Shown here one piece after another: positions 1 to 54,716 of a stretch of DNA of 54,716 bases. The position numbers and the translations under genes are program-made. Under the pieces are notes generated by a model that did no database searches, was not told the origin of the DNA, and saw nothing but the letters and a program-made list of their open reading frames with translations. The stretch is from a virus, in IMG/VR virus record IMGVR_UViG_3300044712_002217, positions 1 to 54,716 of that record, one strand, 5' to 3'. Numbering within the stretch: the stretch's first letter is position 1; every line of letters starts with the position of its first letter.

Positions 1-2015
1 CTCAATCTCATTTCAACGTTGAGCAAAAGATTGGTTCTCAGCTTGAAAAAGATTTGGACAATCGAAGTTCTTGGTTTGATAAAATTAAAAAATCTATTGA
101 ATCTTTAGGCCTAACCTCCATTTATAATGCCAACTTTCAGCAAGAAAAAAATATTAACAACACCACCTACCTAGAGTGCTGGAGAAAATTGTGCGATACA
201 TACTCCTCGGAAATTTTTCAGCCATCTAATCTTTTGAACTACGAGATAAAATATCTTTCCTTTTTAAATCAAAATGATCAATACAAAGATCAGATCAAAG
301 AGCTTGAAGCTGTTGGAAAAGTTTCGGCAGAAGCTTTGAACTTGAACCTTTGCGACAGATGGAAAGAGTTCATCCCAGAACTTAAAAAAATTATTTCCTC
401 ATGTTTTTTAACAGGTGGAGCGGTTGCAAAAATATATTTTGACCCGACCTTAAGAAGGCCCACAATTAGACTAATAGAACCTGAAAACTTTATTATTGAC
501 CCAAACTCCACGGCAATTGAAACCGCTGAACAGGTGTCGCATATTTTTGAAATTGATCAATTTCAGCTGGATGAGCTTCAACGCAATAAAATTTACCTTG
601 ATATTGAGTTAATTCCAAACACAGATATAGAAACTGGCAGCGCAGGCTCTGTAAATCGCGAACGCGAAAACATAAGCAATGTTAAACGACCCACAATAGA
701 TGACAATACAAGGCGTTATAAAATTTGCGAGACAATTTTTATGGCATTTCCACGAGAGATGGGAGATGAATTTGGTCATAAAATTTCAGGAGGCTGCAAA
801 ATGCCTTACAAAACCCACTTTCAAATCGGATCAAACACTGCGCTCATGAGAAAACGGTGCTGGTATCCTAAGGCAGAAGAAGTTCGTAAAAAAACCGATA
901 TGATTAAATTTACATATGTTCAATCGATGAATTTTTGGGGTCTTGGGTTGATTCACTTGCTTGAAAACCTTCATAAAAATGCCAATAACGTTCAAAGCAA
1001 CCTTGATAAAGCTTTAAATATTGCTTATAGCCCAACAGCCATCATGGGGTCAACGTTTCCAATTGAGCAGTCTTCAATTACCGTAACTCCTGGGGAGTTA
1101 AAGCAAATCAACACTATGAATCCCAGCGAAATGTTCCACAAGTTTGATTTTCCTATCCCCACACCAATTTTTACTGAATATCTTGCGAATATCGAACAAA
1201 AAATGCGAGGAATTAGCTCAATTTCGCAAATTAAAATGGAAACGTTGCCAGCAAATATCAAAGGTTCGGTTTTACTTTCTCTTCTAATGGAGGATTCAAA
1301 AAGTATGTCAGCCGTGATGCGTCAGATGATAAGCAGCCTTAACGAAATGTTCGAAATCGTTAAACAGTTTATGATTAATGAGATGGGCGAACGATTTTTT
1401 ATCAATCGTGACTTTAAGATTAAAAACAAAGATATTTTTAAGGATATAATCGAGTTTAAATCAACCGCTGATCCCAATTATTCAAACTCTGCAATGCAGG
1501 TGATTTTATATCAAACCATATTTGAATACGCCCAGCCCCACCCTGAGCTATTTAAGATGGATGAACTTTATCGAAGGTTTTTATCCACCTTAAAAATCAA
1601 CAATATTGATGATATTTTGTTCACCAAAGATGAGTTGGCTCAACAAGCGCAGCAAGCGCAACAAGCCCAACAGGCTCAAATGCAGCAAGAGCAGCAGCAA
1701 GCTCAAGCTCAGGCTCAAGCTCAGCAAGAACAAACGTCGCTTATTGCAAAAGAGCTTGAAATTAATAATAACAAGAATCTTATGGACGCAGAGATTAAGA
1801 AACTGACCCTAGCAACCAATAAAGAGCTTGAGGCATTAAAAATTAACAAAGAAGAAATAAGAGATGATGCAGATATTGAAACACAACGATTAATCGAGGA
1901 GGAGCGCAAGCGCGAGACAATTATGAACTTTATGTTAAAGGTGAAAGAGCTAGAGCTGAAGTATGGTCAGTCGGTTGGAGTTAACCCTGAGAGTTTGATT
2001 AATAGTAATACTTGA
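1..2015 (+). CDS. Portal protein (3' part; gene wraps the window ends)
   Basis: This is the bulk of a podovirus-type portal protein, the dodecameric ring through which DNA is packaged and ejected. The frame is open from base 3 and joins the ATG at 54625 when the 19-base terminal overlap is collapsed, giving 695 aa. The TTG at 54 is therefore an internal codon, not the start. Portal-like features are an early region followed by a segment with FIIDPNST, EQVSHIFEID and a long helical core. The C-terminus is Gln/Ala-rich and then charged and coiled-coil-like. Length and position, divergent from the GroES-like and scaffold genes, fit a P22-like portal. The assignment rests on recalled family resemblance and context. 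Two hairpin terminators follow. Confidence 0.8.
   Translation, partial: QSHFNVEQKIGSQLEKDLDNRSSWFDKIKKSIESLGLTSIYNANFQQEKNINNTTYLECWRKLCDTYSSEIFQPSNLLNYEIKYLSFLNQNDQYKDQIKELEAVGKVSAEALNLNLCDRWKEFIPELKKIISSCFLTGGAVAKIYFDPTLRRPTIRLIEPENFIIDPNSTAIETAEQVSHIFEIDQFQLDELQRNKIYLDIELIPNTDIETGSAGSVNRERENISNVKRPTIDDNTRRYKICETIFMAFPREMGDEFGHKISGGCKMPYKTHFQIGSNTALMRKRCWYPKAEEVRKKTDMIKFTYVQSMNFWGLGLIHLLENLHKNANNVQSNLDKALNIAYSPTAIMGSTFPIEQSSITVTPGELKQINTMNPSEMFHKFDFPIPTPIFTEYLANIEQKMRGISSISQIKMETLPANIKGSVLLSLLMEDSKSMSAVMRQMISSLNEMFEIVKQFMINEMGERFFINRDFKIKNKDIFKDIIEFKSTADPNYSNSAMQVILYQTIFEYAQPHPELFKMDELYRRFLSTLKINNIDDILFTKDELAQQAQQAQQAQQAQMQQEQQQAQAQAQAQQEQTSLIAKELEINNNKNLMDAEIKKLTLATNKELEALKINKEEIRDDADIETQRLIEEERKRETIMNFMLKVKELELKYGQSVGVNPESLINSNT
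1641..1733 (+). repeat. Gln/Ala-rich codon repeat in the portal gene
   Basis: Tandem CAA/CAG and GCN codons encode a QQA-type run followed by QA pairs near the portal C-terminus. Low-complexity Gln/Ala stretches at portal C-termini often lead into a helical barrel. The repeat could vary in copy number by slippage. Confidence 0.7.
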
Positions 2016-2089
2016 TTAGATGATAAATTTGTTATACCCTGAACAAGGTAAATATGACTATAATAACATTGTATTTATCCTTTTTCGTC

Positions 2090-2127
2090 TAAAGCCAGGG
2101 GTCGATGGCTGTCTACCTCTGGCTTTA
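2090..2127 (+). terminator. Hairpin downstream of portal gene
   Basis: TAAAGCCAG at 2090-2098 pairs with CTGGCTTTA at 2119-2127, extended inward by a wobble and two G-C pairs. There is no strong T-tract, so it may act together with the next hairpin. Confidence 0.6.
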
Positions 2128-2150
2128 AATGAAAGTGCAATAATTTGATA

Positions 2151-2187
2151 AAAACGCCCTTTCCTCTTCTGTTTGGGGCGTTTTTTT
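2151..2187 (+). terminator. Intrinsic terminator after portal
   Basis: AAAACGCCC (2151-2159) pairs with GGGCGTTTT (2176-2184), followed by a run of seven T. It has the classic intrinsic form. The A-run on the left would let it also stop leftward transcription from the gene at 2201. Confidence 0.85.
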
Positions 2188-2200
2188 AGTTTTTTCAAAC

Positions 2201-2566
2201 TTAAGCTAATTTCTTTAATCGTTCAATCTCGATTAATTTTATATAATGCTCTGAAGAATTTAGCTCTAAAAACGTCTCTGCCCTATCGGGAGGGCTTTTA
2301 ACAAACGAAGGTTTTACTTTTAATTCCCCAAAAATTTCAACCTCACACCCGTCCATACCCATATTTTCATGGATAAAGGTTTGTATTTTAGGATCAACGA
2401 TATATACTGGAAATATTGGAAAATATATCTGAGGTGTATGCCTTTCGCTTGTATTCTGCTCTTCAAAAATAACGTGAACGAGGATTTTTTTTAAACCATC
2501 TTTCCCATACTTGGTATAATAAAGTGGTTCTATAAGCAACTTGCCTTTTAATGTCAAATTAATCAT
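2201..2566 (-). CDS. Hypothetical protein, possible OB-fold ssDNA-binding protein
   Basis: A 121-aa protein beginning MINLTLKGKL, rich in alternating beta-strand-like segments, with a motif near residues 79-91 (GELKVKPSF) and a charged helical end (IERLKKLA). The pattern is loosely reminiscent of small OB-fold single-strand-binding proteins, but I see no diagnostic residues, so that is a guess. It is transcribed leftward, divergent from the 2699 gene. A G-rich stretch precedes the ATG and could serve as ribosome binding site. It lies next to the lysogeny and replication block, which would suit a DNA-transaction role. Confidence 0.6.
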   Translation of the reverse strand: MINLTLKGKLLIEPLYYTKYGKDGLKKILVHVIFEEQNTSERHTPQIYFPIFPVYIVDPKIQTFIHENMGMDGCEVEIFGELKVKPSFVKSPPDRAETFLELNSSEHYIKLIEIERLKKLA

Positions 2567-2637
2567 AATTTTTGCCCCATCCCCTGCTTAATAACAATTA
2601 TGTGACAAATTTGCAACACAATTTTAATAATTTAAGA

Positions 2638-2665
2638 TTGCGGGCTAAATATAAGGTGCTATACT
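2638..2665 (+). promoter_or_regulatory. Promoter for the 2699-3650 gene pair
   Basis: TTGCGG at 2638 and TATACT at 2660 are separated by 16 bases. The -10 is preceded by GC, giving GCTATACTT, an element also seen at 8767 and 10684. AAAGG lies about 9 bases before the ATG at 2699. Confidence 0.55.
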
Positions 2666-2698
2666 TCTCATATAATATCTAAACAAAGGTTTAAATTA

Positions 2699-3340
2699 AT
2701 GACAATGAATCCCCAAAGCCCCCTTGAAGCGGTTCCCCCAAAAGGGTTTTTAAGCGATATCCTAGCTGATGAAGAGAAATTCCTTGAAGAAAAAAGAAAT
2801 AAGCTTAAACCAAAGGCAAAAATTGAAACTATTGAAATTGAATCTCCCAAAATATCTGATCCTGAGGTTGAGCAAACAATTTCATCACTTGACTTGAATC
2901 AAGGAGAACGGGATGAGTTGTTTGATATTTTGAACTCCCCTCCATATTATTATGTTTTTTCTGATATCCCAAAAATCTTGATCCCTCCCTTTGCAAATGT
3001 AAAGAAGATCTATTTTGGATCAAAAATGATTGACACTGCTCGAACTATGCCAAATGGTATTTCTCAACCAATAAAGATACACAAAATGTTTATTGCATTG
3101 TTGATTGATCCTCCCAAATATGAGGATATCTTGAAATCTAACCAATCTACTGCTCATGAAAATAGCTTTGGGTTTAACTTAACCCAAGAATGCTATTACC
3201 GATGGAATTTAACCATTCAAAACAACGAGGAGTACAGGAATTACCTATATAAATGTGAAAGTTTTGGGATTAAGTTTGTTATGAATTACAGTGATTTCAA
3301 TATCGTTAATCTGTTGGAAACTGATGTCCGAGAAGTCTAA
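2699..3340 (+). CDS. Hypothetical protein, 213 aa
   Basis: I do not recognise this protein. The first 60 residues are charged and probably disordered (Lys/Glu-rich, LEEKRNKLKPKAKIE). The remainder looks globular, with aromatic-rich segments such as PPYYYVFSDIPKILIPP. A ribosome binding site (AAAGG) and a good promoter precede it. The end overlaps the start of the 3324 gene by 17 bases, so the two are probably co-translated. Position between portal and integrase is consistent with an early or regulatory gene, or a packaging-associated one. No helix-turn-helix is evident by eye. Confidence 0.7.
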   Translation: MTMNPQSPLEAVPPKGFLSDILADEEKFLEEKRNKLKPKAKIETIEIESPKISDPEVEQTISSLDLNQGERDELFDILNSPPYYYVFSDIPKILIPPFANVKKIYFGSKMIDTARTMPNGISQPIKIHKMFIALLIDPPKYEDILKSNQSTAHENSFGFNLTQECYYRWNLTIQNNEEYRNYLYKCESFGIKFVMNYSDFNIVNLLETDVREV

Positions 3341-3650
3341 ACGTAGGGTTGGTAGGCCAAAGGTTATAACAACCGATTATAACCTTTTGGCTGAAATTGA
3401 AGACATAAACAATATCCCAGACGTTGCTACAAAAGTTCTAAAGGCCCTAGGAAACGGAAGTATTACACTCTATTCTGCTGAAAAAATGCTAGGGCTTTTA
3501 AGAACGGCAAACGCTATATCTTTCTCGTCCCTAAGTCAAGACATGAAGCAAAAGTATAAAATCATAACTCAAGTTTCAGAGATGATAAAGAGAGACACAT
3601 TGCCTGCCTTGAAAACTATTGAAATTGAAGACGAAGAATATGAAGACTAA
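3324..3650 (+). CDS. Small basic protein with AT-hook-like start; possible DNA-binding protein
   Basis: A 108-aa protein beginning MSEKSKRRVGRPK. The KRRVGRPK segment resembles an AT-hook core (GRP flanked by basic residues). The rest is mostly helical, with an acidic tail (IEDEEYED). The chosen start at 3324 lies inside the end of the preceding gene; the longer frame from 3291 begins with an unlikely hydrophobic extension. A small DNA-binding protein with a basic N-terminus and helical core could be a small terminase subunit, which I did not find elsewhere, or a transcriptional regulator. Neither role is proven. A terminator follows immediately. Confidence 0.65.
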   Translation: MSEKSKRRVGRPKVITTDYNLLAEIEDINNIPDVATKVLKALGNGSITLYSAEKMLGLLRTANAISFSSLSQDMKQKYKIITQVSEMIKRDTLPALKTIEIEDEEYED

Positions 3651-3669
3651 AAGGGCTTAACGCCCTTTT
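3649..3669. terminator. Bidirectional terminator
   Basis: AAAAGGGC (3649-3656) pairs with GCCCTTTT (3662-3669) around a five-base loop. It lies between the convergent genes ending at 3650 and 3702 and can serve both. Confidence 0.8.
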
Positions 3670-3701
3670 AATCATTTCACTGAGCTAAATTGCTCAATTC
3701 A

Positions 3702-4025
3702 TTAACGAAAAATTTTAGTTACGGTTTTTTTCATTTCAATTTGAGGATTGCCGTAGTTAATTTTTTTGAAAGAACTACTTTCTCCCTCATTGAAATAATC
3801 TCCGGGTGCATTTTTAATGATTGGACCATTGTCAGCAATCCAGTCATACGTTCTACTCCCAGCTTTCATAAAGTTTTCACCACCCTCAGGCAAGAATTCA
3901 ATCTTTTTTGAACCCATGTGCATCTCTCTTTCCAAATCCATGCGCCGAGAGCTCAAGAGTTCTTGCAAGGATGGACCCATGCAAGTTCCACCAATAGTAT
4001 CCCAATCGTTAGAAAATTTTTCCAT
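3702..4025 (-). CDS. Hypothetical protein, 107 aa
   Basis: Unrecognised soluble protein starting MEKFSNDWDTIGG, with no membrane segment and a basic C-terminus (MKKTVTKIFR). A promoter lies just upstream (TTGGTG, 17 bases, TATAAT on the minus strand), giving a short leader. It converges on the 3324 gene and diverges from the integrase. A single small gene with its own promoter next to an integrase is a typical place for an excisionase, repressor or lysogenic-conversion gene. The sequence itself does not choose among these. Confidence 0.65.
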   Translation of the reverse strand: MEKFSNDWDTIGGTCMGPSLQELLSSRRMDLEREMHMGSKKIEFLPEGGENFMKAGSRTYDWIADNGPIIKNAPGDYFNEGESSSFKKINYGNPQIEMKKTVTKIFR

Positions 4026-4054
4026 TTTTATACCTATTTTTTATTGTATGATTA

Positions 4055-4083
4055 ATTATAACAAACAATCTATACTACACCAA
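4055..4083 (-). promoter_or_regulatory. Promoter for the 3702-4025 gene
   Basis: On the minus strand, TTGGTG (complement of 4078-4083) and TATAAT (complement of 4055-4060) are 17 bases apart, about 30 bases before the ATG. Confidence 0.55.
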
Positions 4084-4140
4084 AGAATATCTTATGTTTT
4101 AAACTCATCCAACCCTATAAAAATTCCCTTGAAATCAATC

Positions 4141-4157
4141 GGTTACAAAACGTAACC
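4141..4157. promoter_or_regulatory. Inverted repeat upstream of integrase, operator-like
   Basis: GGTTAC, five bases, GTAACC. It lies about 50 bases before the integrase ATG, where a regulator of integrase expression could bind. The remaining 4026-4205 stretch is AT-rich and I see no gene in it. Confidence 0.4.
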
Positions 4158-4205
4158 TGTTCCTAACAATAGTGCTTTTAAAATAAATAATAATAAGGTG
4201 ATTTT

Positions 4206-5378
4206 ATGCTTTCTGACTCAAAGATTAAGAATTCTAAACCCCTAGAGCGACCCTACAAAATCAGCGATTCTGGGGGTCTATATATCCATATTCATACGAA
4301 TGGTTCAAAGTACTGGAGGATGAAATATCGATTTTCAGGCAAGGAAAGACTCCTTTCTTTAGGGATTTACCCTTCTGTTTCGCTCCAAGAAGCCCGAGAA
4401 AAACGCGACCAAGCCAAAAAAATGCTTAATAACAAAAGCGACCCCTCCGAATTAAAAAAAAGACTTAAGTCAAACATAGAGGGCCTCTATGGTAATACCT
4501 TTGAGGTAATAGCCAAAGAATGGATTCAAACAAAAAAAACTGAATGGTCGAATGCTCATTTTATTGCAGTAAAAAAAATACTTGAGGCGAATGTATTCGG
4601 ATTACTCGGAAAAATCCCCATAGATAAAATTACTGCGCCTGAATTATTATCGATGCTTAGAAAAGTGGAGGAGCGTGAGGCTTATTATTTAACAAAAAGG
4701 CTTTTGTTTACATGTGGGCAGGTTTTTAGGTACGCAATCGCTACTGGACGAGCAGAACATAATCCTGCCCCTGATTTGAGAGGAGCTTTGATAGGTCAAA
4801 AAAAGAACCATTTCAAATATTTATCTGAAGATGATTTAAAAAGCTTTAAGGCATGTCTTGAGGGAAGCACGTTAAATTTACAACTAAAATTGGCTATAAG
4901 ATTATTACAACTTACGTTTGTAAGGTCAAACGAACTCATTTTAGCAAAATGGAACGAGATTAGCTTTGAAAAAAAAGAATGGAGAATTCCAGCAGTGCGC
5001 ATGAAAAGGGGCGAGCAATTAATTGTCCCCCTGTCTACCCAATCTTTAGAAGTTTTGGAACAGTTAAAAGACATATCAAGATCGGATGAGTTTATATTTC
5101 CTGGCTTTAGAAGCCCAATAAAACCAATGTCTTCTAAGTCCATTTTAAAAGCATTTTATAGCTTAGGCTTAAAATCAAAAACTACCCCTCATGGATTAAG
5201 AGGGTCTGCTTCTACGATTTTGAATGAGAATGGATTTAGAGCAGAAGTTATAGAATATCAGTTATCTCACTCTGAAAAAAACAAGGTAAGAGCCGCCTAT
5301 AACCACGCACAATATTTACCTGAACGAAAAGCTATGATGCAGTGGTGGGGAGATTTTTTAGAGAAGTTATCTGGCTAA
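4206..5378 (+). CDS. int: P4-type tyrosine integrase
   Basis: A 390-aa site-specific recombinase of the P4/DUF4102 integrase type, which inserts the phage genome into the host chromosome, commonly at a tRNA gene. The N-terminal arm-binding region (about 1-90) has the family signature DSGGLYIHI, YRFSGKERLLSLGIYP and LQEAREKRDQAK. The core-binding region is at about 95-190. The catalytic domain has R240 (TFVRSNEL), H329xxR332 (HGLRG), H355 (LSHSEKN) and the probable nucleophile Y370 in YNHAQYLPER, then the family ending MMQWW. Length is normal and all catalytic residues are present. AAGG precedes the ATG. It shows that the phage is, or was, temperate. Confidence 0.95.
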   Translation: MLSDSKIKNSKPLERPYKISDSGGLYIHIHTNGSKYWRMKYRFSGKERLLSLGIYPSVSLQEAREKRDQAKKMLNNKSDPSELKKRLKSNIEGLYGNTFEVIAKEWIQTKKTEWSNAHFIAVKKILEANVFGLLGKIPIDKITAPELLSMLRKVEEREAYYLTKRLLFTCGQVFRYAIATGRAEHNPAPDLRGALIGQKKNHFKYLSEDDLKSFKACLEGSTLNLQLKLAIRLLQLTFVRSNELILAKWNEISFEKKEWRIPAVRMKRGEQLIVPLSTQSLEVLEQLKDISRSDEFIFPGFRSPIKPMSSKSILKAFYSLGLKSKTTPHGLRGSASTILNENGFRAEVIEYQLSHSEKNKVRAAYNHAQYLPERKAMMQWWGDFLEKLSG

Positions 5379-5421
5379 GAACTTTTACACACAAGTTAAT
5401 CATCCCATGAACTTAGCCAGA
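5370..5421 (+). terminator. Long-loop inverted repeat at the integrase stop codon
   Basis: TCTGGCTAAG (5370-5379, containing the stop codon) is repeated inverted as CTTAGCCAGA (5412-5421), with 32 bases between. The loop is too long for a standard terminator. It may be an RNA-processing or recombination-related dyad. Confidence 0.35.
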
Positions 5422-5465
5422 CACTAAAAGTTAAGCATTTTAGCCCTCAAAAGCAACAAAAAAAA

Positions 5466-5561
5466 TTGGGGGTATTTTTGGGGGTATAAAAAATAACGAA
5501 AAAAACAAGAGGTTCTTGTTTACTGCTTTAAATGCTAGAAAGGACGTTTCAAGGGGGTATT
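5466..5561. other. GGGGGTAT repeats; candidate integrase arm sites / attP region
   Basis: TTGGGGGTAT occurs at 5466 and 5478 (12-base period), and GGGGGTAT again at 5553. Similar G-rich direct repeats are known beside att sites of P4-type integrases. The 236-base stretch 5379-5614 between integrase and initiator otherwise holds no convincing gene. The attachment core itself cannot be defined without the host junction. Confidence 0.45.
5503..5521. promoter_or_regulatory. Short perfect hairpin/dyad in the att region
   Basis: AAACAAGA, GGT, TCTTGTTT: an 8-bp perfect stem with a three-base loop. It could be a protein-binding dyad or the transcription end for the leftward initiator gene, which stops at 5615. 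Confidence 0.35.
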
Positions 5562-5614
5562 GGTCCTTTGTAGTTGAAATCAAGAATAAGTGGGTTCGAA
5601 AAGGGGTTTTAAAC

Positions 5615-6889
5615 CTAGAAGATTTGGTTAATGTATTTCTTTTTTTCTGAAGCGTGAATTTCGTCCCAATCGGTATATTGTTCGTCTTTCCAATATGTTG
5701 TTTCTTCACCCGATCTTTTTTCGTTGTTTAACGCTTCAATCATTCGGTTTTTAAAAACATTCACATGATATATCCTAAAATCTGGGGAAAAGAGTTTGGT
5801 CGCCAACCATTTAATAAAGGGGATTGAATACAACTCTCCTTTTTCACGTTTAACGGTAGATTGGATATCTTTAAGCAAAATCACATCATTAAGTCCCTTT
5901 TCGAGGGGGTAGCTCGTGGTTTTGAAGAGAGAGCCTGCAAAATTGATGAGTTGAGAGGTGTGATTAAACACCTTCACAATGCCATCCTTTTCCAAATCTA
6001 AGAAAATATCAGTGAGTTTGGCTTCAATTTCCTCTGGAGTTACGAGTTTGTTTTTGAAATAGAGGTTTGCCCGAATGCACTCGTATATTCTTGATCGGGT
6101 GTGTTTTTTGGAGTCGATAAAGTCACGAATTGTAAACATTTTCTTATATTTCCTAAAATCAAGGTTTTTCGCAGTATGCCACATATGCTTAATAATTATT
6201 AAATAATTATTATCTATATGTGTGGAATTTTGGCATTCATCATCCACAGAGTTAGTAATAGAGTTGTTCACAGCCTTATGTCTCTTGGGTTTTGTGTAAA
6301 ATACAGCAATTGACTTCAGATGATAGTTTTGGGTTAGCTTGCCATTGATAAGGATGGGGTATGGATCGACCAGATTCAGTTTTTGAAGGGTTTTTAAATA
6401 GGTATCAACAGTTTTACGATCAAGCCCAAGCTCTTTTGCAATAAAGTTAACACAATTTATAGCATTTTCTTTTCGATGGTTCAAAAATGCTAGCAACCCA
6501 AAAAGACCGACCTTTACATTTCGATTATAAAAAGGAATGGCATCAAGAGCTATAAAGGCTGACTCTTTGAACTTTTCATCAACTATTAGGGCGTATTTTC
6601 CATCAATAAGACGAATATAGCCCTTTTCGTGCAGGGATTTTAAGCCTTTTAGGAGTGCTTTTGAGGGAGTTTTAGAGCCAAAATCTGAATATTTTAAAGC
6701 TAGCGTTTCAACTTTAACAAACCTAAAAGATGCACATGAACTTTTTTTAGCATACACAAAGTGGGCTAGCATCAAGGAGCGTTCTTTATGTGTGATATTT
6801 TTATCACATATTAACGATAAAGGAGCAAACACGTATTTTCGTGTTTGACTTTGGTTAGTTTTTTGATTAGTATATCTTTGCAACAACAT
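5615..6889 (-). CDS. rep: Plasmid-type replication initiator with tandem winged helices
   Basis: About 424 aa when started at the ATG at 6889 (MLLQRYTNQ), which has AAAGG eight bases upstream; the open frame extends to 6922. Two helix-turn-helix/winged-helix segments are visible, about residues 59-99 (TPSKALLKGLKSLHEKGYI) and 148-175 (AKELGLDRKTVDTYLKTL). This tandem arrangement resembles theta-replication Rep initiators of plasmids and phage-plasmids. An AT-only dyad and two DnaA-box-like sequences lie inside the gene, in the low-complexity linker (NNYLIIIKH), as in initiators whose origin is internal. The gene has its own promoter. It would start replication of the circular form. The family call is from motif pattern only. 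Confidence 0.7.
   Translation of the reverse strand: MLLQRYTNQKTNQSQTRKYVFAPLSLICDKNITHKERSLMLAHFVYAKKSSCASFRFVKVETLALKYSDFGSKTPSKALLKGLKSLHEKGYIRLIDGKYALIVDEKFKESAFIALDAIPFYNRNVKVGLFGLLAFLNHRKENAINCVNFIAKELGLDRKTVDTYLKTLQKLNLVDPYPILINGKLTQNYHLKSIAVFYTKPKRHKAVNNSITNSVDDECQNSTHIDNNYLIIIKHMWHTAKNLDFRKYKKMFTIRDFIDSKKHTRSRIYECIRANLYFKNKLVTPEEIEAKLTDIFLDLEKDGIVKVFNHTSQLINFAGSLFKTTSYPLEKGLNDVILLKDIQSTVKREKGELYSIPFIKWLATKLFSPDFRIYHVNVFKNRMIEALNNEKRSGEETTYWKDEQYTDWDEIHASEKKKYINQIF
6180..6272. other. Candidate replication origin inside the rep gene
   Basis: A 43-base symmetric dyad (6180-6222): CACATAT, four bases, AATAATTATT, one base, AATAATTATT, four bases, ATATGTG. Bases 6189-6213 contain only A and T. 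Next to it are TCATCCACA (6240-6248) and TTGTTCACA (6264-6272), each one mismatch from a DnaA box. An AT-rich unwinding element beside DnaA-like sites, inside an initiator gene, is the layout of several phage and plasmid origins. Confidence 0.5.
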
Positions 6890-6921
6890 GGTACCTTTCT
6901 TTTGGAGTGATGTTTGAAACA

Positions 6922-6950
6922 AAGGTAGAACAAAGTTTAGATTTTTTCAA
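6922..6950 (-). promoter_or_regulatory. Promoter for rep
   Basis: On the minus strand TTGAAA (complement of 6945-6950) and TACCTT (complement of 6922-6927) are 17 bases apart, about 33 bases before the start at 6889. Confidence 0.5.
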
Positions 6951-6971
6951 GACTTTTTGTTAAATTTTTCG

Positions 6972-7002
6972 AAGCGCGCTCTCAACCATGGGGAGCGCGT
7001 TT
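6972..7002 (-). terminator. Hairpin after the terminase gene
   Basis: AAGCGCGCTC pairs with GAGCGCGTTT across an 11-base loop (one wobble). It follows the terminase stop by 17 bases. The downstream T-run on the minus strand is weak (CGAAAAATTT). Confidence 0.55.
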
Positions 7003-7019
7003 CACTTTTTAGAGCCCTT

Positions 7020-8720
7020 TTACCAATAAGTTTTTTCTTTAAGGGGCATTTTCCTATTAGTTACAGGCACTTCAGGCAATAGTAGGTGTCTGAAATTCTG
7101 CATAGTTCTCTCTTCTTCAAATTTATTAATTAGGATGCCGCGTTGTTCCATAAAGTCGATTGCTTGAGAAAATGTGTCAATTATGTCACGAGAAGCCTTA
7201 GACGAGTTTGGAAAGCTCGTACAGGCCGATATAAATTTATCACTAAATTTGGTATATTGACCTGCGCTGTCGACTGGCAGATAAATTCGCCCAGATTCAA
7301 TGATAGGAGTGATTTTAATAACTCGGTTAACCTTTGCATCATCCATATGGGCAAAACCACGCGCAGATAGTGACTTTGGGATATATTCAACGATCGTCCT
7401 GTTTCCCATTCGGCGCAGACATTGAATCAGGTTCTCCCCGCTTGCTTTCTTTTCAATAATAACGATGTGTGGTTTCAAACTCGTTTGGGGTTCGTATTCA
7501 TTTGAATCATCGTAAATATTGTGTATTTGCCGCTGAAGAGCATCTAATAGCTCTGGAAAATCAAGCCTGTCATACCACACATTCAGCAACACAACCGCCT
7601 TGGTTTGATCGCTCTGTTTAAACACCCCCCAAGCAGTCGTTGCCGAATGATCCGCGCTAAGTTTAGAGCTCATTGCAGTATCCACTGAAAGAAAAACCAT
7701 CTCTAAATTTTTCATCATACTTAAGGTGAACTTTTTAAACCACTTAGATTTAATTATGTTTCCTTCTTTTGGAGTAGGGTTACCTTGATAAAGTGAGTTG
7801 AAATCTGATTCAGACATAGTTTTTCGAATTCTAACAACGTCAGATTGAGTATAACGTTGAGGGCTCGTTAGTTCGTTCTTTTGTCTTCTCGTATCTTCCC
7901 AAATAATTTTTCCTGTAAAAGGACTTACTACTTTTGCGTGAGTTTCTGGGTCGTACAAAAAAGGGATTACCACATAGGTTAAATTCTTATCCCCCTGAGC
8001 TAAAATTCTACCAAATAAATCTTCTTCATGGCTTCTGTGCATAACTCCAAGTAATATCGATTCACGAAAATTGTCACGTCGTGTATAAAATACCCTTGAA
8101 TATGTTGCCCAGGTTTGTTCGCGGTGAGAGGAATATTGGATCAAGCGTAAATTGTTCGGATCGTCTATCAAAAGCACCGAACCTCCGAAACCTGTGGCGG
8201 CCCCGTCGAAGCCCACAGCTCTTCTTGAGCCTCCTTGCTTTGTTTTTACCCCATCTTTGTTTTCTTTTAAAATTGATAAATCATCACCAAACAAATCTTT
8301 AAATTTTTTACAATTAATCACATCTCGCATAGCAGTGTTGAATTGATTGGCAAGAACCGAACTATAACTTGCGGTTAAAAACGATAATCTAGGCTTGTGC
8401 AAAAGTAAAAAAACCGGCAGTAAAATACTAATTAAAGTTGATTTACCTTCTCGCATAGGGGTTGAAATTAAGGTATCTGATAATTCACCGCGAAGGATTG
8501 CGTTTACAATTGCACAAATGGCATCGATAACTACAGAATCACAAAATGGATTAGAAGTTCCAGCGTTGTCCCAAAAATATTTAACAAACTCTTTGAAATC
8601 GAGAAGCAGCTTTTTTTTAAGTCGCTTTTTTTTGTTATCGTTTTTGAAGTGTTCGATTATTCCTTTAGAAGTAATAAGCGTTTCGTCAATAATTTTATCC
8701 AAACTGCTTTGGGCTAACAT
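7020..8720 (-). CDS. terL: Terminase large subunit (ATPase/nuclease)
   Basis: A 566-aa packaging motor. The ATPase domain has a Walker A-type loop TPMREGKST (87-95) and Walker B SVLLIDD (181-187), with the coupling-type segment LLGVMHRSHEEDL (223-235). The nuclease domain has an RNase H-like metal triad: D347 in FLSVDTAMSS, E423 in IVIIEKKASG, and an Asp in SRDIIDTFSQA (D512/D515). Length is normal for the family. AGAGG precedes the ATG. It stands apart from portal and capsid genes, unlike the usual head operon order. The genome must be packaged by this motor, probably from concatemers; I found no cos or pac site. Confidence 0.95.
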   Translation of the reverse strand: MLAQSSLDKIIDETLITSKGIIEHFKNDNKKKRLKKKLLLDFKEFVKYFWDNAGTSNPFCDSVVIDAICAIVNAILRGELSDTLISTPMREGKSTLISILLPVFLLLHKPRLSFLTASYSSVLANQFNTAMRDVINCKKFKDLFGDDLSILKENKDGVKTKQGGSRRAVGFDGAATGFGGSVLLIDDPNNLRLIQYSSHREQTWATYSRVFYTRRDNFRESILLGVMHRSHEEDLFGRILAQGDKNLTYVVIPFLYDPETHAKVVSPFTGKIIWEDTRRQKNELTSPQRYTQSDVVRIRKTMSESDFNSLYQGNPTPKEGNIIKSKWFKKFTLSMMKNLEMVFLSVDTAMSSKLSADHSATTAWGVFKQSDQTKAVVLLNVWYDRLDFPELLDALQRQIHNIYDDSNEYEPQTSLKPHIVIIEKKASGENLIQCLRRMGNRTIVEYIPKSLSARGFAHMDDAKVNRVIKITPIIESGRIYLPVDSAGQYTKFSDKFISACTSFPNSSKASRDIIDTFSQAIDFMEQRGILINKFEEERTMQNFRHLLLPEVPVTNRKMPLKEKTYW

Positions 8721-8746
8721 TGTTGCCTCTTATTATAAAAATGTTT

Positions 8747-8774
8747 TTGTTTTTATTCCTATCTTAGCTATACT
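8747..8774 (+). promoter_or_regulatory. Promoter for the 8805-10565 gene group
   Basis: TTGTTT (8747-8752), 16 bases, TATACT (8769-8774), with the same GCTATACT -10 element as at 2660 and 10686. It overlaps the region just upstream of the divergent terminase. Confidence 0.55.
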
Positions 8775-8804
8775 GCAAAAGAACCATTAAATGAAAGAAT
8801 TTTC

Positions 8805-9179
8805 ATGAATAAATTAGTAATTTTGGGGGTATTTCAAATCCTCTTTAATACATGCAATGCCACCCACCCTGCTTATGTTTTGGGTGCTTATGATGAGAAA
8901 TTTGCCCAAAAAAGTGGAGATCCTAGTAGTTCGGATGGGTATTTTGTGATTGACACCCGAACAAATAAAATCAAACCCCAAAGCCAACTTCCGTGTCCCC
9001 CCTCTTCTCCTAATACCCATATTATCCCTGATTTTCACAACACGGTTTTAACAAAAATTGTGGCTGTAAAAAGCGAATGGGAGGCGGATTGGTTGATGGA
9101 GCTTGCGGTGTCTCTTTCAATCGCTCAGCGCGAAAATATCAGACGCATGAACGATGAATTAAGAAAAGCTTTGTTGTAA
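8805..9179 (+). CDS. Small exported protein with signal peptide
   Basis: A 124-aa protein starting MNKLVILGVFQILFNTCNA: a short basic end, a hydrophobic stretch and a possible signal-peptidase site after NA. The mature part has a Pro/Ser/Cys segment (LPCPPSSPN) and a helical C-terminus (AQRENIRRMNDELRKALL). I do not recognise the family. It is the first gene of a small rightward group behind a good promoter. An exported phage protein could act in lysis, superinfection exclusion or lysogenic conversion; none is shown by the sequence. Confidence 0.65.
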   Translation: MNKLVILGVFQILFNTCNATHPAYVLGAYDEKFAQKSGDPSSSDGYFVIDTRTNKIKPQSQLPCPPSSPNTHIIPDFHNTVLTKIVAVKSEWEADWLMELAVSLSIAQRENIRRMNDELRKALL

Positions 9180-9196
9180 AAGAGAATGATAAAAAA

Positions 9197-9718
9197 ATGT
9201 CTAGAAAACCCAAAGACCCCTATGGTAGAACTCGGAAACAATTAAAAGAAATAGCAAAAGCTGAAGAAGCTTATTACAATCAAAAAGAAAAAGAGGCATC
9301 CCTTTTATCTTCATTGCTTTCTATTAACGAAGAAAAATTTTATCCCAAACCTTGGGTGCACGCCTTACAAGAAAAGTTAAAGAAAGATCCCAATATATAT
9401 AAGATATGTCTAAAAGACACGATGGTAGTAGTCCCCCCTTTTAGATTTAAATTTCCTCCTTTAAACACAAATGTATATGAGGTAATTTTAGCGATGAATT
9501 TAGAAGAATATTGGGACTTTACAAGGAATTTTTTCCTTTTTTTGGATTGCATAAAAGATTCGATTGCCCAAGCATTAAAAGAATGTGAAAACTCAAATAA
9601 ATTTGGAAAAGGCTTTAAGCCTTATATTCTTCCTACGCTTGAAGAAATAGAGGCTATTGAAAAAGTTTTTGAAAAGGAGGCTCGCGAAGAGTACAATAGG
9701 AATTATGGAAAAAGCTAA
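9197..9718 (+). CDS. Hypothetical protein, paralogue of the next gene
   Basis: A 173-aa unrecognised protein. Its middle matches the next gene: PWVHALQEKLKKDPNIYKI and LKDTM here, PWLEKLREKLKTDPDKYKI and LKDSM there, then a shared aromatic segment (EEYWDFTRNFFLF versus EEYKEFVGNFLFW) and a shared ending (LPTLEEIEAIEKVF versus LPTPEEIEDIGWVF). The N-terminus is highly charged (PKDPYGRTRKQLKEIAKAEE). The pair comes from a tandem duplication. It overlaps the next gene by 14 bases. Confidence 0.75.
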   Translation: MSRKPKDPYGRTRKQLKEIAKAEEAYYNQKEKEASLLSSLLSINEEKFYPKPWVHALQEKLKKDPNIYKICLKDTMVVVPPFRFKFPPLNTNVYEVILAMNLEEYWDFTRNFFLFLDCIKDSIAQALKECENSNKFGKGFKPYILPTLEEIEAIEKVFEKEAREEYNRNYGKS

Positions 9719-10130
9719 AAAAGATGAGCAAATTAAGCTTATAACCTCATTATTTACGATAACCCCTAAGGGTCTTGATTTTAAACCTTGGCTTGAAAAG
9801 TTACGTGAAAAGCTTAAGACAGATCCTGATAAATATAAGATTTTCCTGAAAGATTCAATGGAGATATGGTGTACAACGAAACATTATTTTCCAAGCACTT
9901 CTAATCTCAGCGACTCTGAATTTCTTTACAGCCTAACCCCAGAAGAGTACAAAGAATTCGTAGGTAATTTTTTATTTTGGCTTGGTGGACTCTATTTAAT
10001 GGTGTGCGATGCTCGCCTTGATTATCAATTAGATTTTGAATACGGAAAAAATAATATTTTAATCAAACCCCTTCCCACCCCTGAAGAAATAGAAGACATA
10101 GGGTGGGTTTTTGATTATAGTATTGATTAA
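9705..10130 (+). CDS. Hypothetical protein, paralogue of the preceding gene
   Basis: A 141-aa protein from the ATG at 9705 (MEKAKKDEQIK). The longer frame starts with TTG at 9657 deep inside the upstream gene and is unlikely. It shares the PWxxxLxEKLKxDPxxYKI motif and the LPTxEEIE ending with the preceding protein but lacks its charged N-terminal extension. Its aromatic-rich centre (FLFWLGGLYLMV) may be a buried helix or a marginal membrane segment. Function unknown; the overlapping start suggests translational coupling. Confidence 0.72.
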   Translation: MEKAKKDEQIKLITSLFTITPKGLDFKPWLEKLREKLKTDPDKYKIFLKDSMEIWCTTKHYFPSTSNLSDSEFLYSLTPEEYKEFVGNFLFWLGGLYLMVCDARLDYQLDFEYGKNNILIKPLPTPEEIEDIGWVFDYSID

Positions 10131-10154
10131 TACTTGATATAGGACTATTAAAAA

Positions 10155-10565
10155 ATGAACTATAAGACAAAACATGCCATCCTTTACCTATCTTTAGTTT
10201 TTATGTCTTTCTTTATTTTTGGAGGGATAATAAACCTATTCATACACCAAACAATAATAAAAACTATTGTTGCCTCTTCTTTTTTGGCAGGAATTGGATC
10301 TGTTGTTTATTGCATGCGAGGGATTTATTTGCATTCAATTAAAAATAATGATCACGACTCAAAATTTGACTCATGGTTTTATTTGAGGCCTTTTGTGGGG
10401 TTGTTCAGGGGATTGATATGCTCCTTTGTATTGATTATGTTCAACCTGATTATCAAAAAGCTTTGTCCTGGGGATGGGGTAGGTGCTTTTGAAATAATTT
10501 GGATTTTATTTATATGCTCCTCCGAAGGATATAGACCATTTATAACGAAATTTCTTTTACCTTAA
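10155..10565 (+). CDS. Small integral membrane protein
   Basis: A 136-aa protein with three to four predicted membrane segments: about residues 8-30 (LYLSLVFMSFFIFGGIINLF), 34-54 (IIKTIVASSFLAGIGSVVYC), 78-100 (FVGLFRGLICSFVLIMFNLI) and a weaker one at 108-123. I recognise no family. A multi-span protein of this size could be a holin or a superinfection-exclusion protein. It is the last gene of the 8.8-10.6 kb group and is followed by a terminator. Confidence 0.7.
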   Translation: MNYKTKHAILYLSLVFMSFFIFGGIINLFIHQTIIKTIVASSFLAGIGSVVYCMRGIYLHSIKNNDHDSKFDSWFYLRPFVGLFRGLICSFVLIMFNLIIKKLCPGDGVGAFEIIWILFICSSEGYRPFITKFLLP

Positions 10566-10627
10566 ATTTAAACTTACCCTTGAATATCCGGCTTTACAAT
10601 GATATAGCTTTATCGGGATAGACACCC

Positions 10628-10665
10628 AAAATACCCGCGCTCTCTGATCATATACGCGGGTATTT
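10628..10665 (+). terminator. Strong hairpin ending the 8.8-10.6 kb group
   Basis: AAATACCCGCG (10628-10638) pairs perfectly with CGCGGGTATTT (10655-10665), then AATTT. The stem is 11 bp and GC-rich in the middle. The short T-tract on either side may let it work in both directions. Confidence 0.75.
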
Positions 10666-10691
10666 AATTTGTCGATTTTTTAAGCTATACT
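10663..10691 (+). promoter_or_regulatory. Promoter for the tail module
   Basis: TATACT at 10686-10691, again within GCTATACTT, with a weak TTTAAT 17 bases upstream. AAAAGGAAT precedes the ATG at 10717. The -10 is convincing and the -35 is poor, as expected if a phage activator is used. Confidence 0.45.
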
Positions 10692-10716
10692 TATTCCAAT
10701 AAAAAGGAATAAGAAA

Positions 10717-11712
10717 ATGACAACACAAATTGTTCAATCGACCATTAATCCAATCGTTCCCGCTGACGCAAGTTTAAATGTAATTACCTTAAGTTCGGAA
10801 AACACCCCTGTCTCCCTTGTCTACCCTACAACGTTTATTCAATCTCCAAACTACCTAGCTGCTGCGCTCATTATCTATCAAGGCGCAGGGTTTATTGGTG
10901 GACAAATAATAATGCCATCCGCATTGATCGTCACTCAAAGCGTTGTGTGTTCAATTATGAACGCGGGTTCGTCTACAATTGAAATTCTGGATTTCGGTGA
11001 AAGCCTGATTACTTCAATTGAACCTGGGATCAGTAAACTTTTCTTTTTACTCCCCTCTGATACTCCTGGGGGTGTTTGGAGAGCGATTACCCTAGGAGCA
11101 GGCACTTCAACTGCCGATGCGTCTGCTCTAGCGGGTTATGGGCTAGTTGCAATCGCAAATAAACTCAATAGTTCCTATTCGACCATTTCCGAAACTACGA
11201 GTATAGATTTATCAAATAGTTCAGATGCAAAATTATACAGCTGGCAAGGTGGAAACCTAACGTTAGACCTTGATTTGTTTACCCCAACCCAAGTTGGGTT
11301 TTATTTTATGATCAAAAACGACTCTCCAACTAATGGAATCCTAACGCTTTCTGCAACTTCAATTGATGGTGGAACTAGCGTTGTTTTAACTAAAAATCAA
11401 TCATGTTTTGTAGTTTATTCTATAGATGAAGCAAAGTGGCGAACAGTAGGTTTGGGTAATTTTTCATTTGGGGACGCGATCCAATTTACAGCAAATGGGA
11501 TTCTTTTGATCAATGGAACGGCTTTAAATCCCTCTCTAGCCTATATTTCCCAACCTTCTACAGGTATATTTTCTCAAGGATTGGGAGATGTTTCGTTTAG
11601 TTCGTCAGGTAATAAAACTGCAACAATTGATGTATACGGAATAGACGTTTCGGGAGGAAAATACAAAATTTATGAAAACGATCTCCTTGAATTTGCTGGG
11701 ATTTACCCATGA
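10717..11712 (+). CDS. Fibre-like or tail-associated structural protein
   Basis: A 331-aa Ser/Thr/Ile-rich, beta-strand-dominated protein with few charges, typical of virion surface proteins. It contains hydrophobic beta repeats (YLAAALIIYQGAGFIGGQI; NGILTLSATSIDGGTSV) and ends KYKIYENDLLEFAGIYP. That ending resembles the start of the next protein (VYENSLGEFAKIIG), perhaps a shared docking peptide. Its stop overlaps the next start as ATGA, so it is coupled to the beta-propeller hub gene. Likely a tail or fibre component; no enzymatic motif is visible. Confidence 0.65.
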   Translation: MTTQIVQSTINPIVPADASLNVITLSSENTPVSLVYPTTFIQSPNYLAAALIIYQGAGFIGGQIIMPSALIVTQSVVCSIMNAGSSTIEILDFGESLITSIEPGISKLFFLLPSDTPGGVWRAITLGAGTSTADASALAGYGLVAIANKLNSSYSTISETTSIDLSNSSDAKLYSWQGGNLTLDLDLFTPTQVGFYFMIKNDSPTNGILTLSATSIDGGTSVVLTKNQSCFVVYSIDEAKWRTVGLGNFSFGDAIQFTANGILLINGTALNPSLAYISQPSTGIFSQGLGDVSFSSSGNKTATIDVYGIDVSGGKYKIYENDLLEFAGIYP

Positions 11713-13283
11713 GTAACGTTTACGAAAATTCCCTTGGTGAGTTTGCAAAAATCATAGGGATAGCCCCTGGCGCAAACATAGATATGACCAAATTTTCAAC
11801 CACGATGTGGACAGATTCTCAGCACACAAGGTGGGATAATGGGTTTCCGCGCAAGATGGGGGGGTATGAACTTTTAGATTATGGAACTAACTCTATCGTA
11901 AGAGCTATTTATGTGAATATCGTTAATGATATGCGCAGATATATTTGGATGAAAGACAAAAGCATAATCCAGGTAGACGTGAATCAGATGGGCTCGGTTG
12001 TTGCGCTGAGAGACAGAACGCCAGTCGACTTTGAATTTCCAGACGCAGACAATAATTATAATTATTCCTATAATGAGTTTTCAATCCCTTCTTTTGATGG
12101 GGAAACGCTAAGATCGGTTGTTTATCTTTTTTTTGTTCCTCTTGAAAACGCTAAAAACCCTTTTACAGATAAAGAAAAACCCATTTATTATGGGAGAATG
12201 GATGTCGATGACCCCTTTAAGCAATATGAAGCTTATATTCATGGAAGTGAAACCATGTCACCCATTCGTACGTCGGGGGGTGTTATTGTATATGATCAGA
12301 GGCTATATATCTTTGGAAATGGGGGGTTAGTCTATTTTTCAGAGCGCAATAAGTTCGATACTATACCTCTTGGAAACGAAGCAAGTGGTGGGTCTTTAAA
12401 GCTATTGGCTGCTCGCCCCTGGAGGAATGGTATTCTTTATTGGTCGGCAAATACCCTTTATTTGGGTCAGCAAACGACATTAGCGTATACCCTTACTCCT
12501 CAAACAACTATGACCATTGTCTCGCCAACCTCAATAATCGATGGCAGAAATTCTACTTATTTCTGGATGGGTCATGATCAGATGTATGCCTACAATGGTG
12601 CATTAAGCGTTTTTCAAAACGACAATAACAGAAACTACCTCTTTAAACATTTGAATAAGAATTATTTGGGTAACTGCTGGGGCATGTACTTGGAGGGCTT
12701 TACAGAAATCATGTGGATAGTTCCAAAAGATGATGAAAAAGAGGCGTCTCTAGCCATCATTCATAATACCGAAGAAAAAACATGGTACAAAACGATTTTG
12801 AATCGAAGCACAGGAATCACAACTGGGATTCCACTTTACCCCATTATGGCCGATAACCAAGATTTAGTGGTAACCCCATCAGAACAGTACCCTATTTGGT
12901 ATCACGACAAGGGGGTTAATATGAAAATAGGGAATATCCAATATCCCATTACCGCGTTTGTCGAATCAAGAATGTTCAACCTTTATATGGAAAATCCTCA
13001 AGCAAACATTGCTCTGCAACTAAGACGATTTGAAAAAAATATTGATCAAGTAGGTGATATGCAACTTCAAATCAAATCCTATGATTACCCAGATTCTGTT
13101 GCAATTGAGCAACCTTTAATTACTTTTTCACCAAACACTACAAATATTAACTTTGCAAACGAATCAAGTATATTTACGATTAAGTTCATTTCCAATACTA
13201 TTGATGGATTTTTTCAGTTTGGTCCAATCGTAATAAATTATGTAAACGGGTCAGCCAGACCCACAACCTCGGATATTACATGA
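11709..13283 (+). CDS. Tail hub/nozzle protein, P22 gp10-like beta-propeller
   Basis: A 524-aa protein with repeated blade-like segments alternating short strands and aromatic or Gly turns: RAIYVNIVNDMRRYIWMKD, GGVIVYDQRLYIFGNGGLVY, WRNGILYWSANTLYLGQ, STYFWMGHDQMYAYNGAL and TEIMWIVPKDDEKEASLAI. Length and pattern match the podoviral packaged-DNA stabilisation/tail hub proteins (P22 gp10 type), which plug the connector and bind fibres. The gene is coupled by ATGA overlaps to both neighbours. The gp10 assignment is from recalled architecture and would need a structure comparison. Confidence 0.75.
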   Translation: MSNVYENSLGEFAKIIGIAPGANIDMTKFSTTMWTDSQHTRWDNGFPRKMGGYELLDYGTNSIVRAIYVNIVNDMRRYIWMKDKSIIQVDVNQMGSVVALRDRTPVDFEFPDADNNYNYSYNEFSIPSFDGETLRSVVYLFFVPLENAKNPFTDKEKPIYYGRMDVDDPFKQYEAYIHGSETMSPIRTSGGVIVYDQRLYIFGNGGLVYFSERNKFDTIPLGNEASGGSLKLLAARPWRNGILYWSANTLYLGQQTTLAYTLTPQTTMTIVSPTSIIDGRNSTYFWMGHDQMYAYNGALSVFQNDNNRNYLFKHLNKNYLGNCWGMYLEGFTEIMWIVPKDDEKEASLAIIHNTEEKTWYKTILNRSTGITTGIPLYPIMADNQDLVVTPSEQYPIWYHDKGVNMKIGNIQYPITAFVESRMFNLYMENPQANIALQLRRFEKNIDQVGDMQLQIKSYDYPDSVAIEQPLITFSPNTTNINFANESSIFTIKFISNTIDGFFQFGPIVINYVNGSARPTTSDIT

Positions 13284-13525
13284 AACCTGATTTACCCCTA
13301 CCTGGAAATTTAAGCTTTAAAGAATGGGCTGAAAAATTTATATCAAACTATCCTGGACTTAATATAGCGTTGCCTCGTGAAAATCTTCATTGGACTGAGT
13401 GGGGTAAAATGTTACTCTCAAACCCTGGGTTTGTTTCAACGCCAACCTCGTTAATAGAACTATATAATGAAGACTGGCAGCGTTGGGCAGTCTTAATGAT
13501 TAACCGCCAAGGAGAGCAACAATGA
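13280..13525 (+). CDS. Small tail-module protein with W..WA motifs
   Basis: An 81-aa protein with three similar Trp segments: FKEWAEKF, WTEWGKML and DWQRWAVLM, spaced about 30 residues. Small proteins of this kind often follow the hub gene in podovirus tail modules. It overlaps the hub gene (ATGA) and the following gene (4 bases). Likely a minor virion or tail-assembly protein; the role is inferred from position. Confidence 0.7.
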   Translation: MKPDLPLPGNLSFKEWAEKFISNYPGLNIALPRENLHWTEWGKMLLSNPGFVSTPTSLIELYNEDWQRWAVLMINRQGEQQ

Positions 13526-13806
13526 TGAATAGTTATTCCGATTTAGACGTTTTGAAAGAAAAAATCCTCGAAATGAAACGATCAAACATAAATTCCATAG
13601 TATATGGTCAGATTGATGAAAAAGAAGCCACAAAAATGAGGGGGGCAGTGCTTGCGATTGACGCGATTTTAGAAATGTGCAAGCAAATCCTTAAGGAAAA
13701 AGAAATGGCATTTGAAGGTTTGGCGACTAATAATGTTAAGCCCGATACGTCCACGCTTATCATCAACAGTAAACATACACATAGTCCAAGCTTTCCATCA
13801 TGGTAG
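13522..13806 (+). CDS. Small helical protein of the tail module
   Basis: A 94-aa protein starting MMNSYSDLDVLKEKILEMKR. Residues 1-65 look helical and charged (EKEATKMRGAVLAIDAILEMCKQILKEK); the tail is polar and disordered (THSPSFPSW). It overlaps the preceding gene and is the last of the coupled set. It could be a tail chaperone or minor component. Not recognised. Confidence 0.65.
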   Translation: MMNSYSDLDVLKEKILEMKRSNINSIVYGQIDEKEATKMRGAVLAIDAILEMCKQILKEKEMAFEGLATNNVKPDTSTLIINSKHTHSPSFPSW

Positions 13807-13880
13807 GCATGCTTTTATTTTGTTCACATTATTTCCAAAACATAGTAAAACTCTAATGAAGTAAATTTATGGAGACTTAA

Positions 13881-14621
13881 ATGCTTACCCTTGAAGAAAA
13901 TACAGCACTTTTATATCCAAAAATCCTAACAGCCTTTGAAAGGGGTGACCGATATAAGTTTGTTCAAAATCCTGATACCCAAATAATGGGAGGATACCAA
14001 TGGTGTAAGCCCGAGTTTGATGAAATTAAAACGTTTGAGGTGACACAAAAAATAGACGGAACAAATACACGGGTGGTATATAAAAACGGCAAAGTCTATT
14101 TTTTGGGAAAAACAGAAGAGTCAACGTTTCTTCACGAACATATTTTAAAACTGGAGTCGATTTTTCCTGTCGAAAAACTAAAATTTGTCTTTGGAGATAA
14201 GGACGTTACCCTATATGGAGAATTTTTTGGTGGTAAAATCCAAGCTGGGTCAACTGTAAATCAAGAAGAAGATTTTATTTTGTTTGATGTCAAAATTGGT
14301 GATTTGTGGTTGCTATTTAAAGATATTAAGGACATTGCTGAAAAGCTTAATATTAATGTAGTGCCATTCATAGGTCTGTTGAATATAGATGAAATTATCG
14401 AGATTGCAAAAAATGGTTACCCGTCTCTGATACCAACCATTCCAACCCCTGAGGGGATTATAGCAAAATCCGCAAGTGGCTTGAGATTTACAGACGGCGA
14501 GCGTGTTATGTTTAAACTTAAGAGCAAAGATTTTAAACAAGGGGGAAGTGCAAAAACAGACTTGTTTGATGGTGGACGACACCCGCTGCTTCAACTGATG
14601 TTCCCAGAAGAGAAATCTTAG
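13881..14621 (+). CDS. RNA ligase (Rnl2-like nucleotidyltransferase)
   Basis: A 246-aa ATP-dependent RNA ligase of the T4 Rnl2/RNA_ligase family. The adenylated lysine is K57 in QKIDGTN (motif I). Motif III-type LYGEFFGGKI is at 111-120, IIIa-type FILFDVKIGD at 132-141, motif IV EGIIAK at 191-196 and motif V MFKLKSKDF at 210-218. It is close to the minimal size of the catalytic domain, so specificity may come from partners. Phage RNA ligases typically reseal tRNAs broken by host anticodon nucleases. No polynucleotide kinase partner is visible here. ATGGAGA precedes the start. It sits alone in the tail module, as a moron-type insertion would. Confidence 0.9.
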   Translation: MLTLEENTALLYPKILTAFERGDRYKFVQNPDTQIMGGYQWCKPEFDEIKTFEVTQKIDGTNTRVVYKNGKVYFLGKTEESTFLHEHILKLESIFPVEKLKFVFGDKDVTLYGEFFGGKIQAGSTVNQEEDFILFDVKIGDLWLLFKDIKDIAEKLNINVVPFIGLLNIDEIIEIAKNGYPSLIPTIPTPEGIIAKSASGLRFTDGERVMFKLKSKDFKQGGSAKTDLFDGGRHPLLQLMFPEEKS

Positions 14622-14702
14622 TGTTTATATAAATAAAAAGTGATATATTATAAAAGTCTTAAGTTATCTGTTCTTGCTTTCGACGATAATAACTCTCCTT
14701 AG

Positions 14703-14731
14703 CCCAAAAGAGAAATCTTTTGGGTTTTTTT
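14703..14731 (+). terminator. Intrinsic terminator after RNA ligase
   Basis: CCCAAAAG (14703-14710), six bases, CTTTTGGG (14717-14724), then seven T. Textbook form. Confidence 0.9.
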
Positions 14732-14769
14732 ATCAAAAATTAATGATGTAATCGACTCCTCATACGAGG

Positions 14770-14775
14770 TATAAT
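14770..14775 (+). promoter_or_regulatory. Consensus -10 box before the 14810 gene
   Basis: A perfect TATAAT lies 34 bases before the ATG at 14810, with no recognisable -35. A small CCTC/GAGG dyad (14758-14769) directly abuts it and could be an activator or repressor contact. Confidence 0.45.
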
Positions 14776-14809
14776 CAAATATATAAAAAATAAGAAATAA
14801 GGTTTTTTC

Positions 14810-16639
14810 ATGGCATACATTTTTGATCTTCCCCAGACTATAGGCGTTGATTCAGGAGACACCCACGATGGTGCGCTCCTTGGTCAATTCACGAAACAAG
14901 ACTACAACGGAATTACTTTTTACTCTCAATATCACGAATTCCAGTACGCAGTAATTCAAGGATCGCTTTCTAACCCATCTGAGCAAAACTGGGTTCCTGT
15001 TCAAGACAATTTTAACGATGCTGTGGCGCAAGATTTGTTTACGCCAGGAACTGATCCAGACTTTAACTATACGTCTCTTTATATTTCTTATAGAGATGGG
15101 ATCGATGGGTACAAATTTAACTGTACTACAGCTGCTACGGGTACATTTACGTTTGTTGTAGAATATAACTCGCCTTCAGGCTATATCACTATGCCTGGCG
15201 CAACATTAAGCGTTAACTTCTTGAAAACAACAGGCGATTCAACTTTAACGCTCGGAACAATCCCTACCCTATGGCCAGAAGATTATATAGGCCTACCTTC
15301 TTCTCCAAGGGAAAGGTGGATAAGAATTAGGGTTGCAACGGGAACTGTTACGGGTGCTGCAACTGTTACGGGCGCATGGGCAAAATCAGCTATCCCAGAG
15401 GCAGATATTACACCGCTTGCTCCAAACCCTCCCTATTACAACCCCTATGCAGGGCGCATAGTCACTGAAAATGATATTTTGTATTTGAGCGCAGAATTTA
15501 AGCCAGGGTTAATGTATTTTTCATATCAAGTCCCAATGGTTGATGGCGGCGTTTCATTCAAATACTCGAAAGCAGATGGAACGTTTGGAGATTTAGAGGT
15601 TGAAGTAGATTTATCGGGCGGATTTAGCGTAGAAAACACACAATTAACTGACTTTACAATTTTAAATGCAACGAACACGAACGCAACAATTACAACTGTT
15701 CAGGCCTTGACGGGTAATGGGTATATTGATGCTGTAGCAGCTGCAACCCCAACAGCCACGACCGATCGATGGATTGTAGGACTGTCTGACACTACAACTG
15801 GAACAATTAAATATGCGCTTCATATGACTTTTATTTCAGGTATAGCACGCTATCAAGTTTATATCGACGGACTTTTAATTTTAACAAGCCCAACGGATTG
15901 GGGTTTCTACAACGATGTAGAGGTTCTCCGTTATAATGGTGAAGTTTATTTTAGAACGGGTGGAAAAACTCTAAGCGTGACAGTTGGTGCAAATGACTCG
16001 AATTTGCTCTATGGGCGTGTGATCGGTGTTGATGACTTGGTTGAGATAGATGGTATCGTTCTAGTTGATTGGGCGTCATCACGCTATGCAAAACCAATCA
16101 CAGTAACATGGGACAATAATACTGATTTTGATGTAACGCCTGATTCTGGCTCGGCATCTTATCCTGCGTCTTATTCCCTAGCCTTTACAACCCCAACAGA
16201 TTTTGCACCACTAACTGCCGAGCTTTCTAAAACAGGGGTTGCTGGCTACAATATTGGGATTGTTAACACCACTACCCCAACCCAAGTCGCTGAACTTATG
16301 ATTGAAAACTATGTGGGTTGCGACGATCCTTCAAACAACCTATTTAAAACGGGAACTCAAACCATAATTAACTTTACCAACTTGGTAACTCAAAATACTG
16401 GGGCAGAAGCCTTTGATAGCGCACAATTTAGAGGAGCGTTTACCTATATTATTCAGAACACTGGTGGTGCGTTTTCAAGGTTAGTATTGTTTGCTCCTTC
16501 AAGTTCTGATCGAACTCCAATTGATACCCAGGCTTTGAGTCCTAAAATTGGTGTAACTGATATTGGCATTATCCAAGTTGGATTTCAAGCAACTGATCAA
16601 GATGTTGGAAACCCTTCAGAAATTTCAATATCTACGTAA
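14810..16639 (+). CDS. Large beta-rich virion protein (fibre/receptor-binding candidate)
   Basis: A 609-aa protein rich in Thr, Gly, Asn and aromatic residues, with almost no Cys (one near residue 105, one in GCDDP), typical of phage surface proteins. Segments at about 320-400 (RWIVGLSDTT, YALHMTFISGIARYQVYID, RYNGEVYFRTGGK) resemble a lectin-like jelly-roll. The C-terminal 130 residues (TPDSGSASYPASYSLAFTT onward) look like an Ig-like or carbohydrate-binding module. Its own -10 and terminator isolate it from the upstream genes. It may bind host surface sugars. No hydrolase residues are recognised. Confidence 0.6.
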   Translation: MAYIFDLPQTIGVDSGDTHDGALLGQFTKQDYNGITFYSQYHEFQYAVIQGSLSNPSEQNWVPVQDNFNDAVAQDLFTPGTDPDFNYTSLYISYRDGIDGYKFNCTTAATGTFTFVVEYNSPSGYITMPGATLSVNFLKTTGDSTLTLGTIPTLWPEDYIGLPSSPRERWIRIRVATGTVTGAATVTGAWAKSAIPEADITPLAPNPPYYNPYAGRIVTENDILYLSAEFKPGLMYFSYQVPMVDGGVSFKYSKADGTFGDLEVEVDLSGGFSVENTQLTDFTILNATNTNATITTVQALTGNGYIDAVAAATPTATTDRWIVGLSDTTTGTIKYALHMTFISGIARYQVYIDGLLILTSPTDWGFYNDVEVLRYNGEVYFRTGGKTLSVTVGANDSNLLYGRVIGVDDLVEIDGIVLVDWASSRYAKPITVTWDNNTDFDVTPDSGSASYPASYSLAFTTPTDFAPLTAELSKTGVAGYNIGIVNTTTPTQVAELMIENYVGCDDPSNNLFKTGTQTIINFTNLVTQNTGAEAFDSAQFRGAFTYIIQNTGGAFSRLVLFAPSSSDRTPIDTQALSPKIGVTDIGIIQVGFQATDQDVGNPSEISIST

Positions 16640-16692
16640 AAAAAACATAAGAGAATTTAACATAAATATAAAAATAATATAAGGAACACACC

Positions 16693-17808
16693 ATGGATTA
16701 CTTGATAAGAAAAATTCTAACCGAGACTGAGTATGCAGCGCAATCTGCAACGCTTGGCCCTTATGACGGAGTCATAGTTGTAGCAGATTATGATCCAAAA
16801 ATTGTTATAAAGCTTGCTATTGGCTCTCAGACTTTTGTTCCTTCCTCGGCAGGAGCTGCCCCCTCAACAGCGACCTATTTAACGAATACGACTCAAACAA
16901 CTGATCTCCCAAACTCAGTAAGTTTGGGGGATACGAACCTAAATGTGGGAACGCAAGCCATTTTGATGAACAACCCTTCAGTATTTGGGGAGGCTACGAT
17001 TGTCGGAAACGTCTTGCAAAATAACGACTCAGGATTTTTGTGGGTCGATAATGCCGGAGCTTTAAGCCAAACCCGAACACTTGATTTCCAAACCACCTCT
17101 GGAAAACAAAATTTAACGATCAATAATATCGATGTTTTAACCTTTGATGCAACAGCCTATTCTCTAAACGGAAATACAGTAGCGTCAGACACTGCGTTTT
17201 ATGCTCCGATCATTTATGGGGCTACGTTTTCAAATATTGTTGGTTCTGACATTACCTTTACTCCCTATTCACAGCCAGCACTCACAGTTACCTATGATAC
17301 CGCAACTACAGTTACGATTCAAAAAGATCTGTTCTTAACGGGATTAACTGCAACGTCAGGAACTGCCTTAATTCTCGATGGATCAAACCAGGTGAGGCTT
17401 TTAACGTCATCTGAACGATTTAAAGAAGATATTCGGACTGTTTGTGTATTTGACCCGACTATAAAAGAAAGGTTTAAAGCTTTAAGGCCAGTTACCTTTC
17501 GTTATAAATATGCCGATGAAAAGTCAAACGATCCTGAAATATCTATTGGATTAATTGCAGAAGAAGTGGTTAAGCTATTTCCTGAAACAGTAAATTTAGA
17601 TAAGGAAAAGCTACCGTTTTCAATTTCATATGACCAAATTAGCGTAATCACAGTTGCTGTCGTTCAAAATTTGTTGAAGGAAATTAATTTGTTGAAAGAT
17701 GAAGTTTCTAAGCTTACGCTTAAATCTATTTTTGATCTTTCTTTATTGGAGATTGAGTTATTAAAGAAACGTCTAGACACGCTTGAAAGCGCAGGCAAGA
17801 TTAGTTAA
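16693..17808 (+). CDS. Tail fibre with C-terminal peptidase S74 self-cleaving chaperone
   Basis: A 371-aa fibre. Residues 1-235 are beta-rich fibre shaft. Residues 239-371 are an intramolecular chaperone of auto-processing (S74/endosialidase-type): S239-S-E-R-F-K244 gives the Ser-Lys dyad at the expected cleavage site, followed by LRPVTFRYK, IGLIAEEV, FPETV, ISYDQISV and a long C-terminal helix with a coiled-coil pattern. These domains trimerise the fibre and are then cut off just before the Ser. The N-terminal ~50 residues (MDYLIRKILTETEY) are the likely attachment end. AAGGA precedes the ATG. It is the last gene of the tail module. Confidence 0.88.
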   Translation: MDYLIRKILTETEYAAQSATLGPYDGVIVVADYDPKIVIKLAIGSQTFVPSSAGAAPSTATYLTNTTQTTDLPNSVSLGDTNLNVGTQAILMNNPSVFGEATIVGNVLQNNDSGFLWVDNAGALSQTRTLDFQTTSGKQNLTINNIDVLTFDATAYSLNGNTVASDTAFYAPIIYGATFSNIVGSDITFTPYSQPALTVTYDTATTVTIQKDLFLTGLTATSGTALILDGSNQVRLLTSSERFKEDIRTVCVFDPTIKERFKALRPVTFRYKYADEKSNDPEISIGLIAEEVVKLFPETVNLDKEKLPFSISYDQISVITVAVVQNLLKEINLLKDEVSKLTLKSIFDLSLLEIELLKKRLDTLESAGKIS

Positions 17809-17813
17809 AAAAG

Positions 17814-17858
17814 TAGATCTCGCACTATGAATTGATTGGAGATCTGGCGCGAGATCTA
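17814..17858 (+). terminator. Hairpin after the fibre gene
   Basis: TAGATCTCGC (17814-17823) pairs perfectly with GCGAGATCTA (17849-17858). The 25-base loop carries a further GAGATCT copy, so alternative pairings exist. It lacks a T-run and may be a processing or weak termination structure between convergent units. Confidence 0.55.
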
Positions 17859-17912
17859 ATTTACATTAAGAGAATTCTTTGAAGCGGTCAAATCAAAATT
17901 TCTTAATAAATT

Positions 17913-18257
17913 TTATATGTTTTTTTTATATTTTTGGGTATGTAACTCATTCAATTCAAGATTAAATTGAAAAATCAAGCTTAAGATCTTTTTGACTTTC
18001 CTATACTTTTTGCTAAGTTTGCTTAGTTTGAGAAAAGTTTTATGCCTAAATTCATCCCATCCTACATAATCTTCCTCAACCAGTTTTTGCATCTCTCTTT
18101 TAGAGTGTGCAATTTTTCTTGAAACCATTTCAAAAGCAATCTCTTTCCTGCTTCGAATGTCAGGTGTTTTTATTGTGATTTCAGAGCCATGGGATACAAT
18201 CTTTAAATTTCCCAATTTGAACTTTTTAAGAGGGTCTGTCATCTCGGTTGAGTGCAT
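17913..18257 (-). CDS. Hypothetical basic protein, 114 aa
   Basis: A Lys-rich helical protein (KLSKLSKKYRKVKKILSLIF near the C-terminus) ending in an Asn/Lys tail. It is the last gene of the 20069-17913 leftward group and does not carry the family motif of its four upstream neighbours. It overlaps the preceding gene; an ATG at 18242 (ATGA overlap) is an alternative start. Unrecognised; the basic character would allow nucleic-acid binding. Confidence 0.6.
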   Translation of the reverse strand: MHSTEMTDPLKKFKLGNLKIVSHGSEITIKTPDIRSRKEIAFEMVSRKIAHSKREMQKLVEEDYVGWDEFRHKTFLKLSKLSKKYRKVKKILSLIFQFNLELNELHTQKYKKNI

Positions 18258-18664
18258 AATATAAATCCGATAAAATTAGGCTGTAATCGCCTAAAAGGAT
18301 GATCAAGATGCATAGAGACTTCAGACCATCTTTTTTGGAACGATTGTATTTCTTCTTCCGGAAAACCAATTCGTAATGTTCGGGGGCCATTGGTTTTCTC
18401 CTGAAACTCTAAGATAATTGATTTTAAAAGCCTCCGAAATGTACGATAAGCTTTCCAATCTCTTTCGATTTTGTTTTTATAATCATCAAGCTCTTTCCCC
18501 TTAAGGGATAAAGACATAAGGTGGGCAGTTATATGTGGCCCCATCTCAGCCCGTTCAACCCTCGGGCAATCAAACAACCCACCCCTCTTAATCTCTTTAC
18601 CCTTCCCAAAGAAATCTGGCCAAGCGATCGCAAACATATTAGTAGTTTGTGGTTCGGCGTTCAT
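18239..18664 (-). CDS. Member 4 of the NMFAI/ERDWKAY paralogue family
   Basis: A 141-aa protein from the ATG at 18664, which has GGAGG directly upstream; the frame from 18706 adds an unlikely hydrophobic lead. It carries the family marks: N-terminal TNMFAIAWPDFFGKG, central KNKIERDWKAYRTF, and C-terminal RWSEVSMHLDHPFRRLQPNF. The family is helical and soluble. Function unknown. Confidence 0.75.
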   Translation of the reverse strand: MNAEPQTTNMFAIAWPDFFGKGKEIKRGGLFDCPRVERAEMGPHITAHLMSLSLKGKELDDYKNKIERDWKAYRTFRRLLKSIILEFQEKTNGPRTLRIGFPEEEIQSFQKRWSEVSMHLDHPFRRLQPNFIGFILCTQPR

Positions 18665-18665
18665 T

Positions 18666-19181
18666 TTAATAGTCCTCCAAATCAATAAGACGTTTTTGAT
18701 GTTCAATCAGACTGCTGTGAATTTTTCTAAATGGAAAATCTAGATTTTTTGAAATTTGTTCCCAGCGTGTTTGATACACTGGGGCAGCATCAAAGCCAAC
18801 ACTCATCAGGTATGGATTATGTCTCATCTCACTTTTGACCTGATCGAGAAAATCTTTAAGCAGGTTTACAAAAGTCTCATAAGCTTTCCAATCTCTTTCT
18901 ATGGTTGCCTTGTGATGCTCGAGAGTATTTAACCATGCTTCACGCGTAGATGCAGTTTCAAAATATTGTTCTGAGTCATAAAAATTATCTTTCAGGTGTT
19001 TTTCTATAAAAGGCTCGAATGATTCCCTTTCAAAAATAGGTGCTTCAAACTCATCTCGCGTATCGTCTTCGTGTAGCCCCCATCCAAAGTTTACCCCCCT
19101 TCCAAAATACATTGGAGAAGATATTGCAAACATATTTGTGTGTTGTGGGCTATCAGCCTCGGTTTTTAGTGTTTCATTCAT
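18666..19181 (-). CDS. Member 3 of the NMFAI/ERDWKAY paralogue family
   Basis: A 171-aa protein with TNMFAISSPMYFGRG near residues 15-29, KATIERDWKAYETFVNLL in the middle and RWEQISKNLDFPFRKIHSSL near the end. A mid-region insertion (EQYFETASTREAWLNTL) is shared with the 19626 gene. It overlaps the upstream gene by four bases. No known domain is recognised. Confidence 0.75.
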   Translation of the reverse strand: MNETLKTEADSPQHTNMFAISSPMYFGRGVNFGWGLHEDDTRDEFEAPIFERESFEPFIEKHLKDNFYDSEQYFETASTREAWLNTLEHHKATIERDWKAYETFVNLLKDFLDQVKSEMRHNPYLMSVGFDAAPVYQTRWEQISKNLDFPFRKIHSSLIEHQKRLIDLEDY

Positions 19182-19612
19182 ATTTCTGGATTCCTGAATA
19201 TAAACAATACAAAATCAGGATGTAACTTTTGCCAACCTTGATCAAGATTGCCAGATATTTTTTTCCATCCTTCTCGAAATTCCTTAATTAAATCTAAATT
19301 GTATTGAAGCGCGCGATCTTTTCTAAACTCTTTAATAAAAGAAGTAAGCAAAGCTCGAAACTCCTCATATTCTTTTAAATCCCTTTCAATTTTGTGTTTA
19401 TAGGCTTCGAGTTTTTCTCCTTTAAGCCCAGAAGAGTTTATGCGAGCTTGAATAAGCGGTTCAAAATCCCTTCTAGTCATTTTTAAGAAAATAAGGCATG
19501 CCTCATCTAAGGTTTTTGCAGTATTTACTTTGTCAGATAACTCTGGCCAAGGGTGTTGAAACATATTTAAACGTTGTGGTTGGCTTAAATCAATGACGGC
19601 AGTATCTTCCAT
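19178..19612 (-). CDS. Member 2 of the NMFAI/ERDWKAY paralogue family
   Basis: A 144-aa protein. The N-terminal motif reads LNMFQHPWPELSD, the centre YKHKIERDLKEYEEFRALL and the C-terminus GWKKISGNLDQGWQKLHPDF. It is the most divergent copy (W to L in ERDWK, PF to GW). Overlaps member 3. The order and overlaps show a co-transcribed tandem array. Confidence 0.73.
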   Translation of the reverse strand: MEDTAVIDLSQPQRLNMFQHPWPELSDKVNTAKTLDEACLIFLKMTRRDFEPLIQARINSSGLKGEKLEAYKHKIERDLKEYEEFRALLTSFIKEFRKDRALQYNLDLIKEFREGWKKISGNLDQGWQKLHPDFVLFIFRNPEI

Positions 19613-19625
19613 GAGTGTTTTTCCT

Positions 19626-20069
19626 TTATATTTTTGAGACGCTAAGAGCCCTTCGGATATACCCGCAAATTTCTCCTATTGAGTTCTTAAAAGGCGTCTC
19701 TAATTCCTGACTCACTTCCTCCCATCTTTTTTTAATTGTGTCATAGGTAAGAGTTTCTGAGGGGTTGTTTTTATAATAAATTAATGCTTGATCCATAAAA
19801 GGAATAAAAACGTCTTTGAACTTTTCGTATGCTTTCCAATCATTAAAAGCCTTAGTTTTAAAGTTAATTAACGCTTGATTCCATTCTTTTTTTGCCTTTT
19901 GAGTTTCAAAAAACTTTTCACAATGCATAAAAATAATCTCAATATTATCTTGCATAATTCTTTCATAATCCTCTTGTTCAAGCAAAGTATAATGCTTAGT
20001 ATTGACATAATAAGCATCTCTTGAATAATGAAAGGGGGAGGATATTGCAAAAATGTTTGTATCTAACAT
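19626..20069 (-). CDS. Member 1 of the NMFAI/ERDWKAY paralogue family
   Basis: A 147-aa protein starting MLDTNIFAISSPFHYSRD, with FNDWKAYEKFKDVF and RWEEVSQELETPFKNSIGE. It is the first gene of the leftward array. AAAAGGAAAA precedes its ATG. It diverges from the GroEL-like gene across a 75-base AT-rich region with a near-palindrome (TATAATCGATTAATTATA), which may hold opposed promoters and couple the expression of array and chaperonin. Confidence 0.75.
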   Translation of the reverse strand: MLDTNIFAISSPFHYSRDAYYVNTKHYTLLEQEDYERIMQDNIEIIFMHCEKFFETQKAKKEWNQALINFKTKAFNDWKAYEKFKDVFIPFMDQALIYYKNNPSETLTYDTIKKRWEEVSQELETPFKNSIGEICGYIRRALSVSKI

Positions 20070-20144
20070 ACTCGTTTTCCTTTTACATTTTGTTTATAAT
20101 CGATTAATTATAAATAAGTAAAAACAACAAGGAAAGCAATAAGA

Positions 20145-21920
20145 ATGATTTTCAAACAAGTCGTGTCTGGGGTAGAAGCCCATAAAAAAGTCTATTCAGG
20201 TCTAAAAGAACTCTCAGAAACTGTAGGGTCAACGTTTGGACCAAACGGACACTCAGTATCCCTGCAAAAAGACGACGGTCACCTTCATTGTACAAAAGAT
20301 GGCGTCACAGTCGCCCGCGAAATGACCTTTTCAGATCAGGTCGAATATTGCGCATCAACCTACATTAAAGATATCGCAAATAATACAGTTTCAAGGGCTG
20401 GTGACGGTACGACTACTGCAATTTTACTTGCATGGGAACTTTACAAAGCGGGTAGATCTGAAGAGGGTGAGCCCTTGGTAAAGATTACGCCTCAATTTAG
20501 GAATGACTTGAAAGAAGCAACAACGAAGGCTATTGATTATTTAAATTCGGTAGCTCTTCCTTCGAAAGATCCAGAAACACTTGAAAAAGTTGCCTTAATT
20601 GCATCCAACAACGATACCGAAATAGCATCATTGTTAAAAGAAGCTATAGAAGTTATCGGAGAAACAGGAAATATTTACGTAGAGCCTTCAAAATCTACTC
20701 AAACAAAACTCTTTACGTCTCCTGGGATGGGCATTATGAAAGGCTTTATGTCCAGCTATTTTATTAACAACCCTCAACGCATGAATTCAGAATTAATGTA
20801 TCCGTTTGTATTAGTAACTGAAGATGAAATTTATTCGGTGTTCCAATTAAGCAATCTGGCATACCAAATCACCAATTACCATCAAAAATTACGCGCAGAA
20901 GGTGAAGATTTAGGTGGCAAGTTAACAGATGTACCCCATCTTTTAATTGTGTGTAAAAAAATAAAAGATGATATTTTGGAGTGGGTGATAACCCAACACT
21001 TGCACAGAAGCTTAAATATTTGTGTAATCCAAGCAGATCATTTGGGCGATTCCCCAACAGCTCTAGAAGACTTTATGACAGATTTAAGGTTGATCACAGG
21101 ATGTGAAGGTATCGGTTCAAAGTTTACAAAACGATTGGGTACTGGAACACAGCAGGCTAATATTTCAGATTTAGGTCGATTGCATAAATCAATCGTCACC
21201 AAAGACAAAAGTATATTCATACCCCTTCCAGAAAATGCAGAAAAAATGCGTGAAGTGTCTCAAGGGTTAAGAACCCAGCTTGAATCTGAAACTGACGAAG
21301 AGCTTAGATCAGTAATCAGGCACAGAATTTCCAGACTTTCGGACGGTGTTGCGATCCTATCAGTTGGTGGTTCTACAGAAAAATCTGTTAACGAACGCGC
21401 AGATCGCATTGAAGATGCCGTGTGTGCTGTGATGGTAGCTCGAGAACATGGGGCATTACCTGGAGGTGGCATGCCATATCTGATGGCTGCAAAACATTTG
21501 TTTGGAGAAGAAGTATCTCGTGGAAATATGTTTTTAATTGCGGCCTTGGAAAATGTTGTTCGACAATTATTCAAAACTAATCATGCTGATGAATTGTTTC
21601 AGGATTGCATATGTGATGGGGTAAGGGCCAATTGTGGAAAAGATCCAAAGGTGTGGATTGGTGCAAATTTACGAACAGGAAAAGGTAATATTTGTCTTTA
21701 TGAAGAGGGCATTCTTGAACCTGTAAAGGTTGTGATTGAAGCTATTCAAAACGCAACCGACATTATTTCAATGTTGTTAAATACAGAAAAGTTCGTAATT
21801 TACGCTGACAATCAGGATAAAAAATTTATTTACCCAGTTGAACCTAGAAACCCATTTTTAGGGGGTGGATTGATGATGGGCAACGGCAATGTTCCAAGCA
21901 TGAACATGATGGGCTATTAA
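20145..21920 (+). CDS. groEL: GroEL-like chaperonin
   Basis: A 591-aa phage chaperonin, longer than bacterial GroEL (about 545). The ATPase core is intact: FGPNGHSV (31-38), TKDGVTVA with D52, AGDGTTTA with D87 (E. coli numbering by coincidence), ASNND (153-157), and GVAILSVGGSTE then RIEDAV with D424, the counterpart of GroEL D398, followed by GALPGGG. The apical domain (about 190-400) is highly divergent and about 25 residues longer, so substrate and co-chaperonin contacts differ. The C-terminus is Gly/Met/Asn-rich (LMMGNGNVPSMNMMGY), like the GGM tails of GroEL. AAGGAAAG precedes the ATG. It may work with the GroES-like protein at 53814. Confidence 0.93.
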   Translation: MIFKQVVSGVEAHKKVYSGLKELSETVGSTFGPNGHSVSLQKDDGHLHCTKDGVTVAREMTFSDQVEYCASTYIKDIANNTVSRAGDGTTTAILLAWELYKAGRSEEGEPLVKITPQFRNDLKEATTKAIDYLNSVALPSKDPETLEKVALIASNNDTEIASLLKEAIEVIGETGNIYVEPSKSTQTKLFTSPGMGIMKGFMSSYFINNPQRMNSELMYPFVLVTEDEIYSVFQLSNLAYQITNYHQKLRAEGEDLGGKLTDVPHLLIVCKKIKDDILEWVITQHLHRSLNICVIQADHLGDSPTALEDFMTDLRLITGCEGIGSKFTKRLGTGTQQANISDLGRLHKSIVTKDKSIFIPLPENAEKMREVSQGLRTQLESETDEELRSVIRHRISRLSDGVAILSVGGSTEKSVNERADRIEDAVCAVMVAREHGALPGGGMPYLMAAKHLFGEEVSRGNMFLIAALENVVRQLFKTNHADELFQDCICDGVRANCGKDPKVWIGANLRTGKGNICLYEEGILEPVKVVIEAIQNATDIISMLLNTEKFVIYADNQDKKFIYPVEPRNPFLGGGLMMGNGNVPSMNMMGY

Positions 21921-21993
21921 CTACTGACTTGATTTTAGGATATGTTTAGCTTAAACTATCCAAAATTAGATCGGTATTTAGTTTTTATTTTTC

Positions 21994-22028
21994 AAAGAGG
22001 TTAGTGCAAACTGGCCTCTTTCTTTTTT
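21994..22028. terminator. Terminator between chaperonin and connector genes
   Basis: AAAGAGG(T) (21994-22001) pairs with (G)CCTCTTT (22014-22021), then CTTTTTT. The 3' T-run serves the rightward chaperonin gene. Confidence 0.8.
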
Positions 22029-22040
22029 CACTTAAAAAAT

Positions 22041-22688
22041 CTAACTTACTTTGTGATTAATGTTTTCATCAGTTTTGCCGAGCAAATCAGTTTTCCTGGC
22101 AACTCCCACCAAGTCCTTCATTTGCTCTAAGTGAAAATTTGCAACTGACATATTTCTTAAAAATAAAAAAGCGTAATATAGACACGCTTGAAGAAGAATG
22201 GTTGAGTACGTCTTTGTCATCCAGTTTTGCTGATTAGTTTCGTTCAAAGGATTAATCAATACATGATATCGGAGTGTATAGGAATACCCTTCTCCAATCG
22301 ATAAGGGGGCAGCCATGGGTGCAAACAAAAACTTTTGGTCTTGATCTTCATTGGAATAGTACTCGGGAATTCCAACAACGGTTGAATTGTCTTGAATCCG
22401 CCTGACATATCCATAAACTCGCCGTTTCATAGGGTAATATTTATCGTTCTCATCGGGGTTAGTTAGATCTATAGCTACTGTGTAAAGCCAATTATAGGGT
22501 TTTATAATTTCTTGAGTTCCGGGATAAATAAATCCAGTCACAGTTTCTTGGGATTGCAAAATATTTAATCTAAGTTGGGTTTCGCGTTGTCCGTTTTCAA
22601 TAATAGTTGGTAATTGGGCATCAAAGGACGGTTCATTTCCTTTTGTGGTGATAAATTTAATTTGCTCTTTTAAGTCATCATATGTCAT
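22041..22688 (-). CDS. Head-tail connector/adaptor protein
   Basis: A 215-aa protein with the layout of podoviral adaptor proteins: start MTYDDLKEQIKFIT, then PTIIENGQRETQLRLNI (helix), a proline-containing strand (EIIKPYNWLYTVAI), GIPEYYSNED, a central FLFAPMA segment, a long strand YSYTLRYHVLINPL, and a C-terminal helix of Leu/Ala (STILLQACLYYAFLFL). Such proteins form the ring under the portal. It is the last of three leftward genes and overlaps the preceding one by four bases. A second gp4-like connector is at 44825, so the two probably form successive rings. Confidence 0.7.
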   Translation of the reverse strand: MTYDDLKEQIKFITTKGNEPSFDAQLPTIIENGQRETQLRLNILQSQETVTGFIYPGTQEIIKPYNWLYTVAIDLTNPDENDKYYPMKRRVYGYVRRIQDNSTVVGIPEYYSNEDQDQKFLFAPMAAPLSIGEGYSYTLRYHVLINPLNETNQQNWMTKTYSTILLQACLYYAFLFLRNMSVANFHLEQMKDLVGVARKTDLLGKTDENINHKVS

Positions 22689-23350
22689 GCGGGAACCTTG
22701 GTGTAGGATATAAAAAATGAACTATTTTTTGCTTCGGACATTTCGACAGAAATTGATGAGCCTATGGTTAATAAAGTTTGTTCTGTAAGCCCCATTACTT
22801 GATAGTTAAACTGTCCAATAAAAGGTTGTAATAAAAGTATTCCAGATGTAAATACCGGGCTGGTGAGTTTTAAAACAATTTGATTAGTTGTTGATGCGGT
22901 GGTTACAAAAAAAGATTTTAGATTATAGTTAAAATTGGATTCAGAGTTTGCAAGTAAGGGGGTTGCGCCAATAATATTTGTTGAAGCTGCATAGTTTTCA
23001 AGCAAAATATTTGATGACAAGCTGTTAATCCCGTTGAACTCACGGTAATTAATTACTACATTAATAATATCACCCGCTGTAAACCCAGAGGATTTAATAG
23101 TTACAACATTTGTTAAATTATGAACAGGGGATAAATAAGTAGAAATTGGCGACACAAAAGTATTGTTGATTGACGCTGAAAAGCATATTTTTGTGCTTGA
23201 AGATGGGCCTGCAATTAAGGCAACAATACCTGTACCAAGTGATTGAATGGTACACTGGGTAATGATGATATTCGCAGAAGTTCCCAAAGTAAGCTCGGTT
23301 GAAGTAACACCTGCCCCTTGAGTAATTGAAGTTTGGATTTGTTTTAACAT
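22685..23350 (-). CDS. Beta-rich structural protein, 221 aa
   Basis: Ser/Thr/Ile/Asn-rich throughout with few charged residues (for example FVSPISTYLSPVHNLTNVVTI), no signal peptide, and starting MLKQIQTSITQGAGV. The composition matches a virion surface or decoration protein. It sits between a small structural gene and the connector gene, with a four-base overlap to the latter. No specific family is recognised. Confidence 0.62.
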   Translation of the reverse strand: MLKQIQTSITQGAGVTSTELTLGTSANIIITQCTIQSLGTGIVALIAGPSSSTKICFSASINNTFVSPISTYLSPVHNLTNVVTIKSSGFTAGDIINVVINYREFNGINSLSSNILLENYAASTNIIGATPLLANSESNFNYNLKSFFVTTASTTNQIVLKLTSPVFTSGILLLQPFIGQFNYQVMGLTEQTLLTIGSSISVEMSEAKNSSFFISYTKVPA

Positions 23351-23354
23351 GTTT

Positions 23355-23648
23355 TTATGGCCATGGCAGGAAATTTAAAATAGGTCGTGGGTTCTGAACG
23401 GGTTTGGGGTCTAGAATGATAGGGGGTGCAAGATTTGCTGGCTGTGGTTCGTCAACAAAATCTTTGTATACTCTAAGGCCCGTGTCATAAAGCATGTTTC
23501 CGCCAAATTCCATATACGGTACAAGATCATCATAAGGAACTACGAATTTTGAAAAATCGCACATTGCGGTCGGAGAAAAGCTCGAGGACCTTGCAATGTC
23601 GGGGTTAAATCCCATATCAATATAGCGTGAGGTAAAGGTTAGGGCCAT
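23355..23648 (-). CDS. Small structural protein, 97 aa
   Basis: Starts MALTFTSRYIDMGFNPDIARS and has a Pro-rich C-terminus (PPIILDPKPVQNPRPIL). It is the first gene of a tight leftward set with the 22685 and 22041 genes, so it is probably a minor head or tail component. Not recognised. Confidence 0.6.
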   Translation of the reverse strand: MALTFTSRYIDMGFNPDIARSSSFSPTAMCDFSKFVVPYDDLVPYMEFGGNMLYDTGLRVYKDFVDEPQPANLAPPIILDPKPVQNPRPILNFLPWP

Positions 23649-23710
23649 CTTATTTCTTATAATTTATTATACATAAATTTTAAGGCAGAAATGACCCCAT
23701 GTCAATAGTA

Positions 23711-24334
23711 TTAAGGCTGGTTTTTGCTTAAAAAATCCTCCCAACTATCCCAACCCTGACGGGTGTAAAAAATAGAGGGGTGGGTTGGGATATCATTTGG
23801 GATTAACCCCAAACGTACATGCTTATACCAGTCAGATTCATTTTGAATTTTATAAGGTTTTATAAAAGCCTTAGCCTCCATGAAAGTTTTAAGTTTGGTT
23901 TCCAATTTTCGTGGTGTTTTGTGTTCCAATTCTGGATCTGGCTTTGAAAAAAATGTTTTCCAACCTTCCCACCCCTTATCCCGATAAACGTATTGGGGCT
24001 TTGTGGGTAATTTAGGGTGCAATCGCTTGAACTTCAAATATTCCCTGGTCGATTTAAAGCCCTGATCTCTAACTAATTTTTCAGCATCTGCGTATGACAT
24101 GTGCACTATTTTTGGGGGGATTCCCACAAAATCAGTGTAAGAAATCCACCCAGAATGTTGATATTGCCTGTCGGGTCGTCTTGGCACTTGAGGTGGTATC
24201 AAATTATTTAAAAAGGCGTCTTGCATTTGCATATAGCTCTTAAATTTGCAAGAATGTACATACTTCCTTGAGGTTTCAAAATCCCAAAACTCTTTTTTGA
24301 TAAATTTTCCGTCTAACCCTTTTTTATGTTTCAT
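23711..24334 (-). CDS. Protein of three integrase-type (PHINT_rpt-like) repeats
   Basis: A 207-aa protein built of three ~60-residue units, each with a helix, a second helix, then P..P...Y...GW..W..F: PRRPDRQYQHSGWISYTDF, PTKPQYVYRDKGWEGWKTF and PTHPSIFYTRQGWDSWEDF. The unit matches what I recall of the phage-integrase repeat (PF14882), found N-terminal in some integrases and presumed to bind DNA. No catalytic domain is present. It is the last of three repeat-protein genes in a row. A role in DNA binding or recombination accessory function is inferred. Confidence 0.7.
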   Translation of the reverse strand: MKHKKGLDGKFIKKEFWDFETSRKYVHSCKFKSYMQMQDAFLNNLIPPQVPRRPDRQYQHSGWISYTDFVGIPPKIVHMSYADAEKLVRDQGFKSTREYLKFKRLHPKLPTKPQYVYRDKGWEGWKTFFSKPDPELEHKTPRKLETKLKTFMEAKAFIKPYKIQNESDWYKHVRLGLIPNDIPTHPSIFYTRQGWDSWEDFLSKNQP

Positions 24335-24339
24335 TTAAA

Positions 24340-25164
24340 TTATCTTACTTTCCCAAAATAATCACCCCAACATATCCATCCTTTGTCTTTGTAAACCAAA
24401 TCAGGGTGAGAGGGTAGGCCAAGCTCCATTCTTTTTGCGGGGGTAAGCTTTAGGTACTCGGCTCGTGTTACAATACCCAATTCTTTAACTATTTCTTTAG
24501 CTTTTTCAAATGTAGTAAAAACAACTATATACCTTAGATCTTTTCTCCCATAGAAATCGGGATTGCTTACCCACCCTTTATTTTTATAAACAAGCCTAGG
24601 GTTACAAGGTAAACCAAGCTGTTCTCTTTCTTCTTTCGAAAGCTTTTGATATTCCCTCTCATATTTAATGCCAAGCTTTTTAACAAGCAGCCTCGCCTCC
24701 TCAAAAGAAATAATCTTTGTGCCATTGTTTCTTAAAAAATGGGCCCAACCCTCCCACCCTTTGTCTTTATAACTCTTCTCAGGGTGAGTGGGTAGTTTAA
24801 GAGAAAATCTAAGCTTTTTATCCATAGCCCTATAGCCACTTGAGGCTTTAATACCTTGAGCCTTGACAATATTTTTCGCTTCGGAAAAGCTTACAAAATT
24901 ATCTATTTTGTATTTTTCGCCCTCTTTAGACGTCCCTAAAAACACAGGCCAACCTTCCCACCCTTTGTCCGCATACATTCTGTGGGGACACGCGGGGAGT
25001 TTTAGAGAGAGTCTAAATTTTTTATCCATAGCTTTATATTCCCTTGAGGTTTTAATACCTTGAGTCTTGATAATTTTTTTAGCGTCTAGGTAGCTTACCC
25101 ATACAGTTTTTCGCAGGGGCTGTTTTCCATAAATCACGCTCAAATCGTAAAGCGATAAATACAT
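24340..25164 (-). CDS. Protein of four integrase-type (PHINT_rpt-like) repeats
   Basis: A 274-aa protein with four units. Each begins with F/Y..AK.IVK..GIK....Y and ends with LP..P...Y.DKGW.GW..F: PACPHRMYADKGWEGWPVF, PTHPEKSYKDKGWEGWAHF, PCNPRLVYKNKGWVSNPDF (second Trp replaced by Asn) and PSHPDLVYKDKGWICWGDY. Units 1 and 2 are closer to units in the 25168 gene than to units 3 and 4, pointing to duplication of two-unit blocks. Basic throughout. No enzymatic domain. Confidence 0.72.
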   Translation of the reverse strand: MYLSLYDLSVIYGKQPLRKTVWVSYLDAKKIIKTQGIKTSREYKAMDKKFRLSLKLPACPHRMYADKGWEGWPVFLGTSKEGEKYKIDNFVSFSEAKNIVKAQGIKASSGYRAMDKKLRFSLKLPTHPEKSYKDKGWEGWAHFLRNNGTKIISFEEARLLVKKLGIKYEREYQKLSKEEREQLGLPCNPRLVYKNKGWVSNPDFYGRKDLRYIVVFTTFEKAKEIVKELGIVTRAEYLKLTPAKRMELGLPSHPDLVYKDKGWICWGDYFGKVR

Positions 25165-25167
25165 ATC

Positions 25168-26031
25168 TTAATCCTTTCTTGTTCTAAATTTCTTTCTTAT
25201 GCGCCCAAAATAATCATCCCAACCAGCCCATCCCTTTTTCTTATAATATTTTTGAAGAGATGAGGGTAGGCCAAGTTTACTTCTTAATTCAAGAGGCAAG
25301 ATTTTATATTTCAGATAACATTTAAGCCCCAGCTCCTTAACACTTTCTTTAGCCTTAAAAATGTGTGCAAGCGAATTATCAGCTCTGAGGTCTTCCCTCC
25401 CAAAGAAGTGTGGCCAACCTTCCCACCCTTTTTCCTTATAGCGTTGTCCGGGATTCGAAGGCAATCCATAGTGTCTCTTTTTTTCTGAAGATAATTCTTT
25501 ATACTCGGCTATAGTTTCAACGCCAAGCTCTTTAACTAGTTGTCTTGCTTCATAAAATGAAATAAGTTTTGCACTTAAACCCCGTGTTCCAGAGCTTTCA
25601 AAAAAATGAGTCCAACTTTTCCAACCTTTGTCTCTATAAAAACTATCAGGATTTGAAGGTAAGTTTAGCAAAAGCCTGTGTTCTTTATCCATTGATCTAA
25701 ACTCTCTTGTGTTTTTTATCCCTAAGCCCTTGAGTATATCTTTCGCTTTATTAAAACTTACAAAATTATCAATTTTGTATTTGTCCCCGGCCTTCACAAC
25801 CCCTAAAAAAACAGGCCAACCTTCCCACCCTTCATCCCTATAAAGATTAGAAGGGTCTGCTGGGAGCTTTAAGAAACGCCTAATTTCTTTAGCAATTAAT
25901 TCATAGTCTGCGACAGATTTTAAATTTAAACCTTTGACAATTTTTTTAGCCTCTGAATAGCTTAGCCAATCGCGCGTCCGCCTAGTTTTTTTTTCAATTA
26001 CAAAGGTTGGATCTTCTTTTAATCGATTCAT
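25168..26031 (-). CDS. Protein of four integrase-type (PHINT_rpt-like) repeats
   Basis: A 287-aa protein with four units: PADPSNLYRDEGWEGWPVF, PSNPDSFYRDKGWKSWTHF, PSNPGQRYKEKGWEGWPHF and PSSLQKYYKKKGWAGWDDY (the last lost the second Pro). The linker GVVKAGDKYKIDNFVSF after unit 1 has a close copy after unit 1 of the 24340 protein (GTSKEGEKYKIDNFVSF), so the two genes are recent duplicates. The C-terminus is very basic (RIRKKFRTRKD). First of the three repeat genes. Confidence 0.72.
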   Translation of the reverse strand: MNRLKEDPTFVIEKKTRRTRDWLSYSEAKKIVKGLNLKSVADYELIAKEIRRFLKLPADPSNLYRDEGWEGWPVFLGVVKAGDKYKIDNFVSFNKAKDILKGLGIKNTREFRSMDKEHRLLLNLPSNPDSFYRDKGWKSWTHFFESSGTRGLSAKLISFYEARQLVKELGVETIAEYKELSSEKKRHYGLPSNPGQRYKEKGWEGWPHFFGREDLRADNSLAHIFKAKESVKELGLKCYLKYKILPLELRSKLGLPSSLQKYYKKKGWAGWDDYFGRIRKKFRTRKD

Positions 26032-26035
26032 ATTT

Positions 26036-26746
26036 TTAAACCTTTCGTTTTGACTTATCTTGCGCTAACTTCCGCGTTGAAAAACTTAAATTTGTACCTC
26101 TCGTTAAATCAAACTCAACCTTGGCATTAAAACTAAAGATCCACTTCAAAACCCTAACCAACTGACCTAAGGTTTCAATTCTAAACTGCTTTCCAAAAAC
26201 TTTTGTCTTTCGTGCAAACTTTAATACTTTTACAATATTTTTTGCAGTCTGAGAACGCGAAAACAACCCAGGGTTATTCACCCCCATCACCACCAGCATC
26301 TCCTTTAGGGTTGGTTCTTTCCCCCCTACGCAATTCAAATAAAAGGCAATCCCCTTGACCCAGCTTAATAAAGGCACAGCCCATTGCCTAGAGTGTTCAA
26401 AAATTGTATCTGTAAAGCCATTAAACCTATGCATTGGTTTTTCGAACCCAGGCAAGCATCTAAAAAACGGATATTCGAACGTTGTTAAAGTAATATCTGC
26501 CATAATTGACTCACAACCACAGATTGGGCAGTGCATGCCTGAATACCAGCGCGCATAATTTAACAAATTATAGAAATGAAGTGGGAAATGTTCGTAAAAC
26601 ACAAACGCATCATCAATTGGAATTGCGTTCGCATCAATCGTGTCTCCTGTTACTTTCCATATGTTGTTGTCGAGTTCGCGTAACCTTGGGGGAAACCCCC
26701 CTAAGGTTTCATGTTCCGACTGTTTCGCAATATATTCTTTTTCCAA
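26036..26746 (-). CDS. Hypothetical protein with a CPICGC motif
   Basis: A 236-aa protein. HCPICGCES near residue 72 suggests one half of a zinc-binding knuckle; a second clear pair is missing (a Cys occurs at FFRCLPG). An aromatic N-terminal half (YEHFPLHFYNLLNYARWYS) is followed by a helical basic C-terminus (STRKLAQDKSKRKV). It follows the 26759 gene closely and precedes the repeat-protein genes. Possibly a nucleic-acid-associated regulator; unproven. Confidence 0.62.
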   Translation of the reverse strand: MEKEYIAKQSEHETLGGFPPRLRELDNNIWKVTGDTIDANAIPIDDAFVFYEHFPLHFYNLLNYARWYSGMHCPICGCESIMADITLTTFEYPFFRCLPGFEKPMHRFNGFTDTIFEHSRQWAVPLLSWVKGIAFYLNCVGGKEPTLKEMLVVMGVNNPGLFSRSQTAKNIVKVLKFARKTKVFGKQFRIETLGQLVRVLKWIFSFNAKVEFDLTRGTNLSFSTRKLAQDKSKRKV

Positions 26747-26758
26747 TTTCTGTTGCCC

Positions 26759-27274
26759 CTAGTTTAAAATTTCTATTTCTTTAGTATCGTTGAATAAATG
26801 CACCAACCTATCGATTAGCGGCACGCATTTTTTTACGAACTCCTTAATCAACCGCGTATCCAAAATATCTGTAGCCGTAGGTTTGGCATACAAATACGTA
26901 TGCTCCGTTGAAAACTTTGCAAACATGTAAGGGTTCAAAATCCAAATTTTCACAAACAACATAGCCAACCTATCGAATTTCAAAATATATTCTTCGTCTG
27001 TGCTTGAATTCATGTCGAGTTGTGCAAACTTTAGAACGATCCCCTTTAAAAACCCCATGCGCAAATTGTCTTCAATCGCGAGATCATAAAATAAGGTTCT
27101 AACATTCTCAACCATTTGCTGACGAACCTTTGGGCTGTAATGATATGATTGCCGCTCCGTAAACGTTTCGATCGCCATGCATTTAAAATCTAACTCCATT
27201 CTGTTAAAATCTTCGGCAACGTAAGGTTGTCCAAATTCATTCGTATATTGTTTTTTTGCGTATCCCATTTTCAA
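26759..27274 (-). CDS. Hypothetical helical protein, 171 aa
   Basis: A soluble, mostly helical protein beginning MKMGYAKKQYTNEFGQPYVAE. Long amphipathic stretches (LIKEFVKKCVPLIDRLVHLF) near the C-terminus could mediate oligomerisation. It is expressed leftward in the accessory operon. No known motif is seen. Confidence 0.62.
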   Translation of the reverse strand: MKMGYAKKQYTNEFGQPYVAEDFNRMELDFKCMAIETFTERQSYHYSPKVRQQMVENVRTLFYDLAIEDNLRMGFLKGIVLKFAQLDMNSSTDEEYILKFDRLAMLFVKIWILNPYMFAKFSTEHTYLYAKPTATDILDTRLIKEFVKKCVPLIDRLVHLFNDTKEIEILN

Positions 27275-27284
27275 ATTCCTTTCA

Positions 27285-27719
27285 TTAAGTGTTATATATC
27301 AAAATTAACTCTTCCAACTGCTCAACAAAATATCCCTCAGGCAGTACAAGGCTTCCTTTAAATTTTTCGCATAAAAACGAGGTTTCGCACTCAGAATTGA
27401 TATCAAATATCAATACAAATCTCTTGTTGTCTTGGCGCGACTTTTCCTCGTCCATTCTTTGTTTTAAAATATTTGAAATAAATACCAAAACTTCTCGTGC
27501 CACAACTGCCTTAGAGACATTTCGAATTATTTCCAAGAGATAGTAGGCACAGCGGTAGTTTGCCCCTTCTGGGTTAACCTCACTTATATAGTTCTTTACC
27601 CTTTCCTTTACTCCTTCAGGCGTATCCCCCAAAATATCAAGGGATGGCACGGGAACGTCGCCAGCTTTCTTGCACAGAGCATCGGCAAACTCAGTTAATA
27701 AATGTTTGGGAGCTTTCAT
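27285..27719 (-). CDS. Hypothetical helical protein, 144 aa
   Basis: Starts MKAPKHLLTEFADALCKKAG. The helical first two-thirds are followed by a short alternating segment (KRFVLIFDINSECE) and a helical end. It has the appearance of a small regulatory or inhibitor protein but I recognise no family. It is four bases downstream of the duplicated 27724 gene. Confidence 0.62.
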   Translation of the reverse strand: MKAPKHLLTEFADALCKKAGDVPVPSLDILGDTPEGVKERVKNYISEVNPEGANYRCAYYLLEIIRNVSKAVVAREVLVFISNILKQRMDEEKSRQDNKRFVLIFDINSECETSFLCEKFKGSLVLPEGYFVEQLEELILIYNT

Positions 27720-27723
27720 TCCT

Positions 27724-28797
27724 TTAATCCCCTTGCCAAATTATTTGTGTGCAAAACGAGACTGCATTTTTTTGCTTATCAACCGCAAGACGAGCATAGT
27801 TAGGATAAGTTTCTTGCAGCTGTTTTACAAAGCTATCGATATCCACAATACCTGGCTCAAAGGCAAAGGTAATGCAAAAGTCCTCGGGAACATTTACGCA
27901 ACAGGAGAAAAAATCAGCCATTTGCGCCACGCAAATTTGAATTAATTTCGTTTGATCAATCTTATTTTTATTGATAAACATGTGGTTTCTGTTTTCCCAC
28001 CCGCCACGTCGAACCTCTACATATGAGAAGTCATATTCGTTTAATGTAACGGGCGTCCCAAGCGTTTTATCCCAATATAACCACCTAAAGGAATGATCTT
28101 CCTTATCCCACATATATCCATTCTCTAACTCTTTGTGAGACTCAAGAACAGTAAACACCAAATGACACATGGTCTTTCGTTTATTGAGATGTGTCGCAAT
28201 ATCTTGAATGTACCGCCATGCAATGTTTTTGTGCTTTTCAAGCGTGTAAAACGATACTGTGTTTTTAAAAACCTCAACTCTGAAAAAAGAATAAGAATAA
28301 TTCTTTTGCTGAACATGTGTAACAAAATCCTGTATATTTACAAGATTTTGGTCAAAGGCAAACGTTATACAATAGTTGGGACGCTTTAGAACTTTGTCCA
28401 TAACTTTACCGTTCTTTTTTACAAGTCCTGGAGCAAAAAACTTACTGTCAATAAAAAACTTGAATTCATCTACCAAAATATCAAAGAGCTTGGCTTGATC
28501 AATTTTATCTTTATTTATGGACACTGTATGATTCCATTGCAACCCAGCGTGACACTTAGCCCCAAAGTATTCATACTTACCTTTGTGAAGTTCAAAAGGG
28601 TATCCATTTTTAGTCCACTTAACTTTAGGCGAGCAATCGACCCCTTCGATTTCAAAGCCATTTTCCAGCTCTAGGTCAGAGTTTAGCACGGTTACCACAA
28701 AGTGGTCACCTGGCGCTAATGCATTAAAGCCACGGTTAATTGATGCAACAACATTTCGTGTTCTGTTTTGGTATAGTTCTTTGTTTTCTGCGGTCAT
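27724..28797 (-). CDS. Tandem-duplicated two-domain member of the (F/Y)C-I-T/S family
   Basis: A 357-aa protein with two copies of one domain. Copy 1 has NHTVSINKDKIDQAKLFDI then YCITFAFDQNLVNIQDFV; copy 2 has NHMFINKNKIDQTKLIQI then FCITFAFEPGIVDIDSFV. Each copy opens with a strand like HFVVTVLNSDLELENG or HLVFTVLESHKELENG. The same core (FCFSIS..., then a I.DI..F helix and a final strand) occurs singly in the next three genes upstream. A beta-alpha-beta fold with a conserved Cys is likely. Function unknown. Confidence 0.72.
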   Translation of the reverse strand: MTAENKELYQNRTRNVVASINRGFNALAPGDHFVVTVLNSDLELENGFEIEGVDCSPKVKWTKNGYPFELHKGKYEYFGAKCHAGLQWNHTVSINKDKIDQAKLFDILVDEFKFFIDSKFFAPGLVKKNGKVMDKVLKRPNYCITFAFDQNLVNIQDFVTHVQQKNYSYSFFRVEVFKNTVSFYTLEKHKNIAWRYIQDIATHLNKRKTMCHLVFTVLESHKELENGYMWDKEDHSFRWLYWDKTLGTPVTLNEYDFSYVEVRRGGWENRNHMFINKNKIDQTKLIQICVAQMADFFSCCVNVPEDFCITFAFEPGIVDIDSFVKQLQETYPNYARLAVDKQKNAVSFCTQIIWQGD

Positions 28798-28845
28798 TTT
28801 TCTAGTCTCCTTTTGATTGAATTAATTTGTTTATCTTTGTGCTGG

Positions 28846-29343
28846 CTATACCAGCACGTTGCTGAACATTGAAAGTGTGCCATTCCACTTAGTGTAAAAA
28901 AAGTTGAAATTCAACATTTCCTGCGCCGCAAGACAATCCGAGATGTCAGCAATATTTATCTTGGTATCCTCAACAGAGATCGAGAAACAAAATTGATCAA
29001 AGTTTTCATTCTCCATTATTAATTGCTCTATTGTGAAACGTATGTTTGCAATTAACGTCTCAAGATCTATATCTTCGCTTACGAGAAATCTAACCAAGGT
29101 TGTGAGGCTTGTAGCATCGGCAGTTTTACCATCATTTGTATATACCAGGTGATGTACCCAATTTAACTCAGTCTCAATAATTTCTAGGGTTTTTTGTGGT
29201 TGTTTTTCCACCCCTTCAATGCCGATAACTATATGGCGATAGGATTCATTGTTTAGTTCACTGAGTTTGACTGCGGCATATTTAACTGCCTGTATTGCTC
29301 TAAACTCAGCTTCTAGTGCTTTATCTTTTTCAACGGTATTCAT
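28846..29343 (-). CDS. Single-domain member of the (F/Y)C-I-S family
   Basis: A 165-aa protein starting MNTVEKDKALEAEF. Motifs in order: RHIVIGIEGVEK (strand), LNWVHHLVY, IDLETLIANIRFTIEQLI (helix), FCFSISVEDTKINIADI, FFYTKWNGTLSMFSNVL. It aligns in this order with the 29372 and 29991 products and with each half of the 27724 product. CTCC-type ribosome-binding sequence (GGAG on the minus strand) precedes the ATG. Confidence 0.73.
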   Translation of the reverse strand: MNTVEKDKALEAEFRAIQAVKYAAVKLSELNNESYRHIVIGIEGVEKQPQKTLEIIETELNWVHHLVYTNDGKTADATSLTTLVRFLVSEDIDLETLIANIRFTIEQLIMENENFDQFCFSISVEDTKINIADISDCLAAQEMLNFNFFYTKWNGTLSMFSNVLV

Positions 29344-29350
29344 ATCTATT

Positions 29351-29379
29351 CTCCTTTTGGGTTGGTGTATGTTAACGTT
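29351..29379. repeat. 29-base intergenic direct repeat, copy 1
   Basis: The stretch from CTCCTTTTGGG to GTTAACGTT is identical at 29964-29992. Each copy carries the ribosome binding site for the downstream gene and touches the stop codon of the upstream one. It marks a recent tandem gene duplication. Confidence 0.85.
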
Positions 29380-29956
29380 TTGCCTTTTTTCTTAAGTCTC
29401 TTGCTTTAATTCTTTTTGGTGTTAGGTGGTTTCTATACAGGTAAAGAACACCACCACTATAGTCGTTAAAAAAGAAGGCGGTCTCAAACAATCCATGTTT
29501 AACAAGGTAGTTCCCAATATCCGCAATGCTATGATTCAGGCCTTTAGTAGAGATTGAAATACAATAGTGATTATAATCATTCCTCGAAAGTACTTCGTTA
29601 AGTTTTGAACCCAAGTTAATCACTATTGACTGAAGGTCAATCTCAGGGTTCGCTGCAAGGTCAATCTCAGTAGTATAACTAAGTGAATCTTTGAAATGAT
29701 GATGGTCGTGGAAAATATTGTTATATACTTCCCCAAATACACTGTGGTTTACCCACCCTGTTTCTCTGTTTAATTCATTTGTCTGCTCCCTGCATTTTAC
29801 TTCTTCTTTACCCTCAATATAAAACGCAACGTGACGAAAGCCCCCGCAGAAAAATGATTTTTCATAAGATAGTTGACTTAGCCGCAGAGCAGCAAAGTTA
29901 ACAATTTGGCGCGTGCGTGTTGTAATTTCAGTTTCTAATTTTTCAACGCTATTCAT
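29372..29956 (-). CDS. Single-domain member of the (F/Y)C-I-S family
   Basis: A 194-aa protein starting MNSVEKLETEITTRTR. Motifs: RHVAFYIEGKEE, TGWVNHSVF, IDLQSIVINLGSKLNEVL, YCISISTKGLNHSIADI, FFFNDYSGGVLYLYRN, then a very basic tail (KRIKARDLRKKAKR) absent from the siblings. It lies between two copies of a 29-base identical intergenic sequence. Confidence 0.73.
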   Translation of the reverse strand: MNSVEKLETEITTRTRQIVNFAALRLSQLSYEKSFFCGGFRHVAFYIEGKEEVKCREQTNELNRETGWVNHSVFGEVYNNIFHDHHHFKDSLSYTTEIDLAANPEIDLQSIVINLGSKLNEVLSRNDYNHYCISISTKGLNHSIADIGNYLVKHGLFETAFFFNDYSGGVLYLYRNHLTPKRIKARDLRKKAKR

Positions 29957-29963
29957 TTCTAGT

Positions 29964-29992
29964 CTCCTTTTGGGTTGGTGTATGTTAACGTT
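29964..29992. repeat. 29-base intergenic direct repeat, copy 2
   Basis: Identical to 29351-29379; lies between the 29991 and 29372 genes. Confidence 0.85.
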
Positions 29993-30542
29993 ATGCTACT
30001 TTTTTCTTGGCTTCCAATGCATTACTAAGCATGTAAAGAGTATTTTCACTGTAGTTGTGAAAAGTGTGATAGGTTAAAAACGTTCCATTTGTAAAAATAT
30101 AATTACAAATATCGGTAATATCAATTTTGCAATTCTTAACTGAGATCGAGAAACAAAATGGGATGTCACCACCTTGAAGAGCCAGATCTTTAAGAGTTTC
30201 GCGTAAGTTTGTCAGCAACGTTTCAATATCTTTCTTTCGGTTAACTAAGAAGGTAATCTCTGTAGCTAAAATTACAGAACCACTCAATTGATTTTCTTCA
30301 TTGCTAACACGACTCAATAGATCGGCAAAAACGCTATCCTTATCCAATTTTGTCTCAGATGTAACAACGCCCAAGGATGAGTCTTTGCAATCCAATCCTT
30401 TTTTCCATTCGATGTTAAATGCAATATGGTGATAGGTTGCAGACGGAAAACCATTTAAAGAGCTTATACGCTTAGCTGCAACGTTAACTTCTCCTATTGT
30501 CTCTTCAGTGATTTGGTAGTTATTTTTTTCAACTGTATTCAT
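29991..30542 (-). CDS. Single-domain member of the (F/Y)C-I-S family
   Basis: A 183-aa protein from the ATG at 30542 (MNTVEKNNYQITEE), which has AGGAGAAAAG upstream; the frame from 30572 lacks such a site and its siblings also start MNTVEK or MNSVEK. Motifs: YHHIAFNIEWKKG, KDIETLLTNLRETLKDLA, FCFSISVKNCKIDITDI, FHNYSENTLYMLSNAL. It is the first gene of the 30.5-22 kb leftward accessory series, directly behind a strong promoter. Confidence 0.75.
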   Translation of the reverse strand: MNTVEKNNYQITEETIGEVNVAAKRISSLNGFPSATYHHIAFNIEWKKGLDCKDSSLGVVTSETKLDKDSVFADLLSRVSNEENQLSGSVILATEITFLVNRKKDIETLLTNLRETLKDLALQGGDIPFCFSISVKNCKIDITDICNYIFTNGTFLTYHTFHNYSENTLYMLSNALEAKKKVA

Positions 30543-30587
30543 ATCTTTTCTCCTGTTTGATGTTTGAAACATATTGTCTTCATAATT

Positions 30588-30616
30588 AAAGTAACACCAT
30601 TAAAAGCTATAGTCAA
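30588..30616 (-). promoter_or_regulatory. Promoter for the leftward accessory operon
   Basis: On the minus strand TTGACT (complement of 30611-30616) and TACTTT (complement of 30588-30593) are 17 bases apart, about 45 bases before the start at 30542. Confidence 0.6.
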
Positions 30617-30830
30617 AATATATTTTAAGAAATATGCATATTTTCAAAAATAAATCCATATCTGTGGTTTTCCTGCAACAGCCAATTCCTTGCCAAATTC
30701 AATATAGACCCTTTCGTTCCGCCCCCTCCACCTGTACACAATTTCCACAAACCGATGTTAATTCACTTTCGCCCAATGGTTCAGCACCTTTTTTGATGAG
30801 ATTCTAATTCAACACAAAACGGCTTTTTGG

Positions 30831-31046
30831 TCATGAGAGTTTGTATATACGAATTCGCGGCGGGGCGGCTATAAAATGGTGCAAATCAATTTGCACCCAT
30901 CCATTATCTTCTTGAAATGCTTTCCAAGGCATTATATAACCAGAACTGACCGCGCGCGTGGGTTGTATATTTCCCTGAATTCCATCCCTAGGGGTTACTA
31001 AGTAGGGGCGTGTGCGATCGTGGCTTGGGTTGGTTGGATCTACCAA
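30831..31046 (-). CDS. Doubtful small open frame, 71 aa
   Basis: Starts MVDPTNPSHDRTRPYLVTPR and has a plausible protein composition (PWKAFQEDNGWVQIDLHHF), but there is no convincing ribosome binding site and its start codon falls in a hairpin. It could be a remnant of a larger acquired gene. Listed because the surrounding 465 bases have no other explanation. Confidence 0.25.
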   Translation of the reverse strand: MVDPTNPSHDRTRPYLVTPRDGIQGNIQPTRAVSSGYIMPWKAFQEDNGWVQIDLHHFIAAPPRIRIYKLS

Positions 31047-31049
31047 CCC
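31027..31049 (+). terminator. Hairpin upstream of the DUF29 gene
   Basis: GGGTTGGT (31027-31034), seven bases, ACCAACCC (31042-31049), then TTATCTTT. It could be a weak terminator or leader hairpin controlling the gene at 31082. Confidence 0.45.
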
Positions 31050-31081
31050 TTATCTTTAATTTCTGAAAGGCTGTTACTCTA

Positions 31082-31546
31082 ATGACTGACAAGACTCTTT
31101 ATGACTCAGACTATCATCTGTGGATTCAAGAAAATATCCATGCTTTAGAGAGTCGTGATATTTCTAAAGTTGATATCCCAAACTTACTTACCGAGATTCG
31201 AAAGCTTGAGAATGCTGAAGTACAAGAACTTAAAAAACTCCTCATGCGCTTGATGGCTAACCTACTCTCATGGTCAACTAAAAGTAGTTACAGAACCCCC
31301 GCTTGGGCTGATATGATTTTTGATTTGAGAAAAGTTATCAACTCTATCTTAAAGGTTAGTCCATCGTTCAAGAATGAATTATTAAACTTTTGCAACGAGA
31401 CTTACCCTGGTGCTTTATATATTGCATGTAATATGTGTGATCTAAACAATAGTGCTTTCCCTAAAACCCTTCAGATGTCTGTCTTTGAACTTCTGAAATA
31501 TGACTTTTCTAAAAACATTGATGAAATTAACATTCCTATTGTTTAA
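31082..31546 (+). CDS. DUF29 family protein
   Basis: A 154-aa protein with the DUF29 pattern: YDSDYHLWIQENIHALESRD (about 7-26), IPNLLTEIRKLENAEVQELK (helix), LMRLMANLLSWSTK and a helical remainder. DUF29 proteins are common in bacterial chromosomes and mobile elements, with no established function. It is the only rightward gene in the 22-54 kb stretch and stands in a GC-shifted pocket, so it is probably cargo rather than a virion gene. GAAAGG lies upstream. It ends 11 bases inside the opposite-strand extended frame of the 31650 gene. Confidence 0.8.
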   Translation: MTDKTLYDSDYHLWIQENIHALESRDISKVDIPNLLTEIRKLENAEVQELKKLLMRLMANLLSWSTKSSYRTPAWADMIFDLRKVINSILKVSPSFKNELLNFCNETYPGALYIACNMCDLNNSAFPKTLQMSVFELLKYDFSKNIDEINIPIV

Positions 31547-31754
31547 CGAACCCTTCTTTGTTATATTGAATTTGCATAGATCCTTCTGGGTTTATTACCT
31601 TGATAATCTCTGAACCCAGGTTACCTCCCTTACTTGGGTTCTTTGCTTCTCATGCCATTACTTTTATCTTCACCCATAGTATAAATACCCCAACCAGCAT
31701 TCCCATCATAAATATAATCAGATCACTAATAACCATTTTTGTTTCCTTCTTCAT
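31536..31754 (-). CDS. Small membrane protein interrupted by an in-frame UGA
   Basis: From the ATG at 31754 (AAGGA nine bases upstream) the frame gives a 34-aa peptide with one membrane segment (VISDLIIFMMGMLVGVFILW) ending at a TGA at 31650-31652. The same frame then continues without a stop for 37 credible residues (EAKNPSKGGNLGSEIIKVIN... to ...KEGFVKQ) and ends with TAG at 31536. Either the UGA is read through, or a point mutation truncated a 72-aa membrane protein, or a second peptide starts internally (CTG after AAGGGAGGT). It is the last gene of the leftward late region. Confidence 0.5.
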
Positions 31755-31766
31755 TGTATTTTATCC

Positions 31767-32744
31767 TTACCCCCCAATTGCTTTGAAGGTAACTTTACAT
31801 ATTTGATAAATTATGTTCACACACATACCTACAAATAATCCCGCTCCTATAAAATATACCAGCCCTTCCCAAAAACCTATATCAGTTCGAGTTATCTCTT
31901 TAAGCTTCTTTTCTATATCTTTCGGCATCTTAGCTTCTTCTACTTCTAGTTGTGTCTCTCCTCTTACACCCTCTATTGCTTTTATTAAGAACTCGTTTGC
32001 CTCACCTAGCTTTCCATTTTTCTTTAACTCTACTACATGATTTGCTATTTTCTTTTCTAATCTTCTGAATTCTATTGCTTCATCTATCTTCATTTCTTCC
32101 GTTAAGTCTCTTACTTTTTCATCTATCAACATTTGTAATTGACCCCGCAATGCATCGTATCTCATATCTTCTGTGTAATCTTTACTTGCTATCACGTCTT
32201 TTAAGTACTCAACTGCTTCAGTTATTTTGTCTCGATCCACCAACTGATCCAGCTTCCTTCCTACCTCACCATTAAACCTTAGATTGAGTTCACCGTACGC
32301 AATCGGCCCGTCTCCAAACACTTGATTATAGACTTCTATCATTTTCAAACCCCTTATCCTATTCTTTGTAAATGTTCCTTCACTTATTGTTTCCATCCTT
32401 CCTTTAGCTATCCTTTCGTATTTGCCTTTCGACTTTAACCATTTAATCCAACTACTCCATTCAGTAATTGCACACTCTATCCTATACTTTCGATCATCTA
32501 TTCCTAATCTTCGCATAAAATCCCTAACCTCTTCTTCAGGTAATGGCTTTCCATCGTCTTCGCTCCGTTCACCTCTGTCTTCAACCTCTACCTTTGCACA
32601 TTTTACCTCTATCCCTTTTTTATCCAGTACAACCTTGTCCCATATCTCTTTCATTCGCGCATTATAATGATCCAATGCGCTTTGCCCTTTCAATAACTTT
32701 ATTAATACTTTATCGCCATCATCAATCTTTTTCTCCATTACCAT
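31767..32744 (-). CDS. Helical protein with C-terminal membrane anchor
   Basis: A 325-aa charged, helix-rich protein. The N-terminus carries the shared motif KLLKGQSALDHYNARMK. The middle is Lys/Glu-rich helices (YLKDVIASKDYTEDM, DEAIEFRRLEKKIANHVVEL). Residues about 295-317 (FWEGLVYFIGAGLFVGMCVN) form a membrane segment. It is downstream of the large ejection-type gene and upstream of the UGA-split membrane peptide. It may be a membrane-docked partner in DNA entry or a lysis-timing protein. Not recognised. Confidence 0.7.
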   Translation of the reverse strand: MVMEKKIDDGDKVLIKLLKGQSALDHYNARMKEIWDKVVLDKKGIEVKCAKVEVEDRGERSEDDGKPLPEEEVRDFMRRLGIDDRKYRIECAITEWSSWIKWLKSKGKYERIAKGRMETISEGTFTKNRIRGLKMIEVYNQVFGDGPIAYGELNLRFNGEVGRKLDQLVDRDKITEAVEYLKDVIASKDYTEDMRYDALRGQLQMLIDEKVRDLTEEMKIDEAIEFRRLEKKIANHVVELKKNGKLGEANEFLIKAIEGVRGETQLEVEEAKMPKDIEKKLKEITRTDIGFWEGLVYFIGAGLFVGMCVNIIYQICKVTFKAIGG

Positions 32745-32761
32745 TTCCTTTCAATTTGAGT

Positions 32762-33100
32762 TCAGTTACTACCATAAGGTTCGATTTGAATTATAACCTT
32801 TGTCCCTTCATCTGTAAGTACTTTCACGATCATAAACATTGGGCATCTATCGATATCTAGTGGTTTGAATGTTAGCCATCTTTTATTTACTCCCATCTCT
32901 ATTATTGTATCCATTATGCTAGTATCTAGCTTTTCCCTCAATACCCTATACAGGTTGTCCTCGACATAGTCTTGGTTATAATCGGTTAGCCAACTCAACA
33001 TGTATCCTACTTTTGTTTCGTACTTTTCATACGCTTCTTCACCTCCTAGTAGGTATGACGCTAATTTACTTTGTACCGTCTCTTCTTCCATTTCTTTCAT
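32762..33100 (-). CDS. Small protein with the LLGGEEAYEKY motif
   Basis: A 112-aa protein starting MKEMEEETVQSKLASYLLGG. The motif SYLLGGEEAYEKYETKV matches KYLMGETNYKRYKDKV of the 37212 product and related segments elsewhere in the late region. The C-terminal half is a short beta-rich part (MFMIVKVLTDEGTKVIIQIE). Sits just downstream of the 915-aa ejection-type protein. Function unknown. Confidence 0.65.
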   Translation of the reverse strand: MKEMEEETVQSKLASYLLGGEEAYEKYETKVGYMLSWLTDYNQDYVEDNLYRVLREKLDTSIMDTIIEMGVNKRWLTFKPLDIDRCPMFMIVKVLTDEGTKVIIQIEPYGSN

Positions 33101-33113
33101 GTTTTACTCCTTT

Positions 33114-35861
33114 CTATTCATTGTCTTCTACTGTATGCATTACGCGCCCAATATTCTTTAGCATGTCTCTAATAGCCTTGGACTTTGTATGTGGCACAAT
33201 TTCATTAATGGCATCGATCATTTTTCTTTTTGTTTTAGCATTTTCATACATGACCATCCATTTTCCAACTTTTGCATTGGTTAATGCTCTATTCCCTGTA
33301 ATTTTAACCAGTATCGGTGCAACTGCCTTACCCATAGTTGAAATACTTCCAGTCTTAGCTCCAAGCATTAACCCCTTGAACGCATTGTAAAGTAAGGCTG
33401 CGTCTACGGATACCAACCCATGCTTAGACGATCCTGAGGTGTTTTCAAGCTTATGAACGTGTTGCATGTCTTCTACAACTTTACTCAGGTTGTCATAAAT
33501 AGGCAACTTGTCTCCATATATCGCGCGCTTCGATTCAATATCAAGTCCTTTGTATCGATTATGCCAAGTTAAAGGGTTGAACTCCTTTTTGTTATTATTT
33601 CCCATGATCCGATTGGTTGTTTCGATAAACCTTTGATGTTGCCCTTCATTCATACCATCCGTAATAAACCCAACCTTCCTTCCATCGCTGTTTCTTGCAC
33701 TATTGGTCAGTTGCCTTGTAAACTCTACAGGATCTTCAACGTCCCTCAATAGTTCATTGCGTTGCTTCCGTTCTGTTGTAAGGAAATCTACATAGTCCCG
33801 ATAGGTATCCCTGAAGTGTTGATAATCTCCTGGGCTTTTCATTTTCATTTGTTTTCCTACACTTGCCTCTACGTCTTCCCACATATGGCCATATAAGTTC
33901 CTTAGCTCTCCAAGATCGGCTGTTGTAAACCCTTTGCCTGTTGGGTATAGACTTCTTAGGTATTGCATTGCATCCTTCACATAAGGATATTCCATATTCA
34001 AATACGGTGCGATCAATGGATTATCTACGAGTGATTCTCCCCCTATTTTCTTTCGTATTATTTCAAGCAACAATGGGTCGTCTACGATATGACTATTGCC
34101 GCTAGCTCCCTTTATCGAAATAGGTTCTTGATTTTTTTTAAGGATCTCTCCCAAATCCTTTTTTTCCTTTGGAGATAAAAAGTCTGCCTTTTGTTTACCT
34201 TTTACAATTTTTTCGACATTGTTTCTCACTTCTTCTGCCACAATTAAGTTCAAGAACTTTCCTGCGGGCGTATCCATTCTTAACTTAATGTGTCCTGGCC
34301 TTGCCGTTACGTCTTCAAAAAAGTCTTTTATGAACTCTTTTGTTTTAACTAATGGCACGATTTGATCGGTATGTTCTTTAACTGACTTTTTAGTCCTTTT
34401 AAAGTCTTTGTCGATCTGTTCTTGTAGTTTCTTAGTGTTATGTTCATAGGCTGCTATTGCTTCATTACCGTGAGTTGAGGCATTGAACTCTTCCGCGTGA
34501 AGTGGTGTTATTTTTTCAGAGACAGTTTGAAGTTGTTTGTCTAGCTTGTCCCTAACGTCACCACCAAATATACTATGCTCGGCTTGCTTCCCTAAAATCT
34601 TGATCCCTTTGTTCTCTGTAAGGTTGACGGGATACACAGGAACGCCTGCTTCTTCGTACAGCTTTTGCTTTTTTCCTGCCTCTGATAAATGTTCTGGGGT
34701 TTCGTTATGTAACCCTCCCTCTTCAAACATTTCTTTGGTCTGCCCAGCATCTTTCAAAGCATCTCCTTCTTTTATGCTGTTCTTAAATTTCCTGGCTGCT
34801 GCGCTATAGTTTGATAACCCCCTAGCTACTTTCCCGCCTCCCAAAGATCCAAGCGCACTTAACACAACTGAAGCAGCTGGGCTGCTAACCCCTGAAGCTA
34901 TCGGCAGAATTGTTCCCCCAATGTTCGAACCAAGATCAACTGGATTTCGAATATCAGATCCTGCTTTTAAGAAGTCGCCAGTCTTATCAATTACCTTACC
35001 TACTTTCTCTCCAGCTTTCCCAAGCTTAGATACATTCTGCGCACCCTTTTTCAATAACGTTCCTGTCCCTCCATATAAAGCCATTTCTGGAATTACAGAT
35101 ACCAAAGCATTTGCCTTGTTTGCAAACTTACTTTCTGGAGGTTCGAGTCCAATGCTTTTCAAACTATCTTCAGCAAACTTGTGAACTTTTCCATATAAGT
35201 TAGAGTTAGCTCCTTCATAGTCTCCCTTCTTAATACTTTGTCTCCCTGTTATATCATGTTCTTCTGGTGCGCCCGCATGACCCATGTTGATCATGGTGCT
35301 ACCAATCGCAGATCCAACGTCCACCAATCCAGGGAGTGCAGATACAACCTCAGCTCCTAGTTGTCCTGCTCTATCTAGTGGATGCTTTACTGTTTCAGTT
35401 GCATAATCCCCTACGTTTTCTAAGAATCCCTTTCGATCTGAGGCGTTGTATTTGATCTCTTCTAATTTTTGTTTGGTTTCTTCTGCTTCAAGTTGTTTCC
35501 TTTGACTAATCTCGTCCATCTTACTTTGAAGTAATTGCTCCGCCTGTACTAATGGTATATTTTTTTTCTGTGCAATCAGTTGTGCGTTATTTAAAAAATT
35601 TGTTTCGATTTTATTGTAGTCAGGTATTCCATATGGATTCTTAGGCATCTGTTCAACCTGTTCATTTTCAATTGGTTCATTCCCTATACCCTCCATCGGA
35701 TTCTTTCGCATCGCCTCATCCTGATATTCGTTTGTTGGTTCAGCCTCTAAACCACTCATCCTATTAATTTTTCGTTTGAGCATGTTAAGGGCTGCTGCTT
35801 CATCTATGCCCTTATATTGAGCGATAAGTTTAGAGCTTTTCTGCAATTGGTTTTTATCCAT
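33114..35861 (-). CDS. Large internal virion (ejection/pilot-type) protein
   Basis: A 915-aa protein. The N-terminus has two similar helical segments (KLIAQYKGIDEAAALNMLK and QLIAQKKNIPLVQAEQLLQ). At about 155-350 there are Gly/Ala/Ser-rich hydrophobic stretches (VVSALPGLVDVGSAIGSTM; ILPIASGVSSPAASVVLSAL) able to insert into membranes. A long charged helical region follows. This architecture is typical of podovirus ejection proteins (P22 gp16/gp20, T7 gp16) that leave the head and cross the envelope. No lytic transglycosylase motif is seen. AAAGGAAT precedes the ATG. The 233-base leader (35862-36094) contains two hairpins. Confidence 0.7.
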   Translation of the reverse strand: MDKNQLQKSSKLIAQYKGIDEAAALNMLKRKINRMSGLEAEPTNEYQDEAMRKNPMEGIGNEPIENEQVEQMPKNPYGIPDYNKIETNFLNNAQLIAQKKNIPLVQAEQLLQSKMDEISQRKQLEAEETKQKLEEIKYNASDRKGFLENVGDYATETVKHPLDRAGQLGAEVVSALPGLVDVGSAIGSTMINMGHAGAPEEHDITGRQSIKKGDYEGANSNLYGKVHKFAEDSLKSIGLEPPESKFANKANALVSVIPEMALYGGTGTLLKKGAQNVSKLGKAGEKVGKVIDKTGDFLKAGSDIRNPVDLGSNIGGTILPIASGVSSPAASVVLSALGSLGGGKVARGLSNYSAAARKFKNSIKEGDALKDAGQTKEMFEEGGLHNETPEHLSEAGKKQKLYEEAGVPVYPVNLTENKGIKILGKQAEHSIFGGDVRDKLDKQLQTVSEKITPLHAEEFNASTHGNEAIAAYEHNTKKLQEQIDKDFKRTKKSVKEHTDQIVPLVKTKEFIKDFFEDVTARPGHIKLRMDTPAGKFLNLIVAEEVRNNVEKIVKGKQKADFLSPKEKKDLGEILKKNQEPISIKGASGNSHIVDDPLLLEIIRKKIGGESLVDNPLIAPYLNMEYPYVKDAMQYLRSLYPTGKGFTTADLGELRNLYGHMWEDVEASVGKQMKMKSPGDYQHFRDTYRDYVDFLTTERKQRNELLRDVEDPVEFTRQLTNSARNSDGRKVGFITDGMNEGQHQRFIETTNRIMGNNNKKEFNPLTWHNRYKGLDIESKRAIYGDKLPIYDNLSKVVEDMQHVHKLENTSGSSKHGLVSVDAALLYNAFKGLMLGAKTGSISTMGKAVAPILVKITGNRALTNAKVGKWMVMYENAKTKRKMIDAINEIVPHTKSKAIRDMLKNIGRVMHTVEDNE

Positions 35862-36067
35862 TTCTTATTCCTTTTTTATGTATGGTCTATTGTAGAAGAA
35901 TGGTGGGTAAAAATGAACTACTATTGATAGGGTAGGAATGGATTAAACCATATAAGATTTCGCGACTCGTTCTAATAAAGCTATTGACTGGATTTGTTTT
36001 AATGTATATATTTTATCTTGAGGGGCGCCCTTGAAGCAAACCCCTCATCTATGTTTAATAATTGTCT

Positions 36068-36103
36068 AATACCTAACCTTATCTCGCAATTCGGTTAGGT
36101 ATT
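36068..36103. terminator. 11-bp hairpin at the end of the small-gene nest
   Basis: AATACCTAACC (36068-36078) pairs with GGTTAGGTATT (36093-36103). On the + strand it is followed by TTTTC, on the - strand by AGACAATT. The stop codon of the 36095 gene lies in the stem. With a second GAGGGG/CCCCTC hairpin near 36021-36047 it occupies the leader of the 33114 gene and may attenuate leftward transcription. Confidence 0.6.
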
Positions 36104-36331
36104 TTTCTTTAAATCGCATATCAAATCTAATTTTTTGTTTATTTTATGACAGTTGTCTATCACTTCATCAATTTCTTCATTTATTCTTTCTAGATCTTTT
36201 ATATCTTCTTTTAGATTTTCGATCCTTTTGTTCAAACTTCTTCCCATCACACTACAAATTACACTCACTGTAATTGTGCTTATCGCAAAGGATGTAGCAA
36301 ACGCTACCATAGCAGCTTCTATATTAACCAT
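36095..36331 (-). CDS. Small single-span membrane protein with coiled coil
   Basis: A 78-aa protein from the ATG at 36331, eight bases after GGGAG (a GTG at 36337 is the alternative). Membrane segment at about 5-27 (AAMVAFATSFAISTITVSVI), then a charged coiled coil (LNKRIENLKEDIKDLERINE) with two Cys near the end. It is one of four adjacent short membrane genes. Size and topology would allow a holin- or pinholin-like role, but no family is recognised. Confidence 0.7.
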   Translation of the reverse strand: MVNIEAAMVAFATSFAISTITVSVICSVMGRSLNKRIENLKEDIKDLERINEEIDEVIDNCHKINKKLDLICDLKKNT

Positions 36332-36333
36332 TA

Positions 36334-36576
36334 TCACATCTCCCTTCCTTCTAGGTCTTTAACACGGTCTCTGATATCTTCTGTTTTGTCTTGGTTTTTG
36401 AGACTTTCTGTTTTAAGCTCCCTTAAGATCTTCCTCATTCTATATTCCATATAGCTTAACAATCCATATGTTGTGACAACTACAAGTAAAAGTAAAAATG
36501 CATAATAAACATACTCTGATTCGCATAATTTTGATATTTCTGCCCTATATGCTTCAATAATTGATTTCAAATCCAT
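36334..36576 (-). CDS. Small single-span membrane protein with coiled coil
   Basis: An 80-aa protein: N-terminal amphipathic helix (LKSIIEAYRAEISKL), membrane segment at about 22-43 (YVYYAFLLLLVVVTTYGLL), then a charged coiled coil (MRKILRELKTESLKNQDKTE). It has the same overall plan as the 36095 product, whose reading it overlaps by a few bases at the GTG. The two might interact through their coiled coils. Confidence 0.7.
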   Translation of the reverse strand: MDLKSIIEAYRAEISKLCESEYVYYAFLLLLVVVTTYGLLSYMEYRMRKILRELKTESLKNQDKTEDIRDRVKDLEGREM

Positions 36577-36580
36577 TTTT

Positions 36581-37042
36581 CTACCTTAAAAACACAAAAT
36601 AAACAATTTCAAGAACCAGCATTACTATAATGATTCTTGTGGTTATCAGCTTTCTGTTTAGGCTTTCGATCTTTTTAATCATTCTTTCTCCCTTTTTTAT
36701 TACTGAGTCAATTTCTAAAGATTTAGCTAAAACAGTCTCTTTTGCCTCCGCTATCTCTGAAACATTAACGTTTTTCCAATCTCTTTCCTTTGCATCGTCT
36801 TCAAAGATTGCCATCCCCAATGCAGTCCTAAACGTTATCAACGTTTTAATGTCTTCCAAATCATTGATATCTTCTGCAATCTTTCTTCCAGTAACCTGTA
36901 ATATTAAGTCATCTACTGCATCATTAAAGGCCTTATATATAAATGGTATTTTACCCTTTTCACCTTTATGAAACCTTACGCAAAGATCCAGAACTTTTTG
37001 ATTGTATTTTTTATCTAATATGGCTGCTTCTAATTCCGTCAT
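36581..37042 (-). CDS. IYKxF-family helical protein with C-terminal membrane anchor
   Basis: A 153-aa protein. The core has the family marks FIYKAFNDAVDDLI, RTALGMAIFEDDAKERDW and NVSEIAEAKE, paralogous to the 37212 and 37851 products (SPIYK.F, FESK.W.D). Unlike them it adds a coiled coil and a C-terminal membrane segment (TTRIIIVMLVLEIVYFVFL). It overlaps the 37011 gene by 32 bases. It could tether the soluble paralogues to the membrane. Confidence 0.7.
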   Translation of the reverse strand: MTELEAAILDKKYNQKVLDLCVRFHKGEKGKIPFIYKAFNDAVDDLILQVTGRKIAEDINDLEDIKTLITFRTALGMAIFEDDAKERDWKNVNVSEIAEAKETVLAKSLEIDSVIKKGERMIKKIESLNRKLITTRIIIVMLVLEIVYFVFLR

Positions 37043-37199
37043 CCGAACCTCCTTTTTCGTGTGCCAATACCTTATATATCTTTTCTAGTGTTTCTTCAAT
37101 TTTATGGAATCTATTCATTGTCAGTATTTGTCCGGAAATTGCCTGTATAGCCCACGCTGTAATTCCTATTAACAACATTACCTTTTCTCGTTGTTCCAT
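37011..37199 (-). CDS. Small single-span membrane protein, 62 aa
   Basis: Starts MEQREKVMLLIGITAWAIQA, with one membrane segment (about 8-26) and a short helical tail (FHKIEETLEKIYKVLAHEK). It overlaps the next gene and follows the 37212 gene closely. Same design as the other small membrane proteins in the nest. Unrecognised. Confidence 0.68.
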   Translation of the reverse strand: MEQREKVMLLIGITAWAIQAISGQILTMNRFHKIEETLEKIYKVLAHEKGGSDDGIRSSHIR

Positions 37200-37211
37200 C
37201 TTACCCCTCCT

Positions 37212-37838
37212 TTAATGAATTGTCGTTTTTGTATACGTCAATCCTTGTTCCGCAATGTTTATATATTCTTTTAATACCCTTCCAACCGCTTTATTTATGT
37301 CCGTTGTGTTCACGTCTGCCCAGTTTTTACTTTCAAAGTCTTCGTCTAAGTGAAACTTTTCAAATATCGCCATGGTTAATGCAATACGGTTGTTGAATAC
37401 AAATATCATTTCTTTTGGACTAAACTTGCTTTCATCAAAATCTTTTTTGAGTAATGTTTTTATAATAAGCTTGATCGAGGTATTAAATTTCTTGAATATC
37501 TTATAGATTGGGCTTGTTTCTTTAGCATCCAAAGCTTTGCCAAAAAGTTCAAACATTCGTTCAACGGCTTTCTTGTACCACTGCATTCCCATTGGATCAC
37601 CCACGTAAGTCTTCTGAATTTTCTCTTCTATATGACTTATTTCATTCATGAGCTCTTCGTAAAAGCTTTCTTCCATGCACCCTGCCAATCCTATAGTAAG
37701 GTCCTCAAGTCTTAATATTTTGTTTTTATCGTTTGAAAGCACCTTATCCTTATACCTTTTATAATTGGTCTCACCCATAAGGTATTTCAATTTATATTCA
37801 ACTTCTAGCGTGCTAACTTCATCTAAACCATTTTCCAT
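37212..37838 (-). CDS. IYKxF-family helical protein, 208 aa
   Basis: N-terminal motif KYLMGETNYKRYKDKVL, a middle GCMEESFYEELMNEISHIEE and the family core SPIYKIFKKFNTSIKLII, then FVFNNRIALTMAIFEKF, DFESKNWADV and the ending TKTTIH. The 37851 product ends the same way (PGTTIH) and shares every block, so the two are tandem duplicates. Soluble, helical. Function unknown; the position in the late region implies late expression. Confidence 0.72.
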   Translation of the reverse strand: MENGLDEVSTLEVEYKLKYLMGETNYKRYKDKVLSNDKNKILRLEDLTIGLAGCMEESFYEELMNEISHIEEKIQKTYVGDPMGMQWYKKAVERMFELFGKALDAKETSPIYKIFKKFNTSIKLIIKTLLKKDFDESKFSPKEMIFVFNNRIALTMAIFEKFHLDEDFESKNWADVNTTDINKAVGRVLKEYINIAEQGLTYTKTTIH

Positions 37839-37850
37839 TTATTCACTTCC

Positions 37851-38378
37851 TTAATGAATTGTTGTCCCAGGGTATGCACCAATAATCCAGCCAAGCTCGG
37901 CATATTCTTTCAGCATTCGATTTACAACACTTTTTACGTCTTCTGGCGTGATATCGTCCCACGTTTTGCTTTCAAAGTCCCCATCGTTTTTTTTACCTTC
38001 CAAGATTCCAATGCATAACGTTATACTTACCCCAAAAATAAACGCACGCTCCTTTGGATTTGGATTTTCTTTATTGACACTATTTTTACTTATCATATCT
38101 ACAATTAATTCTACCCCCGACTTAAACTCTTTGAAAGTTTTATAGATTGGGCTAGATTCTTCGGCATCAATCCCCAATACAAAAAGATCAAACCCCATAT
38201 GAACGCTTTTCTTATATAGCCTAACCCTTACATGATCTTCGGGATATTCGCCGATAAGATCTTTTTCAAGTCTGTTCATTTCTTTCATGAACTCGTTGAA
38301 ATAGTCTCCACCCATATGTTCTTTTAGTCCGTCTACCAATTCATCAGGGGTTAATAGGTTGTTTTCATCTTTGGTCAT
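37851..38378 (-). CDS. IYKxF-family helical protein, 175 aa
   Basis: Starts MTKDENNLLTPDELVDGL, with KEHMGGDYFNEFMKEMN, SPIYKTFKEFKSGVELIV, FIFGVSITLCIGILEGKK, DFESKTWDDI and the ending PGTTIH. Paralogue of 37212. Its first residues (TKDENNLL) are matched by the 38538 product (TKEENTLF), which supports the unusual start proposed there. It overlaps the upstream gene by 14 bases. Confidence 0.72.
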   Translation of the reverse strand: MTKDENNLLTPDELVDGLKEHMGGDYFNEFMKEMNRLEKDLIGEYPEDHVRVRLYKKSVHMGFDLFVLGIDAEESSPIYKTFKEFKSGVELIVDMISKNSVNKENPNPKERAFIFGVSITLCIGILEGKKNDGDFESKTWDDITPEDVKSVVNRMLKEYAELGWIIGAYPGTTIH

Positions 38379-38541
38379 CTTTAGCTTTGCTTTCTTCTAC
38401 AATTCTGTTGATTTTAGACTCATAAAGAGCTTTTTTAAATGATATCATAGCTTTCTTTAACATTTCATATCCCTCCCATCCTTCAAAATATTTTAAATCT
38501 TGCGCTAGTCCACCTAATATTTTTTCCTCTTCTTGAGTCAT
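38365..38541 (-). CDS. Tiny helical protein, 58 aa
   Basis: From the ATG at 38541 (AGGAAACAGA immediately upstream): MTQEEEKILGGLAQDLKYFE then GWEGYEMLKKAMISFKKAL and a charged end. LKYFE..E....LK.A is shared with the 38767 product (LKHFEDSESIHRLKYAK) and loosely with 38538 (GLADILKYPKTKD). ATGA overlap with the gene upstream. Missed by ordinary length filters. Confidence 0.65.
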   Translation of the reverse strand: MTQEEEKILGGLAQDLKYFEGWEGYEMLKKAMISFKKALYESKINRIVEESKAKDDQR

Positions 38542-38774
38542 TCTGTTTCCTGTTGTCTTTCTGTCTCTCGTTCAAATTCTGGCTCACCCTCTTCTTTAAC
38601 CCAGTACTTTTCTACCAATTCTTTGATTAACCTGTCAGAATCTTTGGTTTTAGGATATTTTAATATATCTGCAAGTCCATTTATTACTTGCATGGTGTTT
38701 TCTCCAAAATACTCTGTTAATTGACGGTTAACTTCTTCATCGTTTAAAAATAACGTGTTTTCTTCTTTAGTTAT
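38538..38774 (-). CDS. Tiny helical protein with a probable AUA start codon
   Basis: The frame is open from ATA at 38774-38772 to TGA at 38538 (78 aa). Its initiation region GAGGAAACAGC-ATA-ACT-AAA-GAA-GAA is almost a copy of that of the next gene, CAGGAAACAGA-ATG-ACT-CAA-GAA-GAG. A stop lies five codons upstream and no ATG, GTG or TTG occurs before codon 28, so an ordinary start would lose the conserved N-terminus (TKEENTLFLNDEEV, compare TKDENNLLTPDELV of 37851). Either AUA initiates weakly or the gene was silenced by a G-to-A change. It overlaps the 38767 gene by eight bases. Confidence 0.55.
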   Translation of the reverse strand: MTKEENTLFLNDEEVNRQLTEYFGENTMQVINGLADILKYPKTKDSDRLIKELVEKYWVKEEGEPEFERETERQQETE

Positions 38775-38931
38775 GCTGTTTCCTCTTTAGCTCTATCTTT
38801 TCTAATTCTTGAACCTCTTTTAGAAATTTATCAAATTCTTTCTCTTTTTGGTATAATATCTTTGCATACTTTAAGCGATGAATGCTTTCACTATCCTCAA
38901 AATGTTTCAAGTTTGCTTCATCCTTATTCAT
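38767..38931 (-). CDS. Tiny helical protein, 54 aa
   Basis: MNKDEANLKHFEDSESIHRL onward, ending in a coiled-coil-like basic tail (LEKIELKRKQHN). GGAAGAAACAAC precedes the ATG, which overlaps the stop of the 38928 gene. Together with 38538 and 38365 it forms three chained very small genes in a stretch that looks empty at usual ORF cut-offs. Confidence 0.65.
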   Translation of the reverse strand: MNKDEANLKHFEDSESIHRLKYAKILYQKEKEFDKFLKEVQELEKIELKRKQHN

Positions 38932-39335
38932 GTTGTTTCTTCCTTTTTAAATGCACTTTTCATCAATATCATTAATTGTATGTGAGCCGCATCCCTAATA
39001 TTTTCCCTTGTTATTTCTTCCCAATCTTTGAAGTCGGTCATTTCGCAGAGGTTTCTTGTTAACCACATCATAACCCCCATTGTTGCGCCGATCTCATGAA
39101 TGTTTTTAAACTCTTCAGAGTCAATAGCTATTGACAAATCATCTTTTATAATCTCCCTCAATAATTTGTTAATCGTATCTTTTTTAATAGCTTCTGTTAT
39201 TATCTTTGCATATTTTTCTAATGCTCTAAAGATCTCATAGATCTTACTTTCTTCACCACCTTCATAAGCGCGGCGTATAATCTGTCGCACCAAATCCAAA
39301 TAAAAGTCTTCATTCTTAATATCCTTTTCAGTCAT
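38928..39335 (-). CDS. IYxxF-family helical protein, 135 aa
   Basis: Contains SKIYEIFRALEKYAKIITEA, then GATMGVMMWLTRNLCEMTDF and KDWEEITRENIRDAAHIQL, aligning with the SPIYK.F, TLCIGILE and W.DI...DI blocks of 37851 and 37212. It is the first gene of the small-gene nest and follows the 39352 virion gene by 16 bases. Soluble; function unknown. Confidence 0.7.
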   Translation of the reverse strand: MTEKDIKNEDFYLDLVRQIIRRAYEGGEESKIYEIFRALEKYAKIITEAIKKDTINKLLREIIKDDLSIAIDSEEFKNIHEIGATMGVMMWLTRNLCEMTDFKDWEEITRENIRDAAHIQLMILMKSAFKKEETT

Positions 39336-39351
39336 TGAACGCTCCGCTTTT

Positions 39352-40503
39352 TTACTCGTTCAATATACGTTTTGTGGCCTCATCACTCAAGTCATTAACA
39401 CCCTGTGCCGCCATATTTTCTTGTGCCTGTGACTCATTTGATACATTTTTAGGTTTTTCAGAATTTCTCACTTGTTTTGAACCCATGTCCTGATTACCCT
39501 GCCTTGTTGGCTCAGGTCTACCCCCACCTAACATTTTTTCAGCTTCTTCTGGGTTCTCATCATAAAACAATTGGGCATCCATCGGTGAAATTCCATTTCG
39601 AGCTGACTCCATTATAAATTTTGAACGAGCCATTTTTTCTTCAGCTTCTTGTCTTAAACCATCCAACATCCTATTCATTGCGTTTGTACCTATTGTAAGG
39701 TCTGGCTTTCCTTTTAACACCTGCTCCGCCATAAAGTTTGTGACTTTAATTCCAGGTTTTGCAAAGAATCCGATAGATTTGGTGACCAATTGATTCAAAC
39801 TTTTGTCTACAATTTTAATTTGATCAGGATCATTTCCTGTTGCCTGAGCCAACACCCTGTAATTAACGTTCCCTAATGCCCCCTCAATTCCATTATAAGG
39901 CTTAAGCATGGCGATTTGTTTTTTGATAACATCAACCTCTTTACTAACTTCTTTTGCCTGGTTATATTCTTGCACATAAGGCTTTGCCTCTATTTTGTTT
40001 TCTTGTATTTCTTTGTTTTTATGTTCTTGAGCTTTTGCGTCTATGTTCCTTAGCTGACCTTCGTGCTTTAAATAATTCCCCTCACGTGCGATATCAAGTT
40101 TTTCACGTTGAAGTGCCATCATTTCCTTGTCCTTACTTCGTTTGTAGTTATAATCATCTACAAATTGATAAGTTTGGGCAATGGACTGATCGATAAGAGA
40201 TTGTTTTTCAAGGTTCTTTTCTTGACCTACCCTGTGGTTTTCCAACCCTTCATTTCCTCCTGCCATTCCGCGGGCAAGCGCGCCCAAAAAGCTTTCATTT
40301 TTTGGAGAACTCATAATTCCTTGTGAAGCCCCCGATAAAAACGATCCACCCTTACTTGCACCTTGGAATTGATTTTGGAGCTGCTGCTTTTGTTTTTGTA
40401 AACCTTCAACCATTTGTTGCTGTTGTGGGTTCAGCTGAGGAGCAGCCATCTGTCCCCCTGCCCCTCCCATCATATTATTTTTTAACGTTTGAATCATGCT
40501 CAT
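39352..40503 (-). CDS. Internal virion protein, Gln- and helix-rich
   Basis: A 383-aa protein from the ATG at 40503 (MSMIQTLKNNMMGGAGGQ), which has GAGGAAAAAATC upstream; the frame from 40539 starts inside the previous gene. Gly/Gln-rich N-terminus (QLNPQQQQMVEGLQKQKQQL), then long charged helices, with a disordered C-terminus. Its composition and place between two other Gly/Ala/coiled-coil proteins suit a podovirus ejection protein (P22 gp7/gp20-like by analogy). Not proven. Confidence 0.6.
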   Translation of the reverse strand: MSMIQTLKNNMMGGAGGQMAAPQLNPQQQQMVEGLQKQKQQLQNQFQGASKGGSFLSGASQGIMSSPKNESFLGALARGMAGGNEGLENHRVGQEKNLEKQSLIDQSIAQTYQFVDDYNYKRSKDKEMMALQREKLDIAREGNYLKHEGQLRNIDAKAQEHKNKEIQENKIEAKPYVQEYNQAKEVSKEVDVIKKQIAMLKPYNGIEGALGNVNYRVLAQATGNDPDQIKIVDKSLNQLVTKSIGFFAKPGIKVTNFMAEQVLKGKPDLTIGTNAMNRMLDGLRQEAEEKMARSKFIMESARNGISPMDAQLFYDENPEEAEKMLGGGRPEPTRQGNQDMGSKQVRNSEKPKNVSNESQAQENMAAQGVNDLSDEATKRILNE

Positions 40504-40513
40504 GATTTTTTCC

Positions 40514-42064
40514 TCACTCTGTTGAAATATCTTTACCAAGCTTATTGATTGCTTTGTTTTTCAAATACAATCCACCAGCTCCTGTAGCAAGTGCCGCAAC
40601 ATCCTTCAAAACTGAATTAGGCTCTGGGGTTTGCTCCAGTATCGGTTGTCCTCCTGCAAGAGGCATTCGCATAGGTTCTCCAGGCCCCATCGTAGACATA
40701 AACTCAGGGCGGGTGCGTTGAGTGCGCTCTGGCAACACCAAGTCAGGTCGACCAATTGTTGCTCCACGTAATCTTTGCAAATAAGTATCGTATTGCGTAT
40801 CGTGATGCTTCTTTTCACGTTCAAACTCTTGGGCTTTGCGGTTAATATCTTCTTGGTTGGCCTGCCTTAAGTTTTGACCAACCGAAACAGCATTAAGAGC
40901 GTTTTTCCTACGCTCGTCACGTTTGCTTTCTTCTTCGATTTTATTGATCCGATATGCTTCAAGAGCTTTTTTTTGTTCTAGTTCATCGCTTCGTAGTGCA
41001 AGCACACCTTGGTTTCCCAAGTTTGTATCTTGTTGTTTAACAAGATTCATCTCAGTTTCGGCATCTAATTGGTTGAGTTCGCGGTTCATATTCTCATACA
41101 TTTTAGCCTTAAGAATATTTTCGCGCCCATTCCAACCAATCCGATTTGCCGCAAACTGTCTATCCATATCTCCAAACGAATCATGCAAACGTTTTAATGC
41201 GTTTTCACGTACAGTTTCAATCATTCGATCTTTTAAAGTTCTAGCCCTATCAAACTTATAGTCTGGGTTTGCATATCGTTCAAAGGCTTCCTTACCTATT
41301 CCTTCCGGTGGTCTAAATTTTTTAACTGGTTCTGGATTTAATCCTGATTGAACCAAGTCATTTAAAACTGTATAGCCTCCTTGCTCTAAGTTAGAGAGAG
41401 GCGCAGTTTTATTATGGGGGTTGGGTTCATACGGCTTGTTTGCAAGTCTCCTAGCAACTTCTTGAGCATTCAATAAGTTAACGTTTTCGGGGGGGATTCT
41501 AACCCCAGTCTCTGGATCATATTGATCCCCTACGTCTACGATTAATTCTCTTTTAGGTTCGGGATATGCAGATGAAGATCTAACTTTAGATGGAGCAACT
41601 GAAGAAGAAGTACCTCTACTTGGCTCTAAAATGCCCTTCGTTTTTAATTGCTCTTGAAACAGTTTCTCCCCCTCGACTGGTCCGTAATTTTCATGCAAAA
41701 TATTTCTAAGATTTTGAACAGCATCTTTTTGAGCATTTTGGGCTTTTTCATCAGCTATTACAAGTCTGTCCCTTTCCTGTTCAGCCCTTTTTAATTCCTC
41801 ACTTAAAGCTTTTATATTGGAGCTAGGAGCAGCAGTAGCCTGAGGTGGGATACTTATTGATCTTGAGGTTGTAGAGTTAGTCGTAGTAGGATTGTTATAG
41901 ATGGGTGTAATTTCTAACCCATCAGCCTCTTTTAAAAATTCTTGATATTTCTCTTCTCCTAAAAGTTGTTTTAGTCTCCGCGCTCCAGCTTCTGGCCCCA
42001 AAAGTTTATAAAGTCTATCTCTTTCTTTTTTTAAACCTTCAACGTAATTACTATTCATTGGCAT
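40514..42064 (-). CDS. Internal virion protein, coiled-coil-rich
   Basis: A 516-aa protein from the ATG at 42064, which overlaps the upstream stop (TGATG) and follows GAGGAG. Near the N-terminus, LLGPEAGARRLKQLLGEEKYQEFLKEA holds the late-region motif. A Pro/Ser/Thr-rich linker and long charged helices (residues 230-420) follow, and a short hydrophobic stretch near the end (VAALATGAGGLYL). Likely packaged inside the head and ejected, judged by composition and neighbours. Confidence 0.6.
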   Translation of the reverse strand: MPMNSNYVEGLKKERDRLYKLLGPEAGARRLKQLLGEEKYQEFLKEADGLEITPIYNNPTTTNSTTSRSISIPPQATAAPSSNIKALSEELKRAEQERDRLVIADEKAQNAQKDAVQNLRNILHENYGPVEGEKLFQEQLKTKGILEPSRGTSSSVAPSKVRSSSAYPEPKRELIVDVGDQYDPETGVRIPPENVNLLNAQEVARRLANKPYEPNPHNKTAPLSNLEQGGYTVLNDLVQSGLNPEPVKKFRPPEGIGKEAFERYANPDYKFDRARTLKDRMIETVRENALKRLHDSFGDMDRQFAANRIGWNGRENILKAKMYENMNRELNQLDAETEMNLVKQQDTNLGNQGVLALRSDELEQKKALEAYRINKIEEESKRDERRKNALNAVSVGQNLRQANQEDINRKAQEFEREKKHHDTQYDTYLQRLRGATIGRPDLVLPERTQRTRPEFMSTMGPGEPMRMPLAGGQPILEQTPEPNSVLKDVAALATGAGGLYLKNKAINKLGKDISTE

Positions 42065-43158
42065 CAAACTACTCCTCTGGTATTATTTATTGCTTTTATT
42101 GAATCCATACTAATATTAGGATAGTACTTTGCGTAGTATTCTTTAATCTGTTGGTTTCGCTGATTTTGGTAAGCGGCCTCATTTGCAATGTCTTCTCTAC
42201 GATTTGCTTCAAGCTGTTTTAAATGTTCTTGAATCCTTGCATTTTCAATCTCTCGATACTTCTTCTCTTCGGCATTTTTTTCATCAACACGCCGCTTTTC
42301 TTCTTCTCGGGTTGTTTTCATGTAGTCGTTATATTCATTAATTCGATTTTCGTTTTTTTCAGCTACAGATTGTTCTGCCTTTTTACTTTTTAAATAATCA
42401 TCGTAAGCTAAAGCAGCTCCCCCCGCACCTGCGGCAGCTAAAACTGGGATTGAGGTTGCGGCAGATCCAAGGGCTGCCCCCCCGGCTCCTAGACCACCAG
42501 CAGCTAACCCCTCAATTCCAGCCCCACCCGCATATCCTAACGCTCCAGAAGTTAACGCCTTACCCAACATTTGCCATCCACTCCTCTTCTTTTCAGGATC
42601 GTGTTCATAAAAGTTATGTATGACGTCCGCCGTCGTACTTCCAAGCGCTGCTCCGGCAGCTGATCCCCATCCTGGCAAAATGAATGTTCCAATCACTCCT
42701 CCAACTATGGGTAAAAAGACGTCTAAAAAGCCAAATTCTGGAAGTCCAGTTTCTTCGTTAACACGCTCTTCTACTGGAATTTCGTCAGGGTAAAGATCCC
42801 ACAAAAACTCCATCATTTCTTCTGGCATAAAGGCAACCTCGGTATCTCCTTCTTCGCCCTTTGAGGCAAGCTCTTGCTCTTTGGGATATTGTGGGGGTGG
42901 TACTTCACCCTCTATTTGCCCAAATACCTTTTGATTTTCACTCGAGATGATGCTTAGTTTTTGTTCCGCATCTTCTTCAGGCAGGTTCATTAACCCCTTA
43001 ATTCCGAGTGATATTTTTTCTTTGATCTCTGGACTTCCGTTTATAATCTCCCAAAGTTTTCCAAAATATGGTGCGCCGTATTTTTCTAAATCAGCACCCC
43101 CTTGGAATTGATTCATTTGTTTAATTTCTTCGGATTTGAAGTGACCAACTACATCCAT
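42064..43158 (-). CDS. Internal virion protein with Gly/Ala membrane-active core
   Basis: A 364-aa protein. GDTEVAFMPEEMMEFLWDLY followed by NEETGLPEFGF matches the GDT...P.....G...N..TG..E.F pattern of a widespread phage virion family, as does the 43252 product. Residues about 145-260 are Gly/Ala-rich and hydrophobic (FLPIVGGVIGTFILPGWGSA; GGLGAGGAALGSAATSIPVL), then a coiled coil (KTTREEEKRRVDEKNAEEKK). Candidate ejection protein. Its leader holds a nine-C run and a perfect palindrome. Confidence 0.62.
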   Translation of the reverse strand: MDVVGHFKSEEIKQMNQFQGGADLEKYGAPYFGKLWEIINGSPEIKEKISLGIKGLMNLPEEDAEQKLSIISSENQKVFGQIEGEVPPPQYPKEQELASKGEEGDTEVAFMPEEMMEFLWDLYPDEIPVEERVNEETGLPEFGFLDVFLPIVGGVIGTFILPGWGSAAGAALGSTTADVIHNFYEHDPEKKRSGWQMLGKALTSGALGYAGGAGIEGLAAGGLGAGGAALGSAATSIPVLAAAGAGGAALAYDDYLKSKKAEQSVAEKNENRINEYNDYMKTTREEEKRRVDEKNAEEKKYREIENARIQEHLKQLEANRREDIANEAAYQNQRNQQIKEYYAKYYPNISMDSIKAINNTRGVV

Positions 43159-43179
43159 TTTTAGCCTCCTTTTTATTTA

Positions 43180-43213
43180 CCCCCCCCCTTATGCATACCC
43201 CTAGGGTATGCAT
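43180..43213. repeat. Nine-C run next to a perfect palindromic hairpin
   Basis: Nine C at 43180-43188, then ATGCATACCC, CTA, GGGTATGCAT (43191-43213). It lies in the 93-base leader of the 42064 gene. The hairpin could be a regulatory or processing site. Long C/G runs are prone to length variation and to sequencing error. Confidence 0.65.
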
Positions 43214-43251
43214 CGCATGAGAGAGGGGTATATTTATTTATCTATTATTAT

Positions 43252-44454
43252 TTAGGCTGCCAAAAATGGTAGATCTTGCGCTAATTCAGGCAGTATCGAG
43301 TCGAGAAGTCCTGAAATACCACTTTTTGCATAGCTTTGTGCGCCTTCCATATTTTCTGGGCTAATGTTACCCATACCTTGGCTTAAAGCTTCCATGGGTT
43401 CAGCTCCCCCTCTATAGGCATCAAAGGAATTTAACCCACCCTCCGCTCCAGCTCTTGCGATTGGATTTTGAATGTTTGGGATTTGTTCTCTTGCATTAGA
43501 AGTTACTGTATCGAGTGCAGTATTTCCCATAGAAGATAGATCAGGATTTTGTCCTGATTCCAAAGAACCTGAAACATTGCCACCTACATTATTGATTAGG
43601 CTGCTTGTTAGATTACCAAGCCCTGTTCCAAAAGTTGGGTTGACTTTATTGCCCAGTTCTTGTGCCTTTCCACCTACCGCATTAGAAATTGACGGCAAGC
43701 TTTGACGCAGGATATTTCCAGCCCCCTGCTTCAAAATGTCCAAAGCTGACTGCTGTTGGGGCGCACCCTGTTGTGCACCTACTCCGCCTTCTGCACCAGG
43801 CGTAGCTGCTGTAGTTCCAGGAGCTGCCTCATTTCCACTATTACCATAGTTAGTTAATAAAGAACTTGCAGTATTTCCGATAGAGTTTCCGAGATTCTGC
43901 GATAATTCAGGGGATAGCCCAGCTTTTTGTCCCAAAGCCGACAACCCTTGTGAAATCAAAGGTGACGCAAATTGCCCAATTGCGGGTGCAGCAGACTTAA
44001 ACAAGCTACCTAATTGACTTGTAAGTGGAGACAAGAAGTTTCCAATTGAACTTAGCATTCCACCTAAGAAATACTCTCTTTTTCCTGTGTGAGGGTTTCC
44101 TGGTTGGCGTCCTCCATAAAGTGCTTGATCAAAGAGATCTGCCATCACTTTTGGGAGAATGACAGCCTCAGTGTCTCCAAATCGCCCAGCTTTACGAATA
44201 GCTCCTTCTAACCCTTCATGACCACCTGGGTTTTTCCCCATGTAATCACCTTTGAACCGTTCGTAATAGGGTTGGAATCGTGGATGCTGGAACACCTCGC
44301 CTAAAGGCATAAAGGATGGATATTTAGTCTCAGGATCCAAATGTTTCCCGCCTTGTATCCTGGAAAGCTCTTCAATTTCAGGAATACTCATATGCGCGAT
44401 AACACGGTTTTCGGTATCTCTTAAGTGTGCAGGTAAATTATGTTCGTTATTCAT
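43252..44454 (-). CDS. Internal virion protein, Gly/Ser/Asn-rich
   Basis: A 400-aa protein from the ATG at 44454 (MNNEHNLPAHLRDTENRVIA); the frame from 44496 adds an unlikely lead. GDTEAVILPKVMADLFDQAL and NPHTGKREYFLGGMLSSIG match the 42064 product and the wider phage family of that pattern. The rest is low-complexity with repeated amphipathic stretches (QLGSLFKSAAPAIGQFASPL; LGNSIGNTASSLLTNYGNSG). Probably a head-internal or tail-tip protein. Confidence 0.6.
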   Translation of the reverse strand: MNNEHNLPAHLRDTENRVIAHMSIPEIEELSRIQGGKHLDPETKYPSFMPLGEVFQHPRFQPYYERFKGDYMGKNPGGHEGLEGAIRKAGRFGDTEAVILPKVMADLFDQALYGGRQPGNPHTGKREYFLGGMLSSIGNFLSPLTSQLGSLFKSAAPAIGQFASPLISQGLSALGQKAGLSPELSQNLGNSIGNTASSLLTNYGNSGNEAAPGTTAATPGAEGGVGAQQGAPQQQSALDILKQGAGNILRQSLPSISNAVGGKAQELGNKVNPTFGTGLGNLTSSLINNVGGNVSGSLESGQNPDLSSMGNTALDTVTSNAREQIPNIQNPIARAGAEGGLNSFDAYRGGAEPMEALSQGMGNISPENMEGAQSYAKSGISGLLDSILPELAQDLPFLAA

Positions 44455-44606
44455 TTTAAAACCTATTCTTATAAATATTATAGGTAATTTTAACATAATT
44501 TATTCGTTACAAAAATGTTATTCGAGAAAACCCTTGTGTTGAATTTTGATATATGATAATTTACTTTTAGATTCATCTTTTTTCATTTGATGAATCCTTG
44601 TTAAAG

Positions 44607-44637
44607 AAAAAAAGAGGCTTAAAACACCTCTTTTTTT
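44607..44637. terminator. Strong bidirectional terminator
   Basis: AAAAAAAGAGG (44607-44617) pairs perfectly with CCTCTTTTTTT (44627-44637). On the minus strand it follows the 44647 gene and separates it from the 43252 gene. An additional GATTCATC/GATGAATC dyad lies at about 44570-44596. Confidence 0.85.
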
Positions 44638-44646
44638 ATTGACCTA

Positions 44647-44790
44647 TTAATCCATCTTTAAGTCAACTTGTAAATAAGCATTCAAACTTTTAAGCTCATT
44701 CAAAATGTCTACGAGACTATCATTAATTACCCCCAAAAGAATAAGGGTAAGAAACGAGCTTACAAGAAATATTACGATCCTTGAATCCAT
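44647..44790 (-). CDS. Tiny single-span membrane protein, 47 aa
   Basis: MDSRIVIFLVSSFLTLILLG onward: one membrane segment at about 5-22 and a short tail (SLVDILNELKSLNAYLQVDL). AAAGGA precedes the ATG at 44790, and a strong terminator follows the stop. Too short for standard ORF lists, but start signal, codon use and terminator support it. It lies between the connector gene and the ejection-type genes. Confidence 0.6.
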   Translation of the reverse strand: MDSRIVIFLVSSFLTLILLGVINDSLVDILNELKSLNAYLQVDLKMD

Positions 44791-44824
44791 GGTTATTTTT
44801 CCTTTCAGTTATAAAAAGGATAAA

Positions 44825-45919
44825 TTAACTTCGGTTTCGGGTCAATTGGAATCCGCCAAGGTCGTTGTCTTGCATCCGTGCAGCAAGCATGGTTTCGTCA
44901 GATATTTTCTTGCGCAAGTCGTAAAGATTTGGAGCATACATTGCAGCTAATTCTTTGCTTAAATGATCGGTAAACGTCCCTAGGAATCGACCATTTAGAT
45001 CTACCTCTGACAACAATGATTTAAAATCAAACGGAAACCTAGAGGCTCTTAAATAAATAAAGTTATAGCCTGTGTTGTTAAATTCGTCACTGTCATCTTG
45101 TAATTCTGTGGGTGAACCCCACAGCTGTACGTTAATCCGATCATTAGCTTTTTGAATCGAACCAATAGATGCAGAGCTTTTTTGATTGGGTGTTGTGATC
45201 TGTTGGTAGCTCGAACGTCCAATAGTTGAAAGCGGACGCGAAAACTGAAATTCTTGCAGATAAAACTCGCGAATGGAAATCGTTTCTCCGCCTGTTTCTT
45301 CAAGCTTGTAATAAGAGAAGTATTGAGGTGTAGCGATATTAAACCACCTCGTATTCATAATTGTTGGCGATCCCTCAAATTGTAGTTGTCGCTTCGAGTC
45401 GTAAAGCAACACCCAACTACCATTTTGGTTTGTATTTGAACCCCAGAGCTTAAACTTATAGTATCTATCGACAGCACTAAGCACTCCAAACGCATTAACA
45501 GATTTTGGGACGTTAAACCCTATGGTGATCGTTCCATTGGGTGCACTTTGGGTAAAATACGTATCTATATTATTATCAAACACATATTCAACCCCAATCC
45601 CACTAGAAGTAAAATACTCGCCTTTTCTAAACCTTCGACCATTTCTCAAGGTTAAGTCATAGACATTCAATATTTCTGGAGGTAGGGGATACCAAGGGCA
45701 ATTGTTTACGAGTTTTACTGGCAAAAGCACCTCGTTGAACTGCAAAAAGTATGGATTTGTCCATTGTTTGATGATTTTATTCATCATTTCAAAGGCATTA
45801 TCGACATGCAAATTGGTTAAAGTCTCAGGGGACGTTCCAATCAATTGAAACGCACTCTCCATAATATCTATATTTCGAGTTTTCAATCCAAAAGGGTCTG
45901 TATTTGATGCCATAACCAT
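44825..45919 (-). CDS. gp4-like head-tail connector with inserted discoidin-like domain
   Basis: A 364-aa protein. Residues 14-95 match the podoviral gp4-type connector start: IMESAFQLIGTS, NAFEMMNKIIKQWTNPYFLQ, then WYPLPPEILNVYDL. At about 102-224 there is a F5/8-type C (discoidin)-like domain: VEYVFDNNIDTYFTQ, GTITIGFNVPKSVNAFGVL, FKLWGSNTNQNGSWVLLYD, FSYYKLEETGGETISIREFY. The connector fold resumes after 230 with YNFIYLRASRFPFDFKSLLS. Such domains usually bind sugars or proteins, so this neck protein may be displayed on the particle. Confidence 0.75.
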   Translation of the reverse strand: MVMASNTDPFGLKTRNIDIMESAFQLIGTSPETLTNLHVDNAFEMMNKIIKQWTNPYFLQFNEVLLPVKLVNNCPWYPLPPEILNVYDLTLRNGRRFRKGEYFTSSGIGVEYVFDNNIDTYFTQSAPNGTITIGFNVPKSVNAFGVLSAVDRYYKFKLWGSNTNQNGSWVLLYDSKRQLQFEGSPTIMNTRWFNIATPQYFSYYKLEETGGETISIREFYLQEFQFSRPLSTIGRSSYQQITTPNQKSSASIGSIQKANDRINVQLWGSPTELQDDSDEFNNTGYNFIYLRASRFPFDFKSLLSEVDLNGRFLGTFTDHLSKELAAMYAPNLYDLRKKISDETMLAARMQDNDLGGFQLTRNRS

Positions 45920-45933
45920 TTTTTATGCCTTTT

Positions 45934-46320
45934 TTAGTCCATTCTCTCGAGTTTTTTTCGTCTTTTGGCCTCTTTTCTGTCTGAATCATCATCGCCCTTT
46001 GATTCCATGCCAAAATTCCCCATCTCATAATTCTTTTTAGAGGGTCTATAGGGGTCTTCCTCGCGCGCAGCTGGGTTTTCTTCTTCGTATTTCTTGTCGG
46101 CATACAATTCACCAGCTCCTGCGAATTCTTTTGGAGATAATGATTCATATGCAACATTAACTTCGCGGTAATCTTGCCTCATCTCAGGTTTGTCCCAAGC
46201 TTCAAGATTCCAGCGTGTTGTATTGAAGGGGTCTTTGTACATTTTATTTTCAAATGGGTTTGGCCCAAGATCAATTTCTTTAACGTAATCCCCACCTGGT
46301 CCATTAAACTTTTTAAGCAT
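45934..46320 (-). CDS. Hypothetical charged virion-region protein, 128 aa
   Basis: Starts MLKKFNGPGGDYVKEIDLGP and is polar and probably disordered, with a Lys/Asp/Arg-rich tail (SDRKEAKRRKKLERMD). Located between a surface-type gene and the connector gene in the leftward structural region, so likely a minor virion or assembly protein. Not recognised. Confidence 0.62.
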   Translation of the reverse strand: MLKKFNGPGGDYVKEIDLGPNPFENKMYKDPFNTTRWNLEAWDKPEMRQDYREVNVAYESLSPKEFAGAGELYADKKYEEENPAAREEDPYRPSKKNYEMGNFGMESKGDDDSDRKEAKRRKKLERMD

Positions 46321-46336
46321 GATTTTTATTCCTTTA

Positions 46337-46966
46337 TTAAATAATACTTTGGGACGTAATCCACCATTCTAGTGAGGCGTCCCCTGTTAGGGTAGCTACA
46401 TCGATATAAAACCTGCACCCTCCCTTTGGTACATAGATTGCTGTGGTCGTTGATCCAGTTTGACCCGTTAACCCCGCATCCAGTGTATATCGTTGTAGGG
46501 CTAATTCAGTCGTACTCATGGATGAAAACGTATTTAACCCATACACGGTGTAATTAACCGTACCAGTTCCCCTCTTCACGATCATATGAGTTGTAGGTGT
46601 TCCATCGAAACCTATAAAATCGGTTGTTCCCACACCGTTTCCAATTGAAAGGGAATCGATATCACCCTGAGGCACAACAATAAAACTATTGAGGTTATTT
46701 TCAGTAAAGACTGGGGTAGTGCCATCCAAAACTACAGTTTCTTCAACGGTTTGTTTGAAGTTAGTAATACCTGTAACGATAAGAGGAGTTGTCACCCCAG
46801 CAGTTGAGACAAATGCTATCTTTCGATAATTTGTCCCCGTTTCATCTGAATACATAACCTTATTATTTACATTTACAAGTGCCTTCACAGGTTGAGCATT
46901 AAGGTTTAGGGTTGTATTAATGGCTGGGAATTTTACCGAGCCTTGATATTGGAGTGTCATACCCAT
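46337..46966 (-). CDS. Beta-rich structural protein, 209 aa
   Basis: Thr/Val/Gly-rich strands throughout (QPVKALVNVNNKVMYSDETG; TTHMIVKRGTGTVNYTVYG) with few charges. It lies below the three paralogous surface proteins and may share their capsid-decorating or tail role. No specific family is seen. A start two codons later (MTLQYQ) is possible. Confidence 0.62.
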   Translation of the reverse strand: MGMTLQYQGSVKFPAINTTLNLNAQPVKALVNVNNKVMYSDETGTNYRKIAFVSTAGVTTPLIVTGITNFKQTVEETVVLDGTTPVFTENNLNSFIVVPQGDIDSLSIGNGVGTTDFIGFDGTPTTHMIVKRGTGTVNYTVYGLNTFSSMSTTELALQRYTLDAGLTGQTGSTTTAIYVPKGGCRFYIDVATLTGDASLEWWITSQSII

Positions 46967-46977
46967 TTGTTATCTCC

Positions 46978-47904
46978 TTATCTAAACCATGGGGTAAAGC
47001 CTTCAGAGAAGGGCTTAACACCAATAATTGTTGTGTTGTTATTATTCAACCACGCTAATTGTTGCGCTCGAGTCACATAAGGAGGCAAATTACCAAACCC
47101 GTAGTGCTGGGTATACATTGTAAGAATTCTAGATCCATCAAACGGTTTATCTTCAAAGGGTGCGCCATCAACAAACAAACTGTTAAAGTTAATTTTAGTT
47201 CGCGTAAACCCTGTTGTAATACCGGGTGGTGTAGTTGTTTCTGGACTATATCCATTAGTAAAAGTTGGTAACCAAGTTATTGCTGATGGAACGTTGTTAG
47301 ACGTAACCAATGGGAATCCATCGTAAACTAACATTTTAGTGAAGGTCGTAGCGTCATAAAGCATGTTATATGGCACACCAAACACAGCACCTACATATAA
47401 ATTATATGTAAGTAAGTTTGAGGTGTTATTTTTAACTCTTATGGATTGAAAATATTGCGCAGGTCCTAGATCTGTTCGACCTCCTAACCCAGTATTTGTA
47501 TTGCTTACAACCATTTTTTGAAGGTAGCGATCCATACAACTTGTAGTAATCGTTGCGGCTTGATCACATGCAAATTCTAAAGTTCGTTCATAATCTAATT
47601 TGATACATTTTCCTCCTGGAAACAGTGGGGAATCTAGTTTTGTAACCCCAGGAGTAAGGGATACAAAATTAATATTACCTAGGGGTAAATAGATTGAAGC
47701 ATTTGCTGGAATCGTTCCTGTTAAAATTGAAACCGTTCCATCGTTATAAGGAGAAATCGAATATGGGAATACGTCTCCTAAATATATACCTGGAGCCTTT
47801 CCAAGGAAACCCATTCCTTGAAATGCACCTGCACGAATTCCGTCTTTAACGTTAATAGGTGTGATAAGTAACTTATCAACTAAGTTTGTATTTATCCCCT
47901 CCAT
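46978..47904 (-). CDS. Surface protein paralogue C (FSEGF..W ending)
   Basis: A 308-aa beta-rich protein. The last third has FEDKPFDGSRILTMYTQHYG and the very end GVKPFSEGFTPWFR. The 47892 (LIFSEGFEPWRG) and 48821 (PSFSEGWKGWVQP) products end in the same motif and share a preceding PF.G..... block. Three overlapping tandem copies downstream of the capsid gene suggest head decoration or vertex/fibre proteins. Overlaps the upstream gene by 13 bases. Confidence 0.68.
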   Translation of the reverse strand: MEGINTNLVDKLLITPINVKDGIRAGAFQGMGFLGKAPGIYLGDVFPYSISPYNDGTVSILTGTIPANASIYLPLGNINFVSLTPGVTKLDSPLFPGGKCIKLDYERTLEFACDQAATITTSCMDRYLQKMVVSNTNTGLGGRTDLGPAQYFQSIRVKNNTSNLLTYNLYVGAVFGVPYNMLYDATTFTKMLVYDGFPLVTSNNVPSAITWLPTFTNGYSPETTTPPGITTGFTRTKINFNSLFVDGAPFEDKPFDGSRILTMYTQHYGFGNLPPYVTRAQQLAWLNNNNTTIIGVKPFSEGFTPWFR

Positions 47905-48836
47905 GGTTCAAATCCTTCCGAAAAAATCAGCGATCCAAACACATTCTGTGAAAGTGTTGTGGTTGAATCAACTTGAGGTAAAGTTGGGTTAATAAACTGA
48001 GTGCCCGAACCTAAGCCATACACATTTTGAATAAAAGTAAAAGAATATCCGTCTATATCTGATCCAAAAGGTTCTCCATTATTTAGAATTTTAAATGTAG
48101 GTCTTGGGTTTGCAACCTGAAGTGTACAAGGGTTTATTGGACTACTCGCAACTGAATAATCACCATCCCACGTATAACGGTAAGGTGAGGTATCGTTATC
48201 AGTACTTATCCACAGTCCATTTAAATCATTAAAGTTATTTGCATCCACCCTTAACAATTGTGATTTAAGTCCATAATCAGTTATGGGGAGTTCAAAACAA
48301 TTATTGACATTAAATTCTAGCGTTGCTGTAACTGGAGCATCAGACGTTAGATAAATTGAACAAATCCCAAGCAGTGCTTGTAAAGGATTAAAGGCAGATG
48401 TAATAGTGCTTAATGTTGTTAAATTGAACCCTTGTTGCCCATACATGGAAATATAGGATACATAAATATTTATGTTTGTTCCAGGGGCAGAAGCTGCTGT
48501 AATTCGAGCCTCTAAAAATCGTGCATAATCCAAGAGATACATTGTGTTGGTAGAATCAACTGGAACAATTGTACCCATGGTTAAATCAAACGAACTAATC
48601 GGTAAAAATGTTTTAGTATCGGGTGTTAATGATAAACTTTCAGTTGTATAAACAACTTTTTCAGCTTTTGGTAGAGTTATAGTATAAGGTATTGAAAGCC
48701 CAACAGGAACTCCTGGGGCTACTTCTCCTGGGATTTGAACAGATCCCGCTGTAAAGCCAGTTCTAAAGTTTGAACCGTTCAAAAATAATGTATTTGGTCC
48801 ATTTGGAGTTGCGCTTAGTGTCATGGTTGTACCCAT
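47892..48836 (-). CDS. Surface protein paralogue B (FSEGF..W ending)
   Basis: A 314-aa beta-rich protein, starting MGTTMTLSATPNGPNTLFLN, with GEPFGSDIDGYSFTFIQNVY and the terminal FSEGFEPW motif. It overlaps both neighbours by 13-16 bases, so the three are translated as a coupled unit. The shared end may be a docking peptide on the capsid. Confidence 0.68.
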   Translation of the reverse strand: MGTTMTLSATPNGPNTLFLNGSNFRTGFTAGSVQIPGEVAPGVPVGLSIPYTITLPKAEKVVYTTESLSLTPDTKTFLPISSFDLTMGTIVPVDSTNTMYLLDYARFLEARITAASAPGTNINIYVSYISMYGQQGFNLTTLSTITSAFNPLQALLGICSIYLTSDAPVTATLEFNVNNCFELPITDYGLKSQLLRVDANNFNDLNGLWISTDNDTSPYRYTWDGDYSVASSPINPCTLQVANPRPTFKILNNGEPFGSDIDGYSFTFIQNVYGLGSGTQFINPTLPQVDSTTTLSQNVFGSLIFSEGFEPWRG

Positions 48837-49711
48837 CCTTTCCAGCCTTCAGAAAATGAAGGTTTTCCCAATACATATTGCCCTAAGTTTAAAAATGGGT
48901 TTGTTTCATAAGGTTCATATTCAGGAAACCCACCCCCTTTGTTGGGGATATTAAACCCAAATCCTGAAATATTTTGTCCTATCACTAAAACCCTAAACCC
49001 ATCAAACGGTTCAGGTTGTAAAGCAGTAATTCCTTGATCGAAAAATTTAAACAAAGGCCTCACATTTCCCGTTGAAAGAGTTTGGTCGATATTTCCATCG
49101 GTATAAGTAAATAAAGGCTTAGCCTTATAAGGCGTTACCGCTCCTGAAACTATCCCGTATAATGGATTACCATTATAATTTACAACATTTAATGGCGCGT
49201 TGTTGTAGTCTGCAAACGGTAGCTCTACTTGATCATTGGTCGTAATTTGAACTTGACCAAGCCCAGCACCCCCTTGGATTTTTGCTGATGCTATTGCTGA
49301 AACCCCCCTTGGAGCTATAAACGTATTTACAGTATCAACTACAGAAGAGCCTCCTCCAAACGTCATAATATTTCCATAAAAATCACGACATGAAAAAAAA
49401 CAATTGAAAGGTTGGTTAGCAGTAATCGTTACAGTTCTACATACGTCCAAAGGCACTTCATAATTTACAACAGAAAACCCAGCACTTAACTGAGGGTTGG
49501 TAAGGTTCAAATAAGCACCCCCCGTTGTTCCAAAATTAGGATTATCTTGTGGGGACGCTAGTACTCCGATTGAGGGTCTAGGCTTCCACGCGTACAATAA
49601 CGGGATTCCAGTTGGTACTCCCGTTGTGTAATTCCCAAAGGAGCTGAAAATACCCGTCGTAATGCTATCGAGAAAGGTTGTGCCTCCCGCGAAAGAGTCA
49701 TAAACTGACAT
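48821..49711 (-). CDS. Surface protein paralogue A (FSEGW..W ending)
   Basis: A 296-aa beta-rich protein starting MSVYDSFAGGTTFLDSITTG, with QPEPFDGFRVLVIGQNISGF and the ending PSFSEGWKGWVQP. It is the copy closest to the major capsid gene, 14 bases away. Likely virion exposed. No enzymatic motif. Confidence 0.68.
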   Translation of the reverse strand: MSVYDSFAGGTTFLDSITTGIFSSFGNYTTGVPTGIPLLYAWKPRPSIGVLASPQDNPNFGTTGGAYLNLTNPQLSAGFSVVNYEVPLDVCRTVTITANQPFNCFFSCRDFYGNIMTFGGGSSVVDTVNTFIAPRGVSAIASAKIQGGAGLGQVQITTNDQVELPFADYNNAPLNVVNYNGNPLYGIVSGAVTPYKAKPLFTYTDGNIDQTLSTGNVRPLFKFFDQGITALQPEPFDGFRVLVIGQNISGFGFNIPNKGGGFPEYEPYETNPFLNLGQYVLGKPSFSEGWKGWVQP

Positions 49712-49725
49712 TTTAACCTCCTAGG

Positions 49726-50658
49726 TTAAATATAATTTTCAGCACTTAATGGCATTTGCAAACCAAGGGATGCACGGAAATCGTCATAATCCAAGCCAAA
49801 ACGCATAAAGCATGAAGTCAGCAATGAGAACGTAGAAATGTTTGGCATTTGACTAATGTCAAACGGCCAGCGGATGAACATATACATTCCTGGCAAATTT
49901 GTTCTTATCATTACAGAGTTCTTTGAAATATACGGATTAGTTTGAATCCCGTCGCTTATCCAACGCATTCCCGAAGCAGCGTTTATGGCAAAAGAAGAAG
50001 TAGAAGGGCTAAATTGTGACTCCAATATGACAAAAATATTGGCAGTTAGCTCTGGAGGACATGTAATAACTTTTGCCAACATATTTCCGGTAAAGAATCC
50101 GTTTTTAGCTCTAAATCGCCACATGTTAACCAACATCTGATAGAAGGTCGAATAGTTGAACATCGCAGCTGCATTGATTGTATTAGAAACCGGCCCCTTA
50201 ACTGTTGGGTGATCAGTTGCATACAACGTTTTACCGTCTAAACCAATATTACCATTTAGATCAAACCCTTTTCTGAAGAACGCAGCGACCTCAAGGTTCA
50301 CCGCCTCAATCATAGATTGCAAGAACGCAACACCTAGTTGAGGAGCAACCTCTCTATAAAGGTTATCTTGCAAATAATCGCGTGAAATGTTGACCTGAAG
50401 AGTGTAGTAAGGGAAATTAAACGACTTTTGACCATAGTTAGAAAAAGTGCCATAAGGTGCTTGCTGACCAGTTTGGGTTTGAAGAGCCTCTCCCATCATC
50501 TGTTTACCTACTGAGTACTCAGTATGGCGCGATACGTATTGCGGATCAAAGATCTTTTCCTGCATTTTACTCATCGTAGGGTATAGGCCTTTGAAGAATC
50601 TAAACCCAGGCAACGTATCTTGAATGTTACGATTGATCGTGACTAAAAAATTATCCAT
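49726..50658 (-). CDS. Major capsid protein (HK97 fold)
   Basis: A 310-aa protein with the features of podoviral/Mu-like HK97-fold capsid proteins: an N-terminal arm (ITINRNIQDTLPGFRFFKGL type), the E-loop region with Gly-Gln-Tyr residues (GTFSNYGQKSFNFPYYTL), the P-domain spine helix (YLQDNLYREVAPQLGVAFLQ), GKTLYATDHPTVKG, and the A-domain VITCPPELTANIFVILESQ. Size is typical for a capsid protein without delta domain; a separate scaffold gene lies upstream. It is the natural major client for the phage chaperonin. Confidence 0.85.
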   Translation of the reverse strand: MDNFLVTINRNIQDTLPGFRFFKGLYPTMSKMQEKIFDPQYVSRHTEYSVGKQMMGEALQTQTGQQAPYGTFSNYGQKSFNFPYYTLQVNISRDYLQDNLYREVAPQLGVAFLQSMIEAVNLEVAAFFRKGFDLNGNIGLDGKTLYATDHPTVKGPVSNTINAAAMFNYSTFYQMLVNMWRFRAKNGFFTGNMLAKVITCPPELTANIFVILESQFSPSTSSFAINAASGMRWISDGIQTNPYISKNSVMIRTNLPGMYMFIRWPFDISQMPNISTFSLLTSCFMRFGLDYDDFRASLGLQMPLSAENYI

Positions 50659-50708
50659 TTTGATATCCTTAGTATTGTTATTTTTAAGATTTTATAAAAG
50701 TTACTACG

Positions 50709-51515
50709 TTATACCGTTGTCGGTACTTGTGTTAAAATTGGCTCCCAATTAGTAGTGGTGAAGTTATTATTTAACAACACATTCATAATAGTATTTTCGT
50801 TTGCACTTGCATTAGGATCTGCTGGATTGTACCAATCGTTTCCTTGAGCGGGAGTTAGCAAAAACACTGGATAACCTGTCGTTCTTGCAAGCTTGTTTCC
50901 TGTAACATTGAGTCTTTGAGTAATTACATTCGTGATAAAGAGGGTTGAAGAGCCTGGTAAAGCTCCTGAAGCTCCGCCAACAGTTGAGTTTGGTGTACCT
51001 ACTGCAAAGGTAAATGTATTTCCATCAACTGTTTGAACAAATGTATTGTCTGCTCCTAACTGCGCTTGACCAAACAAAAGGTTTTGAGTAACACCTTTAA
51101 CGCCTGCTCTGCCATCGTATTGAATCTGATACCTTGCTTGTATGTCTGTATTAACTACGACATATACTTTTCCAATAACCGCCGTTCCTGCAACAAATGA
51201 TGGCCATGTGTCATTACTTAAAATTGCATCGTTGTTTGGGACATATCTGAATCCTGCAATCACACCAACAATTGGCGGATAGTTAAAAGTTCCAGATGGA
51301 TCTACGTTCGTACTAATATATCCAGGGTAAACATACCCATCAGTTGAAGATAGTTGTGTATCTGAGCCTGTACCTGGTAAATATTGAATGGCCAAATCAC
51401 CTGACCATCCAGAAAATACAGGGTTCCATGGAAATTCTACAAGAGTAGGTGAAGCTTGTGAAGCAGCACTTGTTGAATAGCTGTACAGGAACCCAAAAGG
51501 GTTAAAAGTTGCCAT
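50709..51515 (-). CDS. Head-associated structural protein (decoration type)
   Basis: A 268-aa protein starting MATFNPFGFLYSYSTSA. It fits the pattern of a protein found beside the capsid gene in many podophages: a Gly/Tyr-rich start, VGVIAGFRYVPNNDA, WPSFVAGTAVIGKVYVVV and an Asp/Gln strand (ARYQIQYDGRAG). In those phages it decorates or stabilises the head. First gene after the late promoter at 51685. The family role is inferred from pattern and position. Confidence 0.68.
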   Translation of the reverse strand: MATFNPFGFLYSYSTSAASQASPTLVEFPWNPVFSGWSGDLAIQYLPGTGSDTQLSSTDGYVYPGYISTNVDPSGTFNYPPIVGVIAGFRYVPNNDAILSNDTWPSFVAGTAVIGKVYVVVNTDIQARYQIQYDGRAGVKGVTQNLLFGQAQLGADNTFVQTVDGNTFTFAVGTPNSTVGGASGALPGSSTLFITNVITQRLNVTGNKLARTTGYPVFLLTPAQGNDWYNPADPNASANENTIMNVLLNNNFTTTNWEPILTQVPTTV

Positions 51516-51684
51516 TTTAAAAAGTCCTTATATATTGTTCTTATTCATTTTTGCTTTTTATTTTGACAACCTCAGTTGACAAAAATTAAGCTTAATATTG
51601 GGTGAGAAAAATTGATTTTTTGCGCTCAAAATCGTTTCATCTCGAGCAATTCAAAAACCTAGGGGTCGCAGAATTTGCATTTAT

Positions 51685-51713
51685 AGTATAAATAATGTGT
51701 TGCAAGAATACAA
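51685..51713 (-). promoter_or_regulatory. Promoter for the capsid operon
   Basis: On the minus strand TTGTAT (complement of 51708-51713) and TATACT (complement of 51685-51690) are 17 bases apart, leaving a leader of about 165 bases to the 50709-51515 gene. Two TTGACA copies on the + strand (51563 and 51576) lie within this leader and may be regulatory. Confidence 0.45.
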
Positions 51714-51758
51714 TAAATTATTAATACTAATAGATATATTAATTGAAGATGGTGTAAT

Positions 51759-51869
51759 ATGAAAGTTTTAAAAATTCTAGCCTCATTGATTAAAAACAAA
51801 ATTAGAAAATTAAGAAACAAACGCCGTTGTAAAAGCATGCTAATAAAAAACATAAAATATAAATTTTAA
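51759..51869 (+). CDS. Possible small basic peptide, 36 aa
   Basis: MKVLKILASLIKNKIRKLRN onward, ending IKNIKYKF: an amphipathic, very basic helix. It sits on the + strand in the 460-base gap (51516-51975) between two leftward late units, opposite to its surroundings. No strong ribosome binding site (GAAGATGG 8 bases upstream is the best). Could be real, such as an antisigma- or toxin-like peptide, or chance in AT-rich DNA. Confidence 0.35.
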   Translation: MKVLKILASLIKNKIRKLRNKRRCKSMLIKNIKYKF

Positions 51870-51937
51870 ATAAAAAAGTCTTTACTGGATTGATGAATCT
51901 AGGTATAAATTAGATGAACACTTTTGGGTGTTGGTGT

Positions 51938-51973
51938 AAAAGGGGTACTTTTTCAACGGGAGTACCCTTTTTT
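51938..51973 (-). terminator. Terminator after the scaffold unit
   Basis: GGGTACT (51943-51949) and AGTACCC (51961-51967) form the stem, flanked by AAAAGG on the left and six T on the right, so it works in both directions. It starts two bases after the stop of the leftward 51976 gene. Confidence 0.8.
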
Positions 51974-51975
51974 AA

Positions 51976-52656
51976 TTAATAGCCAAATTGCTGAGGAGCC
52001 CTAGCTCCAGAATTAATTGGCGCACCCTGATGATATCCCATAGCATGATTTTGAGACTGCATTTGCGATTCGGTGGTATAAGTCATTCCAAGAAGCCTTG
52101 GGTTGACCTCAGGATTGTTCGCGAGTCCATTGGGGCCGATTTCTCTATACGTTGACCTACTTTCTTCACTTAAAGCATTAGAATATCGATTAAACTCTTC
52201 TTTGTTGTGTTCCATAATCAAGTTTTCACCAATAATAATGGCTTCATCATGCAAGATTTCTTCTTCGCTTGATTTTTTGTCTTGAAAAGAATAGTTGTCG
52301 ATTTGTTTGTAAATTCGATCCGAAACAAGCGTTGAATGCCTATGACGCGCAGAAGGAACAATAGTATAACCATTCTGTCTATGTAAATTAATCATAGCTT
52401 TGGATGCGTGTGCTTTTCTGTCGTGCTGATCAACCACTCTCCATGGTATTAAAGCATATTTTTTATTTGCTGGTGCTTCATTTAAAATTTGCTCTAACAT
52501 ACTGTTTGACATGTTCATTTGAAATGAAGATTCCCATTCTGGAGCTTCTTCAGCATCTTGTCCTGTTCTGTGTCTGTTTTTACCTGCTAACTCTTTATAT
52601 CGATCAGAAATTGAAAATCTAGTATTTAGACTATCTGAGTTTGAATGTGGATACAT
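51976..52656 (-). CDS. Hypothetical virion-region protein, 226 aa
   Basis: A polar, Asn/Gln/His-rich protein (MYPHSNSDSLNTRFSISDRY at the start; a disordered C-terminus ending APQQFGY). The middle is helical (SEEEILHDEAIIIGENLIM). It is read after the scaffold gene and before the capsid unit, so probably a head-assembly or internal protein. Not recognised. Confidence 0.62.
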   Translation of the reverse strand: MYPHSNSDSLNTRFSISDRYKELAGKNRHRTGQDAEEAPEWESSFQMNMSNSMLEQILNEAPANKKYALIPWRVVDQHDRKAHASKAMINLHRQNGYTIVPSARHRHSTLVSDRIYKQIDNYSFQDKKSSEEEILHDEAIIIGENLIMEHNKEEFNRYSNALSEESRSTYREIGPNGLANNPEVNPRLLGMTYTTESQMQSQNHAMGYHQGAPINSGARAPQQFGY

Positions 52657-52668
52657 GTTTTTTCCTTT

Positions 52669-53811
52669 TTATAATGATTGTCGAACGGTGTTAAACGTAC
52701 TGTCGTATGTCTCAATCAGCTCGCTTTCTGGGATGCCCAAAGCTTTTGCTTGTTGAATGGTATTAGCCCGCATTTGCCGATCAGCTTGGCTCATAGGAGC
52801 AGTATATGCCGAGCTTCTTCGGGTTGGGGTCACAGGTGCAGAATAATCTTGAGAATACGAGCTAGAACCGAGTCCATCATCCTGAGGATAAAAACCCGGA
52901 TTATAAGAGTTATTATTTGGAGTCATATTGTAATCCATTCGCAATTGATTTTTAAGATTTGTAGACAGATCTTTAAAATATGAATCAGTTTTAATATCTT
53001 CACCCCTACCTTCGATTTTGTAACGATCCTCAAGTTCTAGGGCTATTTTATTAGCCCTATCATACAAATTCCTTGAAAAATTAGGATTGTCTGCGTTGCT
53101 TCCATCTAAAAAAGGGTGGGCTTTAAGGAATCTTTCCAAAGCATGGGATTTTGATTCATCCTCAACCTCTTGAATTAATGGAGGCTTATACACATAGTCT
53201 TTACTTTGATATTCGTTGTAAGCTTTGGAAATCAAATCATTGTTTTGCTGAAATTGATTTTGTTTAAGCTTAAGCTCGTTTTCTTTCTCTTTTTTTAACG
53301 CTAAAAGCTCATACGCTTTTTTTTCAGCCTTTGTAGCTTCATCATATTGCTCATTCGTGTTGTAAAAGTTTTTACGAAACAATTCATCATTTGCGCTTTG
53401 ATCAAGTTGCCGTGCCTCGAGCTGTAAAATCTTAAGTCTGGCAGCTTCAGCTTCTTGCGCTTGCTGAGCGTTTTGCAAAATCATTTCATCTTCGCGCCGC
53501 TTAAGATTCAACAATTCTTGCTGCTGCTCTTCGATAATTTTTGACTTTTTTTGATTGTCTAACTTAATGCGCTGATTTTGAGATAGCTTTTTTGGTTGCT
53601 CGGGCGCGGGGCCTTCGCTTTTGTAAGAATATTCTGGTAAATTATCAGCTGCATTTGGAACATGGGGTGGCTCATCTTCAAGGAGCGCAGGGAACATTTT
53701 TTCATATTCACTAACATCTGCGCTTTTATCGTCCGATAAAAAGTTCTTTATATTTGCACGTTTTTTTGGGTCATAAAACCCTTCGGTCAGTGCGGCATTA
53801 AAATCACTCAT
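52669..53811 (-). CDS. Scaffolding protein
   Basis: A 380-aa, highly charged, coiled-coil protein with Gln-rich helices (EEQQQELLNLKRREDEMILQ and following), then FLKAHPFLDGSNADNP...YDRANKIALELEDRYKIEG, a block typical of podovirus scaffolds, and a disordered Ser/Tyr/Pro C-terminus with a final basic helix. It guides assembly of the capsid protein shell and leaves before packaging. Position between the GroES-like gene and the capsid fits. Confidence 0.72.
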   Translation of the reverse strand: MSDFNAALTEGFYDPKKRANIKNFLSDDKSADVSEYEKMFPALLEDEPPHVPNAADNLPEYSYKSEGPAPEQPKKLSQNQRIKLDNQKKSKIIEEQQQELLNLKRREDEMILQNAQQAQEAEAARLKILQLEARQLDQSANDELFRKNFYNTNEQYDEATKAEKKAYELLALKKEKENELKLKQNQFQQNNDLISKAYNEYQSKDYVYKPPLIQEVEDESKSHALERFLKAHPFLDGSNADNPNFSRNLYDRANKIALELEDRYKIEGRGEDIKTDSYFKDLSTNLKNQLRMDYNMTPNNNSYNPGFYPQDDGLGSSSYSQDYSAPVTPTRRSSAYTAPMSQADRQMRANTIQQAKALGIPESELIETYDSTFNTVRQSL

Positions 53812-53813
53812 TA

Positions 53814-54500
53814 TTACCCCCTATATTTTTCTAGCTGATCAAGTTCTTTGATTTGAAGTTCAATTCCTCGCATATTGCTTTCATCAAAATCTTTGGTTTT
53901 GTAATATTGCGCCGGATCTTCAATTAATCCAAGAATTGCAACGTCCTCCACAACGCATACGACTTTTCCATTCATAGGCTTAGAAGTTAGAACGTTCATT
54001 GATTTGAAATGGACAAAATCGTTGAATGTGCAAGGGGGGCCTGCAATGAATTTCTCAGTTGAAAAGGCTTGCTTACCTATTTTAATGACGCGACCTATAT
54101 AATAGTCATCCCTAAGCTCCCCCTGTGCATTGTAAAGATTAAACGTATGCTCGTAAGGGCAGATGACAATTCGAATTCCCTCTGGGTCAAAGCAATCAAA
54201 ACCAAAGTTGTCCATTGATAATTTTTTTATATCCTCTTCCGACCAATAATGCCTGTTTTTCTGTTTATAAGAGGTAAGTGGTGAAAAAGGATCAGGATTA
54301 AATAGCGGTGAATCTTTTCCCATTAACATAGGAAATGCGGTGTTAAAACGCTTGGCCATCATGTCTAAACAATCAAAAATAATTGATTTTTCAGCTACAT
54401 GATCTTGAACCGGATATAAGAAATTTGAAGGCAAGATATTTGAATCTTTGGGGAGTAAGCCTGGGGTATAATTTTCATCTTTTAGTGTTTTGCTTGTCAT
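53814..54500 (-). CDS. GroES-like co-chaperonin with N-terminal extension
   Basis: A 228-aa protein. Residues about 105-196 match a GroES-type barrel as found in phage co-chaperonins: PEGIRIVICPYE, a short mobile-loop-like stretch (HTFNLYNAQGELRDD), YIGRVIKIGKQAFSTEKF, AGPPCTFNDFVHFKS, then GKVVCVVEDVAILGLIEDP. The usual hydrophobic IVL contact of GroES is not evident; NLY might replace it. Residues 1-100 are an added segment of unknown role and the last 30 are a helical tail. It precedes scaffold and capsid genes. Partner of the GroEL-like protein at 20145 by inference. Confidence 0.68.
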   Translation of the reverse strand: MTSKTLKDENYTPGLLPKDSNILPSNFLYPVQDHVAEKSIIFDCLDMMAKRFNTAFPMLMGKDSPLFNPDPFSPLTSYKQKNRHYWSEEDIKKLSMDNFGFDCFDPEGIRIVICPYEHTFNLYNAQGELRDDYYIGRVIKIGKQAFSTEKFIAGPPCTFNDFVHFKSMNVLTSKPMNGKVVCVVEDVAILGLIEDPAQYYKTKDFDESNMRGIELQIKELDQLEKYRG

Positions 54501-54526
54501 GAGGCACCTTTTACATTGAATGTCTT

Positions 54527-54556
54527 ACTATATGGCAAAAAAAACATATATTACAA
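54527..54556 (-). promoter_or_regulatory. Promoter for the GroES-like/scaffold unit
   Basis: On the minus strand TTGTAA (complement of 54551-54556) and TATAGT (complement of 54527-54532) are 18 bases apart, about 27 bases before the ATG at 54500. The rest of the 124-base divergent region toward the portal ATG is almost pure A/T. Confidence 0.5.
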
Positions 54557-54624
54557 GAGAGATATATTAATTTTATCAAAATTTCATTATAGTTAATTAA
54601 ATTATTATAAAAATAAGGTCTGCC

Positions 54625-54716
54625 ATGATTCCGAACCCTCACTTTGTCCTCGAAGATCCAGAGGAAAACTTTTTTGAAAACCTACTCCTAAAAAGTCCTC
54701 AATCTCATTTCAACGT
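54625..54716 (+). CDS. Portal protein, 5' end (continues at base 1)
   Basis: ATG at 54625 with AAGG ten bases upstream begins MIPNPHFVLEDPEENFFENL, and the frame continues through the terminal overlap into base 3 of the window (QSHFNV then EQKIG). It supplies the first 42 residues missing from the internal TTG-started frame at 54. Divergent from the GroES-like gene. Confidence 0.88.
   Translation, partial: MIPNPHFVLEDPEENFFENLLLKSPQSHFN
54698..54716. repeat. Terminal overlap identical to bases 1-19
   Basis: CTCAATCTCATTTCAACGT occurs at both ends. Together with the portal frame running across the join, this is best read as the overlap of a closed circular assembly, not as a biological terminal repeat. 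Confidence 0.9.

Follow-up and report, generated by a model that had tools for sequence, protein, structure and literature searches.

In podophages, one small operon encodes the ejectosome, which is built from soluble helical proteins together with membrane-active ones (PMC8954989). The locus described here raises the question of what ten very small genes do inside such an operon, and whether they serve DNA delivery. The window, the whole stretch of DNA analysed, is a 54,716-base IMG/VR virus contig, and positions 36095-39335 of its minus strand hold the gene cluster that we call the nest, the genes of which are named by their low (stop) coordinate (Table 1). A sequence-only reading had proposed a multi-part membrane complex, perhaps for genome entry or for lysis control. 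Three parts of that interpretation stand: the genes are real, their context is of the ejection type, and one paralogue has a predicted membrane anchor.

Counting minus-strand frames with an ATG start and at least 50 amino acids, we found all ten genes in place. They encode 51-208 aa and tile 96.8% of the nest, against a mean of 0.87 ORFs and 4.9% cover in 1000 dinucleotide-preserving shuffles (maximum 5 ORFs, 31% cover); on the plus strand, this interval holds only three ORFs (23% cover). Codon scores are positive in 10 of 10 ORFs, codon usage is in line with the remainder of the genome, and a purine-rich ribosome-binding site lies ahead of most starts. The intergenic spacing ranges from -32 to +12 nt, with overlaps of 4, 4, 14 and 32 nt and a sole exception of 73 nt before 38538. 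This spacing is that of one operon.

Table 1. Coordinates of the nest genes, the surrounding operon and other features of the window.
Feature	Position	Strand	Description
Paralogue 1	38928-39335	minus	135 aa, soluble, helical; E=4e-4 with 37851+37212 profile
Micro-gene	38767-38931	minus	54 aa, highly charged, helical; 4-nt start overlap with preceding stop
Micro-gene	38538-38693	minus	51 aa
Micro-gene	38365-38541	minus	58 aa; 4-nt overlap with 38538; possible helix-hairpin motif
Paralogue 2	37851-38378	minus	175 aa, predicted six-helix bundle; pLDDT 78, pTM 0.75
Paralogue 3	37212-37838	minus	208 aa; resembles 37851, with extra 33-aa N-terminal segment
Single-span protein	37011-37199	minus	62 aa; weak membrane helix, residues 7-25; helical tail
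Paralogue 4	36581-37042	minus	153 aa, without N-terminal helix pair; predicted C-terminal membrane helix
Single-span protein	36334-36576	minus	80 aa; predicted membrane helix 23-41, then charged helix
Single-span protein	36095-36337	minus	78 aa (ATG 36331) or 80 aa (GTG 36337); membrane helix, then coiled coil
Cassette gene A, copy 1	43252-44496	minus	Tape-measure-like family of DSL-LC04, hmmsearch E=1.8e-7
Cassette gene A, copy 2	42064-43158	minus	Same tape-measure-like family, hmmsearch E=1.8e-8; hydrophobic Gly-rich middle
Positional cassette gene B	40514-42064	minus	516 aa (ATG) or 517 aa (TTG), helical; by position and size only
Positional cassette gene C	39352-40497	minus	381-395 aa depending on start; by position and size only
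Positional cassette gene D	33114-35861	minus	915 aa; 233 nt past nest; by position and size only
Operon tail	31650-33100	minus	32762 (112 aa); 31767 (323-325 aa, C-terminal membrane helix); 31650 (34 aa, one membrane helix)
Integrase	4206-5378	plus	About 50% identical to Holosporaceae/Rickettsiales MAG integrases (nearest relatives)
GroEL	20145-21920	plus	Very divergent; 28-30% to best-listed phage GroELs
GroES-like protein	53814-54500	minus	Beside scaffold/capsid genes
Tandem paralogue array	9197-10130	plus	2 genes
Tandem paralogue array	18239-20069	minus	4 genes
Tandem paralogue array	23711-26031	minus	3 genes; GWEGW-repeat proteins
Tandem paralogue array	28846-30542	minus	3 genes
RNA ligase	13881-14621	plus
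DUF29 protein	31082-31546	plus
Zinc ribbon protein	26036-26746	minus	Weak IS1595-type match

The portal, TerL and major capsid protein (MCP) share about 18-30% identity with those of DSL-LC04, Pelagibacter phage HTVC027P, Roseobacter phage CRP-901 and Planktothrix phage Pag-Yong1. Judged by these sequences, it is a podovirus-type phage remotely related to the four; our searches found no close relative. It is temperate and encodes an integrase. A prophage in a Rickettsiales MAG (G284) carries homologues of the window's portal, TerL, MCP, GroES and both adaptors. A portal search of 263 genomes from that MAG's order gave three matches, one of them in a long contig with the whole cassette; among 50 genomes from the order of the Holosporaceae MAG, no prophage was detected by TerL or by the 915-aa protein. 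The host group is likely Holosporales/Rickettsiales-like. A group of IMG/VR contigs (L262-L285) have a cassette gene A that is 71-91% identical to that of the prophage (G284:C4), which points to a host for viral contigs that lacked an assignment, and a patatin-like phospholipase-type gene, judged by eye from its sequence, lies among the prophage tail genes (G284:C4:78634-79722). Elsewhere in the window, an RNA ligase, a DUF29 protein and a protein with a zinc ribbon match were observed. At least four further tandem paralogue arrays, unusual in a dsDNA phage, lie away from the nest operon; in one of them, 24340 exceeds the Pfam cut-off for INT_rpt, an integrase repeat unit.

The ejection cassette is best seen in the relatives. 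In the G284 prophage it comprises four adjacent genes of 500, 772, 309 and 604 aa, the first of which (gene A) is homologous to the DSL-LC04 'tape measure' protein (E=1e-82). The same cassette-opening family, marked by the motifs GDT-x-LAHI-x-P and NP-x-TGL-x-EYG, occurs in DSL-LC04, HTVC027P, Pag-Yong1 and the Rickettsiales prophage and includes 42064 and 43252 of the window; the opening gene is thus itself doubled here. In DSL-LC04, the opener is followed by a gene with a match to the PHROG family 'DNA ejection protein' (E=7e-9). Three large genes directly follow gene A, with no small gene between them, in 37 of the 44 relatives with enough downstream sequence (ORFs called mechanically, some loci near-identical). 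Within the Rickettsiales-prophage group, 17 loci have the fourth cassette gene, or a gene in the equivalent position, directly after the third.

In the window, by contrast, the order is 40514, 39352, the ten-gene, 3.2-kb nest and then 33114, so that the cassette is not contiguous. The three large genes have the order and size expected of cassette genes B, C and D and are assigned as such by position and size; no significant sequence match to genes B-D of the relatives was found. The earlier placement of the nest between ejection-type genes is supported upstream by the family match of 42064 and 43252, and for 39352 and 33114 by position only. The GC content of the nest is 0.29-0.37, compared with 0.40-0.42 in the flanks. 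No terminator-like site was found on the minus strand between 43540 and 30897, nest included, and one lies at 30897-30878, past the operon tail. Given the contiguous cassette of the relatives, the splitting of the positional third and fourth genes, the lower GC and the lack of a terminator, the nest is an insertion into a normally compact operon.

Four of the ten nest proteins share an IYKxF motif, and their proposed kinship held up. The proteins 37851 and 37212 are 37% identical, and TTIH forms the C-terminal end of both. Pairwise scores against shuffles gave z=43 for this pair, z=8 for 37212-36581 and z=7 for 38928-37851. When a profile of 37851 and 37212 alone was run against 338 window ORFs, 36581 (E=4e-5) and 38928 (E=4e-4) ranked next. 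By these sequence comparisons the four are related by descent, 37851 and 37212 strongly, 36581 and 38928 distantly. The AlphaFold models are helical bundles. Paralogue 36581, which the sequence-only reading regarded as having acquired a membrane anchor, has no counterpart of the N-terminal helix pair, and its C-terminal helix is hydrophobic (residues 94-152 in the AF2 model; pLDDT 75, pTM 0.63), and its description as an anchored paralogue therefore holds as a prediction. A possible N-terminal helix-hairpin motif of nest and cassette proteins has its best match outside the family in 40514; this match is weak (E=0.1-0.3 with paralogue-only profiles) and offers a hint of a motif common to 37851 and 40514. 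Stronger E-values for it came from mixed profiles and were rejected as circular. A resemblance to a T4 capsid-targeting sequence carries no weight in our argument.

The remaining six genes form less coherent sets. The three micro-genes had been grouped by an LK-F-E pattern, and this family was not confirmed on comparison, as the pairwise z values of 1.8-3.8 include none above the best shuffle; 38767 and 38538 gave no significant match in family profile searches. The proteins 37011, 36334 and 36095 each have one predicted membrane helix, as had been noted, with no significant mutual relation and no family match above cut-off. Below threshold, PHROG searches returned Rz-like spanin for 36334 (E=0.017) and 36095 (E=0.044), and holin for 36095 (E=0.018) and 36581 (E=0.11); 36095 had equally weak matches to unrelated coiled-coil families. 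A scan for lipobox-like patterns across 31-45 kb gave two matches, one inside 37212 and one beside the DUF29 gene, both of which were read as chance and rejected as o-spanin candidates. No endolysin was recognised among the proteins scanned. Charge-based (positive-inside) topology was computed for the single-span proteins and is not decisive; since Rz-type spanins themselves break the rule, we gave it no weight.

None of the ten nest proteins had a homologue in the collections searched. Single queries in IMG/VR with the 915-aa protein, 37851 and TerL found no relatives, and neither the four-paralogue alignment in IMG/VR nor a two-paralogue alignment in GTDB genomes gave a match. A nest profile run against 385 alphaproteobacterial genomes yielded one match, which proved to be a sugar epimerase and was rejected. 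The model of 37851 had no significant structural match in the PDB or BFVD, and matches of the nest proteins to PADLOC were all sub-significant. Such absence is no proof, because pattern scans reach only relatives that share short conserved stretches. As far as searched, no relative carries any of the ten genes, and synteny, suggested earlier as a check, therefore gives no support for their belonging together. Absence from relatives combined with decay of the frames had been named as counting against a functional set; the set is indeed absent from the relatives searched, and the frames are intact, with no decay.

We tentatively favour, at somewhat less than even confidence, the reading that the nest consists of lineage-specific accessory genes for DNA delivery, which lie between cassette genes three and four and have multiplied by tandem duplication. 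If transcribed together with the ejection genes, the nest would be expressed late and its proteins would take part in delivery. The soluble helical members of the paralogue family would either be packaged or partner the ejection proteins on the assembly side. The anchored member and the single-span trio would have their site of action at the inner membrane of the host, where this membrane set may either aid formation of the conduit or adjust it to an unusual host envelope. It is distinctly doubtful that the nest forms an accessory ejectosome in the full sense, in which packaged helical paralogues, the anchored paralogue and the single-span proteins together extend the conduit or fit it to an alphaproteobacterial host that is unusual and probably lives inside cells.

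The lower GC of the nest counts against the delivery reading, as it fits acquired genes of any function. The presence of at least four other tandem arrays in this phage means that duplication in the nest is not specific to ejection, which lowers the surprise, although paralogues are reported to be missing from most dsDNA phages (PMC5694885). These two properties favour the view that the nest consists of late-expressed cargo genes (morons) of unrelated function, for example host or anti-defence genes, in a tolerant operon gap, and the lack of homologues and of family matches agrees with it. The tight coupling by 4-nt overlaps and the single orientation speak against loose cargo, and the 37 of 44 relatives without insertion among the three genes after gene A argue that the site is not generally permissive. 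We consider this explanation unlikely.

Slightly less likely still is superinfection exclusion, in which the single-span and tail-anchored proteins would sit in the inner membrane and block assembly of the ejection conduit of incoming related phages. P22 SieA, which acts in this way, provides the model, a membrane protein of a temperate podophage that is functionally tied to the ejection proteins. A temperate phage with an integrase and four predicted membrane proteins within its ejection operon would suit such a role, which also fits rapid divergence and absence from relatives. However, SieA is a single gene with three spans, expressed from the prophage, whereas each nest membrane protein has one predicted span, and the genes for these proteins lie in an operon of the late type and have no convincing promoter to themselves; no homology to SieA was found, and the soluble paralogues are left unexplained.

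A lysis module, with at least one single-span protein acting as a holin or spanin to time or complete lysis, is improbable: the membrane helix followed by a coiled coil resembles an i-spanin, the weak PHROG matches point the same way, the rest of the window yielded no recognisable lysis genes, and the holin and lysozyme genes of relatives sit in the tail region, but the match levels are those expected of proteins with a membrane helix and a coiled coil, none exceeds the cut-off, and neither a lipoprotein partner nor a neighbouring endolysin was recognised.

Returning to the delivery reading, known systems offer partial parallels. The T7 gp14/15/16 and P22 gp7/20/16 operons encode, in late genes that lie side by side, internal proteins that are helical and in part membrane-active. 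The genes on either side of the nest belong to a cassette of this kind, with no sequence match to the T7 or P22 proteins found. These operons are compact, at about three genes, whereas that of the nest is interrupted by ten small ones. The cassettes of DSL-LC04, HTVC027P, Pag-Yong1 and G284 share a homologous gene A with the window; they lack the nest, and their genes B-D are not detectably homologous to the window's. Families A and B of the giant phage SPN3US are paralogous internal or ejection proteins of variable number (PMC5694885). Both they and the nest contain duplicates; SPN3US is an unrelated type of phage, and no similarity in sequence or fold was found.

The ejection operon of a podophage is as a rule small and compact, whereas this one carries an intact ten-gene insertion. 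Our interest is tempered, since the nest has a lower GC and tandem duplication is a habit of this phage. Few phages are known from the Holosporales/Rickettsiales-like group, and DNA delivery across the host envelope is therefore largely unexplored there. With its series of paralogues running from soluble to anchored, such an insertion would test the number of additional parts that DNA-injection machinery tolerates; alternatively, the nest would be a case of exclusion or lysis genes housed by a phage within its ejection operon.
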